Shown here piece after piece: positions 1-64,000 of a DNA stretch of 64,000 nt (within the stretch, counting starts at the first letter, position 1; the number at the start of each line of letters is the position of its first letter). Source of the DNA: Halpernia humi (GTDB lineage Bacteria > Bacteroidota > Bacteroidia > Flavobacteriales > Weeksellaceae); contig NZ_FNUS01000001.1 of the NCBI RefSeq assembly GCF_900108025.1, positions 434,001 through 498,000 on the forward strand, given 5' to 3'. Made by a program: the position numbers and the translations under genes. A model generated the notes under the pieces. That model did not search any database, was not told the DNA's origin, and saw only the letters and a list, made by a program, of their open reading frames with translations.

Positions 1-399
1 AAAGGCGCTATTTTCTTGATAGATTCTGGTTCCGTGGGCGAAACTGGCCCGATGATTCAGATTTTCTTTGAAAAATTAAAAAACGAAGGTTTCCGCAAGA
101 CATTAAAAGAAGAATTTATCCGCTACAACAACGCTTGTATCGATACTTTTTTGAAAAAAGAGATGAATCCTTTCTTTAGAAATTTAAAAAAATTATCTTT
201 TTGGGCATTCGAACATTTCAAACCAATGATTCCTGAAAATATTTGGATGGCCTGGAAAAAAGGTTTAGAATCGAACGCTTATTACTTAAAACTCTGTGGC
301 AGCGGCGGCGGCGGTTATATTTTAGGGTTTGCGAAAGATTACCCAAAAGCAGAAAAAATGCTTCAAGGTTTTGATAAAGAAGTGATTTATAGGTTTTAA
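1..399 (+). CDS. Mevalonate kinase-type GHMP kinase, C-terminal part (5' end outside window)
   Basis: The reading frame is open from base 1, so the gene starts before the window. The visible 132 residues end with the glycine-rich C-terminal GHMP-kinase motif (LCGSGGGGYILGF at about residues 102-114), which closes the ATP/substrate site. In Bacteroidota a GHMP kinase beside a UbiA prenyltransferase is usually the mevalonate kinase that phosphorylates mevalonate for isoprenoid synthesis, and flavobacteria use the mevalonate route. Mevalonate kinase is preferred over diphosphomevalonate decarboxylase or phosphomevalonate kinase because of this neighbour, but the diagnostic N-terminal half is missing. 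A prenyltransferase gene follows after 17 bases, probably in the same transcript. Confidence 0.75.
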   Translation, partial: KGAIFLIDSGSVGETGPMIQIFFEKLKNEGFRKTLKEEFIRYNNACIDTFLKKEMNPFFRNLKKLSFWAFEHFKPMIPENIWMAWKKGLESNAYYLKLCGSGGGGYILGFAKDYPKAEKMLQGFDKEVIYRF

Positions 400-416
400 T
401 TCTAAAATCCTATATT

Positions 417-1301
417 TTGAATAAAAGTCTTTTCTACAGAATTTCCCAGTTTTTTGGCTTTCTTTTGGGCGCAAAAGTATTCGTAACGGCACTTTTGGCA
501 TTTGCACTTTACGTTTCCGCTTTTTTTCTTTTTAATCGAGACGAATCTTTTAGAAATTTTGTTTTTGATTATAAAGTTCACGGTTTAATTTTTAGTTCAC
601 TTTTTAGCATTCTAGCCGGCGGAATTATCAATCAATTTTATGATAAGGAAAAAGATACCCTTACAAAACCCTTTCGCAGCCGTATTCAAAACTTTTTGAA
701 ACAGAAATATTTTCTTTACGCCTACCTTTTTTTAAATTTATTATCACTAGGGATTGCGTCACTTTTATCTTTTAGAATATTTATTTTTCTCTTGGTTTAT
801 CAATTTTTGATGTGGTTTTACAGCCATAAATTGAGCAAAATTTTATTTTTAAATAATATCACTTTCGTTGCTTTAACGCTCTATCCATTCTTTGGAATTT
901 TGGTTTATTACCGCACATTTTCCGTAGAAATCGTTTTTTCTGCGCTATTTCTCTTTTTTACGCTACTTATTTTAGATATTTTAAAAGATACTTTAACAAA
1001 GAACGCCGATAAAGTTTTTGGCTATTCTACCATTCCAAATATTTTCGGTACTAAAGTGGCTGTTACAAATGTGATATTTCTCATTATTGTTAATATTTTA
1101 GTTTCAATGAAAATTATTATTCACAATGGATTAGACAATATTTGGTCTTATTATTTCGCTGCCGGACTTTTTGTTTTTATTTTTTGTATTTATCTATTAC
1201 TTCGAAATTTTAAAAATTCAAAATTTCTGACTTTAAATCTTCTCAGATTATGGCTTTTTGTCGGTATTTGCGCGATGCTTTTGAATGGAATTTTTCATTA
1301 A
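417..1301 (+). CDS. UbiA-family prenyltransferase (geranylgeranylglycerol-phosphate GGTase-like)
   Basis: An integral membrane protein of 294 residues with about eight or nine hydrophobic segments. It carries the two acidic UbiA motifs: NQFYDKEKD near residue 77 and DILKDTLTKNAD near residue 185, which bind Mg-prenyl diphosphate. UbiA enzymes join a polyprenyl chain to a polar acceptor in the membrane. Flavobacterial homologues next to mevalonate kinase are often annotated as geranylgeranylglycerol-phosphate geranylgeranyltransferase, but the acceptor cannot be read from sequence. The start is a TTG codon; no ATG lies in frame before the first membrane segment, and the 17-base gap to the upstream kinase fits translation from one operon. 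Confidence 0.8.
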   Translation: MNKSLFYRISQFFGFLLGAKVFVTALLAFALYVSAFFLFNRDESFRNFVFDYKVHGLIFSSLFSILAGGIINQFYDKEKDTLTKPFRSRIQNFLKQKYFLYAYLFLNLLSLGIASLLSFRIFIFLLVYQFLMWFYSHKLSKILFLNNITFVALTLYPFFGILVYYRTFSVEIVFSALFLFFTLLILDILKDTLTKNADKVFGYSTIPNIFGTKVAVTNVIFLIIVNILVSMKIIIHNGLDNIWSYYFAAGLFVFIFCIYLLLRNFKNSKFLTLNLLRLWLFVGICAMLLNGIFH

Positions 1302-1476
1302 ATTTAAAAAAATATGTTTGTTGATTAAGCAGACTTATTTCTGATTTTTTTTAATTGCACATATATCTTCGTCATTTGAAAAACCTACGAGAGAATAAAA
1401 TCAAAAATCATTTAGATTTCTTGTTATTAGTTACTAAATTTCTCACTAAATCTTATTATTACCGTTTTCAATTTTG

Positions 1477-1484
1477 TAAATTTG
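1477..1484 (+). promoter_or_regulatory. Bacteroidota -7 element (TAAATTTG) for gpmI
   Basis: TAAATTTG matches the Bacteroidota -7 consensus TAnnTTTG and sits 21 bases before the gpmI ATG. No clear TTG is seen 17-20 bases upstream, so the -33 part is weak. Confidence 0.45.
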
Positions 1485-1505
1485 TTTAAATAAAATATAT
1501 TTAAA

Positions 1506-3035
1506 ATGTCAAAAAGAGCCATACTTGCCATTCTTGATGGATGGGGTTTGGGATTAAATCCTGAAGTTTCAGCAATTGCAAAAGCAAATACACCATTTAT
1601 AGATTCTTGTTTAAAGAATTTTCCGAATACCACACTTGAAGCGAGCGGAACAGCCGTTGGTTTGCCAGAGGGCCAAATGGGTAATTCTGAAGTCGGCCAC
1701 ATGAATTTGGGTGCTGGAAGAGTCGTTTATCAAAATTTGGTAAAACTCAATATGGCGGTAGAAAATAATACTTTAGGAAAAGAAAAAGTAATTGTTGATG
1801 CCTTTAAATATGCCCAAGAAAATTCTAAAAAAATTCATTTTATCGGTTTAGTTTCAGATGGCGGTGTTCATTCGCACATCAATCACCTAAAAGGTTTGCT
1901 TACTGCTGCATCAGAATTTGGTTTAGATAAAAATGTTTTCGTTCACGCATTCACAGATGGTCGCGATTGTGATCCGCATTCGGGGAAAGATTTTATTTCA
2001 GAACTTTTAAATCACATGAAAACGACGACTGGGAAATTGGCTTCAGTTGTAGGTAGATATTATGCGATGGATCGTGATAAACGTTGGGAACGCGTAAAAT
2101 TAGCCTACGATGCGATGGTAAACGGAGTAGGGCTTCAAACTAATAATGTATTAGAAAGTATTCAAAAATCTTATGATGAAGCTATTACAGATGAATTTAT
2201 AAAACCAATCATAATTGATGGCGAGAACAATTTACCTGTCACAAAAATTGAAAATGGTGACGTTGTTTTTTGTTTTAATTTTCGAACCGATCGTGGCCGT
2301 GAAATTACAGAAGTACTTTCGCAAAAGAATTTCCCAGATTTTGGAATGCATAAATTGGATTTGTATTACGTAACGATGACCAATTATGAAAAAGATTTTA
2401 AAAATGTAAACGTTGTTTTTGATGAAAATGTTTTGACGGAAACTATGGGCGAAATTTTAGAAAAAAATAACAAAACCCAAATTCGAGTTGCTGAAACTGA
2501 AAAATATCCGCATGTTACTTTTTTCTTTTCAGGTGGGCGAGAAGCACAGTTTAAAGGCGAAAGTAGAATCCTTTGTCCAAGCCCAAAAGATGTCCCAACT
2601 TATGATTTTAAACCCGAAATGTCGGCGTATGATATTACAGAAAAAATACTTCCCGAAATAGAAAATCAAAGTGCCGATTTTATTTGTTTAAATTTTGCAA
2701 ACACAGATATGGTGGGACACACAGGCGTTTTTTCAGCCGCTGTAAAAGCCGCGGAAGTTGTGGATTCTTGTATTCAGAAAGTAGCAACAGCCGCTTATGA
2801 GCATGGGTATGCTGTTTTTATTTTAGCAGATCACGGCAACAGCGATTTTATGATAAATGAAGATGGAAGCCCGAATACACAACACTCAACCAATTTGGTT
2901 CCATTTATCGTGATGGATAAAGACCATACTTGGAATTTAAAACCAGGAAAATTGGGCGATGTTGCACCCACAATTTTGAAAGTGATGAATATTGACATTC
3001 CTGAAATAATGACAGGTGATGTTTTGGTATCATAA
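1506..3035 (+). CDS. gpmI: 2,3-bisphosphoglycerate-independent phosphoglycerate mutase
   Basis: Interconverts 3- and 2-phosphoglycerate in glycolysis and gluconeogenesis in the cytoplasm, using two Mn ions and a phosphoserine intermediate. The 509-residue length is normal for the family. DGWG (residues 11-14) gives the first metal ligand. The active-site serine lies in GQMGNSEVGHMNLGAGR at about residue 61. The C-terminal metal-binding motifs NFANTDMVGHTG and ILADHGNSD are present. It is monocistronic: a 200-base gap with a -7 element lies upstream and a promoter for the next gene follows. Confidence 0.97.
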   Translation: MSKRAILAILDGWGLGLNPEVSAIAKANTPFIDSCLKNFPNTTLEASGTAVGLPEGQMGNSEVGHMNLGAGRVVYQNLVKLNMAVENNTLGKEKVIVDAFKYAQENSKKIHFIGLVSDGGVHSHINHLKGLLTAASEFGLDKNVFVHAFTDGRDCDPHSGKDFISELLNHMKTTTGKLASVVGRYYAMDRDKRWERVKLAYDAMVNGVGLQTNNVLESIQKSYDEAITDEFIKPIIIDGENNLPVTKIENGDVVFCFNFRTDRGREITEVLSQKNFPDFGMHKLDLYYVTMTNYEKDFKNVNVVFDENVLTETMGEILEKNNKTQIRVAETEKYPHVTFFFSGGREAQFKGESRILCPSPKDVPTYDFKPEMSAYDITEKILPEIENQSADFICLNFANTDMVGHTGVFSAAVKAAEVVDSCIQKVATAAYEHGYAVFILADHGNSDFMINEDGSPNTQHSTNLVPFIVMDKDHTWNLKPGKLGDVAPTILKVMNIDIPEIMTGDVLVS

Positions 3036-3108
3036 TATTAAAAAGCCAATTTTCGTCAGTTTTAGTAAGAAATAATAAATACTATGCTTTAAATAACATT
3101 TAAAGTCT

Positions 3109-3116
3109 TAATTTTG
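3109..3116 (+). promoter_or_regulatory. Bacteroidota -7 element (TAATTTTG) for the desaturase gene
   Basis: TAATTTTG matches TAnnTTTG and lies 20 bases before the ATG at 3137. The -33 region has only a T-rich stretch. Confidence 0.4.
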
Positions 3117-3136
3117 CAAATCCTTAAAAAATAGAA

Positions 3137-4117
3137 ATGTATAATAAATTAGTGAGGTTAGAAGTAATGAAAGGTTTAGGCAAGGAAGTGGAAAACTTTA
3201 AAGCGTCTTACCTTACGCCGACAGAAAAAATATGGCAACCATCAGATTATTTGCCAGATCCAACCTCTGATAGTTTTAGATATGATTTGGAAGAATTACA
3301 AAGTTTAGCACAGGAAATGCCTTACGACTTATTTGTAACCTTAATTGGAGACACAATTACCGAAGAAGCATTACCAACTTATGAATCTTGGTTAATGGGT
3401 ATAGATGGCGTTAATCAGGAAGAAGCAGGATCAGGTTGGGCGAGTTGGATAAGACATTGGACGGCTGAAGAAAACAGACATGGAGATTTACTCAATAAAT
3501 ATCTATACCTCTGTGGGCGAGTTAATATGCGTGAAGTGGAGATTACCACTCAATATTTAATTCAAGATGGTTTAGATATTGGTACTACGATGGATCCTTA
3601 CAGAAATTTTATTTATACAAGTTTTCAGGAAACTGCTACAAATGTTTCCCACCGAAGAGTAGGGACTTTTGCGAAACAATCTGGCAATAAAAAATTAGCC
3701 CAAATGTGCGGTATGATTGCAGCAGATGAAGCAAGACACGCAAAAGCCTATAAAAATTTTGTAACGAGAATTTTAGAACTTGATCCTTCTGAAATGCTTC
3801 TGGCTTTTGAAGATATGATGCGAAAAAAAATAGTGATGCCTGCACATTTAATGCGCGAATCTGGGCAACAAGCGGGTGAACTTTGGGGTCATTTTTCTGA
3901 TGCAGCGCAACGTTGTATGGTTTACACAGGCCAAGATTACATCGATATTTTAGCCGATTTACTAACTGAATGGAAAATTGAACATTTAACTAATTTAACG
4001 GAAAAAGCACAAAAAGCACAAGAATATTTAATGAAGCTGCCTTCTAGATTGCAAAAGATAACCGAACGAATTTCGACGCCAGATTTAGAATATCAGTTTA
4101 AATGGATCCGATCTTAA
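3137..4117 (+). CDS. Acyl-ACP desaturase (stearoyl-ACP delta-9 type)
   Basis: A soluble di-iron desaturase that puts a double bond into acyl-ACP using O2 and ferredoxin, adjusting membrane fluidity. The two iron-binding motifs of the FA_desaturase_2 family are visible: EENRHGDLLNKYL near residue 112 (ExxH) and DEARHAKAYKNF near residue 198 (ExxH). The 326-residue length is normal for bacterial members. It has its own promoter-like element upstream and a hairpin terminator downstream, so it is probably monocistronic. The fatty-acid chain position modified is inferred from the family. Confidence 0.93.
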   Translation: MYNKLVRLEVMKGLGKEVENFKASYLTPTEKIWQPSDYLPDPTSDSFRYDLEELQSLAQEMPYDLFVTLIGDTITEEALPTYESWLMGIDGVNQEEAGSGWASWIRHWTAEENRHGDLLNKYLYLCGRVNMREVEITTQYLIQDGLDIGTTMDPYRNFIYTSFQETATNVSHRRVGTFAKQSGNKKLAQMCGMIAADEARHAKAYKNFVTRILELDPSEMLLAFEDMMRKKIVMPAHLMRESGQQAGELWGHFSDAAQRCMVYTGQDYIDILADLLTEWKIEHLTNLTEKAQKAQEYLMKLPSRLQKITERISTPDLEYQFKWIRS

Positions 4118-4134
4118 ATTGTTTTAAATTAAAT

Positions 4135-4164
4135 AAAAGTGTTGATATTTCAGCACTTTTTTTT
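4135..4164 (+). terminator. Rho-independent terminator after the desaturase gene
   Basis: An 11-bp stem (AAAAGTGTTGA with TCAGCACTTTT, one G-T pair) around the loop TATT, followed by a run of T. It ends the desaturase transcript and can also act against the opposite gene. Confidence 0.85.
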
Positions 4165-4206
4165 GTTTAAATTATCCTAATATAAGACTTTTATTTGTTT
4201 TGTATT

Positions 4207-4677
4207 TTAATATTTAATATTCCACTTTTTTAAAATAAAACTTAAAAGCCAAATCGGACCAATTAATAAAAATTGTAAATCCTTCAAAAAACTTGGTTTT
4301 TTACCTTCTATTTTGTGACCATAAAATTGACCAATCCAAGAAAGAATAAAAATTATTACAAAAACGAGCCAAGAAGAGGGCAAAGAAATATTGATGTAGT
4401 AAATAAAATGTTCAAAAAGCAACATTATGAAAATCATAATTGCAGCAATCTTCCAAGACAATCTGAAATAAAAAATACTTACCAAAGCGATTGCTAATAA
4501 ACTCACAACACTTATAAAACCGTAATATTTTATCAAAATATGCGGCGATGGAATCAATGAAATAAAACCTAAAATACTAAAGAAAATTAACGGCACGCAA
4601 ATCCAGTGGATGGTTTTGTTTTTTGGATTTTGGTGGCTTTCTGCATATTCTGCGAAAAGTGAATCTATTTTTTTCAT
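4207..4677 (-). CDS. Mpo1-like (DUF962) membrane protein
   Basis: A 156-residue protein with four or five hydrophobic helices and the family signatures: conserved histidines in YAESHQNPKNKTIHW near residues 11-25 and GHKIEGKKPSFLKDLQFLLIGP near residues 120-141. In yeast, Mpo1 is an iron-dependent alpha-oxygenase of 2-hydroxy fatty acids; the role in bacteria is not settled, so only a link to fatty-acid or sphingolipid metabolism is suggested (flavobacteria make sphingolipid-like lipids). It is the last gene of the metG-proA-proB group, 2 bases after the proB stop codon. Confidence 0.8.
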   Translation of the reverse strand: MKKIDSLFAEYAESHQNPKNKTIHWICVPLIFFSILGFISLIPSPHILIKYYGFISVVSLLAIALVSIFYFRLSWKIAAIMIFIMLLFEHFIYYINISLPSSWLVFVIIFILSWIGQFYGHKIEGKKPSFLKDLQFLLIGPIWLLSFILKKWNIKY

Positions 4678-4679
4678 AA

Positions 4680-5444
4680 CTAATTATTATTTGAAAATTT
4701 AGTGCAAAGAATTTTTCCTGCTATACAATCTTCTATAAAATTGGAGCGATTTCCGTTTACAATATACATTTCAATGTGGTTTTCAAAGCAAATTTCGGCT
4801 GCTTTTATTTTAGAAGTCATGCCGCCTGTTCCTAAGTCTGATGGTTTTTCTTCTATATAATTTTCTATTTCAGATAAGTTTTTAATGGTTCGTATTAATT
4901 TTGCGTCCGTATGCAAATGCGGGTTTTTATCGAAAACACCATCAATATCTGATGCTAAGATTAAAGTTTTTGCGCCTAAAATTTCTGCAACTAGCGCAGA
5001 AAGTTTATCATTATCACCTAAAATAATTTCTTCTGCCGAGACCGTATCATTTTCATTAATAATCGGGATTACACCAAAATCTAAAAGCGCATTTATGGTA
5101 TTTTTTGTGTTTTCTTTGGTAATTTCCTTTTTAAAATCGTGATAAGTTAGCAAACATTGTGCTACTTGCAGACCAAAACTGCTAAAAACTTCATCATAAA
5201 TTTTCATTAATTTTGGCTGCCCGATTGCAGATAAGGCCTGTTTACTAATGGTAGATTTATAACCTTTAATATCAATAATTTGCCTTGCGGTTGCTATGGC
5301 ACCAGATGATACTATGATGATATCATATTCCTTTTGCAACTTGGTAATTTGTCTTGCTAAATCTTCAATTTTGCCAAAAGATATTCGGTTTGTTCCCGCT
5401 GTTAAAGTGGAAGAACCAATTTTCACAACAATTTTTTTTTTCAT
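4680..5444 (-). CDS. proB: Glutamate 5-kinase, single-domain form without PUA
   Basis: Phosphorylates glutamate to gamma-glutamyl phosphate, the first step of proline synthesis. The amino-acid-kinase fold is recognised from KKKIVVKIGSSTLT at the N terminus, IIVSSGAIATAR, INENDTVSAEEIILGDNDKLSA and DLGTGGMTSKIKAAE. The start was set at 5444: a longer frame exists, but its first 37 codons only read through the end of proA. At 254 residues it lacks the C-terminal PUA domain of the E. coli enzyme (about 367 residues); shorter forms are known. Its start lies one base after the proA stop, so the two are probably translationally coupled. Confidence 0.95.
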   Translation of the reverse strand: MKKKIVVKIGSSTLTAGTNRISFGKIEDLARQITKLQKEYDIIIVSSGAIATARQIIDIKGYKSTISKQALSAIGQPKLMKIYDEVFSSFGLQVAQCLLTYHDFKKEITKENTKNTINALLDFGVIPIINENDTVSAEEIILGDNDKLSALVAEILGAKTLILASDIDGVFDKNPHLHTDAKLIRTIKNLSEIENYIEEKPSDLGTGGMTSKIKAAEICFENHIEMYIVNGNRSNFIEDCIAGKILCTKFSNNN

Positions 5445-5445
5445 G

Positions 5446-6630
5446 TTACCTGATTTGTCCGTCACCGGAAATAAACCATTTATTAGTGGTAAGTTGATGG
5501 ATTCCCAATGGTCCTCTAAAATGTAATTTTTGCGTACTAATTGCAATTTCTCCACTTAAACCAAATTCTCCGCCATCCGTAAATCTTGTGGAAGCATTGT
5601 GGTAAACGGCGCCACAATCTACCTCATTTTGAAATTTTAGCGCGGTTTCTTTATTTTTTGTGACAATAACTGCAGAATGACCGCCCGAATTTTCATTAAT
5701 AATTTCTATGGAATTTTCTAGTGAATCACTCAATAAAATTACAATTTTGTGAGATAAAAATTCTTCTTTTAAAATAGAAACATCTTCAATGATTTCTAAA
5801 TCTAAATTAAAATTTTTAAAACTTCCAAAACCAAAAACTTTCAACTTATTTTCTTGTAAAAATGCAATTAATTCTATTAATTTTTCTTTCAGATTAGGCA
5901 ATTTTTCATCTACAATTATCTTGTCTAAAGCGTTGCAAACGCTTATTCTAGATTTTCCGTTGAGAATGATGGATTTTGCCATTTCAAAATCTGCTTCTTG
6001 ATCTATTAACAAAAAATTGTTTCCTCTACCGCTTACTAAAACAGGAATATTTGAATTTTTCTTTACAAAATCAATCAAAACATCGCCGCCTCTTGGTATT
6101 ATTAAATCTGCTTTATAAGTGTTTTCAGAAATAATTTCTTGAATTTTTTCTCGGCTTACATCCAAATAAATCACAAAATCTTCTGAAATATTATTTGAAA
6201 TTAATGCTTTATGCCAAAGTTTTACTAAAAATAAATTACTGTGTAAAGCTTCTTTTCCACCTTTCAGAATAATCTTATTTCCAGATTTAAAAGCCATTAC
6301 AGACGCTTCAATCGTTACATCTGGGCGAGATTCATAAATGATGAAAATTTTGCCAAAAGGGACAATCCTGTTTTCAATTTGCAAACCATTTTCATGCTGA
6401 AATTTGTAGAGTGTTTTGCCAACATTATCTTCTTCATTCATGGCATTTTCTACGCAAGCAATCATGCTTTTTACTTTACTTTCATCTATTTTTAGCCTGT
6501 CAAAAAGTGCTAAATCTCTTCTGTCACAAAGTTCTAGATCTTTCTTATTTTCAGAAATAATATTTGCAGAATTTTCTCGCAATAATTTTGCAAGAGATTT
6601 TAAAACAGAATTTTTTTTGGATGAATTCAT
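5446..6630 (-). CDS. proA: Gamma-glutamyl phosphate reductase
   Basis: Reduces gamma-glutamyl phosphate to glutamate semialdehyde with NADPH, the second step of proline synthesis. The family features are IIYESRPDVTIEA (residues 97-109), LKGGKEA (122-128), IPRGGDVLIDFV (178-189) and the catalytic cysteine C232 in SRISVCNALDK. Length (394 residues) is slightly below the E. coli enzyme. It lies between metG (4-base gap) and proB (1-base gap) on the same strand. proA before proB is the reverse of the usual E. coli order. Confidence 0.96.
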   Translation of the reverse strand: MNSSKKNSVLKSLAKLLRENSANIISENKKDLELCDRRDLALFDRLKIDESKVKSMIACVENAMNEEDNVGKTLYKFQHENGLQIENRIVPFGKIFIIYESRPDVTIEASVMAFKSGNKIILKGGKEALHSNLFLVKLWHKALISNNISEDFVIYLDVSREKIQEIISENTYKADLIIPRGGDVLIDFVKKNSNIPVLVSGRGNNFLLIDQEADFEMAKSIILNGKSRISVCNALDKIIVDEKLPNLKEKLIELIAFLQENKLKVFGFGSFKNFNLDLEIIEDVSILKEEFLSHKIVILLSDSLENSIEIINENSGGHSAVIVTKNKETALKFQNEVDCGAVYHNASTRFTDGGEFGLSGEIAISTQKLHFRGPLGIHQLTTNKWFISGDGQIR

Positions 6631-6634
6631 TATT

Positions 6635-8668
6635 TTATCCTATTTCTATTCCGTTTTCTACCTTAACTTCTGGCGATACAAATGCTAATTTTCCGTCTTC
6701 TTTTGTAGTTAAAAGCAACATGCCTTGAGATTCTATCCCACGGATTTTTCTCGGTGCAAGATTGGCCAAAATCATCACCTGTTTCCCAACGCATTCTTCG
6801 GGTGTGAAACTTTCCGCAACACCCGAAACCACGGTTCTTACATCAATTCCAGTATCGACAGAAAATTTTAATAATTTGTCTGCTTTTTCTACTTTTTCTG
6901 CAGTTAAAATCGTCGCTGTTCTTAGGTCTATTTTAGTAAAATCATCAAATTGAATTTCCTCTTTCATCGGTTTTGCGTTAATGTTTGTTTTCTTGTTATT
7001 TTGTTTGGTCGCTTCTAATTTCTGAATTTGAAATTCAATGGTTTCATCTTCTATTTTAGAAAATAAAAGCGAGGCTTCATTTATTTTATGTCCTGTTTTT
7101 AAAAGCACTTTTTCGCTTTCAATTTCTTGCCAAGTTAGTTTTTCAGAATTAAACATTTTCATTAATTTTTCTGAACTAAACGGTAAAAATGGTTCACAAA
7201 TTTGGGCTAATCCTGCGGCGATTTGTGCAGCAACGAATAAAGAATTTGCTGCTTTTTCTGGATCGGTTTTAATGCTTTTCCAAGGCTCTTCAATCTGTAA
7301 ATATTGGTTTCCGAAACGTGCTAAATTCATCATTGCAGACAAAGCATTTCTAAATTCAAATTTGGTTAAAAAAGTATTTACTTCTTTTGCAGATTTAGAA
7401 ATTTCATTTAATTCCGTGGCATTTTCGTTTCCTGAAGGAATTATGCCGTCGTAATATTTATTAATTAAAACCACTACACGGTTGATAAAATTCCCAAAAA
7501 TTCCCACTAATTCAGAATTATTTTTGGTTTGAAAATCTTTCCAAGTGAAGTTATTATCTTTTGTTTCTGGCGCCGAAGAAAGCAATGCGTAACGCAAAAC
7601 ATCTTGTTGCCCAGGAAATTCTTCTACATATTCATTTGCCCAAACAGCCCAATTTCTAGAGGTGGAAATTTTATCGTTTTCAAGATTTAAAAATTCAAAA
7701 GCGGGTACATTTTTAGGCATTTTATAATCGCCATAGGCTTTCATCATTGATGGAAAAATAATGCAATGAAAAACAATATTGTCTTTCCCAATAAAATGTA
7801 TGATTTCAGAATCATCACTTTGCCAATAATCTTTCCAGTTTTTTCCATTTTTTTCTGCCCATTCTTGAGTGAAAGAAATGTAGCCAATTGGCGCATCAAA
7901 CCAAACGTAAAGTACTTTTCCTTCGGCATTTGGCAGTGGAACAGGAACGCCCCAATTTAAATCTCGCGTCATTGCACGAGGTTTTAAACCTTCATTTAAC
8001 CAAGATTTTACTTGCCCATAAACATTGGATTTCCAATCGTCTTTATGGCCTTCTATAATCCATTTATTTAAAAAATCTTCGTAGTCATTTAAAGGTAAAT
8101 ACCAGTTTTTTGTTTCTTTTAAAATAGGGCTATTTCCGCTCAACATAGAGCGCGGATTTATTAATTCTGATGGTGAAAGGGTAGAGCCACAATTTTCACA
8201 TTGGTCACCGTATGCGTTTTCATTGCCACAATTTGGGCAAGTTCCAACAATATATCGATCTGCTAAGAATTCTCCGGCTTCTTCATCAAAATATTGTTCA
8301 GAAATTTCTTCGGTAAATTTTCCTTTATCATATAAAATTGTAAAGAAATCTTGTGAAACTTCACGGTGTTTTGGTGAGGTTGTTCTGGAATATTCATCGA
8401 AAGAAATACCTAAATCTGCAAATGATTTTTTTATAATTCCGTGGTATTGATCTACAATATCTTGGGGCGACACGCCTTCTTTTTTTGCTCGGATGGTAAT
8501 TGGAATACCGTGCTCATCGGAGCCGCATATAAAAGCGACCTCTTTGCCCATTCTGCGCTCGAATCTTGCATAAACATCGGCGGGAATATATACACCTGCG
8601 AGATGGCCAATATGAACAGGTCCGTTAGCGTATGGAAGTGCGGCGGTAATTAATCTTTTTTCTGACAT
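6635..8668 (-). CDS. metG: Methionyl-tRNA synthetase with C-terminal tRNA-binding domain
   Basis: Charges tRNA-Met. The class I HIGH motif is at residues 19-22, and a KMSKS variant (KISTS) is near residue 340. A four-cysteine zinc knuckle (CPNCGNENAYGDQCENC) lies near residues 144-160. Residues from about 575 form an EMAP/Trbp111-type tRNA-binding domain (FDDFTKIDLRTATILTAEKV) after a Lys/Asn-rich linker. The 677-residue length matches the long bacterial form. It is the first gene of a tight leftward group with proA, proB and the Mpo1-like gene, so proline synthesis and translation genes probably share a transcript. Confidence 0.98.
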   Translation of the reverse strand: MSEKRLITAALPYANGPVHIGHLAGVYIPADVYARFERRMGKEVAFICGSDEHGIPITIRAKKEGVSPQDIVDQYHGIIKKSFADLGISFDEYSRTTSPKHREVSQDFFTILYDKGKFTEEISEQYFDEEAGEFLADRYIVGTCPNCGNENAYGDQCENCGSTLSPSELINPRSMLSGNSPILKETKNWYLPLNDYEDFLNKWIIEGHKDDWKSNVYGQVKSWLNEGLKPRAMTRDLNWGVPVPLPNAEGKVLYVWFDAPIGYISFTQEWAEKNGKNWKDYWQSDDSEIIHFIGKDNIVFHCIIFPSMMKAYGDYKMPKNVPAFEFLNLENDKISTSRNWAVWANEYVEEFPGQQDVLRYALLSSAPETKDNNFTWKDFQTKNNSELVGIFGNFINRVVVLINKYYDGIIPSGNENATELNEISKSAKEVNTFLTKFEFRNALSAMMNLARFGNQYLQIEEPWKSIKTDPEKAANSLFVAAQIAAGLAQICEPFLPFSSEKLMKMFNSEKLTWQEIESEKVLLKTGHKINEASLLFSKIEDETIEFQIQKLEATKQNNKKTNINAKPMKEEIQFDDFTKIDLRTATILTAEKVEKADKLLKFSVDTGIDVRTVVSGVAESFTPEECVGKQVMILANLAPRKIRGIESQGMLLLTTKEDGKLAFVSPEVKVENGIEIG

Positions 8669-8996
8669 TTTTTTTGTAATTTACGGTGCAAATATAGGGA
8701 ATGTGGCAAAATTTCACACTATAATTTCAATGTCCTGTCTTAATGTGGGACAATAATCATTTTTTGTTAAACAAATGTTTAATTGAATGTTAAAATTAAT
8801 TCAATTTAAGTTTTTTAATATAATTTTTAATATAAGTTAAGTATTTGAATTATAATAGGTTAATAGTATTTGATACGATAATTTCTAAAATAAATTAACA
8901 TAATTAAAATAATTTTATAATAATTATATATTAATTAAATTTGAACTGTACGGAAGCGTATGATAACATTAATATTAATCCTTAAATTTATTTTTT
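8669..8996 (+). promoter_or_regulatory. Divergent intergenic region with promoter and palindrome for the Sus-like operon
   Basis: A 328-base, very AT-rich gap between the divergent metG and susC genes. A -7 element TAAATTTG is at 8936-8943 and points to susC. Six bases on, at 8949-8960, is the palindrome TACG-GAAG-CGTA, which would overlap the transcription start and could be an operator. That role is an inference; no regulator gene is nearby. No coding frame is seen. Confidence 0.45.
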
Positions 8997-11732
8997 GTGA
9001 GAAACTATAATACAGTTTTGAAAGTTGCACCAGCGTTTTTGTTGTTGGGTGCAATGTTTAGTGCACAAACCACAGACTCAATCGGAAAAGAAAAAAAGAT
9101 TGAAGAGGTAGTGCTAATTGGTTACGGTAAACAGAAAAAGTCTGATCTCACGGGATCGATCACTTCAATTACTTCGAAAGATTTTAACGGTGGTGCTTCT
9201 ACGGCTGCGCAATTAATCCAAGGGAAAACACCGGGTGTACAAATTACAACTAATAGTGGTGCGCCAGGTTCTGGTTCACAGATTAGAGTGAGAGGAACTT
9301 CTTCATTAAGTGCTAACAATTCACCATTGATAGTGATTGATGGTGTGCCGCAAGATTTTGCAGGTATCAATGGAGGTGCAGATCCTTTGTCACTTATTAA
9401 TCCAAATGATATTGCCACTTTTAATATTTTAAAAGATGCGTCGGCAACAGCGATTTATGGTAACCGTGCTACAAATGGTGTAATTTTAATTACTACTAAG
9501 AGAGGAACATCTGGAAGACTAAAAGTTGATTTTTCTACTGTGGCATCTGTTTCGGAAAAAATGGGTAATGTGGATGTTTTAAGTGCAGATGATTTTAGAA
9601 GTTTTGTTAACGCAAATGCAAGCGCATCTTATAAGGCACGACTTGGAACTGCTGACACGAATTGGCAAGATCAAATTTACCAACAAGCTTGGGGTACTGA
9701 TAACAACTTAGCATTGTCTGGAGGTCTAAAATGGTTGCCTTACAGATTATCTTTGGGCTACAACGATCAAAATGGTATTGTGAAAACTAATACTTTTAGA
9801 AGAACATCAGCTGGTTTAAATTTGAACCCTACATTCTTTGATAAACATTTAAGAGTAGATGTTGCTTTAAAGGGAACTTATACGGATAATAGATTTGCTG
9901 ACGGTGGTGTTATAAATGCTGCTACTTATTTTGATCCTACACAACCTGTTTATTCAGGAAATTCAAACTACGGTGGTTTTTACGAACATCTATTAAATGG
10001 AGGTTTAAATGTGAATGGAACTGCAAATCCACTTTCTACATTGCAAGCAATTCGTGATATTTCTTCTGTTTATAGAGGTTTAGGTAATATTCAATTGGAT
10101 TACAAAGTTCATTTCTTGCCAGATTTACACATCAATGTTAATGCAGGATATGATTATACTAAAGGCGAAGGTCATAAAACTGTAGATGGTAATTTGCGTG
10201 CTGGTTATTTTAATGGAGGAAGTTCTTCTACTTATTCGCAAGAAAAAAAGAACAAATTGCTAGAAACTTTCTTTAATTACACAAAAGATATTGCAGCAAT
10301 TAGTACCAAAGTAGATTTAACAGGAGGATACTCTTACCAAGATTTTGAAACTAGCACACCAAGTACTTATACAACTTTAGGAAATCCACCAGCAGATTAT
10401 AATCCTTATTCACTTGCAAGCAAAACGGGTTACACATTAGTATCTTTCTATGGTAGAGGTATTTTTACTATTGCTGATAAATATGTACTTTCTGCATCGT
10501 TAAGAAGAGACGGTTCTTCTAGATTCTATAATGGTACTACCAATAATCTTTATGGAACATTTTACGGTTTTTCTGGAGCATGGAAAATTAGCGACGAAAA
10601 ATTCTTGAAGGATAGCAAAGTAGTAAGTAATTTAAAACTGCGCGGTGGATATGGTCTTACAGGTAACCAAGAGATTAATTCGGGAGATTTTCCAGCCTTT
10701 GCTAGTTACAACTTAAGTGGACCTGGCGCACAATATCAATTTGGCGGAAGTTTCTACAATTTCTACAGACCAAATATTTACAATCCAAATCTTAAGTGGG
10801 AAACAGCCACTACTAAAAATTTAGGTTTAGATTTTGGCTTTTTGAACGATAGAATTACTGGTTCAGTTGATATTTACGAAAAAGATACAAAAGATTTGAT
10901 TGGTCAAGTTATCGTTGCTGCAGGGGATTTAAGTAACCAAAATATCTTAAATATAGGAAATATGAATAATAAAGGAATCGAAGGTTCCATAAATTTCGTA
11001 CCTATTAAAAACGAAACTGTGAGATGGGATCTTGGTTTTAACGCGACACACTACAATCCAATTGTAACGAAATTACAAGAAAGAGCAGACGACACTTATA
11101 ATATTCCTGTTGGAGGCATTTCTGGGGGTGTTGGTAACACTATTCAAGCACATGCTGTTGGATACAACCCCTATTCATTTTATGTATACCAGCAGGTATA
11201 TGATGCAAACGGAAAACCACTAGATGGCGTATATGTAGATAGAAATGGTGATGGTAACATCACAGCGGCTGATAAATATTTCTATAAATCTACAACTCCA
11301 GATGCAATTTTAGGTTTTAATACAAAAGTATCATACAAAAATTGGGATTTATCTATGAGTGGACGTGCTGTTTTAGGAAACTATGTTTACAATAACGCAG
11401 CTTCAAACAGTTCTATCCAATCTGCTACTACAAACGACTTTTTGCAAAATGTTTACAGTAGTGCTGTTAATTACAGATTCCAGAGCCCACAATATTTCTC
11501 TGATATTTTTATAGAAAATGCATCATTTTTTAGATTAGATAATATTAATATAGGATATAATTTTAAAGATATTTTATCTACTAAAGGAAACATGAGAGTT
11601 TATGCAATGGCTCAAAATGTTTTCGTAATCACAAAATACTCAGGCGTAGATCCTGAAGTATTTAATGGTATTGATAATGGGTATTATCAATTACCACATG
11701 TATATTCACTCGGATTTAACTTTCAATTTTAA
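8997..11732 (+). CDS. SusC/RagA-type TonB-dependent outer-membrane transporter
   Basis: Imports oligosaccharides across the outer membrane using TonB energy, capped by its SusD partner. The start is GTG, followed directly by a signal peptide (MRNYNTVLKVAPAFLLLGAMFSA) and a short TonB-box-like segment (EEVVLIGYGKQKKSDLTGSI). Then come the plug domain (GKTPGVQI, DGVPQ, LKDASATAIYGNRATNGVILITTK) and a long beta barrel ending in aromatic SLGFNFQF. At 911 residues it lacks the N-terminal carboxypeptidase-regulatory-like domain found in many SusC proteins. SusD follows after 10 bases. The neighbouring GH97 and GH13 genes point to alpha-glucans (starch, maltodextrin). Confidence 0.96.
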   Translation: MRNYNTVLKVAPAFLLLGAMFSAQTTDSIGKEKKIEEVVLIGYGKQKKSDLTGSITSITSKDFNGGASTAAQLIQGKTPGVQITTNSGAPGSGSQIRVRGTSSLSANNSPLIVIDGVPQDFAGINGGADPLSLINPNDIATFNILKDASATAIYGNRATNGVILITTKRGTSGRLKVDFSTVASVSEKMGNVDVLSADDFRSFVNANASASYKARLGTADTNWQDQIYQQAWGTDNNLALSGGLKWLPYRLSLGYNDQNGIVKTNTFRRTSAGLNLNPTFFDKHLRVDVALKGTYTDNRFADGGVINAATYFDPTQPVYSGNSNYGGFYEHLLNGGLNVNGTANPLSTLQAIRDISSVYRGLGNIQLDYKVHFLPDLHINVNAGYDYTKGEGHKTVDGNLRAGYFNGGSSSTYSQEKKNKLLETFFNYTKDIAAISTKVDLTGGYSYQDFETSTPSTYTTLGNPPADYNPYSLASKTGYTLVSFYGRGIFTIADKYVLSASLRRDGSSRFYNGTTNNLYGTFYGFSGAWKISDEKFLKDSKVVSNLKLRGGYGLTGNQEINSGDFPAFASYNLSGPGAQYQFGGSFYNFYRPNIYNPNLKWETATTKNLGLDFGFLNDRITGSVDIYEKDTKDLIGQVIVAAGDLSNQNILNIGNMNNKGIEGSINFVPIKNETVRWDLGFNATHYNPIVTKLQERADDTYNIPVGGISGGVGNTIQAHAVGYNPYSFYVYQQVYDANGKPLDGVYVDRNGDGNITAADKYFYKSTTPDAILGFNTKVSYKNWDLSMSGRAVLGNYVYNNAASNSSIQSATTNDFLQNVYSSAVNYRFQSPQYFSDIFIENASFFRLDNINIGYNFKDILSTKGNMRVYAMAQNVFVITKYSGVDPEVFNGIDNGYYQLPHVYSLGFNFQF

Positions 11733-11742
11733 ATAATAAAAA

Positions 11743-13341
11743 ATGAAATCAAATAAAATAAAATTTAGTCGCATTGTTGTTGCTCTTTCAGCAGTAGCTT
11801 TGTTAAGCCTAGGTTCATGTGTGAAAGATCTTGAAAGAGAGCCAATTACAGATGTAACCTCCGCAAGTGTATTTGCAGATTTTGCAAATTATCCTAATGC
11901 TTTAGCCAAACTTTATGGAGGTTTAGCTGTGGGCGGCCAAACCGCTGCAGATGGCTCGCCAGATGTAGCCGGTATCGACGGTGGTTTTTCCAATTACATG
12001 AGACAAATGTACACAATGAATGTATTGACTACTGACGAAGCCGTAATCGCATGGAATGATGGAACTTTGCAAACTATGCACAGAATGACATGGGATTCAT
12101 CAAATGAATTCATTGGAGCAATGTATTACCGTATCTTTACAGAAATTGCATTTTGTAATGAATTTTTAAGAAATACTACAGATGAAAAATTGGCATCCAA
12201 TAATATTACTGGTGATAACCTTGCAAAAGCAAAAGTAATGCGAGGAGAAGCGAGATTTATCAGAGCGCAATCTTACGAGCACGCTTTAGATTTGTTTGGT
12301 AATGTTCCATTTGTAACAGAAGATAATTTACCAGGTTCTACAACGCCACCGGCAAGAATTACAAGAGCAGATCTTTTTAAATTTGTAGAATCAGAACTAA
12401 TCGCTTCAGCTGATGAAATGGCTCCTGCGCGTACAAACGTATATGGGCATGCAGATCAAGCAGCCGCATGGTCTCTTTTAGCAAGATTATATTTGAATGC
12501 TAAAGTATATACTGGAACTGATAGAAGCACAGATTGTATTACATATTGTAAAAAAGTTATCGCAGCCGGATATAAGTTGAATCCTGTATATCAAAATTTA
12601 TTTTTAGCGGATAATAATTTAAATAATAATGAGCAAATTTTCTCCATCAATTATGACGGTGTACATACACAAACTTACGGTGGAACTACTTATATGGTTC
12701 ATGCCGCAATAGGTGGTAGCATGCCTGCATCGCAATTTGGTGTAAATGGAGGTTGGGGTGGCCTTAGAACTACTCAAGCTTTCGTAGATAAATTCCCAGC
12801 AAATGGAGCAGATAAAAGAGGAAATTTTTATACAGATGGACAAAGTAAAGAAATTAACGATTTAGGATCATTTACTGACGGTTACGCATTTATTAAATAT
12901 AAAAATGTAACAAGTACAGGCGCTGCAGGTTCTGATAATTCTGGCAACTTTGTAGATGCAGATATGCCAATTTATAGACTTGCAGATATCTACTTAATGT
13001 ATGCTGAAGCCGTTTTACGTGGTGGCACAGGTGGAGATATGGCAACTGCAGTAGGCTATGTAAATGCTTTAAGAGAAAGAGCCTATGGAAATACTTCTGG
13101 CGACGTTTCTTCAATTAATCTAGATTTTATTTTAGATGAAAGATCAAGAGAACTAAGCTGGGAACTTACTAGAAGAACAGATCTTATACGTTTTGGAAAA
13201 TTTACTACAGGCGCTTATTTATGGCCTTGGAAAGGAGGAGTAAAAGAAGGAAAAGCTGTAGAAGATTTTAGAAATCTAATGCCAATTCCTGCTAAAGATA
13301 TTATTGCAAATCCAAACTTGGTACAAAACCCAGGTTACTAA
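11743..13341 (+). CDS. SusD/RagB-type surface glycan-binding lipoprotein
   Basis: An outer-membrane lipoprotein that binds glycan and forms the lid of the SusC barrel. The lipobox LGSC places the lipidated cysteine at residue 26. The central TPR-like region (RGEARFIRAQSYEHALDLFGNVPFV is the key stretch, residues about 167-191) and the C-terminal ERSRELSWELTRRTDLIRFGKF region are hallmarks of the family. The 532-residue length is normal. It sits between SusC and a SusE-type gene with gaps of 10 and 20 bases, so it belongs to one operon. Confidence 0.96.
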   Translation: MKSNKIKFSRIVVALSAVALLSLGSCVKDLEREPITDVTSASVFADFANYPNALAKLYGGLAVGGQTAADGSPDVAGIDGGFSNYMRQMYTMNVLTTDEAVIAWNDGTLQTMHRMTWDSSNEFIGAMYYRIFTEIAFCNEFLRNTTDEKLASNNITGDNLAKAKVMRGEARFIRAQSYEHALDLFGNVPFVTEDNLPGSTTPPARITRADLFKFVESELIASADEMAPARTNVYGHADQAAAWSLLARLYLNAKVYTGTDRSTDCITYCKKVIAAGYKLNPVYQNLFLADNNLNNNEQIFSINYDGVHTQTYGGTTYMVHAAIGGSMPASQFGVNGGWGGLRTTQAFVDKFPANGADKRGNFYTDGQSKEINDLGSFTDGYAFIKYKNVTSTGAAGSDNSGNFVDADMPIYRLADIYLMYAEAVLRGGTGGDMATAVGYVNALRERAYGNTSGDVSSINLDFILDERSRELSWELTRRTDLIRFGKFTTGAYLWPWKGGVKEGKAVEDFRNLMPIPAKDIIANPNLVQNPGY

Positions 13342-13361
13342 TCATTAATCTAATATTTATA

Positions 13362-14405
13362 ATGAAAAATTTTTTAAAATTAAGTTTTGCTGCATTGATT
13401 AGTTTTTTACTATTCTCCTGCACAAAAAATGAAGATATGGCGGTGTTAACTTCTACCACGCCAAGTTCTTTAACGAGCAGTAAATCTGCAATAGTTTTAT
13501 CGAAAGACAATGCTGCAAATGAAGCTGTAGCATTTAGTTGGACTAATCCAAGTGCAAACACAAAAATTGCATACAACAACCAACTGCAATTGGCTGTAAA
13601 AGGGACTAATTTTGCAAATCCTAAAAACGTAGATCTTGGAAAAGATGTAAATAAAATTTCCTACAACGTTCAAGATTTTAATGCAATTATGCTTGGTTTA
13701 GGCCTTCCTTTGGATGGTTCAGCTACAGATGTAGAAGCGAGAGTAAAATCAACAGTATATTCTTTAGACGGCTCTGCAACAGAGTTACCTGCGCCTGTTT
13801 ACTCATCAGTGTTGAAACTAACAGTTACGCCTTATGCATTAGTATCTTACCTTTATGCGCCAGGTGCATATCAAGGTTGGAATCCACCAACAGCAAACAC
13901 TTTAACGTCTGCTACAAGTAATGGTATTTATATTGGATATATTAATTTCACAGATCCAAACTCTGAATTTAAAATCACTCCACTAAGAAACTGGGATAAT
14001 AGTTATGGCTCTACTGGCGGTAATAATATTACTTACAATGGTGGCGATAATTTGAAAGCACCAAATGCTGGTACGCAGAAATTAACGGTAGATTTAAACG
14101 CTATGACATACACTTTAGCGCCTTATTCTTGGGGTATTATAGGTTCAGCTACACCAAATGGCTGGAACGATCCAGATACAAATATGGTTTGGAATGATAC
14201 AACAGGAATGTGGGAAATTACAATAGCACTAGTGGCTGGCGATATTAAATTCCGTTTAAACGATGGTTGGGACACCAACTTTGGTGATGATGGAAATAAT
14301 GGCAGTTTAGAGCCTGGAGGTGCAAATATTCCAATCACAGATCCAGGTACTTATAAAATTTCTTGTGATTTTGTAAACCAAACATGGACGAAAACTAAAT
14401 TGTAG
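13362..14405 (+). CDS. SusE-type starch-binding outer-membrane lipoprotein
   Basis: A 347-residue lipoprotein with lipobox LFSC (Cys20). An N-terminal SusE-like Ig domain (AVAFSWTNPSANTKIAYNNQLQLA) is followed by two related beta-sandwich modules. Each of these carries a starch-binding signature: APGAYQGWNPPTANTL near residue 167 and GSATPNGWNDPDTNMVW near 250. Aromatic pairs in such modules stack on maltodextrin rings. It follows susD by 20 bases and is closed by a terminator. It helps hold alpha-glucan at the cell surface for the SusCD pair. Confidence 0.9.
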   Translation: MKNFLKLSFAALISFLLFSCTKNEDMAVLTSTTPSSLTSSKSAIVLSKDNAANEAVAFSWTNPSANTKIAYNNQLQLAVKGTNFANPKNVDLGKDVNKISYNVQDFNAIMLGLGLPLDGSATDVEARVKSTVYSLDGSATELPAPVYSSVLKLTVTPYALVSYLYAPGAYQGWNPPTANTLTSATSNGIYIGYINFTDPNSEFKITPLRNWDNSYGSTGGNNITYNGGDNLKAPNAGTQKLTVDLNAMTYTLAPYSWGIIGSATPNGWNDPDTNMVWNDTTGMWEITIALVAGDIKFRLNDGWDTNFGDDGNNGSLEPGGANIPITDPGTYKISCDFVNQTWTKTKL

Positions 14406-14428
14406 TTTTTGGATCAAATTAAATTTCA

Positions 14429-14458
14429 AAACTGTTGCTTTATAGCAGCAGTTTTTTT
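14429..14458 (+). terminator. Terminator between susE and GH97 genes
   Basis: An 11-bp stem (AAACTGTTGCT with AGCAGCAGTTT, one G-T pair), loop TTAT, then four further T. It probably lowers expression of the enzyme genes relative to susCDE. Confidence 0.75.
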
Positions 14459-14483
14459 AATTTTAAATATTATTAAATTTATT

Positions 14484-16640
14484 ATGAAAAAATTCTGGCT
14501 TTTTGCACTTATTTTTTTAATTGCAACTTCTTTATTTAATGCCCAAACTTTAAAATCTCCTGATGGAAAATTTCAGATGGATTTTAGTTTAAAAAATGGC
14601 GTTCCCTATTACAATTTATCTTACCTAGGAAAAACCGTTGTTGAAGACTCAAAATTAGGCTTGAGACTGTTAAAAGATGGAGATATTAAATTTGCCTCCG
14701 AGATTGACAGCAAGGAAAACCAAGGTAAAAACTTAAATGATGGCTTCGTAAAAACCGCCGAAAAAACAGATTCTAAAAATGAAACTTGGCAACCCGTTTT
14801 AGGTGAGAAAAAAAATTATATTAATAATTATAATGAACTAGCAGTAACACTTACTCAACCATCAAATGATCGATATATTATTATAAAATTTCGCCTATTT
14901 AATGATGGTTTAGGCTTTAGATATGAATTTCCGCAACAAAAAAACTTAAATTATTTCGTCATAAAAGAAGAAGATTCAGAAATTAATTTTCCGACCGACA
15001 TGAAAGCTTGGTGGCTCGCAGGAGATTACGATTCTGAGGAATACCAAACTCAGACTTCAAATATATCAGAAATACCAAAACTTTGGCCTACAAGTTATGA
15101 TGGAAATGCCTCCCAAACTTTAATAAAAAATGCTGTTCAAATGCCTTTAATGCTGAAAAAAGAAGGAAAAGAACCACTTTATATTAACCTTTCGGAAGCG
15201 GCATTAATTAATTATTCAGCGGCAAATTTAGATGTAGATGCAAAAAATTTCAGTTTTAAAACACATCTTACACCAGATGCGCAAGGTGCGAAAGGCTATA
15301 TTCAGACGCCCGCAGTTTCACCATGGCGTACAATTATAGTTTCTCCAAAAGCCGAAAATATTTTAGCCTCAAAAATGATTTTTAATCTAAACGAACCCAC
15401 AAAATACAAAGACACTTCTTGGATTCACCCTACAAAATTTATGGGCGTTTGGTGGGAAATGATTATCGGAAAATCACAATGGGCTTATTCTACCGCAGAT
15501 AATGTTCATATTGGCATTACAGATTTTTCAAAATTAACACCAAACGGAAAACATGCTGCCAACAACGAAAAAGTAAAAAAATATATAGATTTTGCCGCTG
15601 CAAATGGCTTTGATGCTTTGCTAATTGAAGGTTGGAATATTGGTTGGGAAGATTGGTTTGGCCATAGCAAAGAATTTGTTTTCGATTTTATCACGCCATA
15701 TCCAGATTTCGATTTGCCAATGTTGAACGATTACGCCCATTCAAAAGGCATCAAATTAATCATGCACCACGAAACTTCTGGCTCTGCAACCAATTACGAA
15801 AGATGGGCACCAAAAGCGTTCGATTTAATGAATAAATACGGTTACGATGCCGTAAAAACCGGGTATGTAGGAAATATTATTCCACGTGGCGAACACCATT
15901 TTTCACAATGGATGATTAATCATTACCAAAGAATTGTAGATTTAGCAGCAGAACACCACATTATGGTAGATTCTCATGAATCCATTCGCCCAACAGGTTT
16001 AAACCGAACTTATCCCAATTGGATTGCCGCAGAAGCCGCTCGAGGAACAGAATTTGAAGCATTTGGCGGAAATAATCCAGATCACCAAACCATTTTACCT
16101 TTCACAAGATACATGGGCGGACCAATGGATTACACACCCGGAATTTTCCAAACACAATTAAACTATTATTTTCCTGGCGACAAAAGATTTGTTAAAACCA
16201 CTTTAGCAAAACAATTGGCTTTGTACGTTGTAATGTACTCTCCGCTTCAAATGGCAGCAGATTTACCAGAAAATTATGAAAAACACATGGATGCTTTTCA
16301 GTTCATAAAAGACGTCGCTTTAGATTGGGATGACACCAAAATTTTGGCCGCAGAACCAGGCGATTATATCCACACTGCAAGAAAAGCAAAAGGAACAGAC
16401 AATTGGTTCGTAGGTGGAATTACCGATGAAAACGCAAGAGATTATACTGTAGATTTTTCATTTTTAGATCCTAACAGAAAATACGAAGCAACAGTTTACG
16501 AAGATGGAAAAGATGCAGATTATATCAACAATCCTCAATCTTATCACATTTATAAAAAAATAATTACCAGCAAAACAAAATTGCCAATGCACCTTGTAAG
16601 AAGCGGTGGTTACGCCATTTCTGTGAAACCAGTAAAATAA
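14484..16640 (+). CDS. Glycoside hydrolase family 97 alpha-glucosidase (SusB-like)
   Basis: A secreted or periplasmic enzyme of 718 residues that splits alpha-glucosidic bonds of maltodextrins to glucose. The start at 14484 gives a clean signal peptide (MKKFWLFALIFLIATSLFNA); the longer frame adds 25 residues that run over the preceding terminator. The family order is present: an N-terminal beta-sandwich, then a TIM barrel with ALLIEGWNIGWEDW, MHHETSG, DSHESIRPTGLNRTYPN, EAARGTEFEAFGG and GGPMDYTPGIF, then a C-terminal beta domain. The glutamates in EGWN, DSHE and ARGTEFEAF agree with the inverting GH97 alpha-glucosidases typified by B. thetaiotaomicron SusB. Confidence 0.95.
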   Translation: MKKFWLFALIFLIATSLFNAQTLKSPDGKFQMDFSLKNGVPYYNLSYLGKTVVEDSKLGLRLLKDGDIKFASEIDSKENQGKNLNDGFVKTAEKTDSKNETWQPVLGEKKNYINNYNELAVTLTQPSNDRYIIIKFRLFNDGLGFRYEFPQQKNLNYFVIKEEDSEINFPTDMKAWWLAGDYDSEEYQTQTSNISEIPKLWPTSYDGNASQTLIKNAVQMPLMLKKEGKEPLYINLSEAALINYSAANLDVDAKNFSFKTHLTPDAQGAKGYIQTPAVSPWRTIIVSPKAENILASKMIFNLNEPTKYKDTSWIHPTKFMGVWWEMIIGKSQWAYSTADNVHIGITDFSKLTPNGKHAANNEKVKKYIDFAAANGFDALLIEGWNIGWEDWFGHSKEFVFDFITPYPDFDLPMLNDYAHSKGIKLIMHHETSGSATNYERWAPKAFDLMNKYGYDAVKTGYVGNIIPRGEHHFSQWMINHYQRIVDLAAEHHIMVDSHESIRPTGLNRTYPNWIAAEAARGTEFEAFGGNNPDHQTILPFTRYMGGPMDYTPGIFQTQLNYYFPGDKRFVKTTLAKQLALYVVMYSPLQMAADLPENYEKHMDAFQFIKDVALDWDDTKILAAEPGDYIHTARKAKGTDNWFVGGITDENARDYTVDFSFLDPNRKYEATVYEDGKDADYINNPQSYHIYKKIITSKTKLPMHLVRSGGYAISVKPVK

Positions 16641-16646
16641 TTTATC

Positions 16647-16679
16647 AAACCTCATAGGTTTTAAAAACCTATGAGGTTT
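16647..16679. repeat. Perfect 16-bp palindromic hairpin between GH97 and GH13 genes
   Basis: AAACCTCATAGGTTTT and AAAACCTATGAGGTTT form a perfect 16-bp stem with a single-base loop. It could act as a terminator or mRNA stabiliser; the nearly closed palindrome and lack of a strong T run are more like a REP-type intergenic repeat. Confidence 0.7.
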
Positions 16680-16693
16680 CTAAAAGAAAAATT

Positions 16694-18553
16694 ATGAAAA
16701 AATTACCCCTATTCTTTATTTTTTTCGTCTATATTTTAAACGCTCAAAAAACTTTAGATAGAGTAGAACCACCTTTTTGGTGGCACAATATGCACAATCC
16801 AGAATTGCAGATTTTACTTTATGGTAAAGACATTGCTACAAAAAACATAGAACTTTCAGACGGCGTAAAAATTGAAAAATTAACCAAAGTTGAAAATCCA
16901 AACTATGTATTTTTAACTTTAAATACAGCCGAAATAAAATCAGCAGATTTTAATATCAATGTTCTGGATGGCAAGAAAAATATCGCCACCTATAACTATG
17001 AATTAAAAAACAGAAAACCCAATTCCGCCGAAAGAAAATCTTACACTTCTTCCGATGTTATTTATTTAATAATGCCCGATAGATTTGCAAACGGCAATCC
17101 AAGCAATGATTCTCAACCAGATCTTATAGAAAAAGCCAACAGAAATTTACCAAGCGGCAGGCACGGCGGCGATTTGCAAGGCGTAATCGATCATTTAGAT
17201 TATTTAAAAAATTTAGGTGTTACCGCAGTTTGGCTTACACCAGTAAATCAGGATAATGAAAAACAAACCACTTACCATGGTTATGCGCAAACAGATTTAT
17301 ATAAAATTGATGGCAGATACGGCACCAATGAAGATTATAAAAAATTATCTGCCGATTTGAAATCAAAAAACATGAAATTAATTCAGGATGTTGTTACCAA
17401 TCATTGGGGAATTTCCGATTGGTTGATTCAGGATTTACCTTCAAAAGATTGGATTCATCACTTTGCAGATGGCGAAGGAAAAGACGGTTTCAAACGTTCA
17501 AATTATAGAACAAGCACACAAACCGACACAAATGCTTCAGAAATTGATAAAAAATTAGCCCTCGATGGTTGGTTTGATAATTCAATGCCAGATTTGAATC
17601 AATCTAATCCTTTAGTTTTAAATTATCTCACTCAAAATGCCATTTGGTGGATAGAATATGCAGATTTAGACGGCTTGCGCGTTGATACTTATCCCTATAA
17701 CGACAAAGAAGCAATGGCAAAATGGGCAAAATCTATCACAGACGAATATCCTAATTTCAATATTGTGGGAGAAACTTGGGTTTACACGCCCGCAACAATT
17801 TCATTTTGGCAGAAAGATTCAAAAGTAGCAGCAATTGAAAATTATAATTCTAATTTACCTTCAGTGATGGATTTTACCTTGTTTTCAGCAATGCCTGCGG
17901 CGTTTAAAGAAAAAGAAAGTTGGGACCAAGGAATGATAAAATTATACAATTCTTTTGCAAATGATTTTCTTTTCCCTGATGTAAATAATATGCTTGTTTT
18001 TTTCGAAAACCATGATACAATGCGTTGGAATGAAATTTTTGATGGTGATATTCGGTACTATAAAATGGGTTTATCTTTAATAATGACAGTCCGCGGAATT
18101 CCTGAAATTTACTATGGTTCAGAAATAGGAATGCGTGGAAATAAAGACAAATTGGGCGATGCAGACATTCGGCGAGATTTTCCGGGCGGTTGGAAATCGG
18201 ATTCTCAAAATGCATTTAACCTAAAAACACAAACCCCAACTCAAAAAGAATACTACGATTATACTTCAAAATTATTGAACTGGCGCAAAAATAAAAACGT
18301 CATTCATACCGGCAAAACCAAACATTACGTCCCCGAAAACAATGTTTACGTCTATTTCAGATACAATGAAAAGGAAAGTGTAATGGTCGTTATAAATAAT
18401 GATGAAAAAGACCAAACTTTAAAATTAAACCGTTTTGCTGAATCCCTTCAAAACTATTCCCACGCTAAAGATGTGATTTCAGAACAGCATTTTGACTTAA
18501 ATAAAGACTTAAAAATTCCCGCAAAATCTTCATTAATATTAGAACTAAAATAG
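16694..18553 (+). CDS. GH13 alpha-amylase / neopullulanase-type enzyme
   Basis: A 619-residue exported enzyme with a signal peptide ending near residue 17 (no lipobox). Residues 20-110 form a cyclomaltodextrinase-type N-terminal domain, followed by the GH13 barrel and a C-terminal beta domain. Catalytic residues are all visible: nucleophile D331 in DGLRVD, acid/base E360 in VGETW, and transition-state stabiliser D441 in FFENHD. DVVTNHWG near 232 is conserved region I. It hydrolyses alpha-1,4 and perhaps alpha-1,6 bonds in maltodextrins, complementing the GH97 enzyme. Its lack of a lipobox suggests a periplasmic rather than surface location, unlike SusG. Confidence 0.94.
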   Translation: MKKLPLFFIFFVYILNAQKTLDRVEPPFWWHNMHNPELQILLYGKDIATKNIELSDGVKIEKLTKVENPNYVFLTLNTAEIKSADFNINVLDGKKNIATYNYELKNRKPNSAERKSYTSSDVIYLIMPDRFANGNPSNDSQPDLIEKANRNLPSGRHGGDLQGVIDHLDYLKNLGVTAVWLTPVNQDNEKQTTYHGYAQTDLYKIDGRYGTNEDYKKLSADLKSKNMKLIQDVVTNHWGISDWLIQDLPSKDWIHHFADGEGKDGFKRSNYRTSTQTDTNASEIDKKLALDGWFDNSMPDLNQSNPLVLNYLTQNAIWWIEYADLDGLRVDTYPYNDKEAMAKWAKSITDEYPNFNIVGETWVYTPATISFWQKDSKVAAIENYNSNLPSVMDFTLFSAMPAAFKEKESWDQGMIKLYNSFANDFLFPDVNNMLVFFENHDTMRWNEIFDGDIRYYKMGLSLIMTVRGIPEIYYGSEIGMRGNKDKLGDADIRRDFPGGWKSDSQNAFNLKTQTPTQKEYYDYTSKLLNWRKNKNVIHTGKTKHYVPENNVYVYFRYNEKESVMVVINNDEKDQTLKLNRFAESLQNYSHAKDVISEQHFDLNKDLKIPAKSSLILELK

Positions 18554-18577
18554 AAAGCAAGTAACTTATTTCTTAAC

Positions 18578-18715
18578 ACTTTGCAAAAGTATTTAGAAGC
18601 GTGATTATACTTTGCCAAAGTTTGTAGAAGAGATAACTTACTTTGGCAAAGTTTTTAGAAGCGTGGTTATACTTTGCCAAAGTTTTTAGAAGAGAGAACT
18701 TACTTTGGCAAAGTT
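18578..18715. repeat. 31-bp tandem repeat array with alternating complementary cores
   Basis: Four full 31-bp units start at 18578, 18609, 18640 and 18671, with a partial fifth at 18702. The last four begin with the 13-mer ACTTTGSCAAAGT, whose centre alternates C, G, C, G. Neighbouring 13-mers are therefore exact reverse complements and can pair as hairpins. The second half of the unit also alternates (AGCGTGRTTAT / AGAGARAACTT). No coding frame runs through it. Confidence 0.9.
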
Positions 18716-18820
18716 CAAAAAGTGAAAACATCAAAGTACTTTTATAACCTTAATGTTTCAAATATTTAATGTTTTCTCATAAATTTCAAATAAATTCATT
18801 ATTTTTAATAAATTTTTTTA

Positions 18821-19348
18821 ATGAAAAAAACTACTTTAATTTTTAGTCTATTTATTATTTTACTTTCACTTCAGAAAATGGCTGCGCAACAGCAAAAATT
18901 TAATTCTGAAAATGAAACCATTAAGATTAGTAAAACATTAGATGATTTGAACTTGTTTGCTGCAAAGGCTGATTTTAACGGTTATTTTAATCTTTTTGCG
19001 GAAAATTCAACTTTTATTGGGACAGACGCAACCGAAGTTTGGAATAAAAAAGAATTTATGACCTGGGCTGAACCTTTTTTTAAATCAAAAAAAACTTGGG
19101 ATTTCACATCTTTAAAAAGAAACATCACTTTTAGCAGCGACGGAAAATTGGCTTGGTTTGATGAACTTTTAAACACCCAAATGAAAATTTGCCGTGGTTC
19201 AGGCGTTTTAGAAAAAATAAATGGCACTTGGAAAATCAGGCAATATGTACTTTCAATGACCATTCCAAATGATATTTCGAACGAAGTTACTAAACTGAAA
19301 TCACCAATAGAAGACCAATTAATTCAAAAATTAAAATCACAAAAATGA
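18821..19348 (+). CDS. Secreted NTF2-like (SnoaL/DUF4440-type) protein
   Basis: A 175-residue protein with a signal peptide (to about residue 22, MAAQ) and one NTF2-like cone fold. The cues are KTLDDLNLFAAKADFNGYFNLFAENSTFIGTDATEVWNKK in the first half (with the usual helix then F..D sheet order) and SGVLEKINGTWKIRQYVLS at the end. These folds bind small ligands or act as simple enzymes; no function can be assigned. Its stop codon overlaps the start of the MFS transporter gene by 4 bases, so the two are translationally coupled at the end of the glucan locus. Confidence 0.8.
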   Translation: MKKTTLIFSLFIILLSLQKMAAQQQKFNSENETIKISKTLDDLNLFAAKADFNGYFNLFAENSTFIGTDATEVWNKKEFMTWAEPFFKSKKTWDFTSLKRNITFSSDGKLAWFDELLNTQMKICRGSGVLEKINGTWKIRQYVLSMTIPNDISNEVTKLKSPIEDQLIQKLKSQK

Positions 19349-20835
19349 TATCAAATCAAACTAATACAGGTTTTACTAAAAAAATAAAACCAAATCTCAC
19401 CATACCTCAAATCATTAATATGAGTATGGGTTTTATGGGTATTCAGATGGCATTCGGACTTCAAAACGGAAATGCAAGTAGAATTCTTGCAAATTTAGGT
19501 GCAAATGTCGATCAATTATCTTGGTTTTGGTTAGTTGCGCCAGTTACAGGTTTAATTGTTCAACCGATTATTGGCCACATGGGAGACAACACTTGGAGTC
19601 CACTTGGGCGAAGAAAACCTTATTTTTTAATTGGTGCCATTCTTTGTGCAATTGGCTTGGTTTTTCTTCCAAATGCGGCTTCTGTAAATGCCATGATTGG
19701 TGCAAGTGTTTTACTTTTGGCGGTTATTTTTCTAGCGATGATGGATTTTTCCGTTAATATTGCGATGGAACCTTTTCGCGCTTTAGTTGGTGATATGTTA
19801 CCAAAACATCAGGGAACAATTGGTTTTTCCGTGCAAACTATTTTAATAGGAATTGGTGCCGTAATCGGTTCAGAAATGCCGAATTGGTTGGCGAATTTTA
19901 ATAATTCTATGATTTTGTTAAATAATTTTTGTAGTGAAAGTAGACTTCATTTTAATATTCCCAATTGGTTGTTAAATATAAAAATTTCTAATGTTGCACC
20001 AGATGGTTTTGTAGCCGAAAATGTTATTTACGCTTTCTATATTGGCGCCGGAGTTTTAATGATTTCAATTCTTTATACGATTTTTACAACCAGAGAATAT
20101 TCACCTAAAGAATTTGCAGAATTTGCTGGTGATGAAAGCGTTGCAGAGCCTTCAAAATTTTCTGAAATGTTTGCAGATTTTGCTAAAATTCCTTCTTTAA
20201 TGAAAAAATTAGGTCTCGTGCAATTCTTCTCTTGGTTTGCACTTTTTACGATGTGGGTTTTCACCACAACTGCTTTAGCAACTCATACTTTCGGACTTTC
20301 ACCAGAAGATACGCATTCTTCTGCTTTTAACGACGCCGGAAATTTAACCGGACATTTATTCGGGCTTTATAATTTATTTGCAATTCCTTTTGCATTTTTA
20401 TTAACACCAATTGCGAAACTAATTGGTAAAAAACAAACCCATGCTTTAGCTTTATTTTGCGGTGGTTTAGGTTTAATTTCAATGTTTTTTATTAAAGATT
20501 CTGGGATGCTCTGGATCTCAATGGTCGGTCTTGGTTTTGCTTGGGCAAGTATTTTAGCAATGCCGTATGCAATGCTGATTGACGCAATCCCAACGGGCAA
20601 AATGGGCGTTTACATGGGGATTTTTAATTTCTTTATTGTAATTCCTCAAATTGTAAATGGCATTTTTGGTGGCCCGATTGTCAAAAATTTCTTTGGAAAT
20701 ATGGCTATGGATTACGTTGTTGTTGGAGGCGTTTGTATGCTAATTGCTGCGGCAATTACAATGTTTTTAATTAAAAATGACGAAAGTGAAACAGGTCAAG
20801 AATTAGAACAAGAAATTGAGCAAATTCATTTTTAA
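19345..20835 (+). CDS. MFS sugar transporter, SLC45-like
   Basis: A 496-residue inner-membrane protein with twelve hydrophobic segments and the signatures of the SLC45/sucrose-proton symporter group: MSMGFMGIQMAFGLQNGNASRI near the first helix, WSPLGRRKPYFLIG after helix 2, and a long stretch containing the motif DLP-like GDMLPKHQG. It likely imports maltose or glucose released by the GH97 and GH13 enzymes in symport with protons. It ends the alpha-glucan locus and is followed by a strong terminator. Confidence 0.88.
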   Translation: MISNQTNTGFTKKIKPNLTIPQIINMSMGFMGIQMAFGLQNGNASRILANLGANVDQLSWFWLVAPVTGLIVQPIIGHMGDNTWSPLGRRKPYFLIGAILCAIGLVFLPNAASVNAMIGASVLLLAVIFLAMMDFSVNIAMEPFRALVGDMLPKHQGTIGFSVQTILIGIGAVIGSEMPNWLANFNNSMILLNNFCSESRLHFNIPNWLLNIKISNVAPDGFVAENVIYAFYIGAGVLMISILYTIFTTREYSPKEFAEFAGDESVAEPSKFSEMFADFAKIPSLMKKLGLVQFFSWFALFTMWVFTTTALATHTFGLSPEDTHSSAFNDAGNLTGHLFGLYNLFAIPFAFLLTPIAKLIGKKQTHALALFCGGLGLISMFFIKDSGMLWISMVGLGFAWASILAMPYAMLIDAIPTGKMGVYMGIFNFFIVIPQIVNGIFGGPIVKNFFGNMAMDYVVVGGVCMLIAAAITMFLIKNDESETGQELEQEIEQIHF

Positions 20836-20851
20836 AAATTCATTTTAACTT

Positions 20852-20889
20852 AAAATCCGTCTCGAAGTTAACCGAGACGGATTTTTTTT
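20852..20889 (+). terminator. Strong terminator ending the glucan locus
   Basis: A perfect 13-bp stem (AAAATCCGTCTCG with CGAGACGGATTTT), 8-base loop, then a T run. Confidence 0.95.
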
Positions 20890-21076
20890 GATAAATTTCT
20901 AACCTTTTCTAATTCGTTGATAGTTAAAAGTTCGTAGTACTTTTTTGCTATAAAATTAAAATATATGATTTAATTTTTTAGCAAATTTGACTTTTTTTAA
21001 TAAATTCTCATTGCTTCAATTCTTTATTTTGAAAGATTTCTTACCTTATGTTAATGGAAAGTATATTTATTTATTA

Positions 21077-21084
21077 TATTTTTG
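21077..21084 (+). promoter_or_regulatory. Bacteroidota -7 element (TATTTTTG) for pirin gene
   Basis: TATTTTTG matches TAnnTTTG and lies 41 bases before the ATG. The 290-base gap upstream (20836-21125) otherwise holds only the terminator of the preceding gene. Confidence 0.45.
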
Positions 21085-21125
21085 TATTCTAAAAATAATT
21101 TAATTTTATACAACAATATTATACT

Positions 21126-21839
21126 ATGAAATCTATTTATCATAGAGCAGAAAGCAGAGGTGGACAAAATCACGGTTGGCTAAAAACAAAACACAGTTTT
21201 TCATTTGCTAATTTTCACGATCCAAAAAAAATGAATTTTGGAGCACTTCGTGTTTTAAATGATGATTTTGTTGCACCGGGAATGGGCTTCGGAATGCACT
21301 CGCACGCTAATATGGAAATTATCACAATTCCGATGGCTGGTGAACTTCATCATAAAGATTCTATGGGGAATTCTGGCTCGATTAAAAGCGGAGAAATCCA
21401 AATAATGAGTGCAGGAACAGGAATTCAACATTCAGAATTTAATGGAAGCAAAGAACATCCGGTGTCTTTTTTTCAGATTTGGATAAATCCAAATAAATTA
21501 AATGTAGAGCCAAGATACGACCAGTTTAAAATTTCGGATTTTTCTAAATCAAATGAGTTTCAGCAAATTATTTCACCCAGTAAAACCGACGAAGGAGTTT
21601 GGATTCAGCAAAATTCTTGGTTTAATATTTTAAAAACGACGCAAAAAACAACTCGCAAATATAACCTACATAAAGAAGAAAATGGCGTTTATATTTTCGT
21701 AATTTCGGGCAGTGCAAATATTAATGGCCAAACTTTAAATAGCAGAGATGCTTTAGGGATTTGGGAGGTTCAGGATTTCGAAATTGAAGCCGAAGAAAAT
21801 GCTGAAATTCTCTTAATAGAAGTACCAATGGCAATTTAA
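21126..21839 (+). CDS. Pirin family protein
   Basis: A 237-residue bicupin. The N-terminal cupin carries the metal-binding pattern of pirins: GFGMHSHANMEIITI near residue 54 and a later HH/H in ELHHKD and GIQHSEFN. The cupin ends with KSGEIQIMSAGTG. Some bacterial pirins (YhhW) show quercetin dioxygenase activity in vitro, but the natural role is usually unknown. It is 36 bases upstream of a flavin reductase gene on the same strand, so they are likely co-transcribed and may both respond to quinones or redox stress (inference). Confidence 0.92.
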   Translation: MKSIYHRAESRGGQNHGWLKTKHSFSFANFHDPKKMNFGALRVLNDDFVAPGMGFGMHSHANMEIITIPMAGELHHKDSMGNSGSIKSGEIQIMSAGTGIQHSEFNGSKEHPVSFFQIWINPNKLNVEPRYDQFKISDFSKSNEFQQIISPSKTDEGVWIQQNSWFNILKTTQKTTRKYNLHKEENGVYIFVISGSANINGQTLNSRDALGIWEVQDFEIEAEENAEILLIEVPMAI

Positions 21840-21875
21840 AACTTTAGTTTAACAACATTTAAAAAAAATATTTTT

Positions 21876-22418
21876 ATGAAAATACTCGCATTTGCCGGAA
21901 GTAATTCCGAAGAATCCATCAACAAAAAATTAGTAACAAGTGTTGCTAAGTCTTTTAATAACGACAATGTGGAAATTCTCGATCTTAACGATTTTGAAAT
22001 GCCAATCTACAAAAACGAAAGAGAAAAAACCACCGGAATCCCAAAATTAGCCTATGATTTTGCAGAAAAAATTGACGAATCAGATCTGCTATTAATTTCC
22101 CTCGCAGAACACAATGGCGCATATTCTACAGCCTTCAAAAATATTTTTGATTGGGTTTCAAGAATTCCAGGAAGACATCATTTTGGAGATAAACCTACAT
22201 TTTTAATGGCTACTTCTCCTGGAAAAATGGGAGGATCTACTGTTTTAAATATTGCTGCAAATAGACTTCCTTTTAATGGTGCAAAAGTGATTGATATATT
22301 TTCTTTGCCCTTTTTCTTTGAGTTTTTCAATTCAGAAACCGGTGAAATCATTAACGAGGATAAAGCGGTGGAACTGAAAGCAAAGGTTGAAAAAATTAAA
22401 AATGAATTAGCAGTTTAA
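21876..22418 (+). CDS. NAD(P)H-dependent FMN reductase (flavodoxin-like)
   Basis: A 180-residue flavodoxin-fold protein of the FMN_red family. The N-terminal phosphate loop FAGSNSEESINKKL binds FMN, and LLISLAEHNGAYSTAFKNIFDWVSR near residue 75 (the key stretch PxYN-like EHNGAYS..FKN..DW) is the classical family motif. It reduces FMN or quinones with NAD(P)H in the cytoplasm. It follows the pirin gene closely, a common pairing in Bacteroidota. Confidence 0.9.
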   Translation: MKILAFAGSNSEESINKKLVTSVAKSFNNDNVEILDLNDFEMPIYKNEREKTTGIPKLAYDFAEKIDESDLLLISLAEHNGAYSTAFKNIFDWVSRIPGRHHFGDKPTFLMATSPGKMGGSTVLNIAANRLPFNGAKVIDIFSLPFFFEFFNSETGEIINEDKAVELKAKVEKIKNELAV

Positions 22419-22429
22419 AAAAATATTTT

Positions 22430-22457
22430 TTGGTTGTGTAAAATATTCTTACTTTTG
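22430..22457 (+). promoter_or_regulatory. Bacteroidota promoter (TTG, 17 bases, TACTTTTG)
   Basis: TTG at 22430-22432 and TACTTTTG at 22450-22457 have a 17-base gap, the layout of a Bacteroidota -33/-7 promoter. Transcription would begin near 22464 and meet a strong terminator at 22557-22589 before reaching purM. Confidence 0.55.
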
Positions 22458-22463
22458 TTCAAA

Positions 22464-22589
22464 ATAAAAAACAAAGTTTTGTTATTAAATTTTTTAAATA
22501 AGCAGCACCGAAATTCTTTAAAAAAAGAAGAAATTTCCACCGAAAAAATATAAAATAAAAAGCCGACGCCTAAAAGTGTCGGCTTTTTT
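22464..22589 (+). ncRNA. Candidate short RNA or attenuated leader upstream of purM
   Basis: The interval lies between a good promoter and a strong terminator and holds no convincing coding frame. It would give an RNA of about 125 bases. It could be a free small RNA, or a leader whose terminator controls purM-purN-purH. No known riboswitch consensus (purine aptamer core) is recognised. Purely an inference from promoter-terminator spacing. Confidence 0.35.
22557..22589 (+). terminator. Strong terminator 53 bases before purM
   Basis: A perfect 11-bp stem (AAAAAGCCGAC with GTCGGCTTTTT), a 10-base loop, then T. It may simply end the FMN-reductase transcript, or work as an attenuator for the purine genes. 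Confidence 0.92.
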
Positions 22590-22641
22590 AATTAAAATAA
22601 GTGCAGAAATTTGCCTTTGGCGAATTCAAAATATATAAAAC

Positions 22642-23631
22642 ATGAGCAACACATACAAGTCCGCCGGAGTAGATAAGGAAGAAGGTTATAAAACCGTCGA
22701 TAAAATAAAATCTGCCGTAGCTGAAACGCACAATAAAAATGTACTTAATAATTTAGGCAGTTTTGGTGCTTTTTATGAAATCGGAAATTACAAAAATCCT
22801 GTTCTGGTAAGCGGAACGGATGGAGTAGGAACAAAACTCAAAATTGCATTAGATACCAAAAATTACGATTCTATCGGGATTGACTGTTTCGCAATGTGCG
22901 CCAATGACATCGTTTGTCACGGCGCAAAACCCTTGTTTTTTTTAGATTATTTGGCTTGCGGCAAATTAGATTCTAACGTTGCTGCGGAAATTGTTTTAGG
23001 AATGGTAAAAGCCTGCAAAGACAATGAATGTGCATTAATTGGTGGAGAAACTGCAGAAATGCCCGGAATGTATAAAGATGGCGACTATGATGTGGCTGGA
23101 TTTTGTGTTGGTATTGTAGAAAAAGAAAACATCATTGATGGTTCTAAAATCAAATCTGGCGATGTCATTATTTGCTTACCAAGTTCTGGTTTTCATTCAA
23201 ATGGATTTTCATTAGTAAGAAAAATTTTCCCTGATTTTAATGAAAATTTCGCGGGAAAACCCTTATATGAAACACTTTTAGTTCCAACCAAATTATATTA
23301 TCAAGACATTAAAAAATTAACTGAAAAAGTTGAAATTAATGGAATTGCCCACATCACAGGTGGCGGAATTATCGAAAATATCCCAAGAATTATTCCTGAA
23401 GGTTTATGTGCAAAAATTGAAATCAATAAAATTAAAATTCCAGAAATTATGCTGGAATGCAAAAAGAGAGGAAATATTGAACGTCTCGAAATGTTTGGAA
23501 CCTTCAATATGGGCGTCGGAATGGTCGTAGTTGTTGACGAAAGTTTAGCAAAACAAGTATTAGAAATTTTACCTGAAACTTACATCATTGGTGAAATTGT
23601 TAAAAATAATGAGAAAATTATTTTAAACTAA
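22642..23631 (+). CDS. purM: Phosphoribosylformylglycinamidine cyclo-ligase (AIR synthetase)
   Basis: Closes the imidazole ring of purines: FGAM plus ATP to AIR. The 329-residue protein shows the PurM/PurL ATP-grasp-like superfamily signatures: VSGTDGVGTKLKIA near residue 54, GIDCFAMCANDIVCHGAKP near 78, GGETAEMPGMY near 131, and GIAHITGGGIIENIPR near 233. It heads the cluster purM-purN-purH, with purN starting 9 bases after its stop. Confidence 0.97.
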   Translation: MSNTYKSAGVDKEEGYKTVDKIKSAVAETHNKNVLNNLGSFGAFYEIGNYKNPVLVSGTDGVGTKLKIALDTKNYDSIGIDCFAMCANDIVCHGAKPLFFLDYLACGKLDSNVAAEIVLGMVKACKDNECALIGGETAEMPGMYKDGDYDVAGFCVGIVEKENIIDGSKIKSGDVIICLPSSGFHSNGFSLVRKIFPDFNENFAGKPLYETLLVPTKLYYQDIKKLTEKVEINGIAHITGGGIIENIPRIIPEGLCAKIEINKIKIPEIMLECKKRGNIERLEMFGTFNMGVGMVVVVDESLAKQVLEILPETYIIGEIVKNNEKIILN

Positions 23632-23640
23632 TAATTTTTA

Positions 23641-24210
23641 ATGAAAAATATTTGCATTTTACTATCTGGTTCTGGTACTAATCTTCAAAATATTGCAGAA
23701 TGTATTTCGCGAGGTGAAATTCAAAATGCAAAAATAAATTTAGTGATTGCAGACCGTGACTGTTATGGTTTACTACGCGCTGAAAATTTGGGTTTAAATT
23801 CAATTTTGATAAAACGAGGAAAAACTTTCACAGAAGATTTGGTTAATGCCATTCCAGAAAATACAGATTTAATCATTTTGGCGGGATTTCTTTCTATTTT
23901 AAATGAAAGTTTTTTCAAGGAAATTTCCATACCAATTATTAATATTCATCCATCGCTTTTACCAAAATTTGGCGGAAAAGGAATGTGGGGAAATCACGTT
24001 CACGAAGCAGTATTAAAAAATAAAGAAACTGAAAGTGGCGCTTCAGTTCATTTCGTAACGGAAGAAATTGACGCAGGGAATATTATTTTGCAAAAATCAG
24101 TACAAATTTCAGAAAACGAAACCGCGGAAACTTTAGCCGAAAAAGTTCATAAAATTGAGTATGAAATTTTTCCAGAAGCAATTAAAAAAATTATAAATTT
24201 TATAGATTAA
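23641..24210 (+). CDS. purN: Phosphoribosylglycinamide formyltransferase 1
   Basis: Transfers a formyl group from 10-formyl-tetrahydrofolate to GAR. The 189-residue length is typical. Visible motifs are [14 protein letters not shown] at the N terminus (phosphate binding), [18 protein letters not shown] near residue 100 with the catalytic histidine, and [18 protein letters not shown] with the catalytic aspartate near residue 139. It lies 9 bases after purM and 2 bases before purH in one transcript. Confidence 0.96.
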
Positions 24211-24212
24211 TT

Positions 24213-25724
24213 ATGAAAAAAAGAGTTTTAATTTCCGTTTCAGACAAAAGCAATCTTGTAGAATTTGCAAAATTTTTAGAAAGCAAAAACTATGAAATCG
24301 TTTCAACTGGCGGAACTTTTAAACATTTAAAAGACGCGGGTTTAAATCCGATTCAAATTGATGAAATCACCAATTTCCCAGAAATGTTAGACGGTCGCGT
24401 AAAAACTTTGCATCCAAAAATTCACGGCGGTTTATTGGCTTTAAGAGAAAATCCTGAACATATGAAAACTGTTCAAAACCACGAAATCGGATTAATCGAT
24501 ATGGTAATTGTTAATCTTTACCCTTTCTTTGAAAATGCCGGAAGTGAAAAATCATTAGCGGAAAAAATAGAATTTATAGATATTGGCGGACCATCCATGT
24601 TACGTTCCGCGGCGAAAAATTTCAAAGATGTTGCAGTTTTAACGGATGTGAAAGATTACGAATTAGTTCAAAAAGAAATGGAAGCCGGCGAAATTTCCTT
24701 TGAAACAAGAAAAAAATTAGCTGGAAAAGTATTTAATTTGACATCTGCTTATGACGCTGCAATTTCAAAAATGCTTTTAGATTCAGAATTTCCAGATTAT
24801 TTAGAAGCGTCTTTCAAGAAAGTATCTGATTTAAGATATGGCGAAAACCCACACCAAAACGCTGCATATTACGTTTCAACAGTTGAAGGTGGTGCGATGA
24901 AAGATTTCGAAATTTTAGGCGGTAAAGAATTGTCATTCAATAATTTACGTGATTTAGATTTGTGCTGGAAAGTAGTAAATGAATTTAAAAATGAAATGGT
25001 TTGTTGCGCCGTAAAACATTCCACACCTTGCGGCGTTGCCGTTGGAAACTCGGAATTAGAAACTTACAAAAAAGCCTTTGAATGCGATCCAATGTCTATT
25101 TTCGGTGGAATTGTTGGTATGAATTTTAAAGTCAATGCAGAAACCGCTGAAGAATTAAATAAAACATTTTTAGAAATTGTTGCCGCAACAGACTTCGAAG
25201 AAGAAGCGTTAGAAATTTTAAAAAAGAAAAAAAATCTTCGGATTATTAAAATTAAAAATCCTGTATCAGACAAGCAAACTTGGGTGAAAATCGATGGAGG
25301 AATGCTTGTGCAATCTGCGGATAATCAATTTTCGGAAAATATTGAATGCGTCACAGAAATACAGCCAAGTGAAACGCAAAAACAGGCACTTCTTTTTAGC
25401 CAGAGAATCGTGAAATATGTAAAATCAAATGCCATCGTTGTGTCAAACGGAACTCAAGCCTTGGGAATTGGCGGTGGACAAGTCAACCGAATTTGGGCAA
25501 CAGAACAAGCAATTTCCAGAGCGAAAGAAAAATTTTCTGGCGAGTTGGTTTTGGCTTCAGATGCATTTTTTCCGTTTCGTGATGTAGTAGATTTTTGCGC
25601 AAAAGAAGGAATTACTGCCATTATTCAGCCAGGAGGTTCCATGAAAGATTCAGAATCTATCGCCGCTGCAAACGAACAGCATATTCCAATGTTATTTACA
25701 GGAATGCGCCATTTTTTCCATTGA
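24213..25724 (+). CDS. purH: Bifunctional AICAR transformylase / IMP cyclohydrolase
   Basis: Performs the last two steps of IMP synthesis. The N-terminal MGS-like cyclohydrolase domain (residues 1-190) shows [18 protein letters not shown] and [19 protein letters not shown]. The C-terminal transformylase domain carries [12 protein letters not shown] and [14 protein letters not shown], with the catalytic Lys-His pair, and ends in [16 protein letters not shown]. The 503-residue length is standard. It is the last gene of the three-gene group; purD has its own promoter-like element downstream. Confidence 0.97.
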
Positions 25725-25832
25725 TGAAAATTTATTTTCCACAAAACTTAATAATCTTTATCCCCCAACAAATCTTAATGGTAAAATTTATTGAAATTAT
25801 TATTTTAAAATCTAAATTTTTCCTTTTTTAAT

Positions 25833-25863
25833 TTGAAAAAAACCCATCAAAAGCCTAAATTTG
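25833..25863 (+). promoter_or_regulatory. Bacteroidota promoter for purD (TTG, 20 bases, TAAATTTG)
   Basis: TTG at 25833-25835 and TAAATTTG at 25856-25863 with a 20-base gap, 24 bases before the purD ATG. It suggests that purD can be transcribed apart from purMNH. Confidence 0.55.
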
Positions 25864-25887
25864 TAACCATAAAAAGAATATAATTAT

Positions 25888-27126
25888 ATGAAAATATTAA
25901 TCGTTGGAAACGGCGCTCGAGAATCTGCTTTAGGCGTAAAATTAAAGCAAGACAAAAGAATTTCTAAAATATTTTTTGCCCAAGGAAATGCAACTACAGA
26001 TAATCTTGGTCAAAATTATTACGAAAGCGACATTGTTTCTCTTCGAAATTTGGCCATTAAAGAAAATATTGATTTAACAATTGTTGGCCCAGAAGCACCT
26101 TTAGTAAACGGAATTGTAGATGAATTTCGGAAAAATGATTTGCAAATTTTCGGGGCAACCGCTCGCGCTGCAAAACTAGAAGGAAGCAAAGCCTATTCTA
26201 AAAAGTTCATGCAAGATTATAATATTAAAACCGCAAAAGCAAGGGTTTTTGATGCTTATCACGATGCGATGGATTACGTGAAAGACCATTCATATCCTTT
26301 GGTAATAAAAGCAAGTGGTTTGGCAGGCGGTAAAGGCGTTGTGATTTGTGAAGATGTTTTAGAAGCAAATTCTACAATTCACAAATTTATGATAGACAGA
26401 ATTTATGGAGATGCCGGTATTCAGTTGATTATTGAAGAATATTTAGAAGGCTATGAAGTTTCGATCATCGCTTTTTCAAATGGTAAAAAATTATTTCCAT
26501 GCATTCCTGCAAAAGATTACAAAAAAGCTGGCAATGGTGAAAAAGGTGCAAATACTGGCGGAATGGGTTCTGCAGCGCCAACACCAGAATGGACGGCCGA
26601 AAACCAAATAGATTTTGAAAAAAATATTTTAGAACCAACCATCGTTGGATTGCAAAATAAACATTTGAACTTTAGAGGATTTATCTTTTTCGGCCTAATG
26701 GTTACCAAAGACGGTTGCTACTTACTAGAATATAATATGCGACTTGGTGATCCAGAAACGCAAGTTTTAATGGCACTTTTAGAAAATAATTTAGTAGATA
26801 CAATCGAATCTTGCTTAAAAGGCGAAGACATTGAACTAAAATTTTCCGACAAAAAAGCCCTGTGTTTAGTAATGTGTTCTGGCGGTTATCCACAAAATTA
26901 CGAAACAGGTTTTGAAATAAAAGGTATTGAAAAAGTAGAGCATTCCACACTTTTATTTGCCGGCGCTGCGCAGGAGGCCAAGAAAATTGTAACAACAGGC
27001 GGCCGTGTTTTAAGTTTGGTGGCCACCGCAGATTCCTTTGAAGAGGCTCGAAAAAAAGTCTACGCAGATGCATTGCCAATTCATTTTGATTATGCCTATT
27101 ACCGCCAAGACATCGGCGAATTTTAA
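25888..27126 (+). CDS. purD: Phosphoribosylamine-glycine ligase (GAR synthetase)
   Basis: Joins glycine to phosphoribosylamine using ATP, the second step of purine synthesis. The 412-residue ATP-grasp protein starts with MKILIVGNGARESAL and shows VGPEAPLVNGIVD, IKASGLAGGKGVVI, ACANTGGMGSAAPTP-like GANTGGMGSAAPTP, and YNMRLGDPETQVLM near residue 283. It carries its own promoter and is followed by a terminator, so it forms a separate unit in the purine region. Confidence 0.97.
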   Translation: MKILIVGNGARESALGVKLKQDKRISKIFFAQGNATTDNLGQNYYESDIVSLRNLAIKENIDLTIVGPEAPLVNGIVDEFRKNDLQIFGATARAAKLEGSKAYSKKFMQDYNIKTAKARVFDAYHDAMDYVKDHSYPLVIKASGLAGGKGVVICEDVLEANSTIHKFMIDRIYGDAGIQLIIEEYLEGYEVSIIAFSNGKKLFPCIPAKDYKKAGNGEKGANTGGMGSAAPTPEWTAENQIDFEKNILEPTIVGLQNKHLNFRGFIFFGLMVTKDGCYLLEYNMRLGDPETQVLMALLENNLVDTIESCLKGEDIELKFSDKKALCLVMCSGGYPQNYETGFEIKGIEKVEHSTLLFAGAAQEAKKIVTTGGRVLSLVATADSFEEARKKVYADALPIHFDYAYYRQDIGEF

Positions 27127-27131
27127 AATAT

Positions 27132-27159
27132 AAGACGTGATTTTTCACGTCTTTTTTTT
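27132..27159 (+). terminator. Terminator after purD
   Basis: A perfect 9-bp stem (AAGACGTGA with TCACGTCTT), loop TTTT, then a T run. Confidence 0.92.
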
Positions 27160-27180
27160 ATTTTTTAGTAGCTATTTCCC

Positions 27181-27223
27181 GCTGTCCGCTATATCCCGCC
27201 GCGGCGGGGATGCCGCTTCCATC
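27181..27223. repeat. Structured repeat element, copy 1
   Basis: The arms GCTGTCCGCTATATC (27181-27195) and GGATGCCGCTTCCATC (27208-27223) enclose a perfect 12-base palindrome CCGCCGCGGCGG. The same two arms, with a different inner palindrome, occur at 47648-47712. Here the outside also pairs: TAGC and CCC upstream with GGGGCTA downstream. It lies between purD and guaA and is strikingly GC-rich for this genome. No protein-coding role is seen. Confidence 0.85.
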
Positions 27224-27325
27224 GGGGCTAGTTACAAGTTGTTTTTCTTTTGAAATTTTAGATTTTAACAAGAAAAAAAATATTAAAAAGCACTTCCAAT
27301 AAAACCTACTACCAAATAACAAAAA

Positions 27326-28855
27326 ATGCAAAACGGCATATTAATCCTCGATTTCGGCTCACAATACAACCAACTCATTGGAAGAAGAATCCGTGAGATG
27401 GAAGTCTATTCAGAAATAATTCCCTTCAACACGCCACTTTCAGAAATTTTAGAAAAAAAACCTGCAGGAATTATACTTTCCGGCGGACCAAGTTCAGTAA
27501 ATTCTGAAACTGCTAATTTAGTTTCAAAAGAATTATTAGAATCTGGTATTCCAATTTTAGGAATTTGCTACGGAATGCAGTTGATCACGCATTTGTTTGG
27601 CGGAAAAGTCTCTCGTGGTACAAAAGGCGAATACGGAAAAGCAGAATTAGAAATTACAAAAAACTGCCCTTTATTTGCAGGCGTTTCTAACAATTCTGTT
27701 GTCTGGATGAGCCACTTTGACGAAGTAGAATCCGTTCCAGAAAACTTTGACATTAATGCAAAATCTGGTGTTATTGCGGCCATCAGTAATTTAGAAAAAA
27801 ATATTTACGGCATACAATTTCATCCTGAAGTAACACACACCGAAGAAGGTGGCAAAATGCTTTCAAATTTTGTTTTCAATATTTGCAAAGCCGAAAAAAA
27901 CTGGTTTCTTACTAATTATATTGAGAAAACAATTGCCGAAATTAAAGAAAAAGTGGGTTCTCAAAAAGTAATTTTAGGTTTATCTGGCGGCGTAGATTCT
28001 TCCGTGGCAGCCGTTTTAATTCACCGCGCAATTGGAAAGCAATTGACTTGTATTTTCGTTGATACAGGCTTATTGCGCAAGGATGAAGACAAAAAAGTAA
28101 TGAAAAATTACGGTGAGCATTTTGATTTGAATATCAAATTAATAGATGCTTCAGAACGTTTTATGAAAAAACTTGAAAACGTGTCCGAGCCAGAAGCCAA
28201 AAGAAAAGCAATCGGAAATGAATTTGTTGCCGTTTTTGACGAAGAATCACATAAAATAGAAGGCGCAAAATTTTTAGCGCAAGGTACAATTTATCCGGAT
28301 GTCATTGAAAGTCAGTCGGTAAAAGGACCTTCTGCAGTAATAAAATCTCATCACAACGTTGGTGGTTTACCCGAAGAAATGGGCTTTGAGTTACTAGAAC
28401 CTTTAAGGGAATTATTTAAAGATGAAGTAAGAAAAGTAGGAGAGGAACTGGGCATTCCGCATCATTTGGTTTACCGCCATCCATTTCCTGGTCCAGGTTT
28501 GGGTATTAGAATTTTGGGCGCTGTTGACGCTGAAAAAGTAAAAATTCTGCAAGAAGCCGATGATATTTTTATTGAAGAATTATACAAAAATGATTTATAC
28601 GAAAAAGTGTCGCAGGCATTTGTCGTTTTACTTCCCGTAAAATCTGTAGGTGTGATGGGCGATGAGCGCACTTATGAATACACGGCAGTTGTTCGTTCTG
28701 CAAATACAATCGATTTTATGACCGCAACTTGGAGCCGATTACCTTATGATTTTTTAGACTTAATTTCCAGTAGAATCATCAATGAAGTTCGTGGTATAAA
28801 CCGCGTTGCTTACGATATTTCAAGCAAACCACCGGCTACGATTGAGTGGGAATAA
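27326..28855 (+). CDS. guaA: GMP synthase (glutamine-hydrolysing)
   Basis: Aminates XMP to GMP. The N-terminal class I glutaminase domain (residues 1-190) has the nucleophile in GICYGMQ near residue 81 and its His-Glu pair in QFHPEVTHTEEG. The ATP-pyrophosphatase domain has the P-loop LSGGVDSSVAA near residue 220, followed by the dimerisation domain with RHPFPGPGLGIRI and the C-terminal DISSKPPATIEWE. The 509-residue length is normal. It is downstream of the de novo purine genes, separated by a terminator and the structured repeat. Confidence 0.98.
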   Translation: MQNGILILDFGSQYNQLIGRRIREMEVYSEIIPFNTPLSEILEKKPAGIILSGGPSSVNSETANLVSKELLESGIPILGICYGMQLITHLFGGKVSRGTKGEYGKAELEITKNCPLFAGVSNNSVVWMSHFDEVESVPENFDINAKSGVIAAISNLEKNIYGIQFHPEVTHTEEGGKMLSNFVFNICKAEKNWFLTNYIEKTIAEIKEKVGSQKVILGLSGGVDSSVAAVLIHRAIGKQLTCIFVDTGLLRKDEDKKVMKNYGEHFDLNIKLIDASERFMKKLENVSEPEAKRKAIGNEFVAVFDEESHKIEGAKFLAQGTIYPDVIESQSVKGPSAVIKSHHNVGGLPEEMGFELLEPLRELFKDEVRKVGEELGIPHHLVYRHPFPGPGLGIRILGAVDAEKVKILQEADDIFIEELYKNDLYEKVSQAFVVLLPVKSVGVMGDERTYEYTAVVRSANTIDFMTATWSRLPYDFLDLISSRIINEVRGINRVAYDISSKPPATIEWE

Positions 28856-28885
28856 TCATTAATTAAATAAAATAAATATAATTTT

Positions 28886-28924
28886 AAAGCAGAGATTGAC
28901 GCCGTTTAATCTCTGCTTTTTTTT
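28886..28924. terminator. Bidirectional terminator between guaA and the leftward OMP gene
   Basis: A perfect 12-bp stem (AAAGCAGAGATT with AATCTCTGCTTT), a 10-base loop, and a T run on the right. It serves the convergent genes. Confidence 0.93.
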
Positions 28925-28927
28925 AAT

Positions 28928-31081
28928 TTATTTCGCGCCGCCGCTTTCTTTTTCAACATCTGTTTTAGAAACATCTTTTACTTTTTGGTTACCAAAACGC
29001 TTTACTAAAGTGAAAGAGAAACCGTGATAGTCAACTACTACTTTATTTCTAAAAGTTCCAATCGGTGCGAAAGTGGTATTATCAAATTTCAGTTTTGAAA
29101 ACGGATTTACTAATCTTAATGTTGCTTCAAGTCCTAAATCTTTAAATATTTTGGTTGCAGAAATATTGTGAAATATACTTGGTTTATTAGAAAATGAATT
29201 TCCATTATTTGGAGTGAAAAGGGTAAAAAATGCATTCACATTAATGTTTTCATTAAATAAATTGGTATAAGAAAGATTTGAAGATGCATTGATATTCGTG
29301 ATATAACTTTTGCGATCCAAATTATTTTTCTTGTTAAAATCACTGTCGTCAATATAATTTAAACCAAGATTAAAATTTACATTTAATTTATTTTTAAAAA
29401 ATGTTTGATTGGTGTTAAGATTTAAGGAATATCTTAAAGATTTTCCATTAAAATTAACGGGCTGCGAAATAGTGTTTCCGTTTTCTACCAAATAAGTATC
29501 CCAATAATCTTGATTGGTAAAAGAATAATTGGCTGAAATAAAATATTTTTTAAATAAACCTAATTTCAGCCCAATTCTATCGCTCGGATTGGGTTGAAGA
29601 TTAATATTGCCGCGGTAAAATGTTCCATCATCAGTTGGTAATAAAAACGGATTAAATTCCGAATACCAAGGGCGCCATAAATTATGATTATAAGTTGCGC
29701 TTAAATTGTAATCATCAGAAAATGAATATTTTAACAATAAATTTGGAAGGAATGTTCCATAAGAATCTTTTCGCTCAATATTCCCAACAATTTGTCTAAT
29801 TTTAAAATTAATGTACTCATAACGCAAACCAACTCTTGTTTCCAATTTTTTAAAATAGGTTTTAGAAAAATTAATGTAAAGTGAATTTAAGTTTTCTTGA
29901 TAGTGAAAATCATTGCTTCTCGTTTCATCAAAAACGTAAGCATTGTTAGTTAGATTTAAAAAATCATAGGGAATTGCATTGTTTCTAAAATCGATTTTTC
30001 CTCCAAATTCTAAATGATCTTCAGATTTCCCTATATTCTGGGAATAATCGGCTTTAAGATAATATTCTCGGTTTTCATTATTGGCTAAAATTCTATTGCC
30101 AGTAGGGATTTGGCTATTGCTTTTCATCAAAATACGATCATTTGTATCAACCGTAGAATCGTAATTAAAACCCAAGTTTAGGTCTAATATTTTATTTTTT
30201 TCTTTGTCGTAATATTTATAATATAAGTTATTCCCAAGATTTTGATTGTAACCATTTAGGTTTTGATTTTGAACATAAGAATTTTGAAAAATATTATTTA
30301 TATAATTATTTCCCAAAGCATTAGAAAAAGAATTCCGATTATTTTGATAAAATTCTAAAATTAAGCCTAAAGTATTTTTATCATTAAGTTCAAATTCAGA
30401 AGCAGAAGAAAATGAAGGCGATTTTCCAATTTCAGTACCTTCTGTAGAAATCTTAGTCAGCGAATTATTAGCATAAAAAAAATTCTCATTTTCGTTTTTA
30501 GAAATCCTTGTATTATCGCTATAACTTCCCGTGAAATTTTGTGTGAAACTTCCTTTGTGATAATTTATATTTAGATTTGAGTATTGAGAATTTTTTGCAT
30601 TCTGAGAATTATTAGCAGTTACACTTCCTTTTATACCTTCATTGGTCAATTTTTTTAAAACAATATTTATCACTTCGCCAGACGTCTCGTATCTTGACGA
30701 CGGACTTGTGATTACTTCAATTTTCATTAGATTTTCCGCTGGAATAGTCTTTAAATATTCCTTTAATTCTTTTCCGGTGAAGATTGATTTTCTGTCATTT
30801 ATGTAAACCGTCACATTTTCGCCTTCTGCTTTGATCACGTCATTATTGTCAATGCTTACCAAAGGCGTCATTTGCAGAATTTCCCAACTCGTATTTCCTG
30901 CTAAAATTGAACTGTTCGCCACATTAAAAACAGTTCTGTCGGCTTTACTTTCTACGGTTGCTTTTTTTGCAATTAAAGTAATTTCGTTAATTTTATTTTC
31001 CTTTATAGAGTCAGAAATTTTAGTTTGTGCAGAGAATAATGTCAGCGATAAAACTGAAATAGTTGATAAAATTAACTTCAT
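28928..31081 (-). CDS. TonB-dependent-receptor-like outer-membrane beta-barrel protein
   Basis: A 717-residue outer-membrane protein. The signal peptide (MKLILSTISVLSLTLFSAQ) is followed by a TonB-box-like stretch, a plug-like domain (KADRTVFNVANSSILAGNTSWEIL; SPSSRYETSGEVINIVLKK near residue 125) and an asparagine-rich beta barrel of the OMP_b-brl_3 type. It lacks the carboxypeptidase-regulatory domain that many relatives carry. Such proteins transport unknown substrates or mediate interactions; no substrate can be inferred. It stands alone, with a terminator on the 3' side and a 210-base divergent gap upstream. Confidence 0.88.
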   Translation of the reverse strand: MKLILSTISVLSLTLFSAQTKISDSIKENKINEITLIAKKATVESKADRTVFNVANSSILAGNTSWEILQMTPLVSIDNNDVIKAEGENVTVYINDRKSIFTGKELKEYLKTIPAENLMKIEVITSPSSRYETSGEVINIVLKKLTNEGIKGSVTANNSQNAKNSQYSNLNINYHKGSFTQNFTGSYSDNTRISKNENENFFYANNSLTKISTEGTEIGKSPSFSSASEFELNDKNTLGLILEFYQNNRNSFSNALGNNYINNIFQNSYVQNQNLNGYNQNLGNNLYYKYYDKEKNKILDLNLGFNYDSTVDTNDRILMKSNSQIPTGNRILANNENREYYLKADYSQNIGKSEDHLEFGGKIDFRNNAIPYDFLNLTNNAYVFDETRSNDFHYQENLNSLYINFSKTYFKKLETRVGLRYEYINFKIRQIVGNIERKDSYGTFLPNLLLKYSFSDDYNLSATYNHNLWRPWYSEFNPFLLPTDDGTFYRGNINLQPNPSDRIGLKLGLFKKYFISANYSFTNQDYWDTYLVENGNTISQPVNFNGKSLRYSLNLNTNQTFFKNKLNVNFNLGLNYIDDSDFNKKNNLDRKSYITNINASSNLSYTNLFNENINVNAFFTLFTPNNGNSFSNKPSIFHNISATKIFKDLGLEATLRLVNPFSKLKFDNTTFAPIGTFRNKVVVDYHGFSFTLVKRFGNQKVKDVSKTDVEKESGGAK

Positions 31082-31291
31082 AAAGGTTTTGCTAATTGTT
31101 TAATATTGCAGGCGAAAGTAGTTAAATATTTCAATTTCTATTATTAAAATTTTCATAAAATTTTCAATTTATGGTTTGTTTATTATCTTATTTATAAAAT
31201 TAAAAATCTAATAAAATCTATTTGTTAAAATTTAAATTCTGTATTTTTATAGTTTAATTATTTCTAAATTTAAAATCCTAATTCCAATAAA

Positions 31292-32932
31292 TTGCTACAA
31301 AAACAACATTTAAAGTTAAAGCGAAGTGCAAAATTAATTTCTGTGCTTTCAAAGTACGGTTTTAAAGACGTTTTGGCGCGTATGAATCTTCAAAATAAGG
31401 AACAAATTGTAGCGGATGAAGTTTTCAATAAATCGGTTTCTGTGCGAATTAGAATGGCTTTGGAAGAAATGGGACCAACTTTTGTGAAATTTGGTCAAGC
31501 TTTCGCCGGAAGAGAAGATTTGTTGCCGAAAGAATTAATCTTTGAACTTCAAAAATTGCAAGACAATGTCGTTCTGGAAAATCTGGATTTAGAAACTGTT
31601 TTAGCCGAAAATCTTGGTGAAAATTACAGCGAAAATTTTTTAGAAATTTCGAATATTCCTTTGGCATCGGCTTCTATTGCGCAAGTTTATACCGCAACTT
31701 TAATTTCTGGTGAGAAAGTAATTTTAAAAGTTAAGCGGCCAAAAATCGATAAAATGATCAAAGGCGATCTGCTTTTGATGAAAGATTTGGTTTCAGTTTT
31801 AAACAATTATTTTGAATTTGCTGAGAATTTAAACCTCGAGCAAGGCATCAATACATTTGAAAAATCGCTTCTTCAGGAATTGTCTTTTGTGAACGAGCGT
31901 GAAAATATAGAACGTTTTGCAAAAAATTTTAAAAATGATTCGCGTACAATTGTTCCTAAAGTTTTCGCCAATTTATCAAACAACGATGTTCTTTGTTTAG
32001 AATTTATAGATGGTTTTAAAATAACAGATTTTGATTCTATTGAAAAATATAATTTAAGTGCTTCAAAATTGGCTGACCAATGTTTAGAACTTTTTTTAGC
32101 CCAGATTTTGGAACATGGCTTTTTTCACGCAGATCCGCACGCTGGAAATATTTTGGTGACGGAAGAGGGAAAAATTGTTTACATTGATTTTGGCGCGACA
32201 GGAATGATATTTCCGTCAGATCGTGAATTTTTAGAAGATTTAATTATCAATTTAGTCTTAAAAAATGTTGATCAATTGATTGTTAATTTGAAAAAAGTAG
32301 CGTTAAAATTTGAGATTAAAGATGAGAAAAAATTAAAAAATCAAATCTTAGAAATCTTAAATTTGGTGGATTCCAATTCTTTAAAAGACATAAAATTAGA
32401 AATATTAATAGAAAAATTTCAGGCGATTTTGTTTGAAAATAAAATCATTATGCCCGATTATTTTATTTTACTTTTTAAAGGCGTTACTTTGATAGAAGGC
32501 GTTGGAAGACTTTTAAATCCAGAAATGGACGTGATCAAAAGTGCACAACCTTATATTTCAAAAATAATGCTTCAGCGTTTGAATCCAAGTTATTTAATTG
32601 AAAAAGGTCTTCAAAAATTAACAGAATTTCAAAATAATCTTCAGAATATTCCCTTAGAATTTCGAAGTGTTTTATCTAATTTAAATGAGGGAAATCTCAC
32701 TTTTAAAACAAAAAATGAAGAATTAAAAAACACCAATATTTTAATAAAACAAAGTGTTACAAATCTTATTTTAGCATTTATTTTATCTGCAAATATTATC
32801 GCAACAGCAATTCTTTGGAATAGCGAAGGTGCGTTCATTAGAGGGAAGATTCCTTTTATTGTTTTTTGGTGTTTTGGAATTTCCATGCTAATTAGTTTTA
32901 TTCTTTTGTTAAGATTATTGAAAAAATCTTGA
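31292..32932 (+). CDS. UbiB/ABC1/AarF-family atypical kinase
   Basis: A 546-residue membrane-associated protein-kinase-like ATPase that supports quinone biosynthesis or lipid homeostasis (in Bacteroidota, menaquinone). The family-specific KFGQAFAGREDLLP (KxGQ motif) lies near residue 66. Further motifs are ASIAQVYTA with an alanine-type nucleotide loop, the ATP-binding lysine in ILKVKRP, catalytic HADPHAGNILV near residue 277 and the metal-binding YIDFGATG. Two C-terminal transmembrane helices end the protein. The start is TTG; the next in-frame ATG would remove conserved sequence. Confidence 0.92.
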   Translation: MLQKQHLKLKRSAKLISVLSKYGFKDVLARMNLQNKEQIVADEVFNKSVSVRIRMALEEMGPTFVKFGQAFAGREDLLPKELIFELQKLQDNVVLENLDLETVLAENLGENYSENFLEISNIPLASASIAQVYTATLISGEKVILKVKRPKIDKMIKGDLLLMKDLVSVLNNYFEFAENLNLEQGINTFEKSLLQELSFVNERENIERFAKNFKNDSRTIVPKVFANLSNNDVLCLEFIDGFKITDFDSIEKYNLSASKLADQCLELFLAQILEHGFFHADPHAGNILVTEEGKIVYIDFGATGMIFPSDREFLEDLIINLVLKNVDQLIVNLKKVALKFEIKDEKKLKNQILEILNLVDSNSLKDIKLEILIEKFQAILFENKIIMPDYFILLFKGVTLIEGVGRLLNPEMDVIKSAQPYISKIMLQRLNPSYLIEKGLQKLTEFQNNLQNIPLEFRSVLSNLNEGNLTFKTKNEELKNTNILIKQSVTNLILAFILSANIIATAILWNSEGAFIRGKIPFIVFWCFGISMLISFILLLRLLKKS

Positions 32933-33027
32933 ATATTTAGATTTTCTTCATCTTTTTAATTAAAAAGAGATAAAATAAATCAATATTTTATCTCCAATTA
33001 AATTATATTAAATAAAATTTTTATGTC

Positions 33028-33567
33028 TTATGGCTTCCAAAACGTCCATTTAGCTCCGTTGAAAACTGCTAGCCTTTTAGCTCCTGTTTTATTGATATAA
33101 ACCATCATTCCTGGTGCAGGATCTGTGATATCATCGGTATTTTGTACCATCGGCAAAACCATAGCTTTATCTGTAGATTCTAATATTAAAACGCCATTTA
33201 CAGGTGATGTATCTGACCCAATAATTGCACCTTTTGTGGTTTGTTCTATAGCAGAAGCGGGTTGAGATGATAGATACGAACTAACGTTTGCACCATTGCC
33301 GCTACTCAAGTCTTGCCAAGAACCGTTGTAGTATTTTACTTTTGCATCTAGTGGATTGGTCGCGTCTAAAAGAATAGTGCCTTCTGCCAAACCAGAACCG
33401 GCAGGTAAAATTCTGTCGTAGGGAAGTATAATGCCTTTGTTTTGCTTGGAAAATTCTAATAAAACAGATGTTTTGTCGTTTGCTGTTCCTATGTCGTCAC
33501 CTACGATTACTTGAGAAAGGTAAAAAGATACTATGAACAAACAAATTGTTGAAGATATTTTTTTCAT
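33028..33567 (-). CDS. Secreted surface-type protein, end of adhesin-like pair
   Basis: A 179-residue exported protein (signal peptide MKKISSTICLFIVSFYLSQ) of unknown function. It has an N-terminal segment found in Bacteroidota surface proteins (ILLDATNPLDAKVKYYNGSWQDLS) and ends with APGMMVYINKTGAKRLAVFNGAKWTFWKP, whose pattern GMMVY...K....F.G.W matches the end of the neighbouring 1016-residue protein (GMMVYDTTDKCLKIYSDGTW). It starts 35 bases after that gene's stop codon and is probably co-expressed. Confidence 0.6.
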   Translation of the reverse strand: MKKISSTICLFIVSFYLSQVIVGDDIGTANDKTSVLLEFSKQNKGIILPYDRILPAGSGLAEGTILLDATNPLDAKVKYYNGSWQDLSSGNGANVSSYLSSQPASAIEQTTKGAIIGSDTSPVNGVLILESTDKAMVLPMVQNTDDITDPAPGMMVYINKTGAKRLAVFNGAKWTFWKP

Positions 33568-33602
33568 TTATTTTTATTTTTTGGATTTATAATAAAATAG
33601 TT

Positions 33603-36600
33603 TTATTGGCATGTAGCCTTACTGAAACATGCCCAAGTACCATCAGAATAAATTTTTAAGCATTTATCTGTTGTGTCATAAACCATCATTCCTTCTTGCG
33701 GAGTATTAATATTACCTAAATTTGCTTTTGCAATTCTTGTAATTACAAAACCTTGCTTATTAGATTCTAAGGCAATATGTCCTGATTTTCTTGACAAAGG
33801 CCAATTATCCTGATTATCAGTACCGGCTCTTTTTAATAAAGTAATTCCCATTTTGGTTTCGGTTCCTGTTCCATTATTTACTGGGTCTTTATAACATACG
33901 TACGAAAGTGGGTTTGCAGGAAAAGCGCAACTTGCCAAATCTCCCGCACCATTGGTAGGTGATAAGTTTCCAATTAAAGAAATGGAAAAATCGTTATTCA
34001 TTTTATATAAATTAGAACTGTTGGTGATTAATAATTCTCCTGCAGAATTAAATGCAATTCCACTAGGTCCATTTCCTATATTCTGCTGTGTAATTTGTTC
34101 TAATACCATAGGAACTGCTCCAAGATCTGTCTTCGGTAATGGGCCTTTTGCTCGGAAAAGAATTGTGGTAGGTGAAAAATTAGTGCCTGCCAAAATCCAT
34201 AAATCACCATTGCCGTCTATTGCAAGATCTCCACCACTGTAAGTATTTAGAATCGTAATTAGATCGTTTCCGTTTTGATCTACGAAATAATTTGTGATAC
34301 TTGTCCAAGTATTGTTACTTATGTTATAATATTTCAATTCGTTTGAAGAAGTGAGGGCATAGTACCCTAATCCATCGTTAGTTACGGTACCTCTATAAAT
34401 GTAACCAGATGTACTTGCTAAGGTCTGATAAATATTAGTATTAGGATCATAGCTTACAAAAGTATTTCCGCTTCCATTGTTTTGATTTAAAACATAATAA
34501 AACTTGCCTGTAGCAGGACTATAACCTAAAGCATTTGGGCCATTAGGAGCACCTGAAAGTGCAGTTGGATGGGGCGTTGTATTGATTACTGTTCCCAATG
34601 CACCTGAAGTATTTGAATTATTAAACGCTCTTATTTCTCCAGTAACCGAACTTAAACTATAAATTTTATCTGTACAATCGAACGGCGGAACCACGTTAAT
34701 TGTTACAGTATTACTTAAGGTTGTGCAACCACCCAAACTTGTAACAAGTGCTTTGTAATATCTCGTCGCTATCAATGTCCCCGGAGTATATGTAGAATTT
34801 GTTGCTCCGGAAATATTACTGAAAGTTATATTGTCTGTAGAAACTTGCCATTGAATCGTTCCAGTAGCTCCTGTTAGTGACAATGCTGCTGGTGTACTTC
34901 CGGAAGTTATGGTTTGGTTTGCACTTGCAGTTCCTGCAACTAATACTGGATTTGCCGTTTGTGAAGTTCCAATCGTCTGTCCTGAACCGGCAACAGTAGG
35001 CACGCCATAACTTGCAGAAGTCGATGATGTATTTACTGAATTTCCAAGATTTTGAGTGATAGGCTGGTTGTAACTTCCACTTGTAGCTCCAACATTACCG
35101 CCAGACATTGAAGAGTTTACCAAATCGGAAGAGGTGAAACTTGCGCCACCTTCTATAGCATCCGGACAACCATCGTTATCTGAATCTAAGTCTAAATAAT
35201 CTGGGATTCCATCGCCGTCTGTATCTCTATGATTGCAATATGTAATTGTATTTCGTAATATTTGAATAAGACCTCTTGTTCCTTGGCTCATTGCATTTGT
35301 ACCTCCAGGAGCATCAAATGCTGTGTAAATCCAGTTGTGCGTTGCTCCATAATTAGTAGTTAATGGTGCTATATTAGGATCTTGAGTACTTAAAGTGTTC
35401 TGATCTAAGGGTCTAGCGTAATACCCACTAAACCATTGAGTTGGTAAACTTGCATTATATTCCAAATTATGAGTTGACCACAATCTTAAATTAGTCTGAC
35501 TACTATAAGAAGACAAAGAGGTGCTCAAAACTGGCAAGTTACCAAAAGTGGTAGTAAAACTACCCAATTGATCGATTCTTGAAGTTTGAAGAAGATATCT
35601 AAATCTACCGTCGCTAAATGTATTTGAAGATCCGGAAACATCTTCGCTTGTATTGGTGTTATTTGGTGGAAGTCCTGCATATAAAGAGTTTGAGTCAGGC
35701 ACTATAGCAATTGATCCAAAAAAATCATAAGCAACTTGCCATACATGATTTACCCCTGTGGCACTATTATTTAAGTCAGAATAGGTAAAGGGAACATTAA
35801 AACTGTTGCCTAGTCCTGGTACAGCAGATCCTGAAGTTAATGTATATACTATATTAAAAGTACCACCATTAATCCCAAAACTAATATTTGCATTAGCAAC
35901 AGATGCTGCTATATTCATAGTATAGACACTTTGACTTTCGCAAAAACCTTCTACTGTATCTAAAATCCCATCATTATCATCATCTAAATCGCAGGCGTCT
36001 GCAATTCCGTCTCCATCTGAATCTGGATTGGCTGCTGAAGGGGCACAAGAATTTATTACTGAAGATGAACATAAACCTATTACCGAACCAGCTAGACCTC
36101 CGTTGCCACTGATAACTAACTGAGTATAATTACTTGGCGCTGTTATTTTAAATATTCCGCCACCGCCATTACTTGGTGACCCTGGCGCGTTTGCTCCTGA
36201 TAAAATTAGATTTCCGCTAATCGTTGAGAAACAGTTAGCTCCTGCAGAAATAGAAACCGATCCTCCATCTGAATTAAAAATAAAGTTTTCATTATTTGGA
36301 AGATTTCCTGCACCTGTTCCTACAATTACGAATACCAGATCATTTACTGGCCTATCAAAATTTAGTGTAATGCTCCATGGGCTTGCGACTAAAGGGGTTG
36401 CTGGGTTGCCACGTCCTACGTACAGAGAGTTGTTAGATGTAGTTACATTCCCACTACAAGTTGTAACACTATTCGTAAAATTGGTAACATCACCTGTATA
36501 TGAACTTGTGATTGTTACGCCATTCAAAATGGTGGTGCCAGATCTTGGTATTGCAGCTGTACCAGTTTCGCATGTAACTTGAGCATTGACGTTAAAGCTC

Positions 36601-36653
36601 AGAAATAGAATGAGCAAAAATAAGTTTTGCTGTAATTTTTTTTTAAAAATCAT
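33603..36653 (-). CDS. Large secreted multi-domain surface protein with calcium-binding TSP3 repeats
   Basis: A 1016-residue exported protein (signal peptide to about residue 24). An N-terminal beta region is followed by thrombospondin type-3-like Ca-binding repeats (DSDGDGIADACDLDDDNDGI near residue 212; DTDGDGIPDYLDLDSDNDG near 485). Next come an Ig-like module ending SLGGCTTLSNTVTINVV, a propeller-like region resembling cell-surface repeats (YSPATGKFYYVLNQ), and the C-terminal GMMVYDTTDKCLKIYSDGTW motif. No typical T9SS sorting domain is seen at the end. Role unknown; surface adhesion is an inference. Confidence 0.75.
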   Translation of the reverse strand: MIFKKKLQQNLFLLILFLSFNVNAQVTCETGTAAIPRSGTTILNGVTITSSYTGDVTNFTNSVTTCSGNVTTSNNSLYVGRGNPATPLVASPWSITLNFDRPVNDLVFVIVGTGAGNLPNNENFIFNSDGGSVSISAGANCFSTISGNLILSGANAPGSPSNGGGGIFKITAPSNYTQLVISGNGGLAGSVIGLCSSSVINSCAPSAANPDSDGDGIADACDLDDDNDGILDTVEGFCESQSVYTMNIAASVANANISFGINGGTFNIVYTLTSGSAVPGLGNSFNVPFTYSDLNNSATGVNHVWQVAYDFFGSIAIVPDSNSLYAGLPPNNTNTSEDVSGSSNTFSDGRFRYLLQTSRIDQLGSFTTTFGNLPVLSTSLSSYSSQTNLRLWSTHNLEYNASLPTQWFSGYYARPLDQNTLSTQDPNIAPLTTNYGATHNWIYTAFDAPGGTNAMSQGTRGLIQILRNTITYCNHRDTDGDGIPDYLDLDSDNDGCPDAIEGGASFTSSDLVNSSMSGGNVGATSGSYNQPITQNLGNSVNTSSTSASYGVPTVAGSGQTIGTSQTANPVLVAGTASANQTITSGSTPAALSLTGATGTIQWQVSTDNITFSNISGATNSTYTPGTLIATRYYKALVTSLGGCTTLSNTVTINVVPPFDCTDKIYSLSSVTGEIRAFNNSNTSGALGTVINTTPHPTALSGAPNGPNALGYSPATGKFYYVLNQNNGSGNTFVSYDPNTNIYQTLASTSGYIYRGTVTNDGLGYYALTSSNELKYYNISNNTWTSITNYFVDQNGNDLITILNTYSGGDLAIDGNGDLWILAGTNFSPTTILFRAKGPLPKTDLGAVPMVLEQITQQNIGNGPSGIAFNSAGELLITNSSNLYKMNNDFSISLIGNLSPTNGAGDLASCAFPANPLSYVCYKDPVNNGTGTETKMGITLLKRAGTDNQDNWPLSRKSGHIALESNKQGFVITRIAKANLGNINTPQEGMMVYDTTDKCLKIYSDGTWACFSKATCQ

Positions 36654-36661
36654 TTGTTTAA

Positions 36662-36752
36662 TTTTTTTTTAAGTGTTTGTGTTTTATAATTAACTGAGAT
36701 TTTTTTTATTTTTAAGACATAAAAATCATGTTCAATATTTCTAAATATTGAA
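36662..36752. repeat. Duplicated spacer, copy B
   Basis: The spacer upstream of the 1016-residue protein gene closely matches the one at 39163-39250: a T run, AAGTGTTTGTGTTTTAT, a TGAGATTTTTT stretch, AAGACATAAAAA, and the hairpin TTCAATATTT-CT-AAATATTGAA. The match continues into the 3' end of the RPPP gene. It shows that module duplication included the non-coding DNA. Confidence 0.85.
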
Positions 36753-36777
36753 AAAAATTAAAATGAAATGTGAAAAA

Positions 36778-37500
36778 TTATAGAATTAGAGGAGGAGGAG
36801 GTCTGGTAAAATAATTTTCATAAACTGTAATTGTATGAAAATAAACGCTATCTTGAACATTAGTCTTTAGAGTAGTATCAATAATATTTTGATACTTATA
36901 TTCAGTAGATACTCGAGTAAATTTCTTAACCTTTGAGAAAGTTTGGCTAAAAACTCCAATATTTTTTAAAGTATTACAGCCATTAAAACTAGATGATTCC
37001 GAATCGGATTTGTAAACAACTAAAAGATTGCGATCTGGTATTCCTCGTTTTATTTTATTTTTTAAATCCTGCAGGTCATCCTTTGTGCTTTTCTCTATAA
37101 TTGTTTTTCTTGCTAATGAGTTTCTTTTTGCTTCTGGATGTATTATAACAACCTTAGCAAATAATTCATTTTGCGGCGCATAGACTATAGAAATATCTTT
37201 AACATAAATAATCCCTTTTGAGTCAGATTTTTTCGAAGAAACATCCAAATTATTTGTTATAGAAGATTTTTCTTCTTCCTCTTTTTCCTTTATACCGTTA
37301 TAAACAGTAACTCCCGGTAAAACAAATATTCCTAATTTCGTGACGTTAGAAGAGTTATTATTCTTCTTATCAATAATAGAATCTTTCGCTAAATGTTGAC
37401 AAAATAAATTGGTAGAAAACAATATTGAAAAGCAGAAAATCATCTGCAAAGTACAGATGTAATCTTTTCTGATTACTTTGTTTTTTATTTCCTTAACCAT
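36778..37500 (-). CDS. Secreted protein ending in RPPPPLIL (paralogue B)
   Basis: A 240-residue protein of unknown function with an N-terminal membrane/signal segment (MIFCFSILFSTNLFCQ near residues 20-35), a charged Lys/Glu-rich middle and a C-terminal tail YFTRPPPPLIL. The paralogue at 39275-39958 ends YFIRPPPLIL and shares the pattern IYV....AK.V.I.P in the middle. The extreme end is conserved even at DNA level, with one extra proline codon here. It precedes the 1016-residue surface protein and follows a stand-alone LuxR-type HTH gene, mirroring the other copy. Confidence 0.6.
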   Translation of the reverse strand: MVKEIKNKVIRKDYICTLQMIFCFSILFSTNLFCQHLAKDSIIDKKNNNSSNVTKLGIFVLPGVTVYNGIKEKEEEEKSSITNNLDVSSKKSDSKGIIYVKDISIVYAPQNELFAKVVIIHPEAKRNSLARKTIIEKSTKDDLQDLKNKIKRGIPDRNLLVVYKSDSESSSFNGCNTLKNIGVFSQTFSKVKKFTRVSTEYKYQNIIDTTLKTNVQDSVYFHTITVYENYFTRPPPPLIL

Positions 37501-37638
37501 TTTGTGTTTGTGGGTGCAAAGGGAAAGAATATTAATAATTTAACAAAAAAAATAGATACTCTAAATCTACCCTTTAATTTAATATACTATCAACCAATAC
37601 GTTACAAAATTCAGGCTGTAAATTATTAATGATTAAAA

Positions 37639-37995
37639 TTATTGATAAAAGGTTTTTAGCCAAATGTATATATCTTCTTTTGACTTAATATTTAACTTTT
37701 TTCTAATATTATACTTCTTATTTTGTATTGTTTTTGGAGAAAGAAATAGAATTTCTGCAATCTCTTTTGTTTCAAAATTCAGATAAATAAATGCCAAAAT
37801 ATGTAATTCATTTTTTTGTAAGTCTGCATTAAGTTTTGTGAGATTTTTAAAAAAGTTGGGATAGAAATTTTGAAATTTATTATAAAAATTAGGATCTCTT
37901 GATTTTGCAGATGTATAAAGAATATCAATATCTTCCATTTTCATACTTTCCTCTATGAATTCTTTATCAATATGATCTAAAAATTTTTTTTTCAT
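37639..37995 (-). CDS. Stand-alone LuxR-type helix-turn-helix protein
   Basis: An approximately 118-residue protein. Residues 55-118 form a LuxR/GerE-type HTH: ELHILAFIYLNFETKEIAEI, LFLSPKTIQNKKYNIRKKL, IYIWLKTF. It matches the C-terminal quarter of the TPR-TM-HTH protein at 40241-41677, including the flanking AKSRD.NFYNKFQ..YPNF stretch, so it looks like a copy that lost the sensor half. The longer frame begins at 38025; the start at 37995 (MKKKFLDH) was preferred because of the motif GTGTTTGTG just upstream, shared with neighbours. Confidence 0.7.
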   Translation of the reverse strand: MKKKFLDHIDKEFIEESMKMEDIDILYTSAKSRDPNFYNKFQNFYPNFFKNLTKLNADLQKNELHILAFIYLNFETKEIAEILFLSPKTIQNKKYNIRKKLNIKSKEDIYIWLKTFYQ

Positions 37996-38023
37996 TTGTG
38001 TTTGTCTGTTTGTAATAATAATC

Positions 38024-38060
38024 AAACATCAAGAAGCATCTCTTGTGATTCTTGATGTTT
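38024..38060. terminator. Hairpin between the 358-residue protein gene and the HTH gene
   Basis: A perfect 12-bp stem (AAACATCAAGAA with TTCTTGATGTTT) and a 13-base loop. In the leftward direction no strong T run follows, so it may be a weak terminator or a stabilising hairpin. Confidence 0.6.
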
Positions 38061-38081
38061 ATAGATTATTAAGTTTTCATT

Positions 38082-39158
38082 TTATTGAACAGTTTGCGCA
38101 GTTATTGTTAAGAAATCTAAAGGTGTTTCACCAAATCGTACAGTGAAAGGGGCTATTATAGAACTATAAACCCCACCTGTTAATTTTATAGTGTAATTTC
38201 CTGGAATTAGCTTAAGTGTTTGCGAACCATTAAAGTAATATTGACCGGCCACACTACTATCTACTGAACTAAAAGCTAATGGAATTCCTGTGGCTGCAAA
38301 AAAAGTATTGATAGGAATTGTAGAACCAGAAGGAACGGCAGTAAATTGTAACTCAGAATCAATTCTTCTTGTTTTGCCATCGTTAAGATTAGCCATATCT
38401 CGAATAGTGTATGATAACTGATAATCAAAAGTTACCAAAGAAGGATAATCTACAGTAAAAGTCACTTCTTTTATAGTATTTCTTACAGCAACACCAGAAG
38501 AAGTGATTTCTACAAAATTAGGTGAAATATCTGCAAAATCTCCCCCAAATATTACTGCATTTTGTTTCGGTATAGTTTTCAAAACACCATTAGAATCTGC
38601 AACTACAATATTGTCAGTTGTTGCTGTTCCTATATTTGTATTTATGGTTCTTACCCGCACGTTTCCTGTGCTAACATCTAACTTTTCAGTAGGATTATTG
38701 GTTCCTATACCCACGTTTCCTGCACCAGAAAAAGAAGTATTAAATCCAGCGGTTGTAATTTCTGTATTTTTAAGTAATGTACCTCCTAATTGAATATTAT
38801 TTCCGGTTTTAGTAAGCCCATTATCACCGGTTACGGCTGCAGGTATCATTTTTACCCAAACCGCTCCATCAAAATAATAATATCCCGCAGAAGTCACATT
38901 TGTAGTTTTTGTAGTTGGTGAAGTTACGGGCGCAGTTGCATATACAATAGCACCCGTTTGCGCAGATGTATAAAGCGCATCTTTGTTTGCCAAATCATTT
39001 CCTGAAATTCTTGGCGCTATAAATCCATCAATTTTGGTTGCGTCTAAAGGAGTAGCAACAACATCTAAAGTTGCTTTTGGAGTTTCAGTATTGATTCCTA
39101 CTTGGCCAAAAGCAGTTGTAGAAATTAAGATTAATAGTAGTAATGTATTTTTTTTCAT
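38082..39158 (-). CDS. Secreted tail-fibre/adhesin-like protein with VGINT repeats
   Basis: A 358-residue exported protein (signal peptide MKKNTLLLLILISTTAFG). It begins with the Bacteroidota surface-protein signature VGINTETPKATLDV, and a second copy (NVGIGTNNPTEKLDV) lies near residue 147. Between them is FDGAVWVKMIP, again the FxGxW theme. The C-terminal half is a beta-rich domain of unknown type. No sorting domain is visible. Gene order repeats that of the B module: RPPP gene, then a surface-type gene. Confidence 0.65.
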   Translation of the reverse strand: MKKNTLLLLILISTTAFGQVGINTETPKATLDVVATPLDATKIDGFIAPRISGNDLANKDALYTSAQTGAIVYATAPVTSPTTKTTNVTSAGYYYFDGAVWVKMIPAAVTGDNGLTKTGNNIQLGGTLLKNTEITTAGFNTSFSGAGNVGIGTNNPTEKLDVSTGNVRVRTINTNIGTATTDNIVVADSNGVLKTIPKQNAVIFGGDFADISPNFVEITSSGVAVRNTIKEVTFTVDYPSLVTFDYQLSYTIRDMANLNDGKTRRIDSELQFTAVPSGSTIPINTFFAATGIPLAFSSVDSSVAGQYYFNGSQTLKLIPGNYTIKLTGGVYSSIIAPFTVRFGETPLDFLTITAQTVQ

Positions 39159-39162
39159 TTTT

Positions 39163-39250
39163 TTTTTTAAGTGTTTGTGTTTTATCAGTAAATGAGATTT
39201 TTTAATTTTTAAGACATAAAAACCCTGTTCAATATTTTTAAATATTGAAA
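39163..39250. repeat. Duplicated spacer, copy A
   Basis: Counterpart of 36662-36752, with the same order of motifs and the hairpin TTCAATATTTTTAAATATTGAA minus its last bases at 39229-39250. It sits between the RPPP gene and the surface-protein gene. Confidence 0.85.
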
Positions 39251-39274
39251 AATTAAAAAAATTGAATAGGAATC

Positions 39275-39958
39275 TTAGAGAATTAGAGGAGGAGGTCTAA
39301 TAAAATAGTGCTTTAAAAACATCCAAGATTTTAAAGCATTTAATCTTTGATTATAGAGATTAGATAAAGAAAATTTAAAAATCCTTTTAGTCGTTAATCC
39401 ATTTACGGTAGAAATAGATTTTTTGGAACTGTAATTAGAACTAGATATTGATATAGCAATAATTTCTGATTGCTTACTGTTGTAAAAATTAGAAGCGCTT
39501 TTTGTAGAATTAAGAAATAAATCGGATTTTTTGGCTTTTTGTATCGTATTTTTAGTAGCAATTTTTTCATGTTTTTTCTTTTGCTTAGTAAAAACCTTTG
39601 CAGTTTTAACATGATTATTTAAAGGCTTTATTTTTACTATTTTAGCATCTAAAGAATTTTTAGCAACATATATAAAAGAGCCTTCTGCAAAATAAATTGT
39701 TGCTTGTTCAAATGATTTTTTGTGCTCATCATTCGTTTTATTCTCAGCTATTGGGTCTTTTTTTATAAAAGTTCCAAGTTCAATATAATTTTCACTTACA
39801 GATAAAGTTGAGTTGTTCTTATCATAAAATGTTGAATTGCTAGGCGTTGCCTGCTGCTGAGCAATTATTAAATCAAAACAAAATATCATAAAACAAACAA
39901 GCATCCTAGCAAAGCGGCTGCTTATTTTCCTACCTATCTTGTTCTTTTTAATCTTCAT
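39275..39958 (-). CDS. Secreted protein ending in RPPPLIL (paralogue A)
   Basis: A protein of about 227 residues with an N-terminal signal or anchor (FARMLVCFMIFCFDLIIAQ), a lysine/serine-rich middle and the tail HYFIRPPPLIL. The frame is open to 40012, but the start at 39958 puts the signal segment near the N terminus. It is the paralogue of the protein at 36778-37500. No known domain is recognised. It lies downstream of the TPR-HTH regulator gene with a 228-base gap holding the motif CGTTTGTGT. Confidence 0.55.
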   Translation of the reverse strand: MKIKKNKIGRKISSRFARMLVCFMIFCFDLIIAQQQATPSNSTFYDKNNSTLSVSENYIELGTFIKKDPIAENKTNDEHKKSFEQATIYFAEGSFIYVAKNSLDAKIVKIKPLNNHVKTAKVFTKQKKKHEKIATKNTIQKAKKSDLFLNSTKSASNFYNSKQSEIIAISISSSNYSSKKSISTVNGLTTKRIFKFSLSNLYNQRLNALKSWMFLKHYFIRPPPLIL

Positions 39959-40240
39959 TATTTTTGCATTTCTCCTAAAATGAACAAAAAGAGTTTTGAA
40001 ATCAGTACTCATTTATACTAATTTACAAGATGAGGGAACAGAACAGTAGATTTTCTTTTCGTTTGAAAAAACTATTCCTTATCACCTTGCAATTCATCCA
40101 TCGTTTGTGTTCGATGCTACAAAAAAAGTAAAATTAAAGTTTAAAAGTAAAAATGATAATACTCTAAATCTACCCTAATTTATAATAGTTTGATTTACAG
40201 AGTTATCTACAGCTGTTTTTAAAGGTTTTTAAAAGAAAAT

Positions 40241-41677
40241 TTAGTTGATGTATGTACGCAGCCAAATATAAAAATCTTCTTTTGAAGGAATTTTTAACTT
40301 TTTCCTGATACTATGCTTTTTATTTTGTACTGTTTTCGGAGAAAGAAATAAAATATCTGCAATTTCCTTTGTCTCAAAATTTAAATAGATGTATGCCAAA
40401 ATCAACAATTCTTTATTTTGTAAATTAGAGTTGATTGCCAATAAGTCATTGTTAAAATTAGGATATAATTTTTGAAATTTATTGTAGAAATTAGAATCTC
40501 TAGATTTCGCCGACTCATATAGGTCGTCTACTCCGTCTATCAGTTTCTTTTCAAGTCTTTTAGAATTAAATTCTTGCTCCTGTATAATTTTATCTTTCTG
40601 ATCTAAAACTTCATCTTTCTTTTTATTAAAAACAAAATAAAATAGTAAACCCATTATAAAAACAGAAATAATAGAATAAAGAATAATTTTATACTTATAT
40701 TTTTGTTCTTCTTTATTTAGATTATTTTCAAGGTTTTGTATGGTAAAATTCACACTTCTTGCCTGTGCATCTTTATAAGAATCATTAAAATTTTTATATG
40801 CATCGAGCATTTTTCTTTCTTTCTTAAAATCACCAATCTTATTGTATGTTTCTGCTAGGAGTTTGTAGACATTTAAAAGATGTTGTCTGTTTTTACCATT
40901 TGAGGCTAGTTCTAAAGATTTTTCTAAGTATTTTATTGCTTCTCTATTTTTATTCTCCTTTACATACAAATTAGCGTAACGATAATATAATACTGAAAAA
41001 TCATAGCGTTTAACATTTTTTATTTTTTTAAATGAAACCTCGGCCTTACCTAAATATATTTTAGCAGAATCTAAATTGCGACCTATGTAAAAACTTCCAA
41101 GATCAGAATATATACTTGGGCCTGGTAAATTAGTTAAAGCTTTTTGTAGATAAAATAAAGCAGAATCATTTTTATTATTATCTAGAGTTAATGCCCGAAC
41201 ACGATAGGCGTATTCTAAAAAAATTTTAGAAGTAGTTAAATTTTCTACTTTTTTACAATAATAGATCCCTTTAGAATTATATTTCAGACTAACATCATAT
41301 AGCCCCAAAGTAAAATAAACCTGTGAAAACTCTTGAAATATCTTAGCATATGTTTCGTTGTCTGCCGATATTTTATCTGCCAAAACTTTAGCTTTATTCA
41401 AATATTTAAGACTTACGTCTGGTTTAGACAGATTATAATACTGTATCCCTAAATTAATATTTGCCCAAATTTCTCCTTTTTTATAATTTTCTTTTTTAGC
41501 CTTTTCAAGCATTTCTAAGTTCCACTTAATAATGTCTTTCCGAGGAATGTTTTTAGACAACATTTCCTCAGATTTTTTCTTAATTAGTGAGTCAAATTCC
41601 AGATTTTTAGATTGAGATCGTAATCCCAAAATAAAAAATAAAGAAATAAGTAATATTATTTTGTTTTTTAGTTTCAT
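40241..41677 (-). CDS. Membrane-spanning TPR sensor with C-terminal LuxR-type HTH
   Basis: About 478 residues: signal/anchor (MKLKNKIILLISLFFILGLRS), a periplasmic region of TPR-like repeats (residues about 60-320; for example ANINLGIQYYNLSKPDVSLKYLNKA), one transmembrane helix (YKIILYSIISVFIMGLLFYFVF), a coiled coil (KKKDEVLDQKDKIIQEQEFN) and a LuxR/GerE HTH at the end. Such one-component sensors are common in Bacteroidota and likely regulate neighbouring genes. A longer start at 41734 was rejected because the promoter TATCTTTG lies at 41739-41732 (leftward), so transcription would begin inside that extension. Confidence 0.8.
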   Translation of the reverse strand: MKLKNKIILLISLFFILGLRSQSKNLEFDSLIKKKSEEMLSKNIPRKDIIKWNLEMLEKAKKENYKKGEIWANINLGIQYYNLSKPDVSLKYLNKAKVLADKISADNETYAKIFQEFSQVYFTLGLYDVSLKYNSKGIYYCKKVENLTTSKIFLEYAYRVRALTLDNNKNDSALFYLQKALTNLPGPSIYSDLGSFYIGRNLDSAKIYLGKAEVSFKKIKNVKRYDFSVLYYRYANLYVKENKNREAIKYLEKSLELASNGKNRQHLLNVYKLLAETYNKIGDFKKERKMLDAYKNFNDSYKDAQARSVNFTIQNLENNLNKEEQKYKYKIILYSIISVFIMGLLFYFVFNKKKDEVLDQKDKIIQEQEFNSKRLEKKLIDGVDDLYESAKSRDSNFYNKFQKLYPNFNNDLLAINSNLQNKELLILAYIYLNFETKEIADILFLSPKTVQNKKHSIRKKLKIPSKEDFYIWLRTYIN

Positions 41678-41731
41678 CATTAAAAGTCTTAATTTACCGT
41701 TTGGCAAAATCAAATGTGTGTGTTTGGACTG

Positions 41732-41739
41732 CAAAGATA
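41732..41739 (-). promoter_or_regulatory. Bacteroidota -7 element (TATCTTTG) for the TPR-HTH gene
   Basis: Read leftward it is TATCTTTG, matching TAnnTTTG, about 55 bases before the chosen start. It decides against the longer reading frame. Confidence 0.5.
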
Positions 41740-41922
41740 AACGTAATTTTAAATAAACCTTAGATTCATTTTTATAATAATTTAAACTGATTTTATACCA
41801 ATGTAGATACGAAAAACAATGAATATTAAAATCTAATTCGATAGAAATTTTGAAATTATTATCAGCAAGAAGGAGGTTGAAAAATAGAAATTTTACACTC
41901 TAAAATAATAAAACCAATTATA

Positions 41923-41930
41923 TATCTTTG
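41923..41930 (+). promoter_or_regulatory. Bacteroidota -7 element abutting the helicase start
   Basis: TATCTTTG lies only 4 bases before the ATG at 41935. If this is the real promoter, transcription would begin at or near the A of the ATG, giving a leaderless mRNA. Confidence 0.45.
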
Positions 41931-41934
41931 CAAA

Positions 41935-43281
41935 ATGGAAATAAAGACGTTTGCAGATTTTGATTTGCCTGTAAAAGTGTTGGATGTTTTAGCAGATGAC
42001 AACTTGTTTGAACCAACGCCAATTCAGAAAAAAAGTTTCAGCCACATTCTTTCTGGCAGAGATGTGATGGGAATTGCACAAACCGGAACCGGAAAAACTT
42101 TGGCGTATGTACTTCCAATTTTAAAACAATGGAAATACAATAAAACCGGAAATCCAACGGTATTGGTTTTAGTTCCAACCCGTGAATTAGTCGTTCAAGT
42201 GGCTGGAATTTTAGAAAATTTAGCGCAAAATCTTACAGCAAGAATTATTGGCGTTTATGGCGGAAAAAATATTAATACACAGAAATTATTATTTAAAGAT
42301 GGTTGCGACATTTTAGTTGGAACACCTGGAAGAATAATGGATTTAGCCATCGATAATGCGATTTCTTTAAAAGAAGTGAAGCAGTTGGTCATCGATGAAT
42401 TTGATGAAATGCTGAATTTAGGTTTCCGTCCGCAACTCACGCATATTTTCGAAATGATGAAGGAAAAAAGACAAAATATTCTTTTTTCTGCGACGATGAC
42501 GGAAAACGTAGATGCGATGTTGGAAGAATATTTCGCCGGACCAATCGAGATTTCTTTAGCAAAATCCGGAACACCTTTAGAAAAAATAGAGCAAATTGCC
42601 TATAAAGTTCAGAATTTTAATACTAAAATTAACTTGCTCGCAAATTTATTAGAAAGCAACGAAGATTTATCTAAAGTTCTGATATTCTGCAACAATAAAA
42701 AACACGCCGATTATCTTTTTACCAAAATTGATGAATTATTTCCTGGCGAATTTGATGTCATCCATTCAAATAAATCTCAAAATTATCGTTTGCGCGCCAT
42801 GCGGAATTTTGAAAATGAAGATTTACGCGGGATTATTACGACGGACATTATGGCGCGTGGACTGGACATTTCAAATATTACACACGTTATTAACTTCGAA
42901 ATTTCCGAAATTCCTGAGCAATATATTCACAGAATCGGGCGAACTGGTCGCGCCGATAAAAATGGAATTTCAATTTCTTTCGTAACTGAAAATGAAGAAA
43001 AATCACTTCTAGAAATTGAAGTTTTGATGAATAAGGAAATTACACTTCAAGATTTTCCTGAAAATGTCGCGATAAATCCTCTAAAAATTGCTTCTGAAAA
43101 GGATGAAGTAATTATGAAAGATATCGCGCCCGTGAAAATGTATGAAGGCGGCGGCGCTTTTCACGAGAAGAAAGAGAAAAATAGAAAAATAAATTTGGGA
43201 GGACCAACAAAAAGAAATCCACCAAAAACAAAACCTTCAAATAGAGGGCAAGCAAAGACTAAAGCAAAACGTAAAAAATAA
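41935..43281 (+). CDS. DEAD-box family RNA helicase (DEFD variant)
   Basis: An ATP-dependent RNA helicase of 448 residues. Conserved motifs: Q motif FEPTPIQ (25-31), Walker A AQTGTGKT (48-55), PTREL (81-85), motif II as DEFD (154-157) instead of DEAD, SAT, and HRIGRTGRADK near residue 340. A short basic tail (KRNPPKTKPSNRGQAKTKAKRKK) probably binds RNA. Such proteins help ribosome assembly or cold adaptation. The Ala-to-Phe change in motif II is unusual but keeps both acidic residues. Confidence 0.93.
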   Translation: MEIKTFADFDLPVKVLDVLADDNLFEPTPIQKKSFSHILSGRDVMGIAQTGTGKTLAYVLPILKQWKYNKTGNPTVLVLVPTRELVVQVAGILENLAQNLTARIIGVYGGKNINTQKLLFKDGCDILVGTPGRIMDLAIDNAISLKEVKQLVIDEFDEMLNLGFRPQLTHIFEMMKEKRQNILFSATMTENVDAMLEEYFAGPIEISLAKSGTPLEKIEQIAYKVQNFNTKINLLANLLESNEDLSKVLIFCNNKKHADYLFTKIDELFPGEFDVIHSNKSQNYRLRAMRNFENEDLRGIITTDIMARGLDISNITHVINFEISEIPEQYIHRIGRTGRADKNGISISFVTENEEKSLLEIEVLMNKEITLQDFPENVAINPLKIASEKDEVIMKDIAPVKMYEGGGAFHEKKEKNRKINLGGPTKRNPPKTKPSNRGQAKTKAKRKK

Positions 43282-43288
43282 CTTTAAT

Positions 43289-43332
43289 AAATCAAAAAAT
43301 CGCGATAAAATTTTACCGCGATTTTTTGATTT
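43289..43332. terminator. Bidirectional terminator between helicase and dehydrogenase genes
   Basis: A perfect 16-bp stem (AAATCAAAAAATCGCG with CGCGATTTTTTGATTT) and a 12-base loop, with T runs inside both arms. It serves the convergent genes. Confidence 0.93.
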
Positions 43333-43341
43333 AAAAATGAA

Positions 43342-44505
43342 TTAATAACTCATTTCTACGATTTCTTTCACATTTTCTGGCGTCAGGTTTTTGTTTTCAC
43401 CAATTCCAGTCATGTTTCTTTCCGTAAAAGTGTTTTTAATCTTTTCAGAAATTCCTTCATAATCATTCGTGTATTCAGAAAGTTTAGTGTCAATCCCTAA
43501 ACTGTGGAAAAATTCTTCCATTTTTTTAATGGATTTTTCCGCTCTGTCATCAACTGAACCTTCAGTAATTCCCCAAACTCTTTCGCCATATTGTGCTAAT
43601 TTTTCTTTTTTATCTTCAAAAGCAAAACGATAGCGTGAAGGCGCTATTACGGCCAAAGTTCTGGCATGATCGATTCCAAAATTTGCCGTTAATTCATGTC
43701 CAATCGCGTGAACTGCCCAATCTGTCGGAACACCTTTTTGGATCAAACCATTTAAAGCCATCGTGCAGCACCACATGAAATTTCCTGCCGTATCGTAATT
43801 ATAATCATCATTTAATAAAGGCTGAGAAACTTCTTGCAAAGTCTGTAAAATACTTTCAGAAATTCTGTCTTGCAAAGTTGCCGAAGTCGGGTAGGTCATG
43901 TATTGTTCCAAAACGTGCGTGTAAGCGTCCATCACGCCATTTGCCAATTGTTTTTTCGGAATACTTTTGATAACTTCCGGATCAAGAATTGAAAATGTTG
44001 GGAATAATCCAGGTCCGCCACTTGCTAATTTTTCTTTCGTTTCTCGTCTGGAAACCACAAAACCGGAATTCATTTCTGAACCGGTTGCCGGCAAAGTAAG
44101 CACGGTTCCAAATTCGAGTGCTTTTCCTTCTAAAATTCTTACAGGTTTGCTTAAAATATCCCAGGATTCACCATCGTATTTTGCGGCTGCGGCTAAAAAT
44201 TTTGTACCGTCAATTACTGAACCGCCGCCAACTGCCAAAAGAAAATCAATATTTTTTTCATTAATAATTTTTAAAGCGTCCATCAAAGTTTCATATTCTG
44301 GATTTGCCGGAATGCCACCAAATTCCTCTACATCAAAATCTTTTAACGTCGCTTTCACTTGATCATAAATTCCATTTTTTTTGATACTTCCGCCGCCATA
44401 AAGCATTAAAATTTTAGCATCTTTTGGAAGTTCTTCCGCTAATTTTGGGATTGTGTTTTTACCGAAAATAATTTTAGTCGGATTTTTATATTCAAAGTTT
44501 AACAT
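43342..44505 (-). CDS. Iron-containing alcohol dehydrogenase (YqhD/butanol-dehydrogenase type)
   Basis: A 387-residue group III alcohol dehydrogenase. The NAD(P) site shows YGGGSIKKNGIYDQV (residues 35-49) and AVGGGSVIDGTKFLA (near 91). Metal-ligand regions are DAYTHVLEQYMTY near 195 and FGIDHARTLAVIAP near 273. It reduces aldehydes to alcohols with NADPH in the cytoplasm; substrate unknown. It is monocistronic, with a terminator at the 3' end and a 236-base gap to uvrA on the other side. Confidence 0.92.
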   Translation of the reverse strand: MLNFEYKNPTKIIFGKNTIPKLAEELPKDAKILMLYGGGSIKKNGIYDQVKATLKDFDVEEFGGIPANPEYETLMDALKIINEKNIDFLLAVGGGSVIDGTKFLAAAAKYDGESWDILSKPVRILEGKALEFGTVLTLPATGSEMNSGFVVSRRETKEKLASGGPGLFPTFSILDPEVIKSIPKKQLANGVMDAYTHVLEQYMTYPTSATLQDRISESILQTLQEVSQPLLNDDYNYDTAGNFMWCCTMALNGLIQKGVPTDWAVHAIGHELTANFGIDHARTLAVIAPSRYRFAFEDKKEKLAQYGERVWGITEGSVDDRAEKSIKKMEEFFHSLGIDTKLSEYTNDYEGISEKIKNTFTERNMTGIGENKNLTPENVKEIVEMSY

Positions 44506-44685
44506 AATAATTTTTTATTTGTTCAAATTTACGAAAATCGCTTTTAAAAGGTGAATAAGTGAATGATAGATAAAAGTAATAATGCTTCTTAATTTGTTGA
44601 TTCTAATGTTTTTACTAAACTATTTTTAAATTCATATTTATAGATTCTTAACATCACAAAACTATTATTAAACTTAAAAATTCCG

Positions 44686-44693
44686 TACTTTTG
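44686..44693 (+). promoter_or_regulatory. Bacteroidota -7 element (TACTTTTG) for uvrA
   Basis: TACTTTTG matches TAnnTTTG and is 48 bases before the uvrA ATG. Confidence 0.45.
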
Positions 44694-44741
44694 CAAGATT
44701 GCAGATTTTAGAATGTTTGCAATAAAAATTCTAAAGAATAA

Positions 44742-47576
44742 ATGAGCGATAGCAAAGAATATATAGAAGTTTACGGTGCGCGTGAACACAATTTAAAAAA
44801 TATTGACGTTAAAATTCCGAGAAATGAACTGGTTGTCATTACCGGACTTTCCGGCAGTGGAAAATCTTCCTTGGCTTTTGACACTATTTTCGCAGAAGGA
44901 CAAAGACGTTATATCGAAACTTTTTCGGCTTATGCGCGTCAGTTTTTAGGTGGATTAGAACGTCCGGATGTTGATAAAATTGATGGATTATCGCCTGTAA
45001 TTGCCATTGAGCAAAAAACCACCAATAAAAATCCGCGTTCCACAGTTGGAACAGTGACAGAACTTTACGATTATTTGCGTTTGCTTTTTGCGCGTGTTTC
45101 CGACGCTTATTCCCAAACTTCTGGTAGAAAACTTGTGAGTTATACGGAAGAGCAAATTTTGGAAACCATTAAAGAAAATTATAAAGACCAAAAAGTGCTT
45201 TTACTTGCGCCAGTTGTGCGTTCCAGAAAAGGACATTATCACGAACTTTTCGTGCAATATGCAAAAAAAGGTTACGGACAAGCTAGAATTGATGGGGAAT
45301 TGCAAGATATTGAATACGATTTAAAACTTGACCGTTATAAAACCCACGACATCGATATTGTAATCGACCGCTGGATTATCGGTGAAAACGCTTCAGAATT
45401 AAGAATGGAAAAATCTCTGAAAACCGCTATGCAAATGGGCGACGGTTTGGTAGGAATCCAGAATTTTGAAACTGGGGAATTACAGTATTTTTCCCGTAAT
45501 TTAATGGACGACGATACCGGAAATTCTTTGGCTTTGCCAGAACCAAATACGTTCTCGTTTAATTCGCCAAAAGGAAGTTGCCCAAATTGTAAAGGTTTGG
45601 GAATGGTGAAAAGAATTAACACCGATTATTTTGTAGAAAATCCAAAATTATCCATTAATCAAGGTGCATTATTGCCTCTTGAAGATATTAAATCTAATAA
45701 ATGGATTCTTGCACAAATTAAAAATATTCTTGAAATTTTTGGTTTTGATCTTTCAACGCCTTTTAATAAAATCCCTGCGGAAGCCTTAGATTACATCTAT
45801 AATGGCTGTCACAAAGAAATCAGCAAAGATTTAAAACTCGCCGGAATTACAAAAAAAATAAAAGTCAATTTTGATGGTTTAATCCCCATTTTGGAAGAAA
45901 TGGTGGAAGATAAAGAAAGTTATGACGCGGTTTTAATTGAGCGCCATTTCACCACGGAAGAAGTTTGCCCAGTTTGTCACGGCACGCGTTTGATGGCTTC
46001 CAGTTTAAGTTTTAAAATTGACGGACAAAATATCGCCGAAATTAATGCGCTTCCTTTATCAGAATTAATGGAATGGTTGCTTCAGATCGAAGGAAAATTT
46101 AGCAAGAATAAGAAAATTATTGCCCACGAAATTTTAAAGGAAATCCGAACAAGATTACAGTTTCTTTTAGATGTTGGTTTAGAATATTTAAGTTTAAGCA
46201 GAAGTTCACGAACGCTTTCTGGTGGGGAATCTCAAAGAATTCGTTTGGCAACACAAATCGGTTCGCAACTCGTAAATGTGCTCTATATTTTAGATGAACC
46301 TTCCATTGGTTTGCACCAAAGAGATAACGAAAGATTGATTGCTTCACTGAAAAATTTGCGTGATATCGGGAATTCGGTGATTGTTGTAGAACACGATAAA
46401 GACATGATTCTGGAAGCGGATGAAGTTTTAGACATCGGTCCGCGCGCCGGAAAATTTGGTGGCGAAATTTTTTGGCAAGGAAAACCAGAAGATTTATTAA
46501 AAGCCGACACAATCACCGCAGATTACATTAACGGAAAAAGAAAAATCCCAATTCCTGAAAATAGGAGAGAAGGCAACGGAAAATCTATTGTTTTAAAAGG
46601 CGCCACAGGAAATAATTTAAAAAATGTAACCCTAGAAATTCCTTTGGGAAAATTGGTTGTGGTAACTGGAATTTCCGGAAGTGGAAAATCTTCTTTAATT
46701 AATGGAACACTTTATCCAATTTTAAATCAGCATATTTACCGCGCTGTAAAAGAACCATTGCCGTATAAAAAAATTGAAGGCATTGAAAATATCGACAAAA
46801 TTGTTGATGTTGATCAAAGTCCGATTGGTAGAACGCCACGCTCAAATCCTGCGACTTACACGGGAATGTTTACCGATATTCGAAATCTTTTTGCCGAATT
46901 ACCAGAAAGTAAAATCCGCGGTTACAAACCGGGAAGATTTTCCTTTAACGTAAAAGGTGGAAGATGCGAAACTTGTCAAGGAGGCGGTTTAAAGGTTATT
47001 GAAATGAATTTTTTACCCGATGTTTATGTGCATTGCGAAACTTGTCATGGTAAAAGATTCAACCGAGAAACTTTGGAAGTGCGCTACAAAGGAAAATCCA
47101 TTTCAGATGTATTGGAAATGACAATTGATGAAGCCGTAGAATTTTTTCAGCCAATACCCAAAATTTTCATTAAAGTAAAGACTTTGCAGGACGTCGGTTT
47201 GGGTTACATCACGCTTGGTCAACAATCCACAACGCTTTCCGGTGGGGAAGCGCAACGTATAAAACTCGCGACAGAATTATCCAAAAGAAATACAGGAAAT
47301 ACGCTTTATATCTTAGATGAACCAACGACTGGACTGCATTTTGAGGACGTTCGTGTTTTAATGGAAGCCATCAATCAATTGGTAGAATTGGGAAATTCTT
47401 TCGTGATTATTGAGCATAATTTAGATGTTATAAAACTTGCCGATCACATTATTGACGTTGGTCCAGAAGGTGGAAAAAATGGTGGTGAAATTATCGCCAA
47501 AGGAACGCCGGAACAAGTTGCAAAGTCTAAGAAATCTTTGACAGCGAGGTTTTTAAAGAAGGAGTTGGAAGGCTAA
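44742..47576 (+). CDS. uvrA: Excinuclease ABC subunit A
   Basis: The damage-recognition ATPase of nucleotide-excision repair, working with UvrB. Two ABC domains are present, with Walker [14 protein letters not shown] (residues 35-47) and [13 protein letters not shown] (near 645). ABC signatures LSGGESQRI and LSGGEAQRI and two zinc modules ([16 protein letters not shown] with CETCHGKRF) are visible. The 944-residue length is standard. It is monocistronic with its own promoter. A hairpin and a structured repeat follow. Confidence 0.98.
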
Positions 47577-47597
47577 GAATGTGTTTTTTAGGGCAAT

Positions 47598-47643
47598 CTC
47601 TTATTTTTTTTAACAAGCACACTTCGTAAAAAAAAAATAAGAG
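47598..47643. terminator. Long hairpin after uvrA
   Basis: A perfect 14-bp stem (CTCTTATTTTTTTT with AAAAAAAATAAGAG) and an 18-base loop. It may end the uvrA transcript; it is also directly next to the structured repeat at 47648 and may be part of that element. The rest of the 347-base gap (47577-47923) holds the repeat and the promoter of the next gene. Confidence 0.75.
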
Positions 47644-47647
47644 CCGG

Positions 47648-47712
47648 GCTGTCCGCTATATCTTTTCTAATTTTTTTTGCAAAAAAATTTAGAAAAGGAT
47701 GCCGCTTCCATC
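47648..47712. repeat. Structured repeat element, copy 2
   Basis: The arms GCTGTCCGCTATATC (47648-47662) and GGATGCCGCTTCCATC (47697-47712) are identical to copy 1 at 27181-27223. The inner part is quite different: TTTTCTAA pairs with TTAGAAAA around the palindrome TTTTTTTGCAAAAAAA. Different sequence but preserved self-pairing is the mark of a selected hairpin. No gene is inside. Confidence 0.85.
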
Positions 47713-47895
47713 ACTATTGCGAAAATTGTGGTAATTTTTTCACTTTTTTAAGAGTTTAAAACTATGAATCAAATTAATTTTAGTCAATCCTTTTGAATAT
47801 ACGAGCCTTAGATTCCTACGGAATGACAAATTTGCTTCTTAAATCTGTTCCTTTTTCAATAAAAAATATCATAAAAAAATCCACAAAACTTTCGT

Positions 47896-47903
47896 TACTT
47901 TTG
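47896..47903 (+). promoter_or_regulatory. Bacteroidota -7 element (TACTTTTG) for the GNAT gene
   Basis: TACTTTTG matches TAnnTTTG, 20 bases before the ATG. Confidence 0.45.
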
Positions 47904-47923
47904 TGATTTAAAAAACATTCTAA

Positions 47924-48421
47924 ATGAACTACGAAATCCGTGAAATGCAACCCGAAGATGGGGAAGTGGTTTTAAAAATTTTTCAGGAAGGCATCGATTC
48001 TGAAAACGCGACTTTTGACAATGAACCACCAACTTGGGAAGTTTGGGACACCAAACATTTCAATCTTTGCCGCTGGATTTTGGAAGATGAAAATAATGAA
48101 ATTGTTGGTTGGGCAGCCATTCAGCCTGTTAGTAACCGTGATTGTTTTCGTGGCGTTGCGGAAGTTAGTATTTATTTAACGGAAAAAGCACAAGGAAAAG
48201 GTCTCGGACAAATGTTGCTGCAAAAATTAATTTTAGACAGCGAAGAAAAAGAATTCTGGACTTTGCAATCCGGGATTTTTCCAGAAAATGAAGCAAGCGT
48301 TTCAGTTCATCATAAATTGGGATTTGTAACTGTAGGCCGACGTGAAAAAATTGCACAAATGAACGGGAAATGGCGTGATATTGTACTTTTAGAACGACGC
48401 TCTAAAATCGTGGGAATTTAA
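47924..48421 (+). CDS. GNAT acetyltransferase, phosphinothricin-acetyltransferase-like
   Basis: A 165-residue acetyl-CoA-dependent N-acetyltransferase. The Pat/YncA group pattern is clear: IREMQPEDGEVVLKIFQEGI at the start, GWAAIQPVS, the acetyl-CoA loop EKAQGKGLGQMLLQKLI near residue 88, and HHKLGFVTVGRREKIAQMNGKW near the end. Relatives acetylate phosphinothricin or methionine sulfoximine analogues; the natural substrate here is unknown. A methyltransferase gene follows after 48 bases on the same strand. Confidence 0.88.
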   Translation: MNYEIREMQPEDGEVVLKIFQEGIDSENATFDNEPPTWEVWDTKHFNLCRWILEDENNEIVGWAAIQPVSNRDCFRGVAEVSIYLTEKAQGKGLGQMLLQKLILDSEEKEFWTLQSGIFPENEASVSVHHKLGFVTVGRREKIAQMNGKWRDIVLLERRSKIVGI

Positions 48422-48469
48422 AATTTAATTTTATCTAGCAGATTTATCAAATAAAATCAATAAAATCTT

Positions 48470-49234
48470 TTGAAAAAAATAGCCAAATTTCTACTAAATA
48501 AAATCCCGCGACCTTGGTTAATTTCCTTGAGCGTAATTTTTCGACCTTTTATAGTACTTTTTTTTAAAGGAAATAAATTTACAGATCCAATCGACGGTAA
48601 TTCTTACCGAAAATTTTTGCCTTATGGTTACGGAAAACAAAGGGAAAATGCACTGTCACCGGGAACTTTAAGTTTAGAAAGACACCGCCAAATGTGGCTT
48701 TATTTAAAAAATGAAACCGATTTTTTTACAAAAAATTATAAAGTTTTACACATGGCACCGGAACAATCTTTTTTCAAACGGTTTCGAAAGATGAAAAATC
48801 TGGAGTATTTAACAGCCGATTTATTTTCGCCGATAGTAGATGTGAAAGCCGATATTTTAAATTTACCTTTTGAAAATGAAAGTTTTGATGTCGTTTTTTG
48901 CAATCATGTTTTAGAGCATATTGAAGACGACAAAAAAGCAATGTCGGAACTTTATCGTGTGATGAAACCTGGCGGTTGGGGAATTTTTCAAGTTCCCATG
49001 AAAAATTCTTTAGAAAAAACTTATGAAGATTTTAGCATTAAAGATCCCAAAGAAAGACAAAAACATTTCGGGCAATATGACCATGTTCGTTGGTACGGAA
49101 TGGATTATTTTCAGCGATTAGAAAGCGTTGGTTTCAAAGTTGACATTAATTATTATTCTAAAAAATTCTCTGCAGAAGAGAGAAAAAGATTTGGTTTAAA
49201 TGAAAATGAAATTTTGCCTTTGGTTTTTAAATAA
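48470..49234 (+). CDS. Class I SAM-dependent methyltransferase (Methyltransf_11)
   Basis: A 254-residue methyltransferase. A basic N-terminal extension is followed by the Rossmann fold, with an atypical motif I (VLHMAPEQSFFKRF near residue 87), NLPFENESFDVVFCNHVLEHIEDD (motif II/post-II region, near 129) and ELYRVMKPGGWGIFQVPM. Substrate unknown. The start is TTG; the frame upstream is closed and the next ATG lies well inside conserved sequence. It follows the GNAT gene and may share its promoter. Confidence 0.85.
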   Translation: MKKIAKFLLNKIPRPWLISLSVIFRPFIVLFFKGNKFTDPIDGNSYRKFLPYGYGKQRENALSPGTLSLERHRQMWLYLKNETDFFTKNYKVLHMAPEQSFFKRFRKMKNLEYLTADLFSPIVDVKADILNLPFENESFDVVFCNHVLEHIEDDKKAMSELYRVMKPGGWGIFQVPMKNSLEKTYEDFSIKDPKERQKHFGQYDHVRWYGMDYFQRLESVGFKVDINYYSKKFSAEERKRFGLNENEILPLVFK

Positions 49235-49361
49235 TAATTTTAAAAATAGTTTTTAAAGTAAAAAAGCAATTAATTCAAATATTTTTTTTCAATATGAAAG
49301 TGGGATAGTGGTGTAAAACTTTTCATTAGTATATTCCTGAAAATTAATCCTTAAAAATCAC

Positions 49362-49369
49362 TAAATTTG
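49362..49369 (+). promoter_or_regulatory. Bacteroidota -7 element (TAAATTTG) for era
   Basis: TAAATTTG matches TAnnTTTG and lies 96 bases upstream of the era start. The heptanucleotide repeat then falls inside the 5' untranslated leader. Confidence 0.45.
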
Positions 49370-49418
49370 CCTATTAAAAATTTCACAAATAATCTTAGAA
49401 GAAAATTTTAGAAATGAC

Positions 49419-49460
49419 AAAATCTAAAATCTAAAATCTAAAATCTAAAATCTAAAATCT
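49419..49460. repeat. Heptanucleotide repeat (AAAATCT)6 just before era
   Basis: Six exact copies of AAAATCT, ending 5 bases before the era ATG. It is a simple-sequence repeat whose copy number may vary by slippage and change the length of the era leader. Confidence 0.95.
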
Positions 49461-49465
49461 TTTAA

Positions 49466-50341
49466 ATGCACAAAGCAGGATTTGTAAATATAGTAGGAAA
49501 ACCAAACGCGGGAAAATCGACTTTGCTCAATCAATTAATGGGCGAAAAATTAGCGATTGTGACGCAAAAAGCCCAAACAACAAGACACAGAATTTTTGGG
49601 ATTTATAATGAAGAAGACCTTCAAATTGTTTTTTCAGATACGCCCGGCGTTTTAGAACCGAAGTACGAATTGCAAGAAAAAATGATGGATTTTGTGAAAG
49701 ATTCTTTGCAAGATGCAGACGTTTTTTTATTCATCACGGATATAAAAGATCAAGACAAACCATCGGAATATTTGATTGAAAAATTAAACAAAATTCCCGT
49801 TCCAGTGCTGCTTTTATTGAATAAAGTAGATGAAACGACTCAGGAAAAAATGGAAGAGGCGGTTGCCTTTTGGCACGAGAAAATCCCTAAAGCTGAAATT
49901 TTACCGATTTCTGCTTTAAAAGCTTATAATATTGATTACATTTTACCAAAATTAAAGGAACTTTTACCAGAAAATCCGCCTTATTATGATAAAGACCAAA
50001 TAACGGATAAGCCGGAGCGTTTTTTTGTAAATGAAGCCATTCGGGAGAAAATTTTATTGAATTACGAAAAAGAAATTCCGTATTCTGTAGAAGTGGTGAC
50101 CGAACAATTTCAAGAAAAAGAAACGGCAATCGTCATTGATGCAGTGATTTATGTGGAACGCGACAGCCAAAAGGGAATTATTATTGGGCACAAAGGCGAG
50201 ATGATAAAAAAAGTTGGAACACAGGCAAGATTAGATTTAGAGAAATTTTTCGGTAAGAAAATTCACTTAAGCCTATTTGTGAAAGTTCGAAAAGATTGGC
50301 GAAAAAATGAGCGCGATTTAAAAGGATTTGGTTATAGATAA
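49466..50341 (+). CDS. era: GTPase Era
   Basis: An essential GTPase that binds 16S rRNA during 30S ribosome maturation. The 291-residue protein has the G1 loop GKPNAGKST (residues 9-17), SDTPGV (G3), LLNKVDE (G4), an SALK region (G5), and a C-terminal KH domain (YVERDSQKGIIIGHKGEMIKKVG) that binds RNA. The start ATG follows directly on the heptanucleotide repeat with no Shine-Dalgarno sequence. Confidence 0.97.
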   Translation: MHKAGFVNIVGKPNAGKSTLLNQLMGEKLAIVTQKAQTTRHRIFGIYNEEDLQIVFSDTPGVLEPKYELQEKMMDFVKDSLQDADVFLFITDIKDQDKPSEYLIEKLNKIPVPVLLLLNKVDETTQEKMEEAVAFWHEKIPKAEILPISALKAYNIDYILPKLKELLPENPPYYDKDQITDKPERFFVNEAIREKILLNYEKEIPYSVEVVTEQFQEKETAIVIDAVIYVERDSQKGIIIGHKGEMIKKVGTQARLDLEKFFGKKIHLSLFVKVRKDWRKNERDLKGFGYR

Positions 50342-50432
50342 ATACCTATAAAAGTAATTAAATAGATGGTTTTCGACAATATTTTTGGTAAGCGATTTTA
50401 TTTTTATTAGTTTTGGTAAAATATTTTACTTT

Positions 50433-50855
50433 ATGAAGTTCAATAGTATTTCGCATAATACCAATGCGTTATCAATAGTTCTGCTGATAGCCAGAATTTT
50501 TATCGGATTCGCAATGTTGACGCACGGCTACCCGAAATTGCAAAAATTATTTTCTGGGGAAAATATAGAATTTTTTTCTCTTTTTGGATTAAGCGCAAAA
50601 CTATCATTGGCTTTAGCAGTTTTTGCTGAATTTGTCGGCTCTTTTTTTATAATTTTAGGCCTATTTACCAGAACTTTTTCGGTACCTTTAATTATTACAA
50701 TGTTACTCGCGGCGTTCTATGTGCATGGCAATGATGCTTTTAGTGAGAGAGAATTAGCACTTTTATATTTATGTGTTTACATTATGCTCTTCGTTTTGGG
50801 CGGTGGCAAATATAGTATAGATGCGATGATGCAAAAGAAAACCAGGGTATATTAA
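50433..50855 (+). CDS. DoxX family membrane protein
   Basis: A 140-residue inner-membrane protein with four hydrophobic helices and the family pattern LIARIFIGFAMLTHGYPKLQKL in the first helix and FAEFVGSFFIILGLFTR in the third. DoxX-type proteins take part in redox or sulfur stress in some bacteria; the role here is unknown. The start at 50433 was preferred over an upstream alternative because the extra 16 residues contribute no helix of the family. It is the last chromosomal gene before the dif site. Confidence 0.85.
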   Translation: MKFNSISHNTNALSIVLLIARIFIGFAMLTHGYPKLQKLFSGENIEFFSLFGLSAKLSLALAVFAEFVGSFFIILGLFTRTFSVPLIITMLLAAFYVHGNDAFSERELALLYLCVYIMLFVLGGGKYSIDAMMQKKTRVY

Positions 50856-50953
50856 GTTTGTAAAAGCCTTTTGCTTTTTGTCGTCGTCGTAGAATTCCAT
50901 AGTAATTGTACATATTTTGTTAGAGTAAATTTTTCGTTTTAACATAATATTCT

Positions 50954-50981
50954 ATTTAACATAATATAAATTATAGGCAGT
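50954..50981. other. dif: Chromosome-dimer resolution site dif, now attL of the integrated element
   Basis: The XerD arm ATTTAACATAA (50954-50964) is identical to the E. coli dif arm in reverse orientation. The 6-base centre TATAAA and the XerC-type arm TTATAGGCAGT (50971-50981) follow. The centre differs from E. coli by one base. The core and XerC arm, extended to 50988, recur exactly at 59238-59261. This is the junction between the chromosome (left) and the element (right). Confidence 0.88.
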
Positions 50982-51108
50982 TTTTTAATTATAGTAATTC
51001 AAAATTTTTGGAACTTTTTAACTTTGTAAATCTAATTTTTAGTGTTATTTATTGCAATATTAAAAATTAATTGATTAAAAACAAAATTTAAAGTTAAAAT
51101 AAAAAATA

Positions 51109-51327
51109 TTACTTTGGCTTGTGAGGTATAAAACCACCCTTTCTATATTGTCCTATAAACCGACCACTTCGCCTAACATAAACGTTTATTCTTTGCCACG
51201 AAGAAAAATTTTTATCCAAATATTGAGATAACAAGTAAGGAGAATGTACATAAGTGTATTTTATCAACATCTTTTTTTCGTCAAAAACAATGACACTATA
51301 ATCATTTTTATTTTTAAACTCAATCAC
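51109..51327 (-). CDS. Small basic phage protein, unknown function
   Basis: A 72-residue, lysine/arginine- and aromatic-rich protein (NVYVRRSGRFIGQYRKGGFIP near its end) without a signal peptide. It is the last leftward gene of the element, 35 bases after the two-helix membrane protein. The basic tail could bind DNA or a membrane surface, but no family is recognised. Confidence 0.5.
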   Translation of the reverse strand: MIEFKNKNDYSVIVFDEKKMLIKYTYVHSPYLLSQYLDKNFSSWQRINVYVRRSGRFIGQYRKGGFIPHKPK

Positions 51328-51362
51328 TACGAAAATTTTTTAAAGTTCCAATAAAAACAGAT

Positions 51363-51626
51363 TTAGGCATCTGTACTTTCAATATCTATTTTATTATCTT
51401 TTTGCTTTATAGAAGTTTTTCTTTTTTGGTTCATAAATTTATAACGTGCCAAATCTGAAAAGAAAGCAATTATTTGAACAACCAAAATTAATACAATTTG
51501 AGAAATTATAGGGTAAAAAAACTCTAACGAAAAAACACCAGTTAAGCCAAGAGTAGAAATTAACGAAAAAGGATGTTTCTGAAAAACATCCTGTAAAGAA
51601 CTTAATTTAATAAATTGATGAAACAT
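51363..51626 (-). CDS. Two-helix membrane protein of the prophage (holin candidate)
   Basis: An 87-residue protein with two predicted membrane helices (about residues 22-40 and 43-60) and a charged lysine-rich C-terminal tail (KRKTSIKQKDNK). Size, topology and its place in the same strand group as the lysozyme would suit a holin, or a membrane component of an internally enveloped capsid. No family is recognised. Confidence 0.5.
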   Translation of the reverse strand: MFHQFIKLSSLQDVFQKHPFSLISTLGLTGVFSLEFFYPIISQIVLILVVQIIAFFSDLARYKFMNQKRKTSIKQKDNKIDIESTDA

Positions 51627-51636
51627 ATTTTTATAT

Positions 51637-52044
51637 CTAAGGTTTTGGGTTTGAATTATCTACGCCAGTGGGCTGAACATCATTAGAACCAGTGCCAGTA
51701 CCTGTTTTAACATCTGAACCAATACAACTACAATATACATTAATAGTCTCATTTCTATTTATTCCTGTTTGATAAGGATTAGGCGGCGGACAATTGCAAG
51801 GAACATCGTCCAAAGGCAAACCCAAATCACCACCATGTTGGGGAGGTGGTAAAATATCAATAGGATTTTTTACTACTGGATAATCTGTTTTAGTTTTATC
51901 ATCAACAGAAGAAACACCACCAGAACTTACGGGAGTTATTTTATTTGCGGATGAATTAGCACCGAAATATTTCCACAATGCAAGAAGACTTAAAACGATT
52001 GCAATTAAATCAATTGTTTTATTTGAATTTGATTTTTTATACAT
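51637..52044 (-). CDS. Single-TM phage protein with proline-rich region and CxC motifs
   Basis: A 135-residue protein with an N-terminal membrane helix (LIAIVLSLLALWKYF near residues 13-27), followed by a Gly/Pro/Asp-rich outer part containing ILPPPQHGG and two CxC motifs (PCNCPP and VYCSCIG). The layout suits a membrane-anchored virion protein of the internal membrane; function unknown. Confidence 0.5.
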   Translation of the reverse strand: MYKKSNSNKTIDLIAIVLSLLALWKYFGANSSANKITPVSSGGVSSVDDKTKTDYPVVKNPIDILPPPQHGGDLGLPLDDVPCNCPPPNPYQTGINRNETINVYCSCIGSDVKTGTGTGSNDVQPTGVDNSNPKP

Positions 52045-52056
52045 TTTATTTATTTT

Positions 52057-52152
52057 TTAAGGATTATTTGTTATTTCAACAGTTGTATATGATGTTAGAT
52101 AAAAACAAGCAACTACGATTACAAAGTATTTTAAATATTGGGTTTTAAACAT
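52057..52152 (-). CDS. 31-residue hydrophobic peptide
   Basis: A very short frame with a central hydrophobic stretch (YFVIVVACFYLTSY). It lies between two leftward genes of the element, with gaps of 12 and 20 bases, which fits the tight packing of small virus genomes. Support is only from spacing and hydrophobicity. Confidence 0.35.
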   Translation of the reverse strand: MFKTQYLKYFVIVVACFYLTSYTTVEITNNP

Positions 52153-52172
52153 TTTTTTTAATTTTGAAAGAA

Positions 52173-52640
52173 TTACAGATTAACAGTAATTTTAAAGTTA
52201 TTATTTGTTAATGGTATGAACTCGCTTAACTGAATTTGATTTGAATCTATTAACGACTGAACAGTATTTTTAAACTTAACAACATCTTTATTTTGAGGGG
52301 TTAAATCAACGGCTAGACATTGATTGTAATCATTCAAATTTTCATTAGTAGGCTTTTCATATCCACGACTAATTAAAACAGGCGACCCAAAAGCAATTCT
52401 TATTTTATCCATAATTCGAGAGAGACCGTACCAATTTTTTAGATATGCTGCAGCAATATCGAAATTTTTAAAATACTCCTGTTTGGTAAAATATTTAGGC
52501 TGATAATCTGTAAAATCAGCAGAACCAATGCCTAAACTTAAAACAGATTTTTTATTAAAACTTTGAAAAATGAAATAACCTATAACGCCTAAAAAAGACT
52601 GTAAGAAAATGCTTTTATAATTTACTTTATTGTTTGGCAT
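52173..52640 (-). CDS. Membrane-anchored M15-peptidase-like protein, zinc ligands lost
   Basis: A 155-residue protein with one N-terminal membrane helix (about residues 11-27). Residues 50-120 follow the pattern of M15_3 D,D-carboxypeptidase-like domains: YFTKQEYF, then FGSPVLISRGYEKP, then YNQCLAVDLTPQN, which corresponds to the usual SQHxxGxAxDI. Asp112 is kept, but the metal-binding histidine and the glycine are replaced (N, C). A structural or cell-wall-binding role is therefore more likely than catalysis. M15-like genes are known from other small Bacteroidota phages. Confidence 0.5.
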   Translation of the reverse strand: MPNNKVNYKSIFLQSFLGVIGYFIFQSFNKKSVLSLGIGSADFTDYQPKYFTKQEYFKNFDIAAAYLKNWYGLSRIMDKIRIAFGSPVLISRGYEKPTNENLNDYNQCLAVDLTPQNKDVVKFKNTVQSLIDSNQIQLSEFIPLTNNNFKITVNL

Positions 52641-52657
52641 AATTTTTTATATTTTTG
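52630..52657 (+). promoter_or_regulatory. Bacteroidota promoter for the rightward cargo gene
   Basis: TTG at 52630-52632 and TATTTTTG at 52650-52657, separated by 17 bases, 26 bases before the ATG at 52684. It overlaps the start of the leftward M15-like gene, so the two units are divergent. Confidence 0.6.
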
Positions 52658-52683
52658 TTTTTATTAACACTAAATTTTTACAA

Positions 52684-53085
52684 ATGAAAACTTTATTTTT
52701 TCTATTAATCCCTACTCTATTTTTTGCGCAATCTAAAAAAGAAATAAAAAAAATAGAACAGAAAATAAAAAACTCTTATTATTACTCATTTTTATCGGAC
52801 AACATTAACTTAAAAAAAACCGCTAAATTTTACGCATGTTTAGATAAATATTATAAAGACGTAAATATTTACGAAGACAAACCATTTTTAAACAAAAAAG
52901 AATTTTTAAAAAAATACCCAGAATATTTTTCAAAAGACGGAAAAGAAGAAAGAAATCTCAACCAATATCATTATGATAAATATTATGAATTTGCTTCAAT
53001 GATGCAACTAGCATACATGCACGAACAATTCGACGAAAACGGAAAAAGCATCACATTTCCAAAATGCATAAAAAGCGAATTTTAA
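52684..53085 (+). CDS. Rightward signal-peptide protein in the prophage (cargo/moron candidate)
   Basis: A 133-residue protein and the only gene of the element on the plus strand. It begins with a clean signal peptide (MKTLFFLLIPTLFFAQS) and has a lysine/tyrosine-rich body (KKIEQKIKNSYYYSF, LNKKEFLKKYPEYFSKDGK). No family is recognised. The start at 52684 is chosen over an earlier in-frame codon because the promoter overlaps that region and the signal peptide begins here. Its own promoter and opposite orientation suggest expression during lysogeny, for example a host-benefit or superinfection-exclusion protein (inference). Confidence 0.65.
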   Translation: MKTLFFLLIPTLFFAQSKKEIKKIEQKIKNSYYYSFLSDNINLKKTAKFYACLDKYYKDVNIYEDKPFLNKKEFLKKYPEYFSKDGKEERNLNQYHYDKYYEFASMMQLAYMHEQFDENGKSITFPKCIKSEF

Positions 53086-53163
53086 TAAAAATTTTTAACA
53101 TTAACTTAATTATTAAGAAGTTTACCAACAATAAAAAATAAAAAAAAAAGAGTTTACTAAATC

Positions 53164-53868
53164 CTATAAATAAGCAGGTATCTTAATTTTTCCCTGATTA
53201 TATAATTTAGCACTTGCTACTTGGTCGTAAAATCTACCATTCTTTGGAAATTGATTTGTAACAATAGACAAATTTTTATCTATTTCAAAGCCCATTAAAT
53301 AGTTGGCTAATCTAAATCTAGAAATAAATATACCGACAAAAAAACGACAATCTGAACCAGTTAAGAAATTTGCACCAATACCATTTCTAGTTAACAACCA
53401 ATTAGCAAAAGAGACATCAGTACTTAAATTTTTCTTTAAATTATCCTGACGGGTTTTAGTAAATCCATTAAAAAACAAATAGTAAATAACATCTAATTGC
53501 TTTTGAGACAAAGGAACTAAACAAGCCGAAGCAAACGCTTTAGTTCTATCAACATAAACCTTACTTACAATTATAGCCTGACTATTTAAATAATCTGTAG
53601 AGTAATATTTACCTTTAACAGGTTTAGAACCATCAGAAAAATAAGTTAAACCAGTTCCAACAGTAACAGGGTCGCCAACACGTTGATAAGCAACATTTGA
53701 AAAACCCTCAATCTTGCCCTTGACTTGTAGAATAGCATCGGAAGGCCTCCAATTATTAATAAAAAAACTATTATTATTATTATTATTATTCACAGTACTA
53801 TTTTTTAACAGATCATCAAACCATTTACCAAAAAAGCCACCAAAAAGTAGAAAAGGAAAAGGAAACAT
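53164..53868 (-). CDS. Phage lysozyme (GH24-like) with N-terminal membrane segment and poly-Asn linker
   Basis: A 234-residue peptidoglycan hydrolase. Residues 1-17 (MFPFPFLLFGGFFGKWF) are hydrophobic, followed by a run of seven asparagines (about 27-33) and a lysozyme domain beginning KIEGFSNVAYQRVGDPVTVGTG. Glu54 matches the catalytic glutamate and Thr69 the conserved threonine of T4-type lysozymes; the aspartate position (+9) is Arg63, although Asp66 is nearby. It probably opens the host wall at entry or lysis; the N-terminal segment could tether it to the virion membrane. Confidence 0.8.
   Translation of the reverse strand: MFPFPFLLFGGFFGKWFDDLLKNSTVNNNNNNNSFFINNWRPSDAILQVKGKIEGFSNVAYQRVGDPVTVGTGLTYFSDGSKPVKGKYYSTDYLNSQAIIVSKVYVDRTKAFASACLVPLSQKQLDVIYYLFFNGFTKTRQDNLKKNLSTDVSFANWLLTRNGIGANFLTGSDCRFFVGIFISRFRLANYLMGFEIDKNLSIVTNQFPKNGRFYDQVASAKLYNQGKIKIPAYL
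53770..53790. repeat. (ATT)7 trinucleotide run inside the lysozyme gene
   Basis: Seven exact ATT units, coding for the run of asparagines between the hydrophobic N terminus and the lysozyme domain. Slippage would change linker length without a frameshift. Confidence 0.95.
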
Positions 53869-53887
53869 TTATTTATTTTTTTTTTAA

Positions 53888-53923
53888 AAAAGGCGTTTAA
53901 TATCAAAGTATTAAACGCCTTTT
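53888..53923. terminator. Bidirectional-looking terminator inside the prophage
   Basis: A perfect 15-bp stem (AAAAGGCGTTTAATA with TATTAAACGCCTTTT) and a 6-base loop. It separates the structural genes on the right from the lysozyme and membrane-protein genes on the left. Confidence 0.88.
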
Positions 53924-53938
53924 AAATTAACACTAAAA

Positions 53939-54091
53939 CTATTTTTTTGTAGGTTTTTGAACGGGAGCGTTTTCTTTATGCCAAATGTTTAAAGAATCAA
54001 CTTTCTCAATAACTTGTATTACTAAATTCGCATAATAACGAATTTTCGGAGCGTTTTCAAAAATGAATGTCAAAACGTTTTTTAATTTCAT
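53939..54091 (-). CDS. 50-residue phage protein, unknown
   Basis: A short frame (MKLKNVLTFIFENAPKIRYY at the start) with an amphipathic N-terminal half and a lysine-rich end (QKPTKK). It lies 21 bases after the 146-residue gene and just upstream of the terminator. Its position in the compact gene string is the main support. Confidence 0.45.
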   Translation of the reverse strand: MKLKNVLTFIFENAPKIRYYANLVIQVIEKVDSLNIWHKENAPVQKPTKK

Positions 54092-54112
54092 ACCAATATA
54101 TTTTTTTTTTGA

Positions 54113-54553
54113 TTAATAAACTTTTCCAAAAAATCCAGTAACACGCTTTCCACTTCTCGTTACACCACTACCATTTGGGGAGATAACCAAGCCTAATTCT
54201 TTAATGAAAATTTTCTTTGTGTCTTTTGACATTAAACACCAGTAGGTTTGCGTAGTTCCCATATCCCTATTGACAACCTCAACAACATAACGCATACTAA
54301 TTTTACCGTCTTGGCTTGCATGTTCTACACCATCAACAGGAAAAGCATTAGCCGTCATTAAACCGTTTTTTGTCTTTCGCCAAGCATTTACAGAAGTCCC
54401 GCCCTCATTCTTTCCCTTTTTTATTCGGGAATAAACAGCACCACTTTTTTTCTCGTTTTGAACAAAATTATAAGAATTATTCTGTTCATAATTATTACCG
54501 CCAAAGCGTTGATTTCGGCTTCTATTACGATTTTGATAGTTTGAATTTCTCAT
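54113..54553 (-). CDS. Basic phage protein with Arg/Asn/Gln-rich N terminus
   Basis: A 146-residue protein. The first 45 residues are arginine/asparagine-rich and low-complexity (NRNRSRNQRFGGNNYEQNN), suggesting binding of the DNA genome. Residues 60-146 form a compact domain with WRKTKNGLMTANAFPVDG and TYWCLMSKDTKKIFIKELG. No family is recognised. A ssDNA-binding or genome-condensing role is an inference from composition. Confidence 0.55.
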   Translation of the reverse strand: MRNSNYQNRNRSRNQRFGGNNYEQNNSYNFVQNEKKSGAVYSRIKKGKNEGGTSVNAWRKTKNGLMTANAFPVDGVEHASQDGKISMRYVVEVVNRDMGTTQTYWCLMSKDTKKIFIKELGLVISPNGSGVTRSGKRVTGFFGKVY

Positions 54554-54559
54554 AATTTA

Positions 54560-54739
54560 TTATTTAAAAATTCTACTTCTATTTTTCTCGGGAATCCAAA
54601 AATACAAACCAAGAACACCAATAGCGATAAAAACTATATAGCCAAGATTTATAAGTGTCGCTCCTGTACTATCTTTTACAAGAGGAGTATTTAAAAATTC
54701 CTCTATTTTATTGACAGTTTGTGTTTGAGTTACTTCCAT
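54560..54739 (-). CDS. 59-residue single-TM phage protein
   Basis: A short frame with one membrane helix (LGYIVFIAIGVLGLYFWIP, about residues 32-50) and a basic end (EKNRSRIFK). The helix-then-basic-tail layout resembles small membrane proteins of internally enveloped phages. It starts 42 bases after the 292-residue gene and ends 6 bases before the next. Confidence 0.55.
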   Translation of the reverse strand: MEVTQTQTVNKIEEFLNTPLVKDSTGATLINLGYIVFIAIGVLGLYFWIPEKNRSRIFK

Positions 54740-54781
54740 TTTTTCATTATTTTTTTTTGATTGATTAATAAAATTTATTTT

Positions 54782-55660
54782 TTACTTTTTCTTTGATATA
54801 ATAAGATAAGCGACAATGGCTAAAATTATATATAAAAAAGTATTCGTTTGAGGTTGATTGGTTGCACTTGCAGACCAAATGATATTTCCATTTTCATCTA
54901 CTCCAATTTGAACAGCACCTGCAAAAGGTGGTACATTTCCAGTACTTGAACCAGTTCCAGAGCCCAAATTTTCGTTAGGGAATAAAGAATTTTTTGCCAA
55001 ATCTATATACGACTTCGGGTCAACACCATCAGTCAAAGCCTTTTGAGTTAAAGCAGGAACTACGGATGAAGTGAAAATTTCAGGGGTTATTTTGCTTAAA
55101 TCTAAAGTGGAATACATTCCACCTTGCTTTGCTTTGTAATCTGTGCCTTGATAAGAGCCCCCATCCCAATTGTGTTTTGTTACTTCGGTCGCATTAAACT
55201 TTGTTAAATCCAAACTATCTAAAACACTTTGAGCGGCATCAGCATATTTCTGACGTAAGGATTTTGAACATCCGCTTCTATACCTTGAAATTTCAATAGC
55301 ACTTTCACGCACTACGCCATCACAAAATGTGGCTAACTCGGCTAATTTATTATAATCTTGGGAATTTTGGGCAACGGTGGCTCTATTCTGCAAGTCTTTC
55401 AAACAATCATTCAAATTATTTTTATCAAAGGCTTGACTACCTAAACAAGAAAAATCAAAACCACTTTTTAAGAAACCATCAAGTCCCGGAACTAAATTTG
55501 CGAAAATTCCAATACCTTGACCAATTGGTCCGAGTAAACTTGTAACACTTGTAATTGAAGAACTGGAAGACCCGAGAAAATCAGATACATTGAATTTTGA
55601 AGTTGAAGCGTTACCGCTTAAATTTCCACTTAATTGTTTTGAATTTATAATTTCTGACAT
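54782..55660 (-). CDS. 292-residue tail-anchored phage membrane protein (structural candidate)
   Basis: The protein begins with a Ser/Gly/Asn-rich stretch and a hydrophobic segment (LLGPIGQGIGIFANLVPGL near residue 42). A helical middle has several cysteines, and a C-terminal membrane anchor (LYIILAIVAYLIIS, about residues 274-287) is followed by KKK. No enzyme motif is seen. It directly follows the beta-rich capsid candidate, 16 bases away. A minor capsid, spike-base or membrane-linking protein is suggested; this is an inference. Confidence 0.55.
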   Translation of the reverse strand: MSEIINSKQLSGNLSGNASTSKFNVSDFLGSSSSSITSVTSLLGPIGQGIGIFANLVPGLDGFLKSGFDFSCLGSQAFDKNNLNDCLKDLQNRATVAQNSQDYNKLAELATFCDGVVRESAIEISRYRSGCSKSLRQKYADAAQSVLDSLDLTKFNATEVTKHNWDGGSYQGTDYKAKQGGMYSTLDLSKITPEIFTSSVVPALTQKALTDGVDPKSYIDLAKNSLFPNENLGSGTGSSTGNVPPFAGAVQIGVDENGNIIWSASATNQPQTNTFLYIILAIVAYLIISKKK

Positions 55661-55676
55661 AATACAAATATTTTTA

Positions 55677-56351
55677 TTATGATAAAACTAAATAACAAAC
55701 ACAGTTACCTTTAAGCGTTACGATTTGATTAACAGATACAGAAATAGCCATATAATCTTCTCCATTTGGAATATTTGAGGAAATTAAATCCATTCCATAA
55801 AAGACTTTTTTATTTGTGGCTGGCTTACCTACTTCTCTTTGCATAACAATTGTTTCAAAACTTTCGGCATCGGTTGGGATTAAAAGAGTTGGATAAAATT
55901 CAGTATCTAAATCTATTTGCTCATCAACAACAACTTTTTTAACAACTAAAGGGGAATTTGTATCAACTAACAATTTGTTTAATTCATACTCAAAAGAAGT
56001 GGGAACAGTAGCAGAAATTACACCGTTAACATCGGTTTGTGGGGTGTAGTCAATTGTAACTAAAATCTTATCATCTTCACTTAATACCAAATTCTTACCT
56101 ATTGAAAAAGGTAAAACACTCGGGTAATTAGGGAAAAAACTTCTAAACAAATCTTTTAAATCTTCAAAAACACCGCTATATAAATCTTGATTTGGTGCAT
56201 TTCTAGAAATTTTTGTTAACCTAATTTTGACATTGTCAACATAAGGAGCAAATTCGGGATTAAATTTCAAATTTAAACTTTGGCAACTTTCGCTAACTTC
56301 AAATTGAATTTGATTGTTTGCCGTGTCTATTGTTTTTCTAATGAATGACAT
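55677..56351 (-). CDS. Beta-rich phage protein, major capsid candidate
   Basis: A 224-residue soluble-looking protein with no signal peptide or membrane helix and a strong alternating pattern of short beta strands (FEVSESCQSLNLKF; VKIRLTKISRN; DKILVTIDYTP; ISVSVNQIVTLKGNCVCYLVL). It is the first gene after the promoter at 56393-56400, as expected for a capsid gene made in large amounts. A jelly-roll capsid protein of a FLiP-like virus is proposed. Structure prediction is needed; the protein is short for a double jelly roll. Confidence 0.5.
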   Translation of the reverse strand: MSFIRKTIDTANNQIQFEVSESCQSLNLKFNPEFAPYVDNVKIRLTKISRNAPNQDLYSGVFEDLKDLFRSFFPNYPSVLPFSIGKNLVLSEDDKILVTIDYTPQTDVNGVISATVPTSFEYELNKLLVDTNSPLVVKKVVVDEQIDLDTEFYPTLLIPTDAESFETIVMQREVGKPATNKKVFYGMDLISSNIPNGEDYMAISVSVNQIVTLKGNCVCYLVLS

Positions 56352-56392
56352 ACTTTATATTTATTTGTTAATATTTATTTCACAAATGTAGT

Positions 56393-56400
56393 ATGCAAAC
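56393..56400 (-). promoter_or_regulatory. Bacteroidota -7 element (TACATTTG, leftward) for the structural genes
   Basis: Leftward reading gives TACATTTG, matching TAnnTTTG, 41 bases before the start of the capsid candidate at 56351. No matching TTG is seen at the ideal distance. Confidence 0.4.
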
Positions 56401-56423
56401 GCCATAGGGTGGCGGCAAATGGC
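56401..56423. other. GC-rich hairpin between the HTH gene and capsid candidate (replication-origin candidate)
   Basis: GCCAT at 56401-56405 and ATGGC at 56419-56423 form an inverted repeat around AGGGTGGCGGCAA, a GC-rich island in AT-rich viral DNA. Its place just beside the rep/HTH genes would suit a double-strand or complementary-strand origin. Inference only. Confidence 0.3.
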
Positions 56424-56450
56424 AGATATTTGTTTTTAAATGGTTTTTAC

Positions 56451-56612
56451 TCAATCTATTAAAAAATATGCATTATAATGCTTCAAAAGAACTCGTTTTA
56501 TTTTAAATTCTAATTTTATTTGCTTCTTAATCCTTTCAGCAGTTCTAATACTGCATTCACTTAATTGAGCAATTTCCTTCGTGGTTAATTTTTTTGTGAT
56601 AGATTTTGCCAT
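56451..56612 (-). CDS. Small helix-turn-helix protein (53 residues)
   Basis: The frame starts one base after the Rep stop codon, so it is likely co-translated. The protein is basic and fits an HTH: LTTKEIAQLSECSIRTAERI (residues 9-28) has the KEIAQ...S..T..RI spacing of a DNA-binding helix pair. A repressor or replication control role is an inference. Confidence 0.6.
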   Translation of the reverse strand: MAKSITKKLTTKEIAQLSECSIRTAERIKKQIKLEFKIKRVLLKHYNAYFLID

Positions 56613-56613
56613 T

Positions 56614-57825
56614 TTAAAACAATTCTGGAATGAAGGATTTATCTTTAATTAAATTGGTAGAACGAGAATCTGAAATAACAGGAAAGGCATCTTTCAAACT
56701 TCCAAAATTTAGACGACTTAAAAATATTAATTCATTCAATTTTTCAACCTCTTCATTTGATTTTTCATAAATGAAATGATAAAGCAATTTGAAACGATTT
56801 TTTACAATAGATTTTAATTTAACAGAACATTCATTTAACAAATCGTAAATTTTACCTTTATAAATTTTCACATAATCTTTTAAATCGTCTGATAACTCAA
56901 CTTTTGTGCATTTATCTTTAAGTTCATCAAATTGATAAATTTCGTTACCAGAGAAAGTGGGACTATTCAAAGTTTTCAAGGGTTTAGAACAACCCCAAGA
57001 GGTATATAATATAGGGCGTCTATAAACTAAATTAGGAGGATAATTTTGTAAATCTTCTATTTTAAGAGTTTTATTTTTTATGAGTTCGGCAAATTCTGAC
57101 TTTAATGGGTCTTTAGTAAGATATTTACCAACATAACCACCAACATCACTTATATTAGAAAGATTGTGAATGTTAGCGGCATTTTCACCATTTTCATAAC
57201 CTAGATTTGTTAAGTAATTATTCCAAACCCTTTTTAATGTTTTATGATTCACATAAGTATCAAAAAGTAAATGAAAATGAATATTGCCTAATTCTGTGCT
57301 TTCAGCACGCCAAACATAATTTTTAAGTCTTAAAAGTTCTTGATTAGTTTCTACATTTTTTTCAATAGCATAATTTTTAACTTTTTTTAAATGGTCTATG
57401 AAATCAATCAAAGTTTTAACTAAAATTTTGTCGGTATGCTTTTGGTTTTCTGGAATTGTTAATGTAACAAACGTTATCATTCTTTGTCTCAAACCGTTTG
57501 ATTTTTTGTAATTGTGCTTAACAATATCTACAAATGTATTGGTACTGTCTAAAATTTTTTTGGTTTGGGTGGAAGAAAAACAGCGTTTATATTCTTTTTT
57601 CATAATTTCCGAATAACTTAAAAGATAACTAGAAGTAAATTTATTAATATCATCTACTTTCTCAACGTCCAAAGATTTTAGAAGTTTCTTTTTTGCCGTT
57701 TTATCAATTTCATTCTGAAATTGTACGAGGTTTTCTTTACTTTTTTCATTATATCGCTTTTGATCTGCGAGGGAGTAATAAATTAAATTTCGTTTTTTTA
57801 ATTTTAAAAATTTTGTGGAACTCAT
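56614..57825 (-). CDS. HUH-type rolling-circle replication initiation protein (Rep)
   Basis: A 403-residue Rep that should nick a circular phage genome and stay bound to the 5' end. Motif 1 is FVTLTIPEN (residues 119-127). The HUH motif is NIHFHLLFD (His183, His185), and the catalytic tyrosine motif is GGYVGKYLTKD (Tyr231, Tyr235). The Y-x3-Y form resembles the superfamily 1 Reps of small ssDNA phages. No helicase domain is present. It is preceded by the methyltransferase gene (30-base gap) and followed by a small HTH gene. Confidence 0.85.
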   Translation of the reverse strand: MSSTKFLKLKKRNLIYYSLADQKRYNEKSKENLVQFQNEIDKTAKKKLLKSLDVEKVDDINKFTSSYLLSYSEIMKKEYKRCFSSTQTKKILDSTNTFVDIVKHNYKKSNGLRQRMITFVTLTIPENQKHTDKILVKTLIDFIDHLKKVKNYAIEKNVETNQELLRLKNYVWRAESTELGNIHFHLLFDTYVNHKTLKRVWNNYLTNLGYENGENAANIHNLSNISDVGGYVGKYLTKDPLKSEFAELIKNKTLKIEDLQNYPPNLVYRRPILYTSWGCSKPLKTLNSPTFSGNEIYQFDELKDKCTKVELSDDLKDYVKIYKGKIYDLLNECSVKLKSIVKNRFKLLYHFIYEKSNEEVEKLNELIFLSRLNFGSLKDAFPVISDSRSTNLIKDKSFIPELF

Positions 57826-57855
57826 AAATTTGGAAAATTTTTTTTTTATTTTCGG

Positions 57856-58548
57856 TTAGTCCGATAGTTTAGGCAAGTCCATAAGAGGGAAAGAACTTTT
57901 AAGCGCAAGTTGAGGGGCTAACTGTCTAATTATTTCTTTAGCCATTATTTTAGACATAACAGAACGTTGTTTTTTTGTCTTTTTATCAACCCAAGTATAA
58001 TTTCTGTTTGTTCCTGGGAAAACTTCAACCAACGGACTTAAAAGAGTAGAATCAGAAAACAAATTTTGAACTTTAGAATATTCAATGTTTTTAAAACCTT
58101 TTAACCAAACACAAGTATCTTTTCTATATATATCACCAAAATAGTGAGGCGATATTATTTGATTTGGTTTTAAAATATTTGCTGAAATATGACCTATTGG
58201 GTTTTCAATAAATATGAATGGAACATCCAGGAACCAAAATTTTAAAAAAAAATCAACGGCATCATTTCTTTTTTTAATTCTGTCCCAGGCTTTCAAACCG
58301 TGTCGCTTTATATCACAAAAGTGCAAACCTGCCTTTGAAAGAAAATCACACGGAGGAAAAGCAAAAACAGCAAACCAATCTTCAGAATATAACAGATCAT
58401 CAACATCACCTTTATAATGAGATTTTGAACCTTCGGAATCTAACAGATCACAAGAAACAACATCAAAGCCATAGGAAAGCAATTCGTTTGTAAATGCTCC
58501 TGTATATTCACAAGCAACAAGTATTTTTTTATTATAGTTATTATGCAT
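57856..58548 (-). CDS. Compact DNA cytosine-methyltransferase-like protein
   Basis: A 230-residue protein with methyltransferase motifs: KILVACEYTGAFTNELLSYGFDVVSCD at the start has the motif I layout, followed by FPPCDFLSKAG (PC motif with the nucleophile Cys67) and FIFIENPIG (ENP motif, residues 115-117). It lacks an obvious target-recognition domain, being shorter than most C5-cytosine methyltransferases. It may protect the phage from host restriction. No cognate restriction gene is nearby. The C-terminal third is basic (KKQRSVMSKIMAKEIIRQL). Confidence 0.75.
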   Translation of the reverse strand: MHNNYNKKILVACEYTGAFTNELLSYGFDVVSCDLLDSEGSKSHYKGDVDDLLYSEDWFAVFAFPPCDFLSKAGLHFCDIKRHGLKAWDRIKKRNDAVDFFLKFWFLDVPFIFIENPIGHISANILKPNQIISPHYFGDIYRKDTCVWLKGFKNIEYSKVQNLFSDSTLLSPLVEVFPGTNRNYTWVDKKTKKQRSVMSKIMAKEIIRQLAPQLALKSSFPLMDLPKLSD

Positions 58549-58566
58549 AAATTTTAAATTATAGAA

Positions 58567-59100
58567 CTACAAAAAAAATTGCAATTGCCCACCATTACTC
58601 AAAACACCAAAAGAGCGATAAGTTCTTATAAAAGAAGCCTCAAACTCTATTAAAAAATCCCAAAGGGAAGATGCTAATTTGAAATACTTACTATCAACGA
58701 TAAAACAAACTCTTTTTAAGGCTTTTATATATTCGTTAAATTTCTCTATGAAATACCACGCATAATTAGGAGACTTGGAAGAACTAATTAAAGCAATTCG
58801 AGATAATTCCATTTGAGCCAAGATATTTTTATTAAATATCAACGTTTCAACTTCTATAAATTCTAGTTGTTTAATTTTAGTATAAATCAAATCGAGAAAA
58901 ATAAAAGAATTGTCTAAATATTTCTCAATCTGTAAAGCACAGGATTTTGCTTTTTTTCTACTGGAAAAATTAGTTTGATACCAAAGCGTTTTGCCATTAA
59001 CAGACTCAAGCAGAGGAACTCTTTCAACAAGAATAAAATAAGGCTCTTTAGACTTAATTTTATTATTTTCTCTTTCACACTCAATTAAAATTTTGTACAT
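58567..59100 (-). CDS. 177-residue phage protein, unknown
   Basis: The first gene of the leftward string, starting 137 bases inside the right end of the element. It is charged and helical, with no membrane segment and no motif recognised (FILVERVPLLESVNGKTLWY near the start). It is followed by the methyltransferase gene after 18 bases. A role in early functions (replication or host takeover) is suggested only by position. Confidence 0.5.
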   Translation of the reverse strand: MYKILIECERENNKIKSKEPYFILVERVPLLESVNGKTLWYQTNFSSRKKAKSCALQIEKYLDNSFIFLDLIYTKIKQLEFIEVETLIFNKNILAQMELSRIALISSSKSPNYAWYFIEKFNEYIKALKRVCFIVDSKYFKLASSLWDFLIEFEASFIRTYRSFGVLSNGGQLQFFL

Positions 59101-59226
59101 CTTTTATAATTTTTATTGTTAATTTAGAATATCAACACATAAAAAAAAAAGTGCAAAATCAAAAAGAAGTTTAAATTTGTAAATGAATTAACATTTGTAT
59201 AATTGGTTGAAACTGTTTATTATTGT

Positions 59227-59261
59227 TTTTAACAATTTATAAATTATAGGCAGTTTTTTAA
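59227..59261. other. attR: dif core and XerC arm with degenerate XerD-like arm
   Basis: TTTTAACAATT (59227-59237) matches the XerD arm at its inner TTTAACA but not at the end. It is followed by the 24-base exact repeat of the dif core and XerC arm (59238-59261). The degenerate arm would come from the phage, while the bases to the right are the chromosome. Confidence 0.85.
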
Positions 59262-59338
59262 GATGTTATTTTTTATGTCTAATTTGCCATGTACACAATG
59301 ATTTTGTATCTTTAAATGTTTTTAAAATCTACAATATA

Positions 59339-59815
59339 ATGAAACCTATTTTTTATATAGTTTTACTAATTACAGTGTTAAGTTGTAACAAAAATGATTC
59401 TACAAAAAATAAGAAATTAACTGTTCCAGATTCACTGATTTCTGATGATAAACCCAATTTTAAAATAGATAAAATCCCTGAAGATTGCTATTTACAAATC
59501 GTTGGTAAAGATTCTACCGCAATACATTTAGTTGATAATTTAGGTACTTTTTCGGGTAAAATGGCTGTTAAAAATTCAGAAAAAGATTCATCTTCGGGCG
59601 ATTTATCAGGCTTTAAAAATGAAGATACTTTAAAATTAACTTATAGTTTTGATAGCGAAGGTGTAAATTCTGAACGTTCTATTTATTTTTTGCAAAAAGA
59701 CGGCGAATTAATCGAAGGAATTGGAGATTATAAACAACCAAAAAGTCTTAAATTTGAAGATAAAAATCCTTATAAAAAAATAGATTGTAGCAAAATTGAA
59801 AAATTGTTAAAATAA
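59339..59815 (+). CDS. Hypothetical lipoprotein
   Basis: A 158-residue exported lipoprotein. The lipobox VLSC places the modified cysteine at residue 16, followed by a charged Asp/Lys-rich body and a C-terminal beta-like region (ERSIYFLQKDGELIEGIGDY). No known domain. It is the first chromosomal gene right of the prophage. The NUDIX-type regulator gene begins 10 bases after its stop codon, so they may be co-transcribed. Confidence 0.75.
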   Translation: MKPIFYIVLLITVLSCNKNDSTKNKKLTVPDSLISDDKPNFKIDKIPEDCYLQIVGKDSTAIHLVDNLGTFSGKMAVKNSEKDSSSGDLSGFKNEDTLKLTYSFDSEGVNSERSIYFLQKDGELIEGIGDYKQPKSLKFEDKNPYKKIDCSKIEKLLK

Positions 59816-59825
59816 AACTTGAAAA

Positions 59826-60572
59826 ATGATGAAAGTTGATGATTCTAAAAACAAACTCAGTTTAGCAGAACTTCTAAATACAAAAGGTTTTGTAGAGCAT
59901 GTTTCCGTGGATTGCGTGATTTTTGGTTTTAATAAAGATGAACTGAAAGTTTTACTTTTAAAATACCACGAAGTTGATCGATGGTCGGTTCCAGGTGGTT
60001 TCGTGTTCAAAGATGAAAGTTTGGATGACGCTGCGGCTAGAACTTTATATGAACGCACACATTTAGAAAATTTATTTTTACAGCAATTTTACACTTTTGG
60101 TAGTGTCAATCGAACAGATGAAAATAATCCACACCGGCAGTTATTGAAAAGTCTAAATTTAACTGTAGATCCTGATCATTGGATATATCAACGCTTTATT
60201 TCAACTGCATATTTTGCATTAATTGATTTTACAATTTCGCATACCTTTCCGGATACAAATAATGAAGTTTGTGCTTGGTTTTCTGTAGATGATTTGCCAG
60301 AAATGGCTTTCGATCATGAAAAAATAGTTAAAAAAGGTTTAGATTTTTTGCGTTTAAATCTAGATTACAATGTCGTTGGAAGCAATCTTTTGCCTGAAAA
60401 ATTTACAATGAAAGAACTCCAAACTTTATACGAAACCATTTTAGGTGAAAAATTTCGTAGAAATAATTTTCAGCGTAAAGTGTTAAGTCTTAATATGTTA
60501 CAGCGTTTAGAAAAATTATATACAGGTTCTGCAAACAAAGCGCCTTATCTTTATAAATTCTTGAAAAAGTAA
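59826..60572 (+). CDS. NrtR/AraR-type transcription regulator with degenerate Nudix domain
   Basis: A 248-residue protein with an N-terminal Nudix-like fold (residues 25-150) and a C-terminal winged helix (about 165-248; FTMKELQTLYETILGEKFRRNNFQRKV). The Nudix box GX5EX7REUXEE has G58 and E64, but Arg72 is followed by Thr73 and Glu76 by Arg77, so two of the three catalytic glutamates are lost. Such proteins sense ADP-ribose or a sugar and act as repressors, not hydrolases. The regulated genes may be the neighbours; the ligand is unknown. Confidence 0.85.
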   Translation: MMKVDDSKNKLSLAELLNTKGFVEHVSVDCVIFGFNKDELKVLLLKYHEVDRWSVPGGFVFKDESLDDAAARTLYERTHLENLFLQQFYTFGSVNRTDENNPHRQLLKSLNLTVDPDHWIYQRFISTAYFALIDFTISHTFPDTNNEVCAWFSVDDLPEMAFDHEKIVKKGLDFLRLNLDYNVVGSNLLPEKFTMKELQTLYETILGEKFRRNNFQRKVLSLNMLQRLEKLYTGSANKAPYLYKFLKK

Positions 60573-60627
60573 ATTTTATTTATCTCGCTAATTTTTTTTA
60601 AATATTACATTAGTCAAAATTTAAAAT

Positions 60628-61809
60628 ATGTCCCATTATCCACTCTCCTCTATCCCAGATTATTATGGTATTAACTCTCTTTTAACGGAAGAACACAAAC
60701 TTATTCGGCAGTCTGTTCGGCATTGGGTGGAAAATTTTGTAATGCCAAACATTGATGATGCTGCGCAAAACCATAAAGATTTACCAAATTTAATGAAAGA
60801 ATTAGGCGCAATTGGCGCGCTTGGCCCTTACATTCCAGAAGAATATGGCGGTTCTGGATTAGACCAAATTTCTTACGGCATAATTATGCAAGAGTTGGAA
60901 CGTGGCGATTCTGCAATTCGTTCTGCCGCGTCAGTACAATCTTCTTTAGTGATGTTCCCAATTAATGAATTTGGAAGTGATGATCAAAAAAAGAAATTTT
61001 TGCCAAAATTAGCGGCTGGCGAAATGATTGGCGCATTTGGTTTAACAGAGCCAAACCACGGTTCAGATCCAAGTTCTATGGAAACTTATTTCGTAGAAAA
61101 AGACGAACACTACTTATTAAACGGCGCAAAAATGTGGATTACAAATGCACCACTTTGCGATATTGCTGTTGTGTGGGCAAAAGGCGAAGATGGAAAAGTC
61201 CGTGGATTGATTGTTGAACGTAGTTTTGAAGGATTTTCAACACCCGAAACACACAACAAATGGAGTCTTCGCGCATCTAAAACAGGCGAACTTGTTTTTT
61301 CTAATGTAAGAGTTCCGAAAGAAAATATGTTACCAAATGTGATTGGTTTAAAAGGACCCTTATCTTGTTTAAATTCAGCGAGATATGGTATTTCTTGGGG
61401 CGTGATTGGCGCGGCAATCGATTGCTATTGCACCGCTTTGCAATACGCAAAAGAAAGAAAACAATTCGGAAAAGCGATTGCTGGATTTCAATTACAGCAA
61501 AAAAAATTAGCAGAATTTTTAACGGAAATTACAAAATCGCAATTGCTGTGCTGGCAACTGGGAAATCTAAAAAATGAACATAAAGCAACTCCGGCACAAA
61601 TCTCTATGGCGAAAAGAAATAATGTGAAAATGGCGATTGATATTGCTCGAGAATCCCGTCAAATTCTTGGCGGAATGGGTATTATGGGTGAGTTTCCGAT
61701 GATGCGCCACGCTGCGAATTTAGAATCCGTCATCACTTATGAAGGCACGCATGATATTCATTTGCTCATCACAGGCCTTGATATTACGGGAATAAATGCT
61801 TTTAATTAG
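60628..61809 (+). CDS. gcdH: Acyl-CoA dehydrogenase, glutaryl-CoA dehydrogenase type
   Basis: An FAD enzyme of 393 residues that oxidises and decarboxylates glutaryl-CoA in lysine and tryptophan breakdown. The catalytic glutamate is E372 in YEGTHDIHLLI. Glutaryl-type signatures are GDSAIRSAASVQSSLVM (residues 93-109, with the arginine that binds the carboxylate) and LNSARYGISWG (near 248). FGLTEPNHGSD and the C-terminal DITGINAF also match. It follows the regulator gene by 55 bases, and its end overlaps the nuclease gene by 8 bases on the other strand. Confidence 0.9.
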   Translation: MSHYPLSSIPDYYGINSLLTEEHKLIRQSVRHWVENFVMPNIDDAAQNHKDLPNLMKELGAIGALGPYIPEEYGGSGLDQISYGIIMQELERGDSAIRSAASVQSSLVMFPINEFGSDDQKKKFLPKLAAGEMIGAFGLTEPNHGSDPSSMETYFVEKDEHYLLNGAKMWITNAPLCDIAVVWAKGEDGKVRGLIVERSFEGFSTPETHNKWSLRASKTGELVFSNVRVPKENMLPNVIGLKGPLSCLNSARYGISWGVIGAAIDCYCTALQYAKERKQFGKAIAGFQLQQKKLAEFLTEITKSQLLCWQLGNLKNEHKATPAQISMAKRNNVKMAIDIARESRQILGGMGIMGEFPMMRHAANLESVITYEGTHDIHLLITGLDITGINAFN

Positions 61810-64000
61810 AATAATTTTGTGTTGTATTTTCGGCGAAAGGAATTTCTGGATTTAGAATTTCTAAAATTAAATTTCTAATACTTTCCAAAGGCATTTCTAA
61901 AATATTAAGGTCTAAAATCGTTTCCTCAAACAATTGCAAATTTTGCACGCCTTTTCCGGTTTCTGCAAAACTCCAAATGCCGCATTGCAAATGATTTTCT
62001 GGGAATTTTTTCGATTTTAAAATGGCGTACGCGTAAATACTTAATTGTAAAGCTTGCGCCATTTTTTTGTTCATTAAAAGACTTTCAATTTTATCTTCTT
62101 TTGGTTTCAAAAATAAATTTGTGGCTTTTTTAGTTTTATAATCAATAATTCGCAATTCGCCATTCAACCGGTCTACTCTATCAATGAAACCGTAAAAATA
62201 AATATTTTCTGACTCTGAAATTGGGAATTCTACATTTTCAACACGCATTTCCAAATCGATAATTTCCAGTTGATTTCCTTTTTTAATTAAATTCAAATCA
62301 TAATTTAAAATATCCGTCACTACCCTTTTCGCAATTGATTTGTGAATGTAATTCATCCCAGAATTATAAAATTCTTTCTCGTGATTTAACGTTTTAATAG
62401 CGTCATCTAAAGATGCATCTACTTGTTTAAGTAAATCTTCTAAATTACTTTCTTTCAACGTTTTACCAATAACATTTTTATATAAAAAATGCAAAGCAAA
62501 ATGCACTAAATTTCCATAATTTCTTTGTGAAAGTTCTTCTTCTACAGAATCTTCAGAACGTGTTTTTAAAATTTGTGACAAATAAAAATCTACCGGATTC
62601 CAAAGATAATTTACCAAATGCGAGGCGGAAACCCGCGTTTTCCAAACTTCTAATTTATCTAAAACTTCATCGGTTTTTTCTAAAATAATTCCATCTTGAT
62701 TAACAGGTTCAATACTGTTTTCAACCACTAAATGTTCAATATTTAAACCGCTTTCAATCTCTAATTGTGTGATAAATCTGCTTTTTTCGCCCGTATTTAA
62801 GCCTGAACTTAAAGCGTTGTAAAGTAAGTACACATTTTTAGAATCTTGCAGTAATCGGTAAAAATGATACGCATAAATACTGTCATTTTCTAAAAAAGTA
62901 TGTAAATTAAATTCTCGACGAACATCAAACGGCAAATACGTGTTTTGCGAATTTCCAAGGGGTAATTTTCCTTCGTTTACTGAAACTAAAATAATATTTT
63001 CAAAGTTTAATAAACGCGTTTCTAAAAGTCCCATTACTTGCAAACCTTGCAGCGGTTCACCTTGAAAATCAATACTTTCTGAATTTACCAATTGATTAAT
63101 TAAAACCTCCAAACTTTCGACATCCATTTCAAAATGATAATCATTCAGTTGGTTTTGCAGTGTTTTAAAAACCTTTTCAAAATGAGAAATATTTTCATAA
63201 ACAATATCATCCAAAGGTTGAAATTTTAATTGAAAGCAGTAATTTATTAAATTAAGCAACAATTCTTTAGCAGATTTTTTTTGAAATAAATTAAAATAAC
63301 TTAAACCCGAAAGCTCGCTTTCTAATCTATTTTTTGCAATATAGATGATATTTCTTTCCAGTAATAATTTTTTAAAATTTTGAATTAAAATTTCATCTTC
63401 TGGTGATTTTGGAAGTTCTTCTAAAATCGGTAAAACATCTTTATAATAGTAAGAATTTTGGTTTTTTTGAAGTTGTTTTTGAAGATGAAAAATTTTCTTC
63501 ATCGCATTCGAAAAGCCTAGATTTTTTAGCGGAAAACCCATTGTAATATTAATGCGTTCAATACTGCTTAAAGCATCTAAAGTCGGCGGTAAAAGGTTTT
63601 CATCTAAAAGTACGACCGCGGTTTTAGTAAAATCAAAATTAGAACTATTATTATTTGAAAGTTCAGAAAAAATTTCAGGAAGCAATTTTGTTTGCGAAAC
63701 ATTACCCGAAACTTCAAATATTTTTATATTTTTTTCTGATTTAAAGTCATTTTCTATCCAAGTAAATTCTCGACTATCATTAAATTCTGGCCACTTTTTA
63801 TGCTCACGTAAGAATTTTCCAGATTCTTGGCGCGCGTCGTTCATATAATAATTATCGGCTTGAAAATAGCAAATGGCTTTGTCCCATTTCAGTAATTCTT
63901 TCACTAATTTTTGCTCGACTGGCGTAAAAGCGTTAAAACCGCAAAATACAAAGTTTTCATTTGTATTTTGAGCAAAATCTTGAACTTTATTTTTTACGAT
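61802..64000 (-). CDS. PD-(D/E)XK nuclease family protein (AddB/RecB-type nuclease region), 5' end outside window
   Basis: The frame is open to the end of the window (FVFCGFNAFTPVEQKL near the top), so the gene starts beyond 64000. Within 732 residues, a mostly helical region is followed by a C-terminal RecB-family nuclease. It shows the GxxxH signature YGNLVHFALHFLY, and the catalytic IIDYKTKKATNLF with D-Y-K-T near residue 620. It resembles an AddB-like subunit of an ATP-dependent recombination nuclease. Whether a helicase domain lies upstream cannot be seen. Its end overlaps the dehydrogenase gene by 8 bases. Confidence 0.8.
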   Translation of the reverse strand: MVKNKVQDFAQNTNENFVFCGFNAFTPVEQKLVKELLKWDKAICYFQADNYYMNDARQESGKFLREHKKWPEFNDSREFTWIENDFKSEKNIKIFEVSGNVSQTKLLPEIFSELSNNNSSNFDFTKTAVVLLDENLLPPTLDALSSIERINITMGFPLKNLGFSNAMKKIFHLQKQLQKNQNSYYYKDVLPILEELPKSPEDEILIQNFKKLLLERNIIYIAKNRLESELSGLSYFNLFQKKSAKELLLNLINYCFQLKFQPLDDIVYENISHFEKVFKTLQNQLNDYHFEMDVESLEVLINQLVNSESIDFQGEPLQGLQVMGLLETRLLNFENIILVSVNEGKLPLGNSQNTYLPFDVRREFNLHTFLENDSIYAYHFYRLLQDSKNVYLLYNALSSGLNTGEKSRFITQLEIESGLNIEHLVVENSIEPVNQDGIILEKTDEVLDKLEVWKTRVSASHLVNYLWNPVDFYLSQILKTRSEDSVEEELSQRNYGNLVHFALHFLYKNVIGKTLKESNLEDLLKQVDASLDDAIKTLNHEKEFYNSGMNYIHKSIAKRVVTDILNYDLNLIKKGNQLEIIDLEMRVENVEFPISESENIYFYGFIDRVDRLNGELRIIDYKTKKATNLFLKPKEDKIESLLMNKKMAQALQLSIYAYAILKSKKFPENHLQCGIWSFAETGKGVQNLQLFEETILDLNILEMPLESIRNLILEILNPEIPFAENTTQNYSN

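Follow-up and report, generated by a model that had tools for sequence, protein, structure and literature searches.

Arrest peptides have been described chiefly as feedback sensors of the export machinery, and more recently as sensors of metals and in some other functions. SecM of Escherichia coli regulates secA through mRNA structure. Upstream open reading frames (uORFs) of the RAPP/RGPP type are small, carry an export signal, have the motif at the C-terminus and are placed upstream of another gene; a TonB-related class in Gram-negative bacteria is included in the same survey (Fujiwara 2025; PMC12992588). In the geometry of the stall, the third motif residue occupies the P site of the ribosome and the fourth the A site (PMC12992588). 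Mutagenesis of the motif has shown that, in Bacillus subtilis, the A132P variant of ApdP, which corresponds to RPPP, gives 2.4 units, the wild type 1.9 and A132G 0.9, and that in E. coli A132P gives 491 units vs 152 for the wild type (PMC12992588). In ApdA, A121P gives 12.9 units vs 3.0 for the wild type, RPPP being weaker than RAPP (PMC12992588). All substitutions of the arginine increased reporter activity in ApdP, and this residue is irreplaceable in both ApdP and ApdA; at the second residue of the two peptides, Gly equals or beats Ala and Pro is tolerated; ApcA arrests with its wild-type sequence only and tolerates no replacement of the Ala (PMC12992588). At the A site of ApdA and ApdP, every substitution of the proline increased reporter activity and full arrest requires Pro, with Cys and Thr ranking next in ApdP, Thr in third place (PMC7897499). 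Most of the RAPP-like sequences of E. coli and B. subtilis that were assayed caused no efficient arrest, so the motif alone is insufficient (PMC10987492). In CruR of Bordetella pertussis, relief of the arrest at RAPP leads to Rho-dependent termination ahead of a TonB-transporter gene (PMC9426467).

The window analysed here is a stretch of 64,000 nt from Halpernia humi (contig NZ_FNUS01000001.1, positions 434,001 to 498,000), and all positions below are counted from its first letter. It contains two genes for small secretory proteins (hereafter leaders) with an RPPP tail. RPPP fits the RAPP class of arrest motifs known from ApdA, ApdP and CruR. The tail genes are probably arrest-peptide uORFs of secretory type that control surface-protein genes, found so far only in the host family (Weeksellaceae); the RPPPLIL tail would be a ribosome brake built into the end of a small protein destined for export. 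The observed basis of this reading is the conservation of the motif, its location close to the C-terminus of an ORF of secretory type, the gene order and the common strand. From these we infer arrest itself, its cue, one mRNA shared with the next gene and the link to that gene.

Organisation of the two modules

All genes of the two modules are found on the minus strand. The first gene of module A is a regulator ORF (40241–41734; likely ATG at 41680) with Pfam matches to TPR_12 (3e-14) and GerE (2e-10). Its product has a signal-like N-terminus, TPRs, one transmembrane (TM) segment and a GerE-type HTH domain, the hydrophobic stretches having been judged by eye from the sequence. A LuxR quorum-sensing autoinducer-binding domain is absent from it in Pfam, and the TPRs and the membrane segment are found in its place. 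Leader A (39275–40012; likely ATG at 39958) is a secretory protein of 245 aa ending in RPPPLIL, and its RPPP codons (39287–39298), identified from the sequence and the conservation of the motif in relatives, are the proposed arrest site. The proposed target gene of module A (38082–39158) encodes a 358-aa secreted surface-type protein with the start VGINTETPKATLDV, for which nothing in Pfam scored above the cut-off. Module B contains an HTH-only regulator assigned to GerE by Pfam (37639–38025; likely ATG at 37995), followed by leader B (36778–37500), a secretory protein of 240 aa ending in RPPPPLIL that is also a profile match. The RPPPP codons of leader B (36790–36804) are again the proposed arrest site. 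Its proposed target gene (33603–36653) encodes a large secreted surface protein of 1016 aa with a weak thrombospondin type 3 repeat, under Pfam's cut-off, and the module ends with a 179-aa secreted partner protein with the C-terminus WTFWKP (33028–33567), which was also recognised by a profile. The layout around the 1016-aa protein is also seen in other genomes.

An earlier note on this DNA had described two side-by-side sets of regulator, tail protein and surface protein, with similar regulators, matching tails and matching spacers, and had read them as a duplicated system. The arrangement is confirmed in outline by the ORFs and their strand, and the likenesses are real: the HTH domains of the two regulators share 69% identity over 97 aa, the tails match as RPPPLIL and RPPPPLIL, and the region from the tail through the spacer of about 150 nt behind it to the next gene is repeated between the modules at 81% (98 nt) and 88% (51 nt). 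Each spacer contains a 22-nt palindrome, TTCAATATTT-AA-AAATATTGAA in module A (39228–39249, minus strand) and TTCAATATTT-AG-AAATATTGAA in module B (36731–36752, minus strand). A 16-nt element, GGGTAGATTTAGAGTA, which is a possible operator, has one exact copy 5′ of leader A (40160–40175, minus strand) and one 5′ of leader B (37557–37572, minus strand), with two copies in the whole window; three window sites are found when up to three mismatches are allowed, and as many were obtained in only 1 of 100 shuffles. The repeats of tail and spacer, HTH domain and GGGTAGATTTAGAGTA thus show that the modules have matching parts beyond chance. The element was rejected as a family-wide operator, its exact form being found in the two window modules only and GTAGATTTAGAG being present upstream of 2 leaders out of 124. 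The most enriched upstream dyads are common to 10–18 of the 124 upstream regions and look like reflections of groups of close relatives.

The match of duplication type is limited to the HTH domain, the spacer and the tail, and the remainder of the duplication claim did not hold. The bodies of leaders A and B have only a weak likeness (28% identity over 142 aa, with E = 7e-8), and similarity between the two surface proteins was not detectable (best E 1.7). Duplication of the module as a whole was ruled out because the leader bodies have diverged and the surface proteins are unrelated. An inverted repeat (33005–33030 and 36713–36738) is also present within AT-rich DNA and is, by estimate, likely due to chance.

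A motif conserved among divergent leaders

As an exact DNA pattern, PPPLIL followed by a stop codon is found at two sites only in the home genome, those of leaders A and B. In 148 host-family genomes, 6 were matched by the exact DNA tail pattern and about equally many by a backwards control, so that the pattern was of little use. A search with a single leader gave weak matches in other genera, and the four that were inspected end in RAPPAFI, RAPPILA, RPPPSVA and RPPTLFQFLK. In each case the next ORF begins like a signal sequence. A first survey covered 20 regions, centred on TPR-HTH genes or on tail matches already known. Eight of these contain a tail-bearing leader, 5 of the 8 having been chosen for a tail that was already known, and most show the order of leader, large secreted protein and a protein of about 180 aa ending in W(T/S/N)(F/Y)WK(P). 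Regions L089 and L091 have an extra ORF within this order. No such leader was found in the remaining 12 of the 20 regions, among which there is a 105-aa ORF that ends in RPPP and has no hydrophobic N-terminus. At least one of the leader-free regions, L076, has the partner protein, so surface genes can exist without a leader.

A set of 65 leaders (175–275 aa) was selected by the motif; how often each form of the motif occurs in it, and the fact that R and P do not vary, are therefore no evidence alone, and a profile built without the tail serves as the test. This profile, A3, is based on 40 leader bodies from which the motif and the three preceding residues were removed, and their mean column identity is 16%. 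It matches 106 of 320 host-family genomes and 10 of 33 genera (E ≤ 1e-8). Sixty matches outside the earlier regions were fetched from among the new matches listed, roughly by E-value and with some close relatives of each other among them; 55 have RPPP, two RAPP, two RGPP and one KPPP. R[P/A/G]PP is kept in 59 of the 60, although the bodies that make up the profile are so dissimilar. It is present in all 29 relatives that share <40% identity with every one of the 65 leaders found before; 18 of the 60 are ≥60% identical to an earlier leader. A search of the phylum added four further host-family matches, three ending in RPPP and one in RSPP. The single KPPP and RSPP relatives speak against the arrest reading.

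The motif-filtered set of 124 leaders comprises RPPP (106), RAPP (9), RPPT (6) and RGPP (3), and the residues allowed in the motif are largely those permitted in the mutagenesis of arrest peptides. Because an A-site proline is needed in ApdA and ApdP, the RPPT leaders (6 of the 65) would be weak. The 65 motifs are encoded by 58 distinct codon strings; the codons vary freely and it is therefore the amino-acid sequence that is kept, not the DNA. The prevalence of RPPP could potentially be explained by simple polyproline pausing, in which a brief, EF-P-dependent slowing couples the translation of leader and surface gene and nothing is sensed, since ribosomes are known to pause at runs of three prolines (PMC4176338). 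This is very improbable, as 18 of the 124 leaders (RAPP, RGPP and RPPT) have no PPP inside the motif and the export signal would be left without a role. A PPP pause is not known to need Arg, and yet Arg is kept in 59 of the 60 relatives found by the tail-free profile. EF-P may relieve proline runs.

Between 1 and 22 residues separate the motif from the stop codon, which fits arrest, where the position of the stop is immaterial, and not a free C-terminal tag. The earlier note had considered signalling or surface display as a possible function of the system. A tag for sorting, anchoring or docking of a partner, on a small exported protein that is an ordinary subunit together with the surface protein, would agree with the secretory appearance and joint coding of the two proteins, and the conserved IY[IV]xxGxxI stretch and lysine-rich linker of the leader bodies may form a functional domain. 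Known C-terminal sorting tags have a fixed position and more than four residues. In the leaders the position varies, body conservation is very low, and a second residue that can be P, A or G (59 of 60) is unexpected for a docking tag, so that this explanation is unlikely and an arrest motif, with substitutions that largely match the mutagenesis, fits better.

The N-termini agree with secretion. In the 65 leaders, the best mean hydropathy over 12 residues within the first 70 is 1.8–3.3, starting at residues 1–57, and in the 60 test relatives the N-terminal values are 1.1–3.7, a few of them weak, on a crude score that is not SignalP. By such crude hydropathy, the leaders have the localisation signal of the RAPP class (>30 residues before the motif). 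Across 88 non-redundant contexts, no basic or aromatic residue directly precedes Arg and an acidic one does so once, and Tyr is found at −16 in 32; these biases are hints of nascent-chain constraints. CXXC occurs in only 6 of the 124 leaders. DUF2946 is absent from both window leaders (Pfam, E ≤ 0.1), and the three leaders that were scanned against NCBIfam gave no match.

Gene order and regulators

Profile A1, which represents the partner protein of about 180 aa, matches 269 of 320 host-family genomes, and 70 regions were picked from its match list, mostly by score. These contain 81 partner ORFs, 66 of them with an ORF of ≥250 aa ahead. Directly 5′ of the surface protein, an ORF of 100–300 aa with an R[AGPSD]P[PGT] tail is found in 23 of the 66 cases; motifs beginning with K, E or S and reversed motifs occur at the same place in none of the 66. 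The tail is also present in 23 of the 902 other ORFs of the 70 regions, and 22 of these have 100–300 aa and a hydrophobic N-terminus and look like members of the leader class. The remaining one is an 87-aa ORF located 48 nt 5′ of a gene for a 3014-aa secreted protein. Under a stricter definition (≥150 aa, R[PAG]P[PT]), 43 of the 70 regions have a leader. No leader lies directly ahead of 43 of the 66 pairs of surface and partner protein, and a leader is therefore not a general requirement of surface genes.

The view from the leader is more regular. For 117 of 121 leaders the closest neighbouring gene shares their strand, vs 219 of 316 control ORFs, and a secreted-type gene (hydrophobic N-terminus, ≥150 aa, within 600 nt) is next for 91 of 121 vs 87 of 316. 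These counts omit 3 of the 124 leaders and 43 controls for which the stretch contains no neighbouring ORF. A tail protein followed by a surface protein is thus a recurring unit, as the side-by-side modules had suggested, and in 30 of the 121 cases the next gene is not of the secreted type as defined. The leaders have the upstream, same-strand placement of RAPP-class uORFs, and regulation of the neighbour is proposed. Where a long ORF is found downstream, its product is a secreted surface-type protein and not SecA, SecDF or YidC.

Relatives of the TPR-HTH regulator, a few of them HTH-only, are found in 28 of the 43 leader regions vs 12 of the 27 leader-free regions, a difference that is not significant (p = 0.14). 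No TPR-HTH relative is present in the other 15 leader regions or near the leader copy on contig C5 of the home genome, within regions of 8–20 kb that are in some cases cut by contig ends. A single TPR-HTH protein used as query found no relatives in a set of named genomes. HTH-only versions adjoin leaders repeatedly, for example in regions L148, L150, L151, L161 and L171. The co-occurrence of tail and regulator that the earlier note had wished to see examined is therefore not a tight tie, and the tail is widespread without the regulator but not without the surface protein. The TPR-HTH regulator is a frequent neighbour, not obligatory, and stands outside the defining unit, and its relatives may control the transcription of some modules.

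Binding of C-terminal peptides is a known ability of TPR domains. In another explanation the tail is a ligand: the TPR-TM-HTH regulator next door would use its periplasmic TPR domain to sense, as a peptide signal, either the leader after its export or a fragment released from the leader's C-terminus. The adjacency of the two genes in the window and the 28 regions that contain both would suit such a role. This explanation is improbable, given the leader regions and the C5 copy that have no regulator, the p-value of the association and a motif that is unanchored at the C-terminus, the residues after it being variable in number and in kind.

Spacer structure

Arrest could act on the next gene through the structure of the spacer. 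Masking the footprint of a stalled ribosome increased the accessibility of the start by 0.036 vs 0.008 in shuffles (p = 0.055, 65 pairs). In the window spacers, modelled stalling brought hardly any change (0.46 to 0.49 and 0.83 to 0.82). A few large single gains were seen, for example at the C5 copy (0.27 to 0.63). The leader spacers are more structured than their own shuffles (mean z −1.50). Control gaps exceed them in structure (z −1.51 for leader spacers vs −2.26, p = 0.054, with 180 of 257 controls used), and so do the gaps that precede secreted genes (p = 0.001). A SecM-like hairpin was dropped because ordinary control gaps are even more structured than the leader spacers; SecM acts through mRNA structure, whereas no special structure was found in the spacers here. 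C-over-G skew is 0.141 in leader spacers vs 0.085 in controls (p = 0.016), and terminator-like sites are found in 1 of 65 leader spacers vs 15 of 257 controls (p = 0.21). Skew and terminator counts are too weak for use, and a Rho signal in the leader spacers was not retained.

Distribution

The home genome contains at least five such leaders, four of which, the two in the window included, were found by the tail-free profile. On contig C5, a leader ending in RPPPYFS is found 5′ of a gene for a 943-aa protein. On contig C3, a leader ending in RAPPQFS is followed by a 115-aa ORF, an 863-aa protein with the end CFNTPTCP and a 182-aa partner protein with the end WSFWKP, a locus that shares its layout with module B. 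The fifth ORF, about 5 kb beyond the RAPPQFS leader on contig C3, has 217 aa, ends in RGPPYLLA and is located 5′ of a 144-aa ORF; it was missed by the tail-free profile. With the partner protein as anchor, a leader was found in 24 of 76 regions of named genomes, which partly overlap other surveyed genomes and are not an independent sample. The genera with leader regions include, among others, Chryseobacterium, Kaistella, Epilithonimonas, Halpernia, Amniculibacterium, Frigoriflavimonas and Cruoricaptor. Outside the host family, 395 genomes of the order gave one match with a broken frame (E = 7e-4) and 395 genomes of the phylum gave two matches, both without the tail. The profiles thus found nothing with a tail outside the family, although more distant leaders may escape them.

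On balance, we lean towards the view that fast-evolving, mainly RPPP arrest leaders, present in several copies across the family (Chryseobacterium, Kaistella, Epilithonimonas, Halpernia and relatives), gate surface proteins singly. No earlier description of such leaders was found in the open-access literature; the family could still be listed in supplementary tables.

Proposed mechanism

In the proposed mechanism, the small protein with its export signal would be translated first. With Arg-Pro-Pro (or Arg-Ala-Pro, or Arg-Gly-Pro) at the catalytic centre and Pro as the next residue, formation of the peptide bond would stop. The persistence of the stall would be set by a cue acting on the N-terminal part that has already emerged, the simplest such cue being pulling by the export machinery. 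Whether the ribosome is stalled or released would then set the expression of the next surface-protein gene on the same mRNA. Of the possible routes, CruR-like shielding of the mRNA from premature transcription termination, or else membrane retention of the transcript, seems to us, by analogy, more likely than a hairpin of the SecM type.

If this is true, stalling would select which adhesin is made and where, and would not serve as feedback on the export machine. Nascent-chain control would come to include which surface proteins are displayed, and when, in Bacteroidota, RPPP would be a natural arrest motif, and more than 100 natural variants with fast-changing tunnel sequences could be used to probe the requirements of RAPP-type stalls.

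Comparison with known systems

SecM of E. coli is likewise a secretory leader, and its arrest motif ends in RAGP (PMC12992588). The uDF_NAP-stop group consists, like the leaders, of candidate arrest peptides mainly from Bacteroidota; these differ in having a conserved Pro at the very C-terminal end instead of RxPP, and in their location 5′ of secDF (PMC10987492). ApdA, ApdP and ApcA resemble the leaders in their small size, a localisation signal, a RAPP-like motif near the C-terminus, a poorly conserved body and a position 5′ of the regulated gene, here the proposed target (Sakiyama 2021, PMC7897499; Fujiwara 2024, PMC10987492). They precede secDF or yidC, whereas the present leaders precede genes for surface-type proteins. 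They use RAPP, RGPP or RAPG, whereas RPPP dominates among the leaders (106 of 124), for which arrest is proposed.

The surveyed RAPP/RGPP uORFs, including those of Streptomyces lividans, likewise encode small secretory or membrane proteins and are located 5′ of non-Sec genes (Fujiwara 2025, PMC12992588). That survey extracted RAPP and RGPP and not RPPP, so a family in which RPPP accounts for 106 of 124 members would mostly escape it, and adhesin-type targets are not named in its sections 7 and 13 (PMC12992588). CruR of B. pertussis is like the leaders in being a uORF with a C-terminal RAPP-class motif 5′ of an envelope-protein gene (Roy 2022, PMC9426467). It contains DUF2946, uses CXXC as its copper sensor and is followed by a gene for a TonB-dependent transporter, whereas DUF2946 is absent from the two window leaders, most leaders have no CXXC, and the leaders precede genes for surface-type proteins.

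Conserved features of the leader modules

When modules A and B, the two window units of HTH regulator, leader and surface protein, were compared, the tail and spacer (window 36654-36845 vs 39159-39340, minus strand) were found to be conserved far above the flanking genes. This stretch could be a site at which surface-protein genes are swapped by recombination. Upstream of both leaders lies a GGGTA-N6-GAGTA direct repeat with 11-bp spacing (window 40160-40175 and 37557-37572), and the pattern G[AG]GTA-N6-G[AG]GTA is present upstream of 5 of the 124 leaders vs 2 of 706 controls.

The leader bodies are otherwise unconserved, with alignment A3 (40 bodies, C-terminal motif cut off) retaining an IY[IV]xxGxxI stretch that leads into a lysine-rich linker. 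RPPP is replaced by KPPP at L258:4814-5413 (minus strand), in a genome that is 73% complete; this relative, the sole such case among the test relatives, could serve as a naturally occurring test of whether the proposed arrest is lost. Short HTH-only proteins of 90-152 aa, which resemble the HTH-only protein at window 37639-38025, repeatedly adjoin leader genes (L148, L150, L151, L157, L160, L161, L171 and L197), and in the first three of these regions the HTH-only gene sits between the leader and the surface gene.

Phage-like block

A cluster of phage-like genes occupies window 51637-59100 (minus strand) and could represent a small ssDNA phage of the FLiP type that has integrated there. On this strand it encodes an endolysin-like protein (53164-53868), a virion structural protein (54113-54553), a rolling-circle replication protein (56614-57825) and a methyltransferase-like protein (57856-58548). 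A 224-aa protein (55677-56351) had no match among phage records.

Further leader-like ORFs

The home genome contains a fifth leader-like ORF on contig C3 (L404:2740-3393, minus strand; 217 aa), which ends in FSGRGPPYLLA and has a 144-aa ORF downstream. It was missed by the leader-body profile in the search of the home genome. In Chryseobacterium, two 118-aa ORFs (L353:13937-14293 and L371:13978-14334, both minus strand) end in LRGPPAIS. Downstream of each is encoded a protein of ~810 aa with a C-terminal Phe, as in outer-membrane barrels, and the two 118-aa ORFs possibly belong to the known TonB class of RGPP uORFs.
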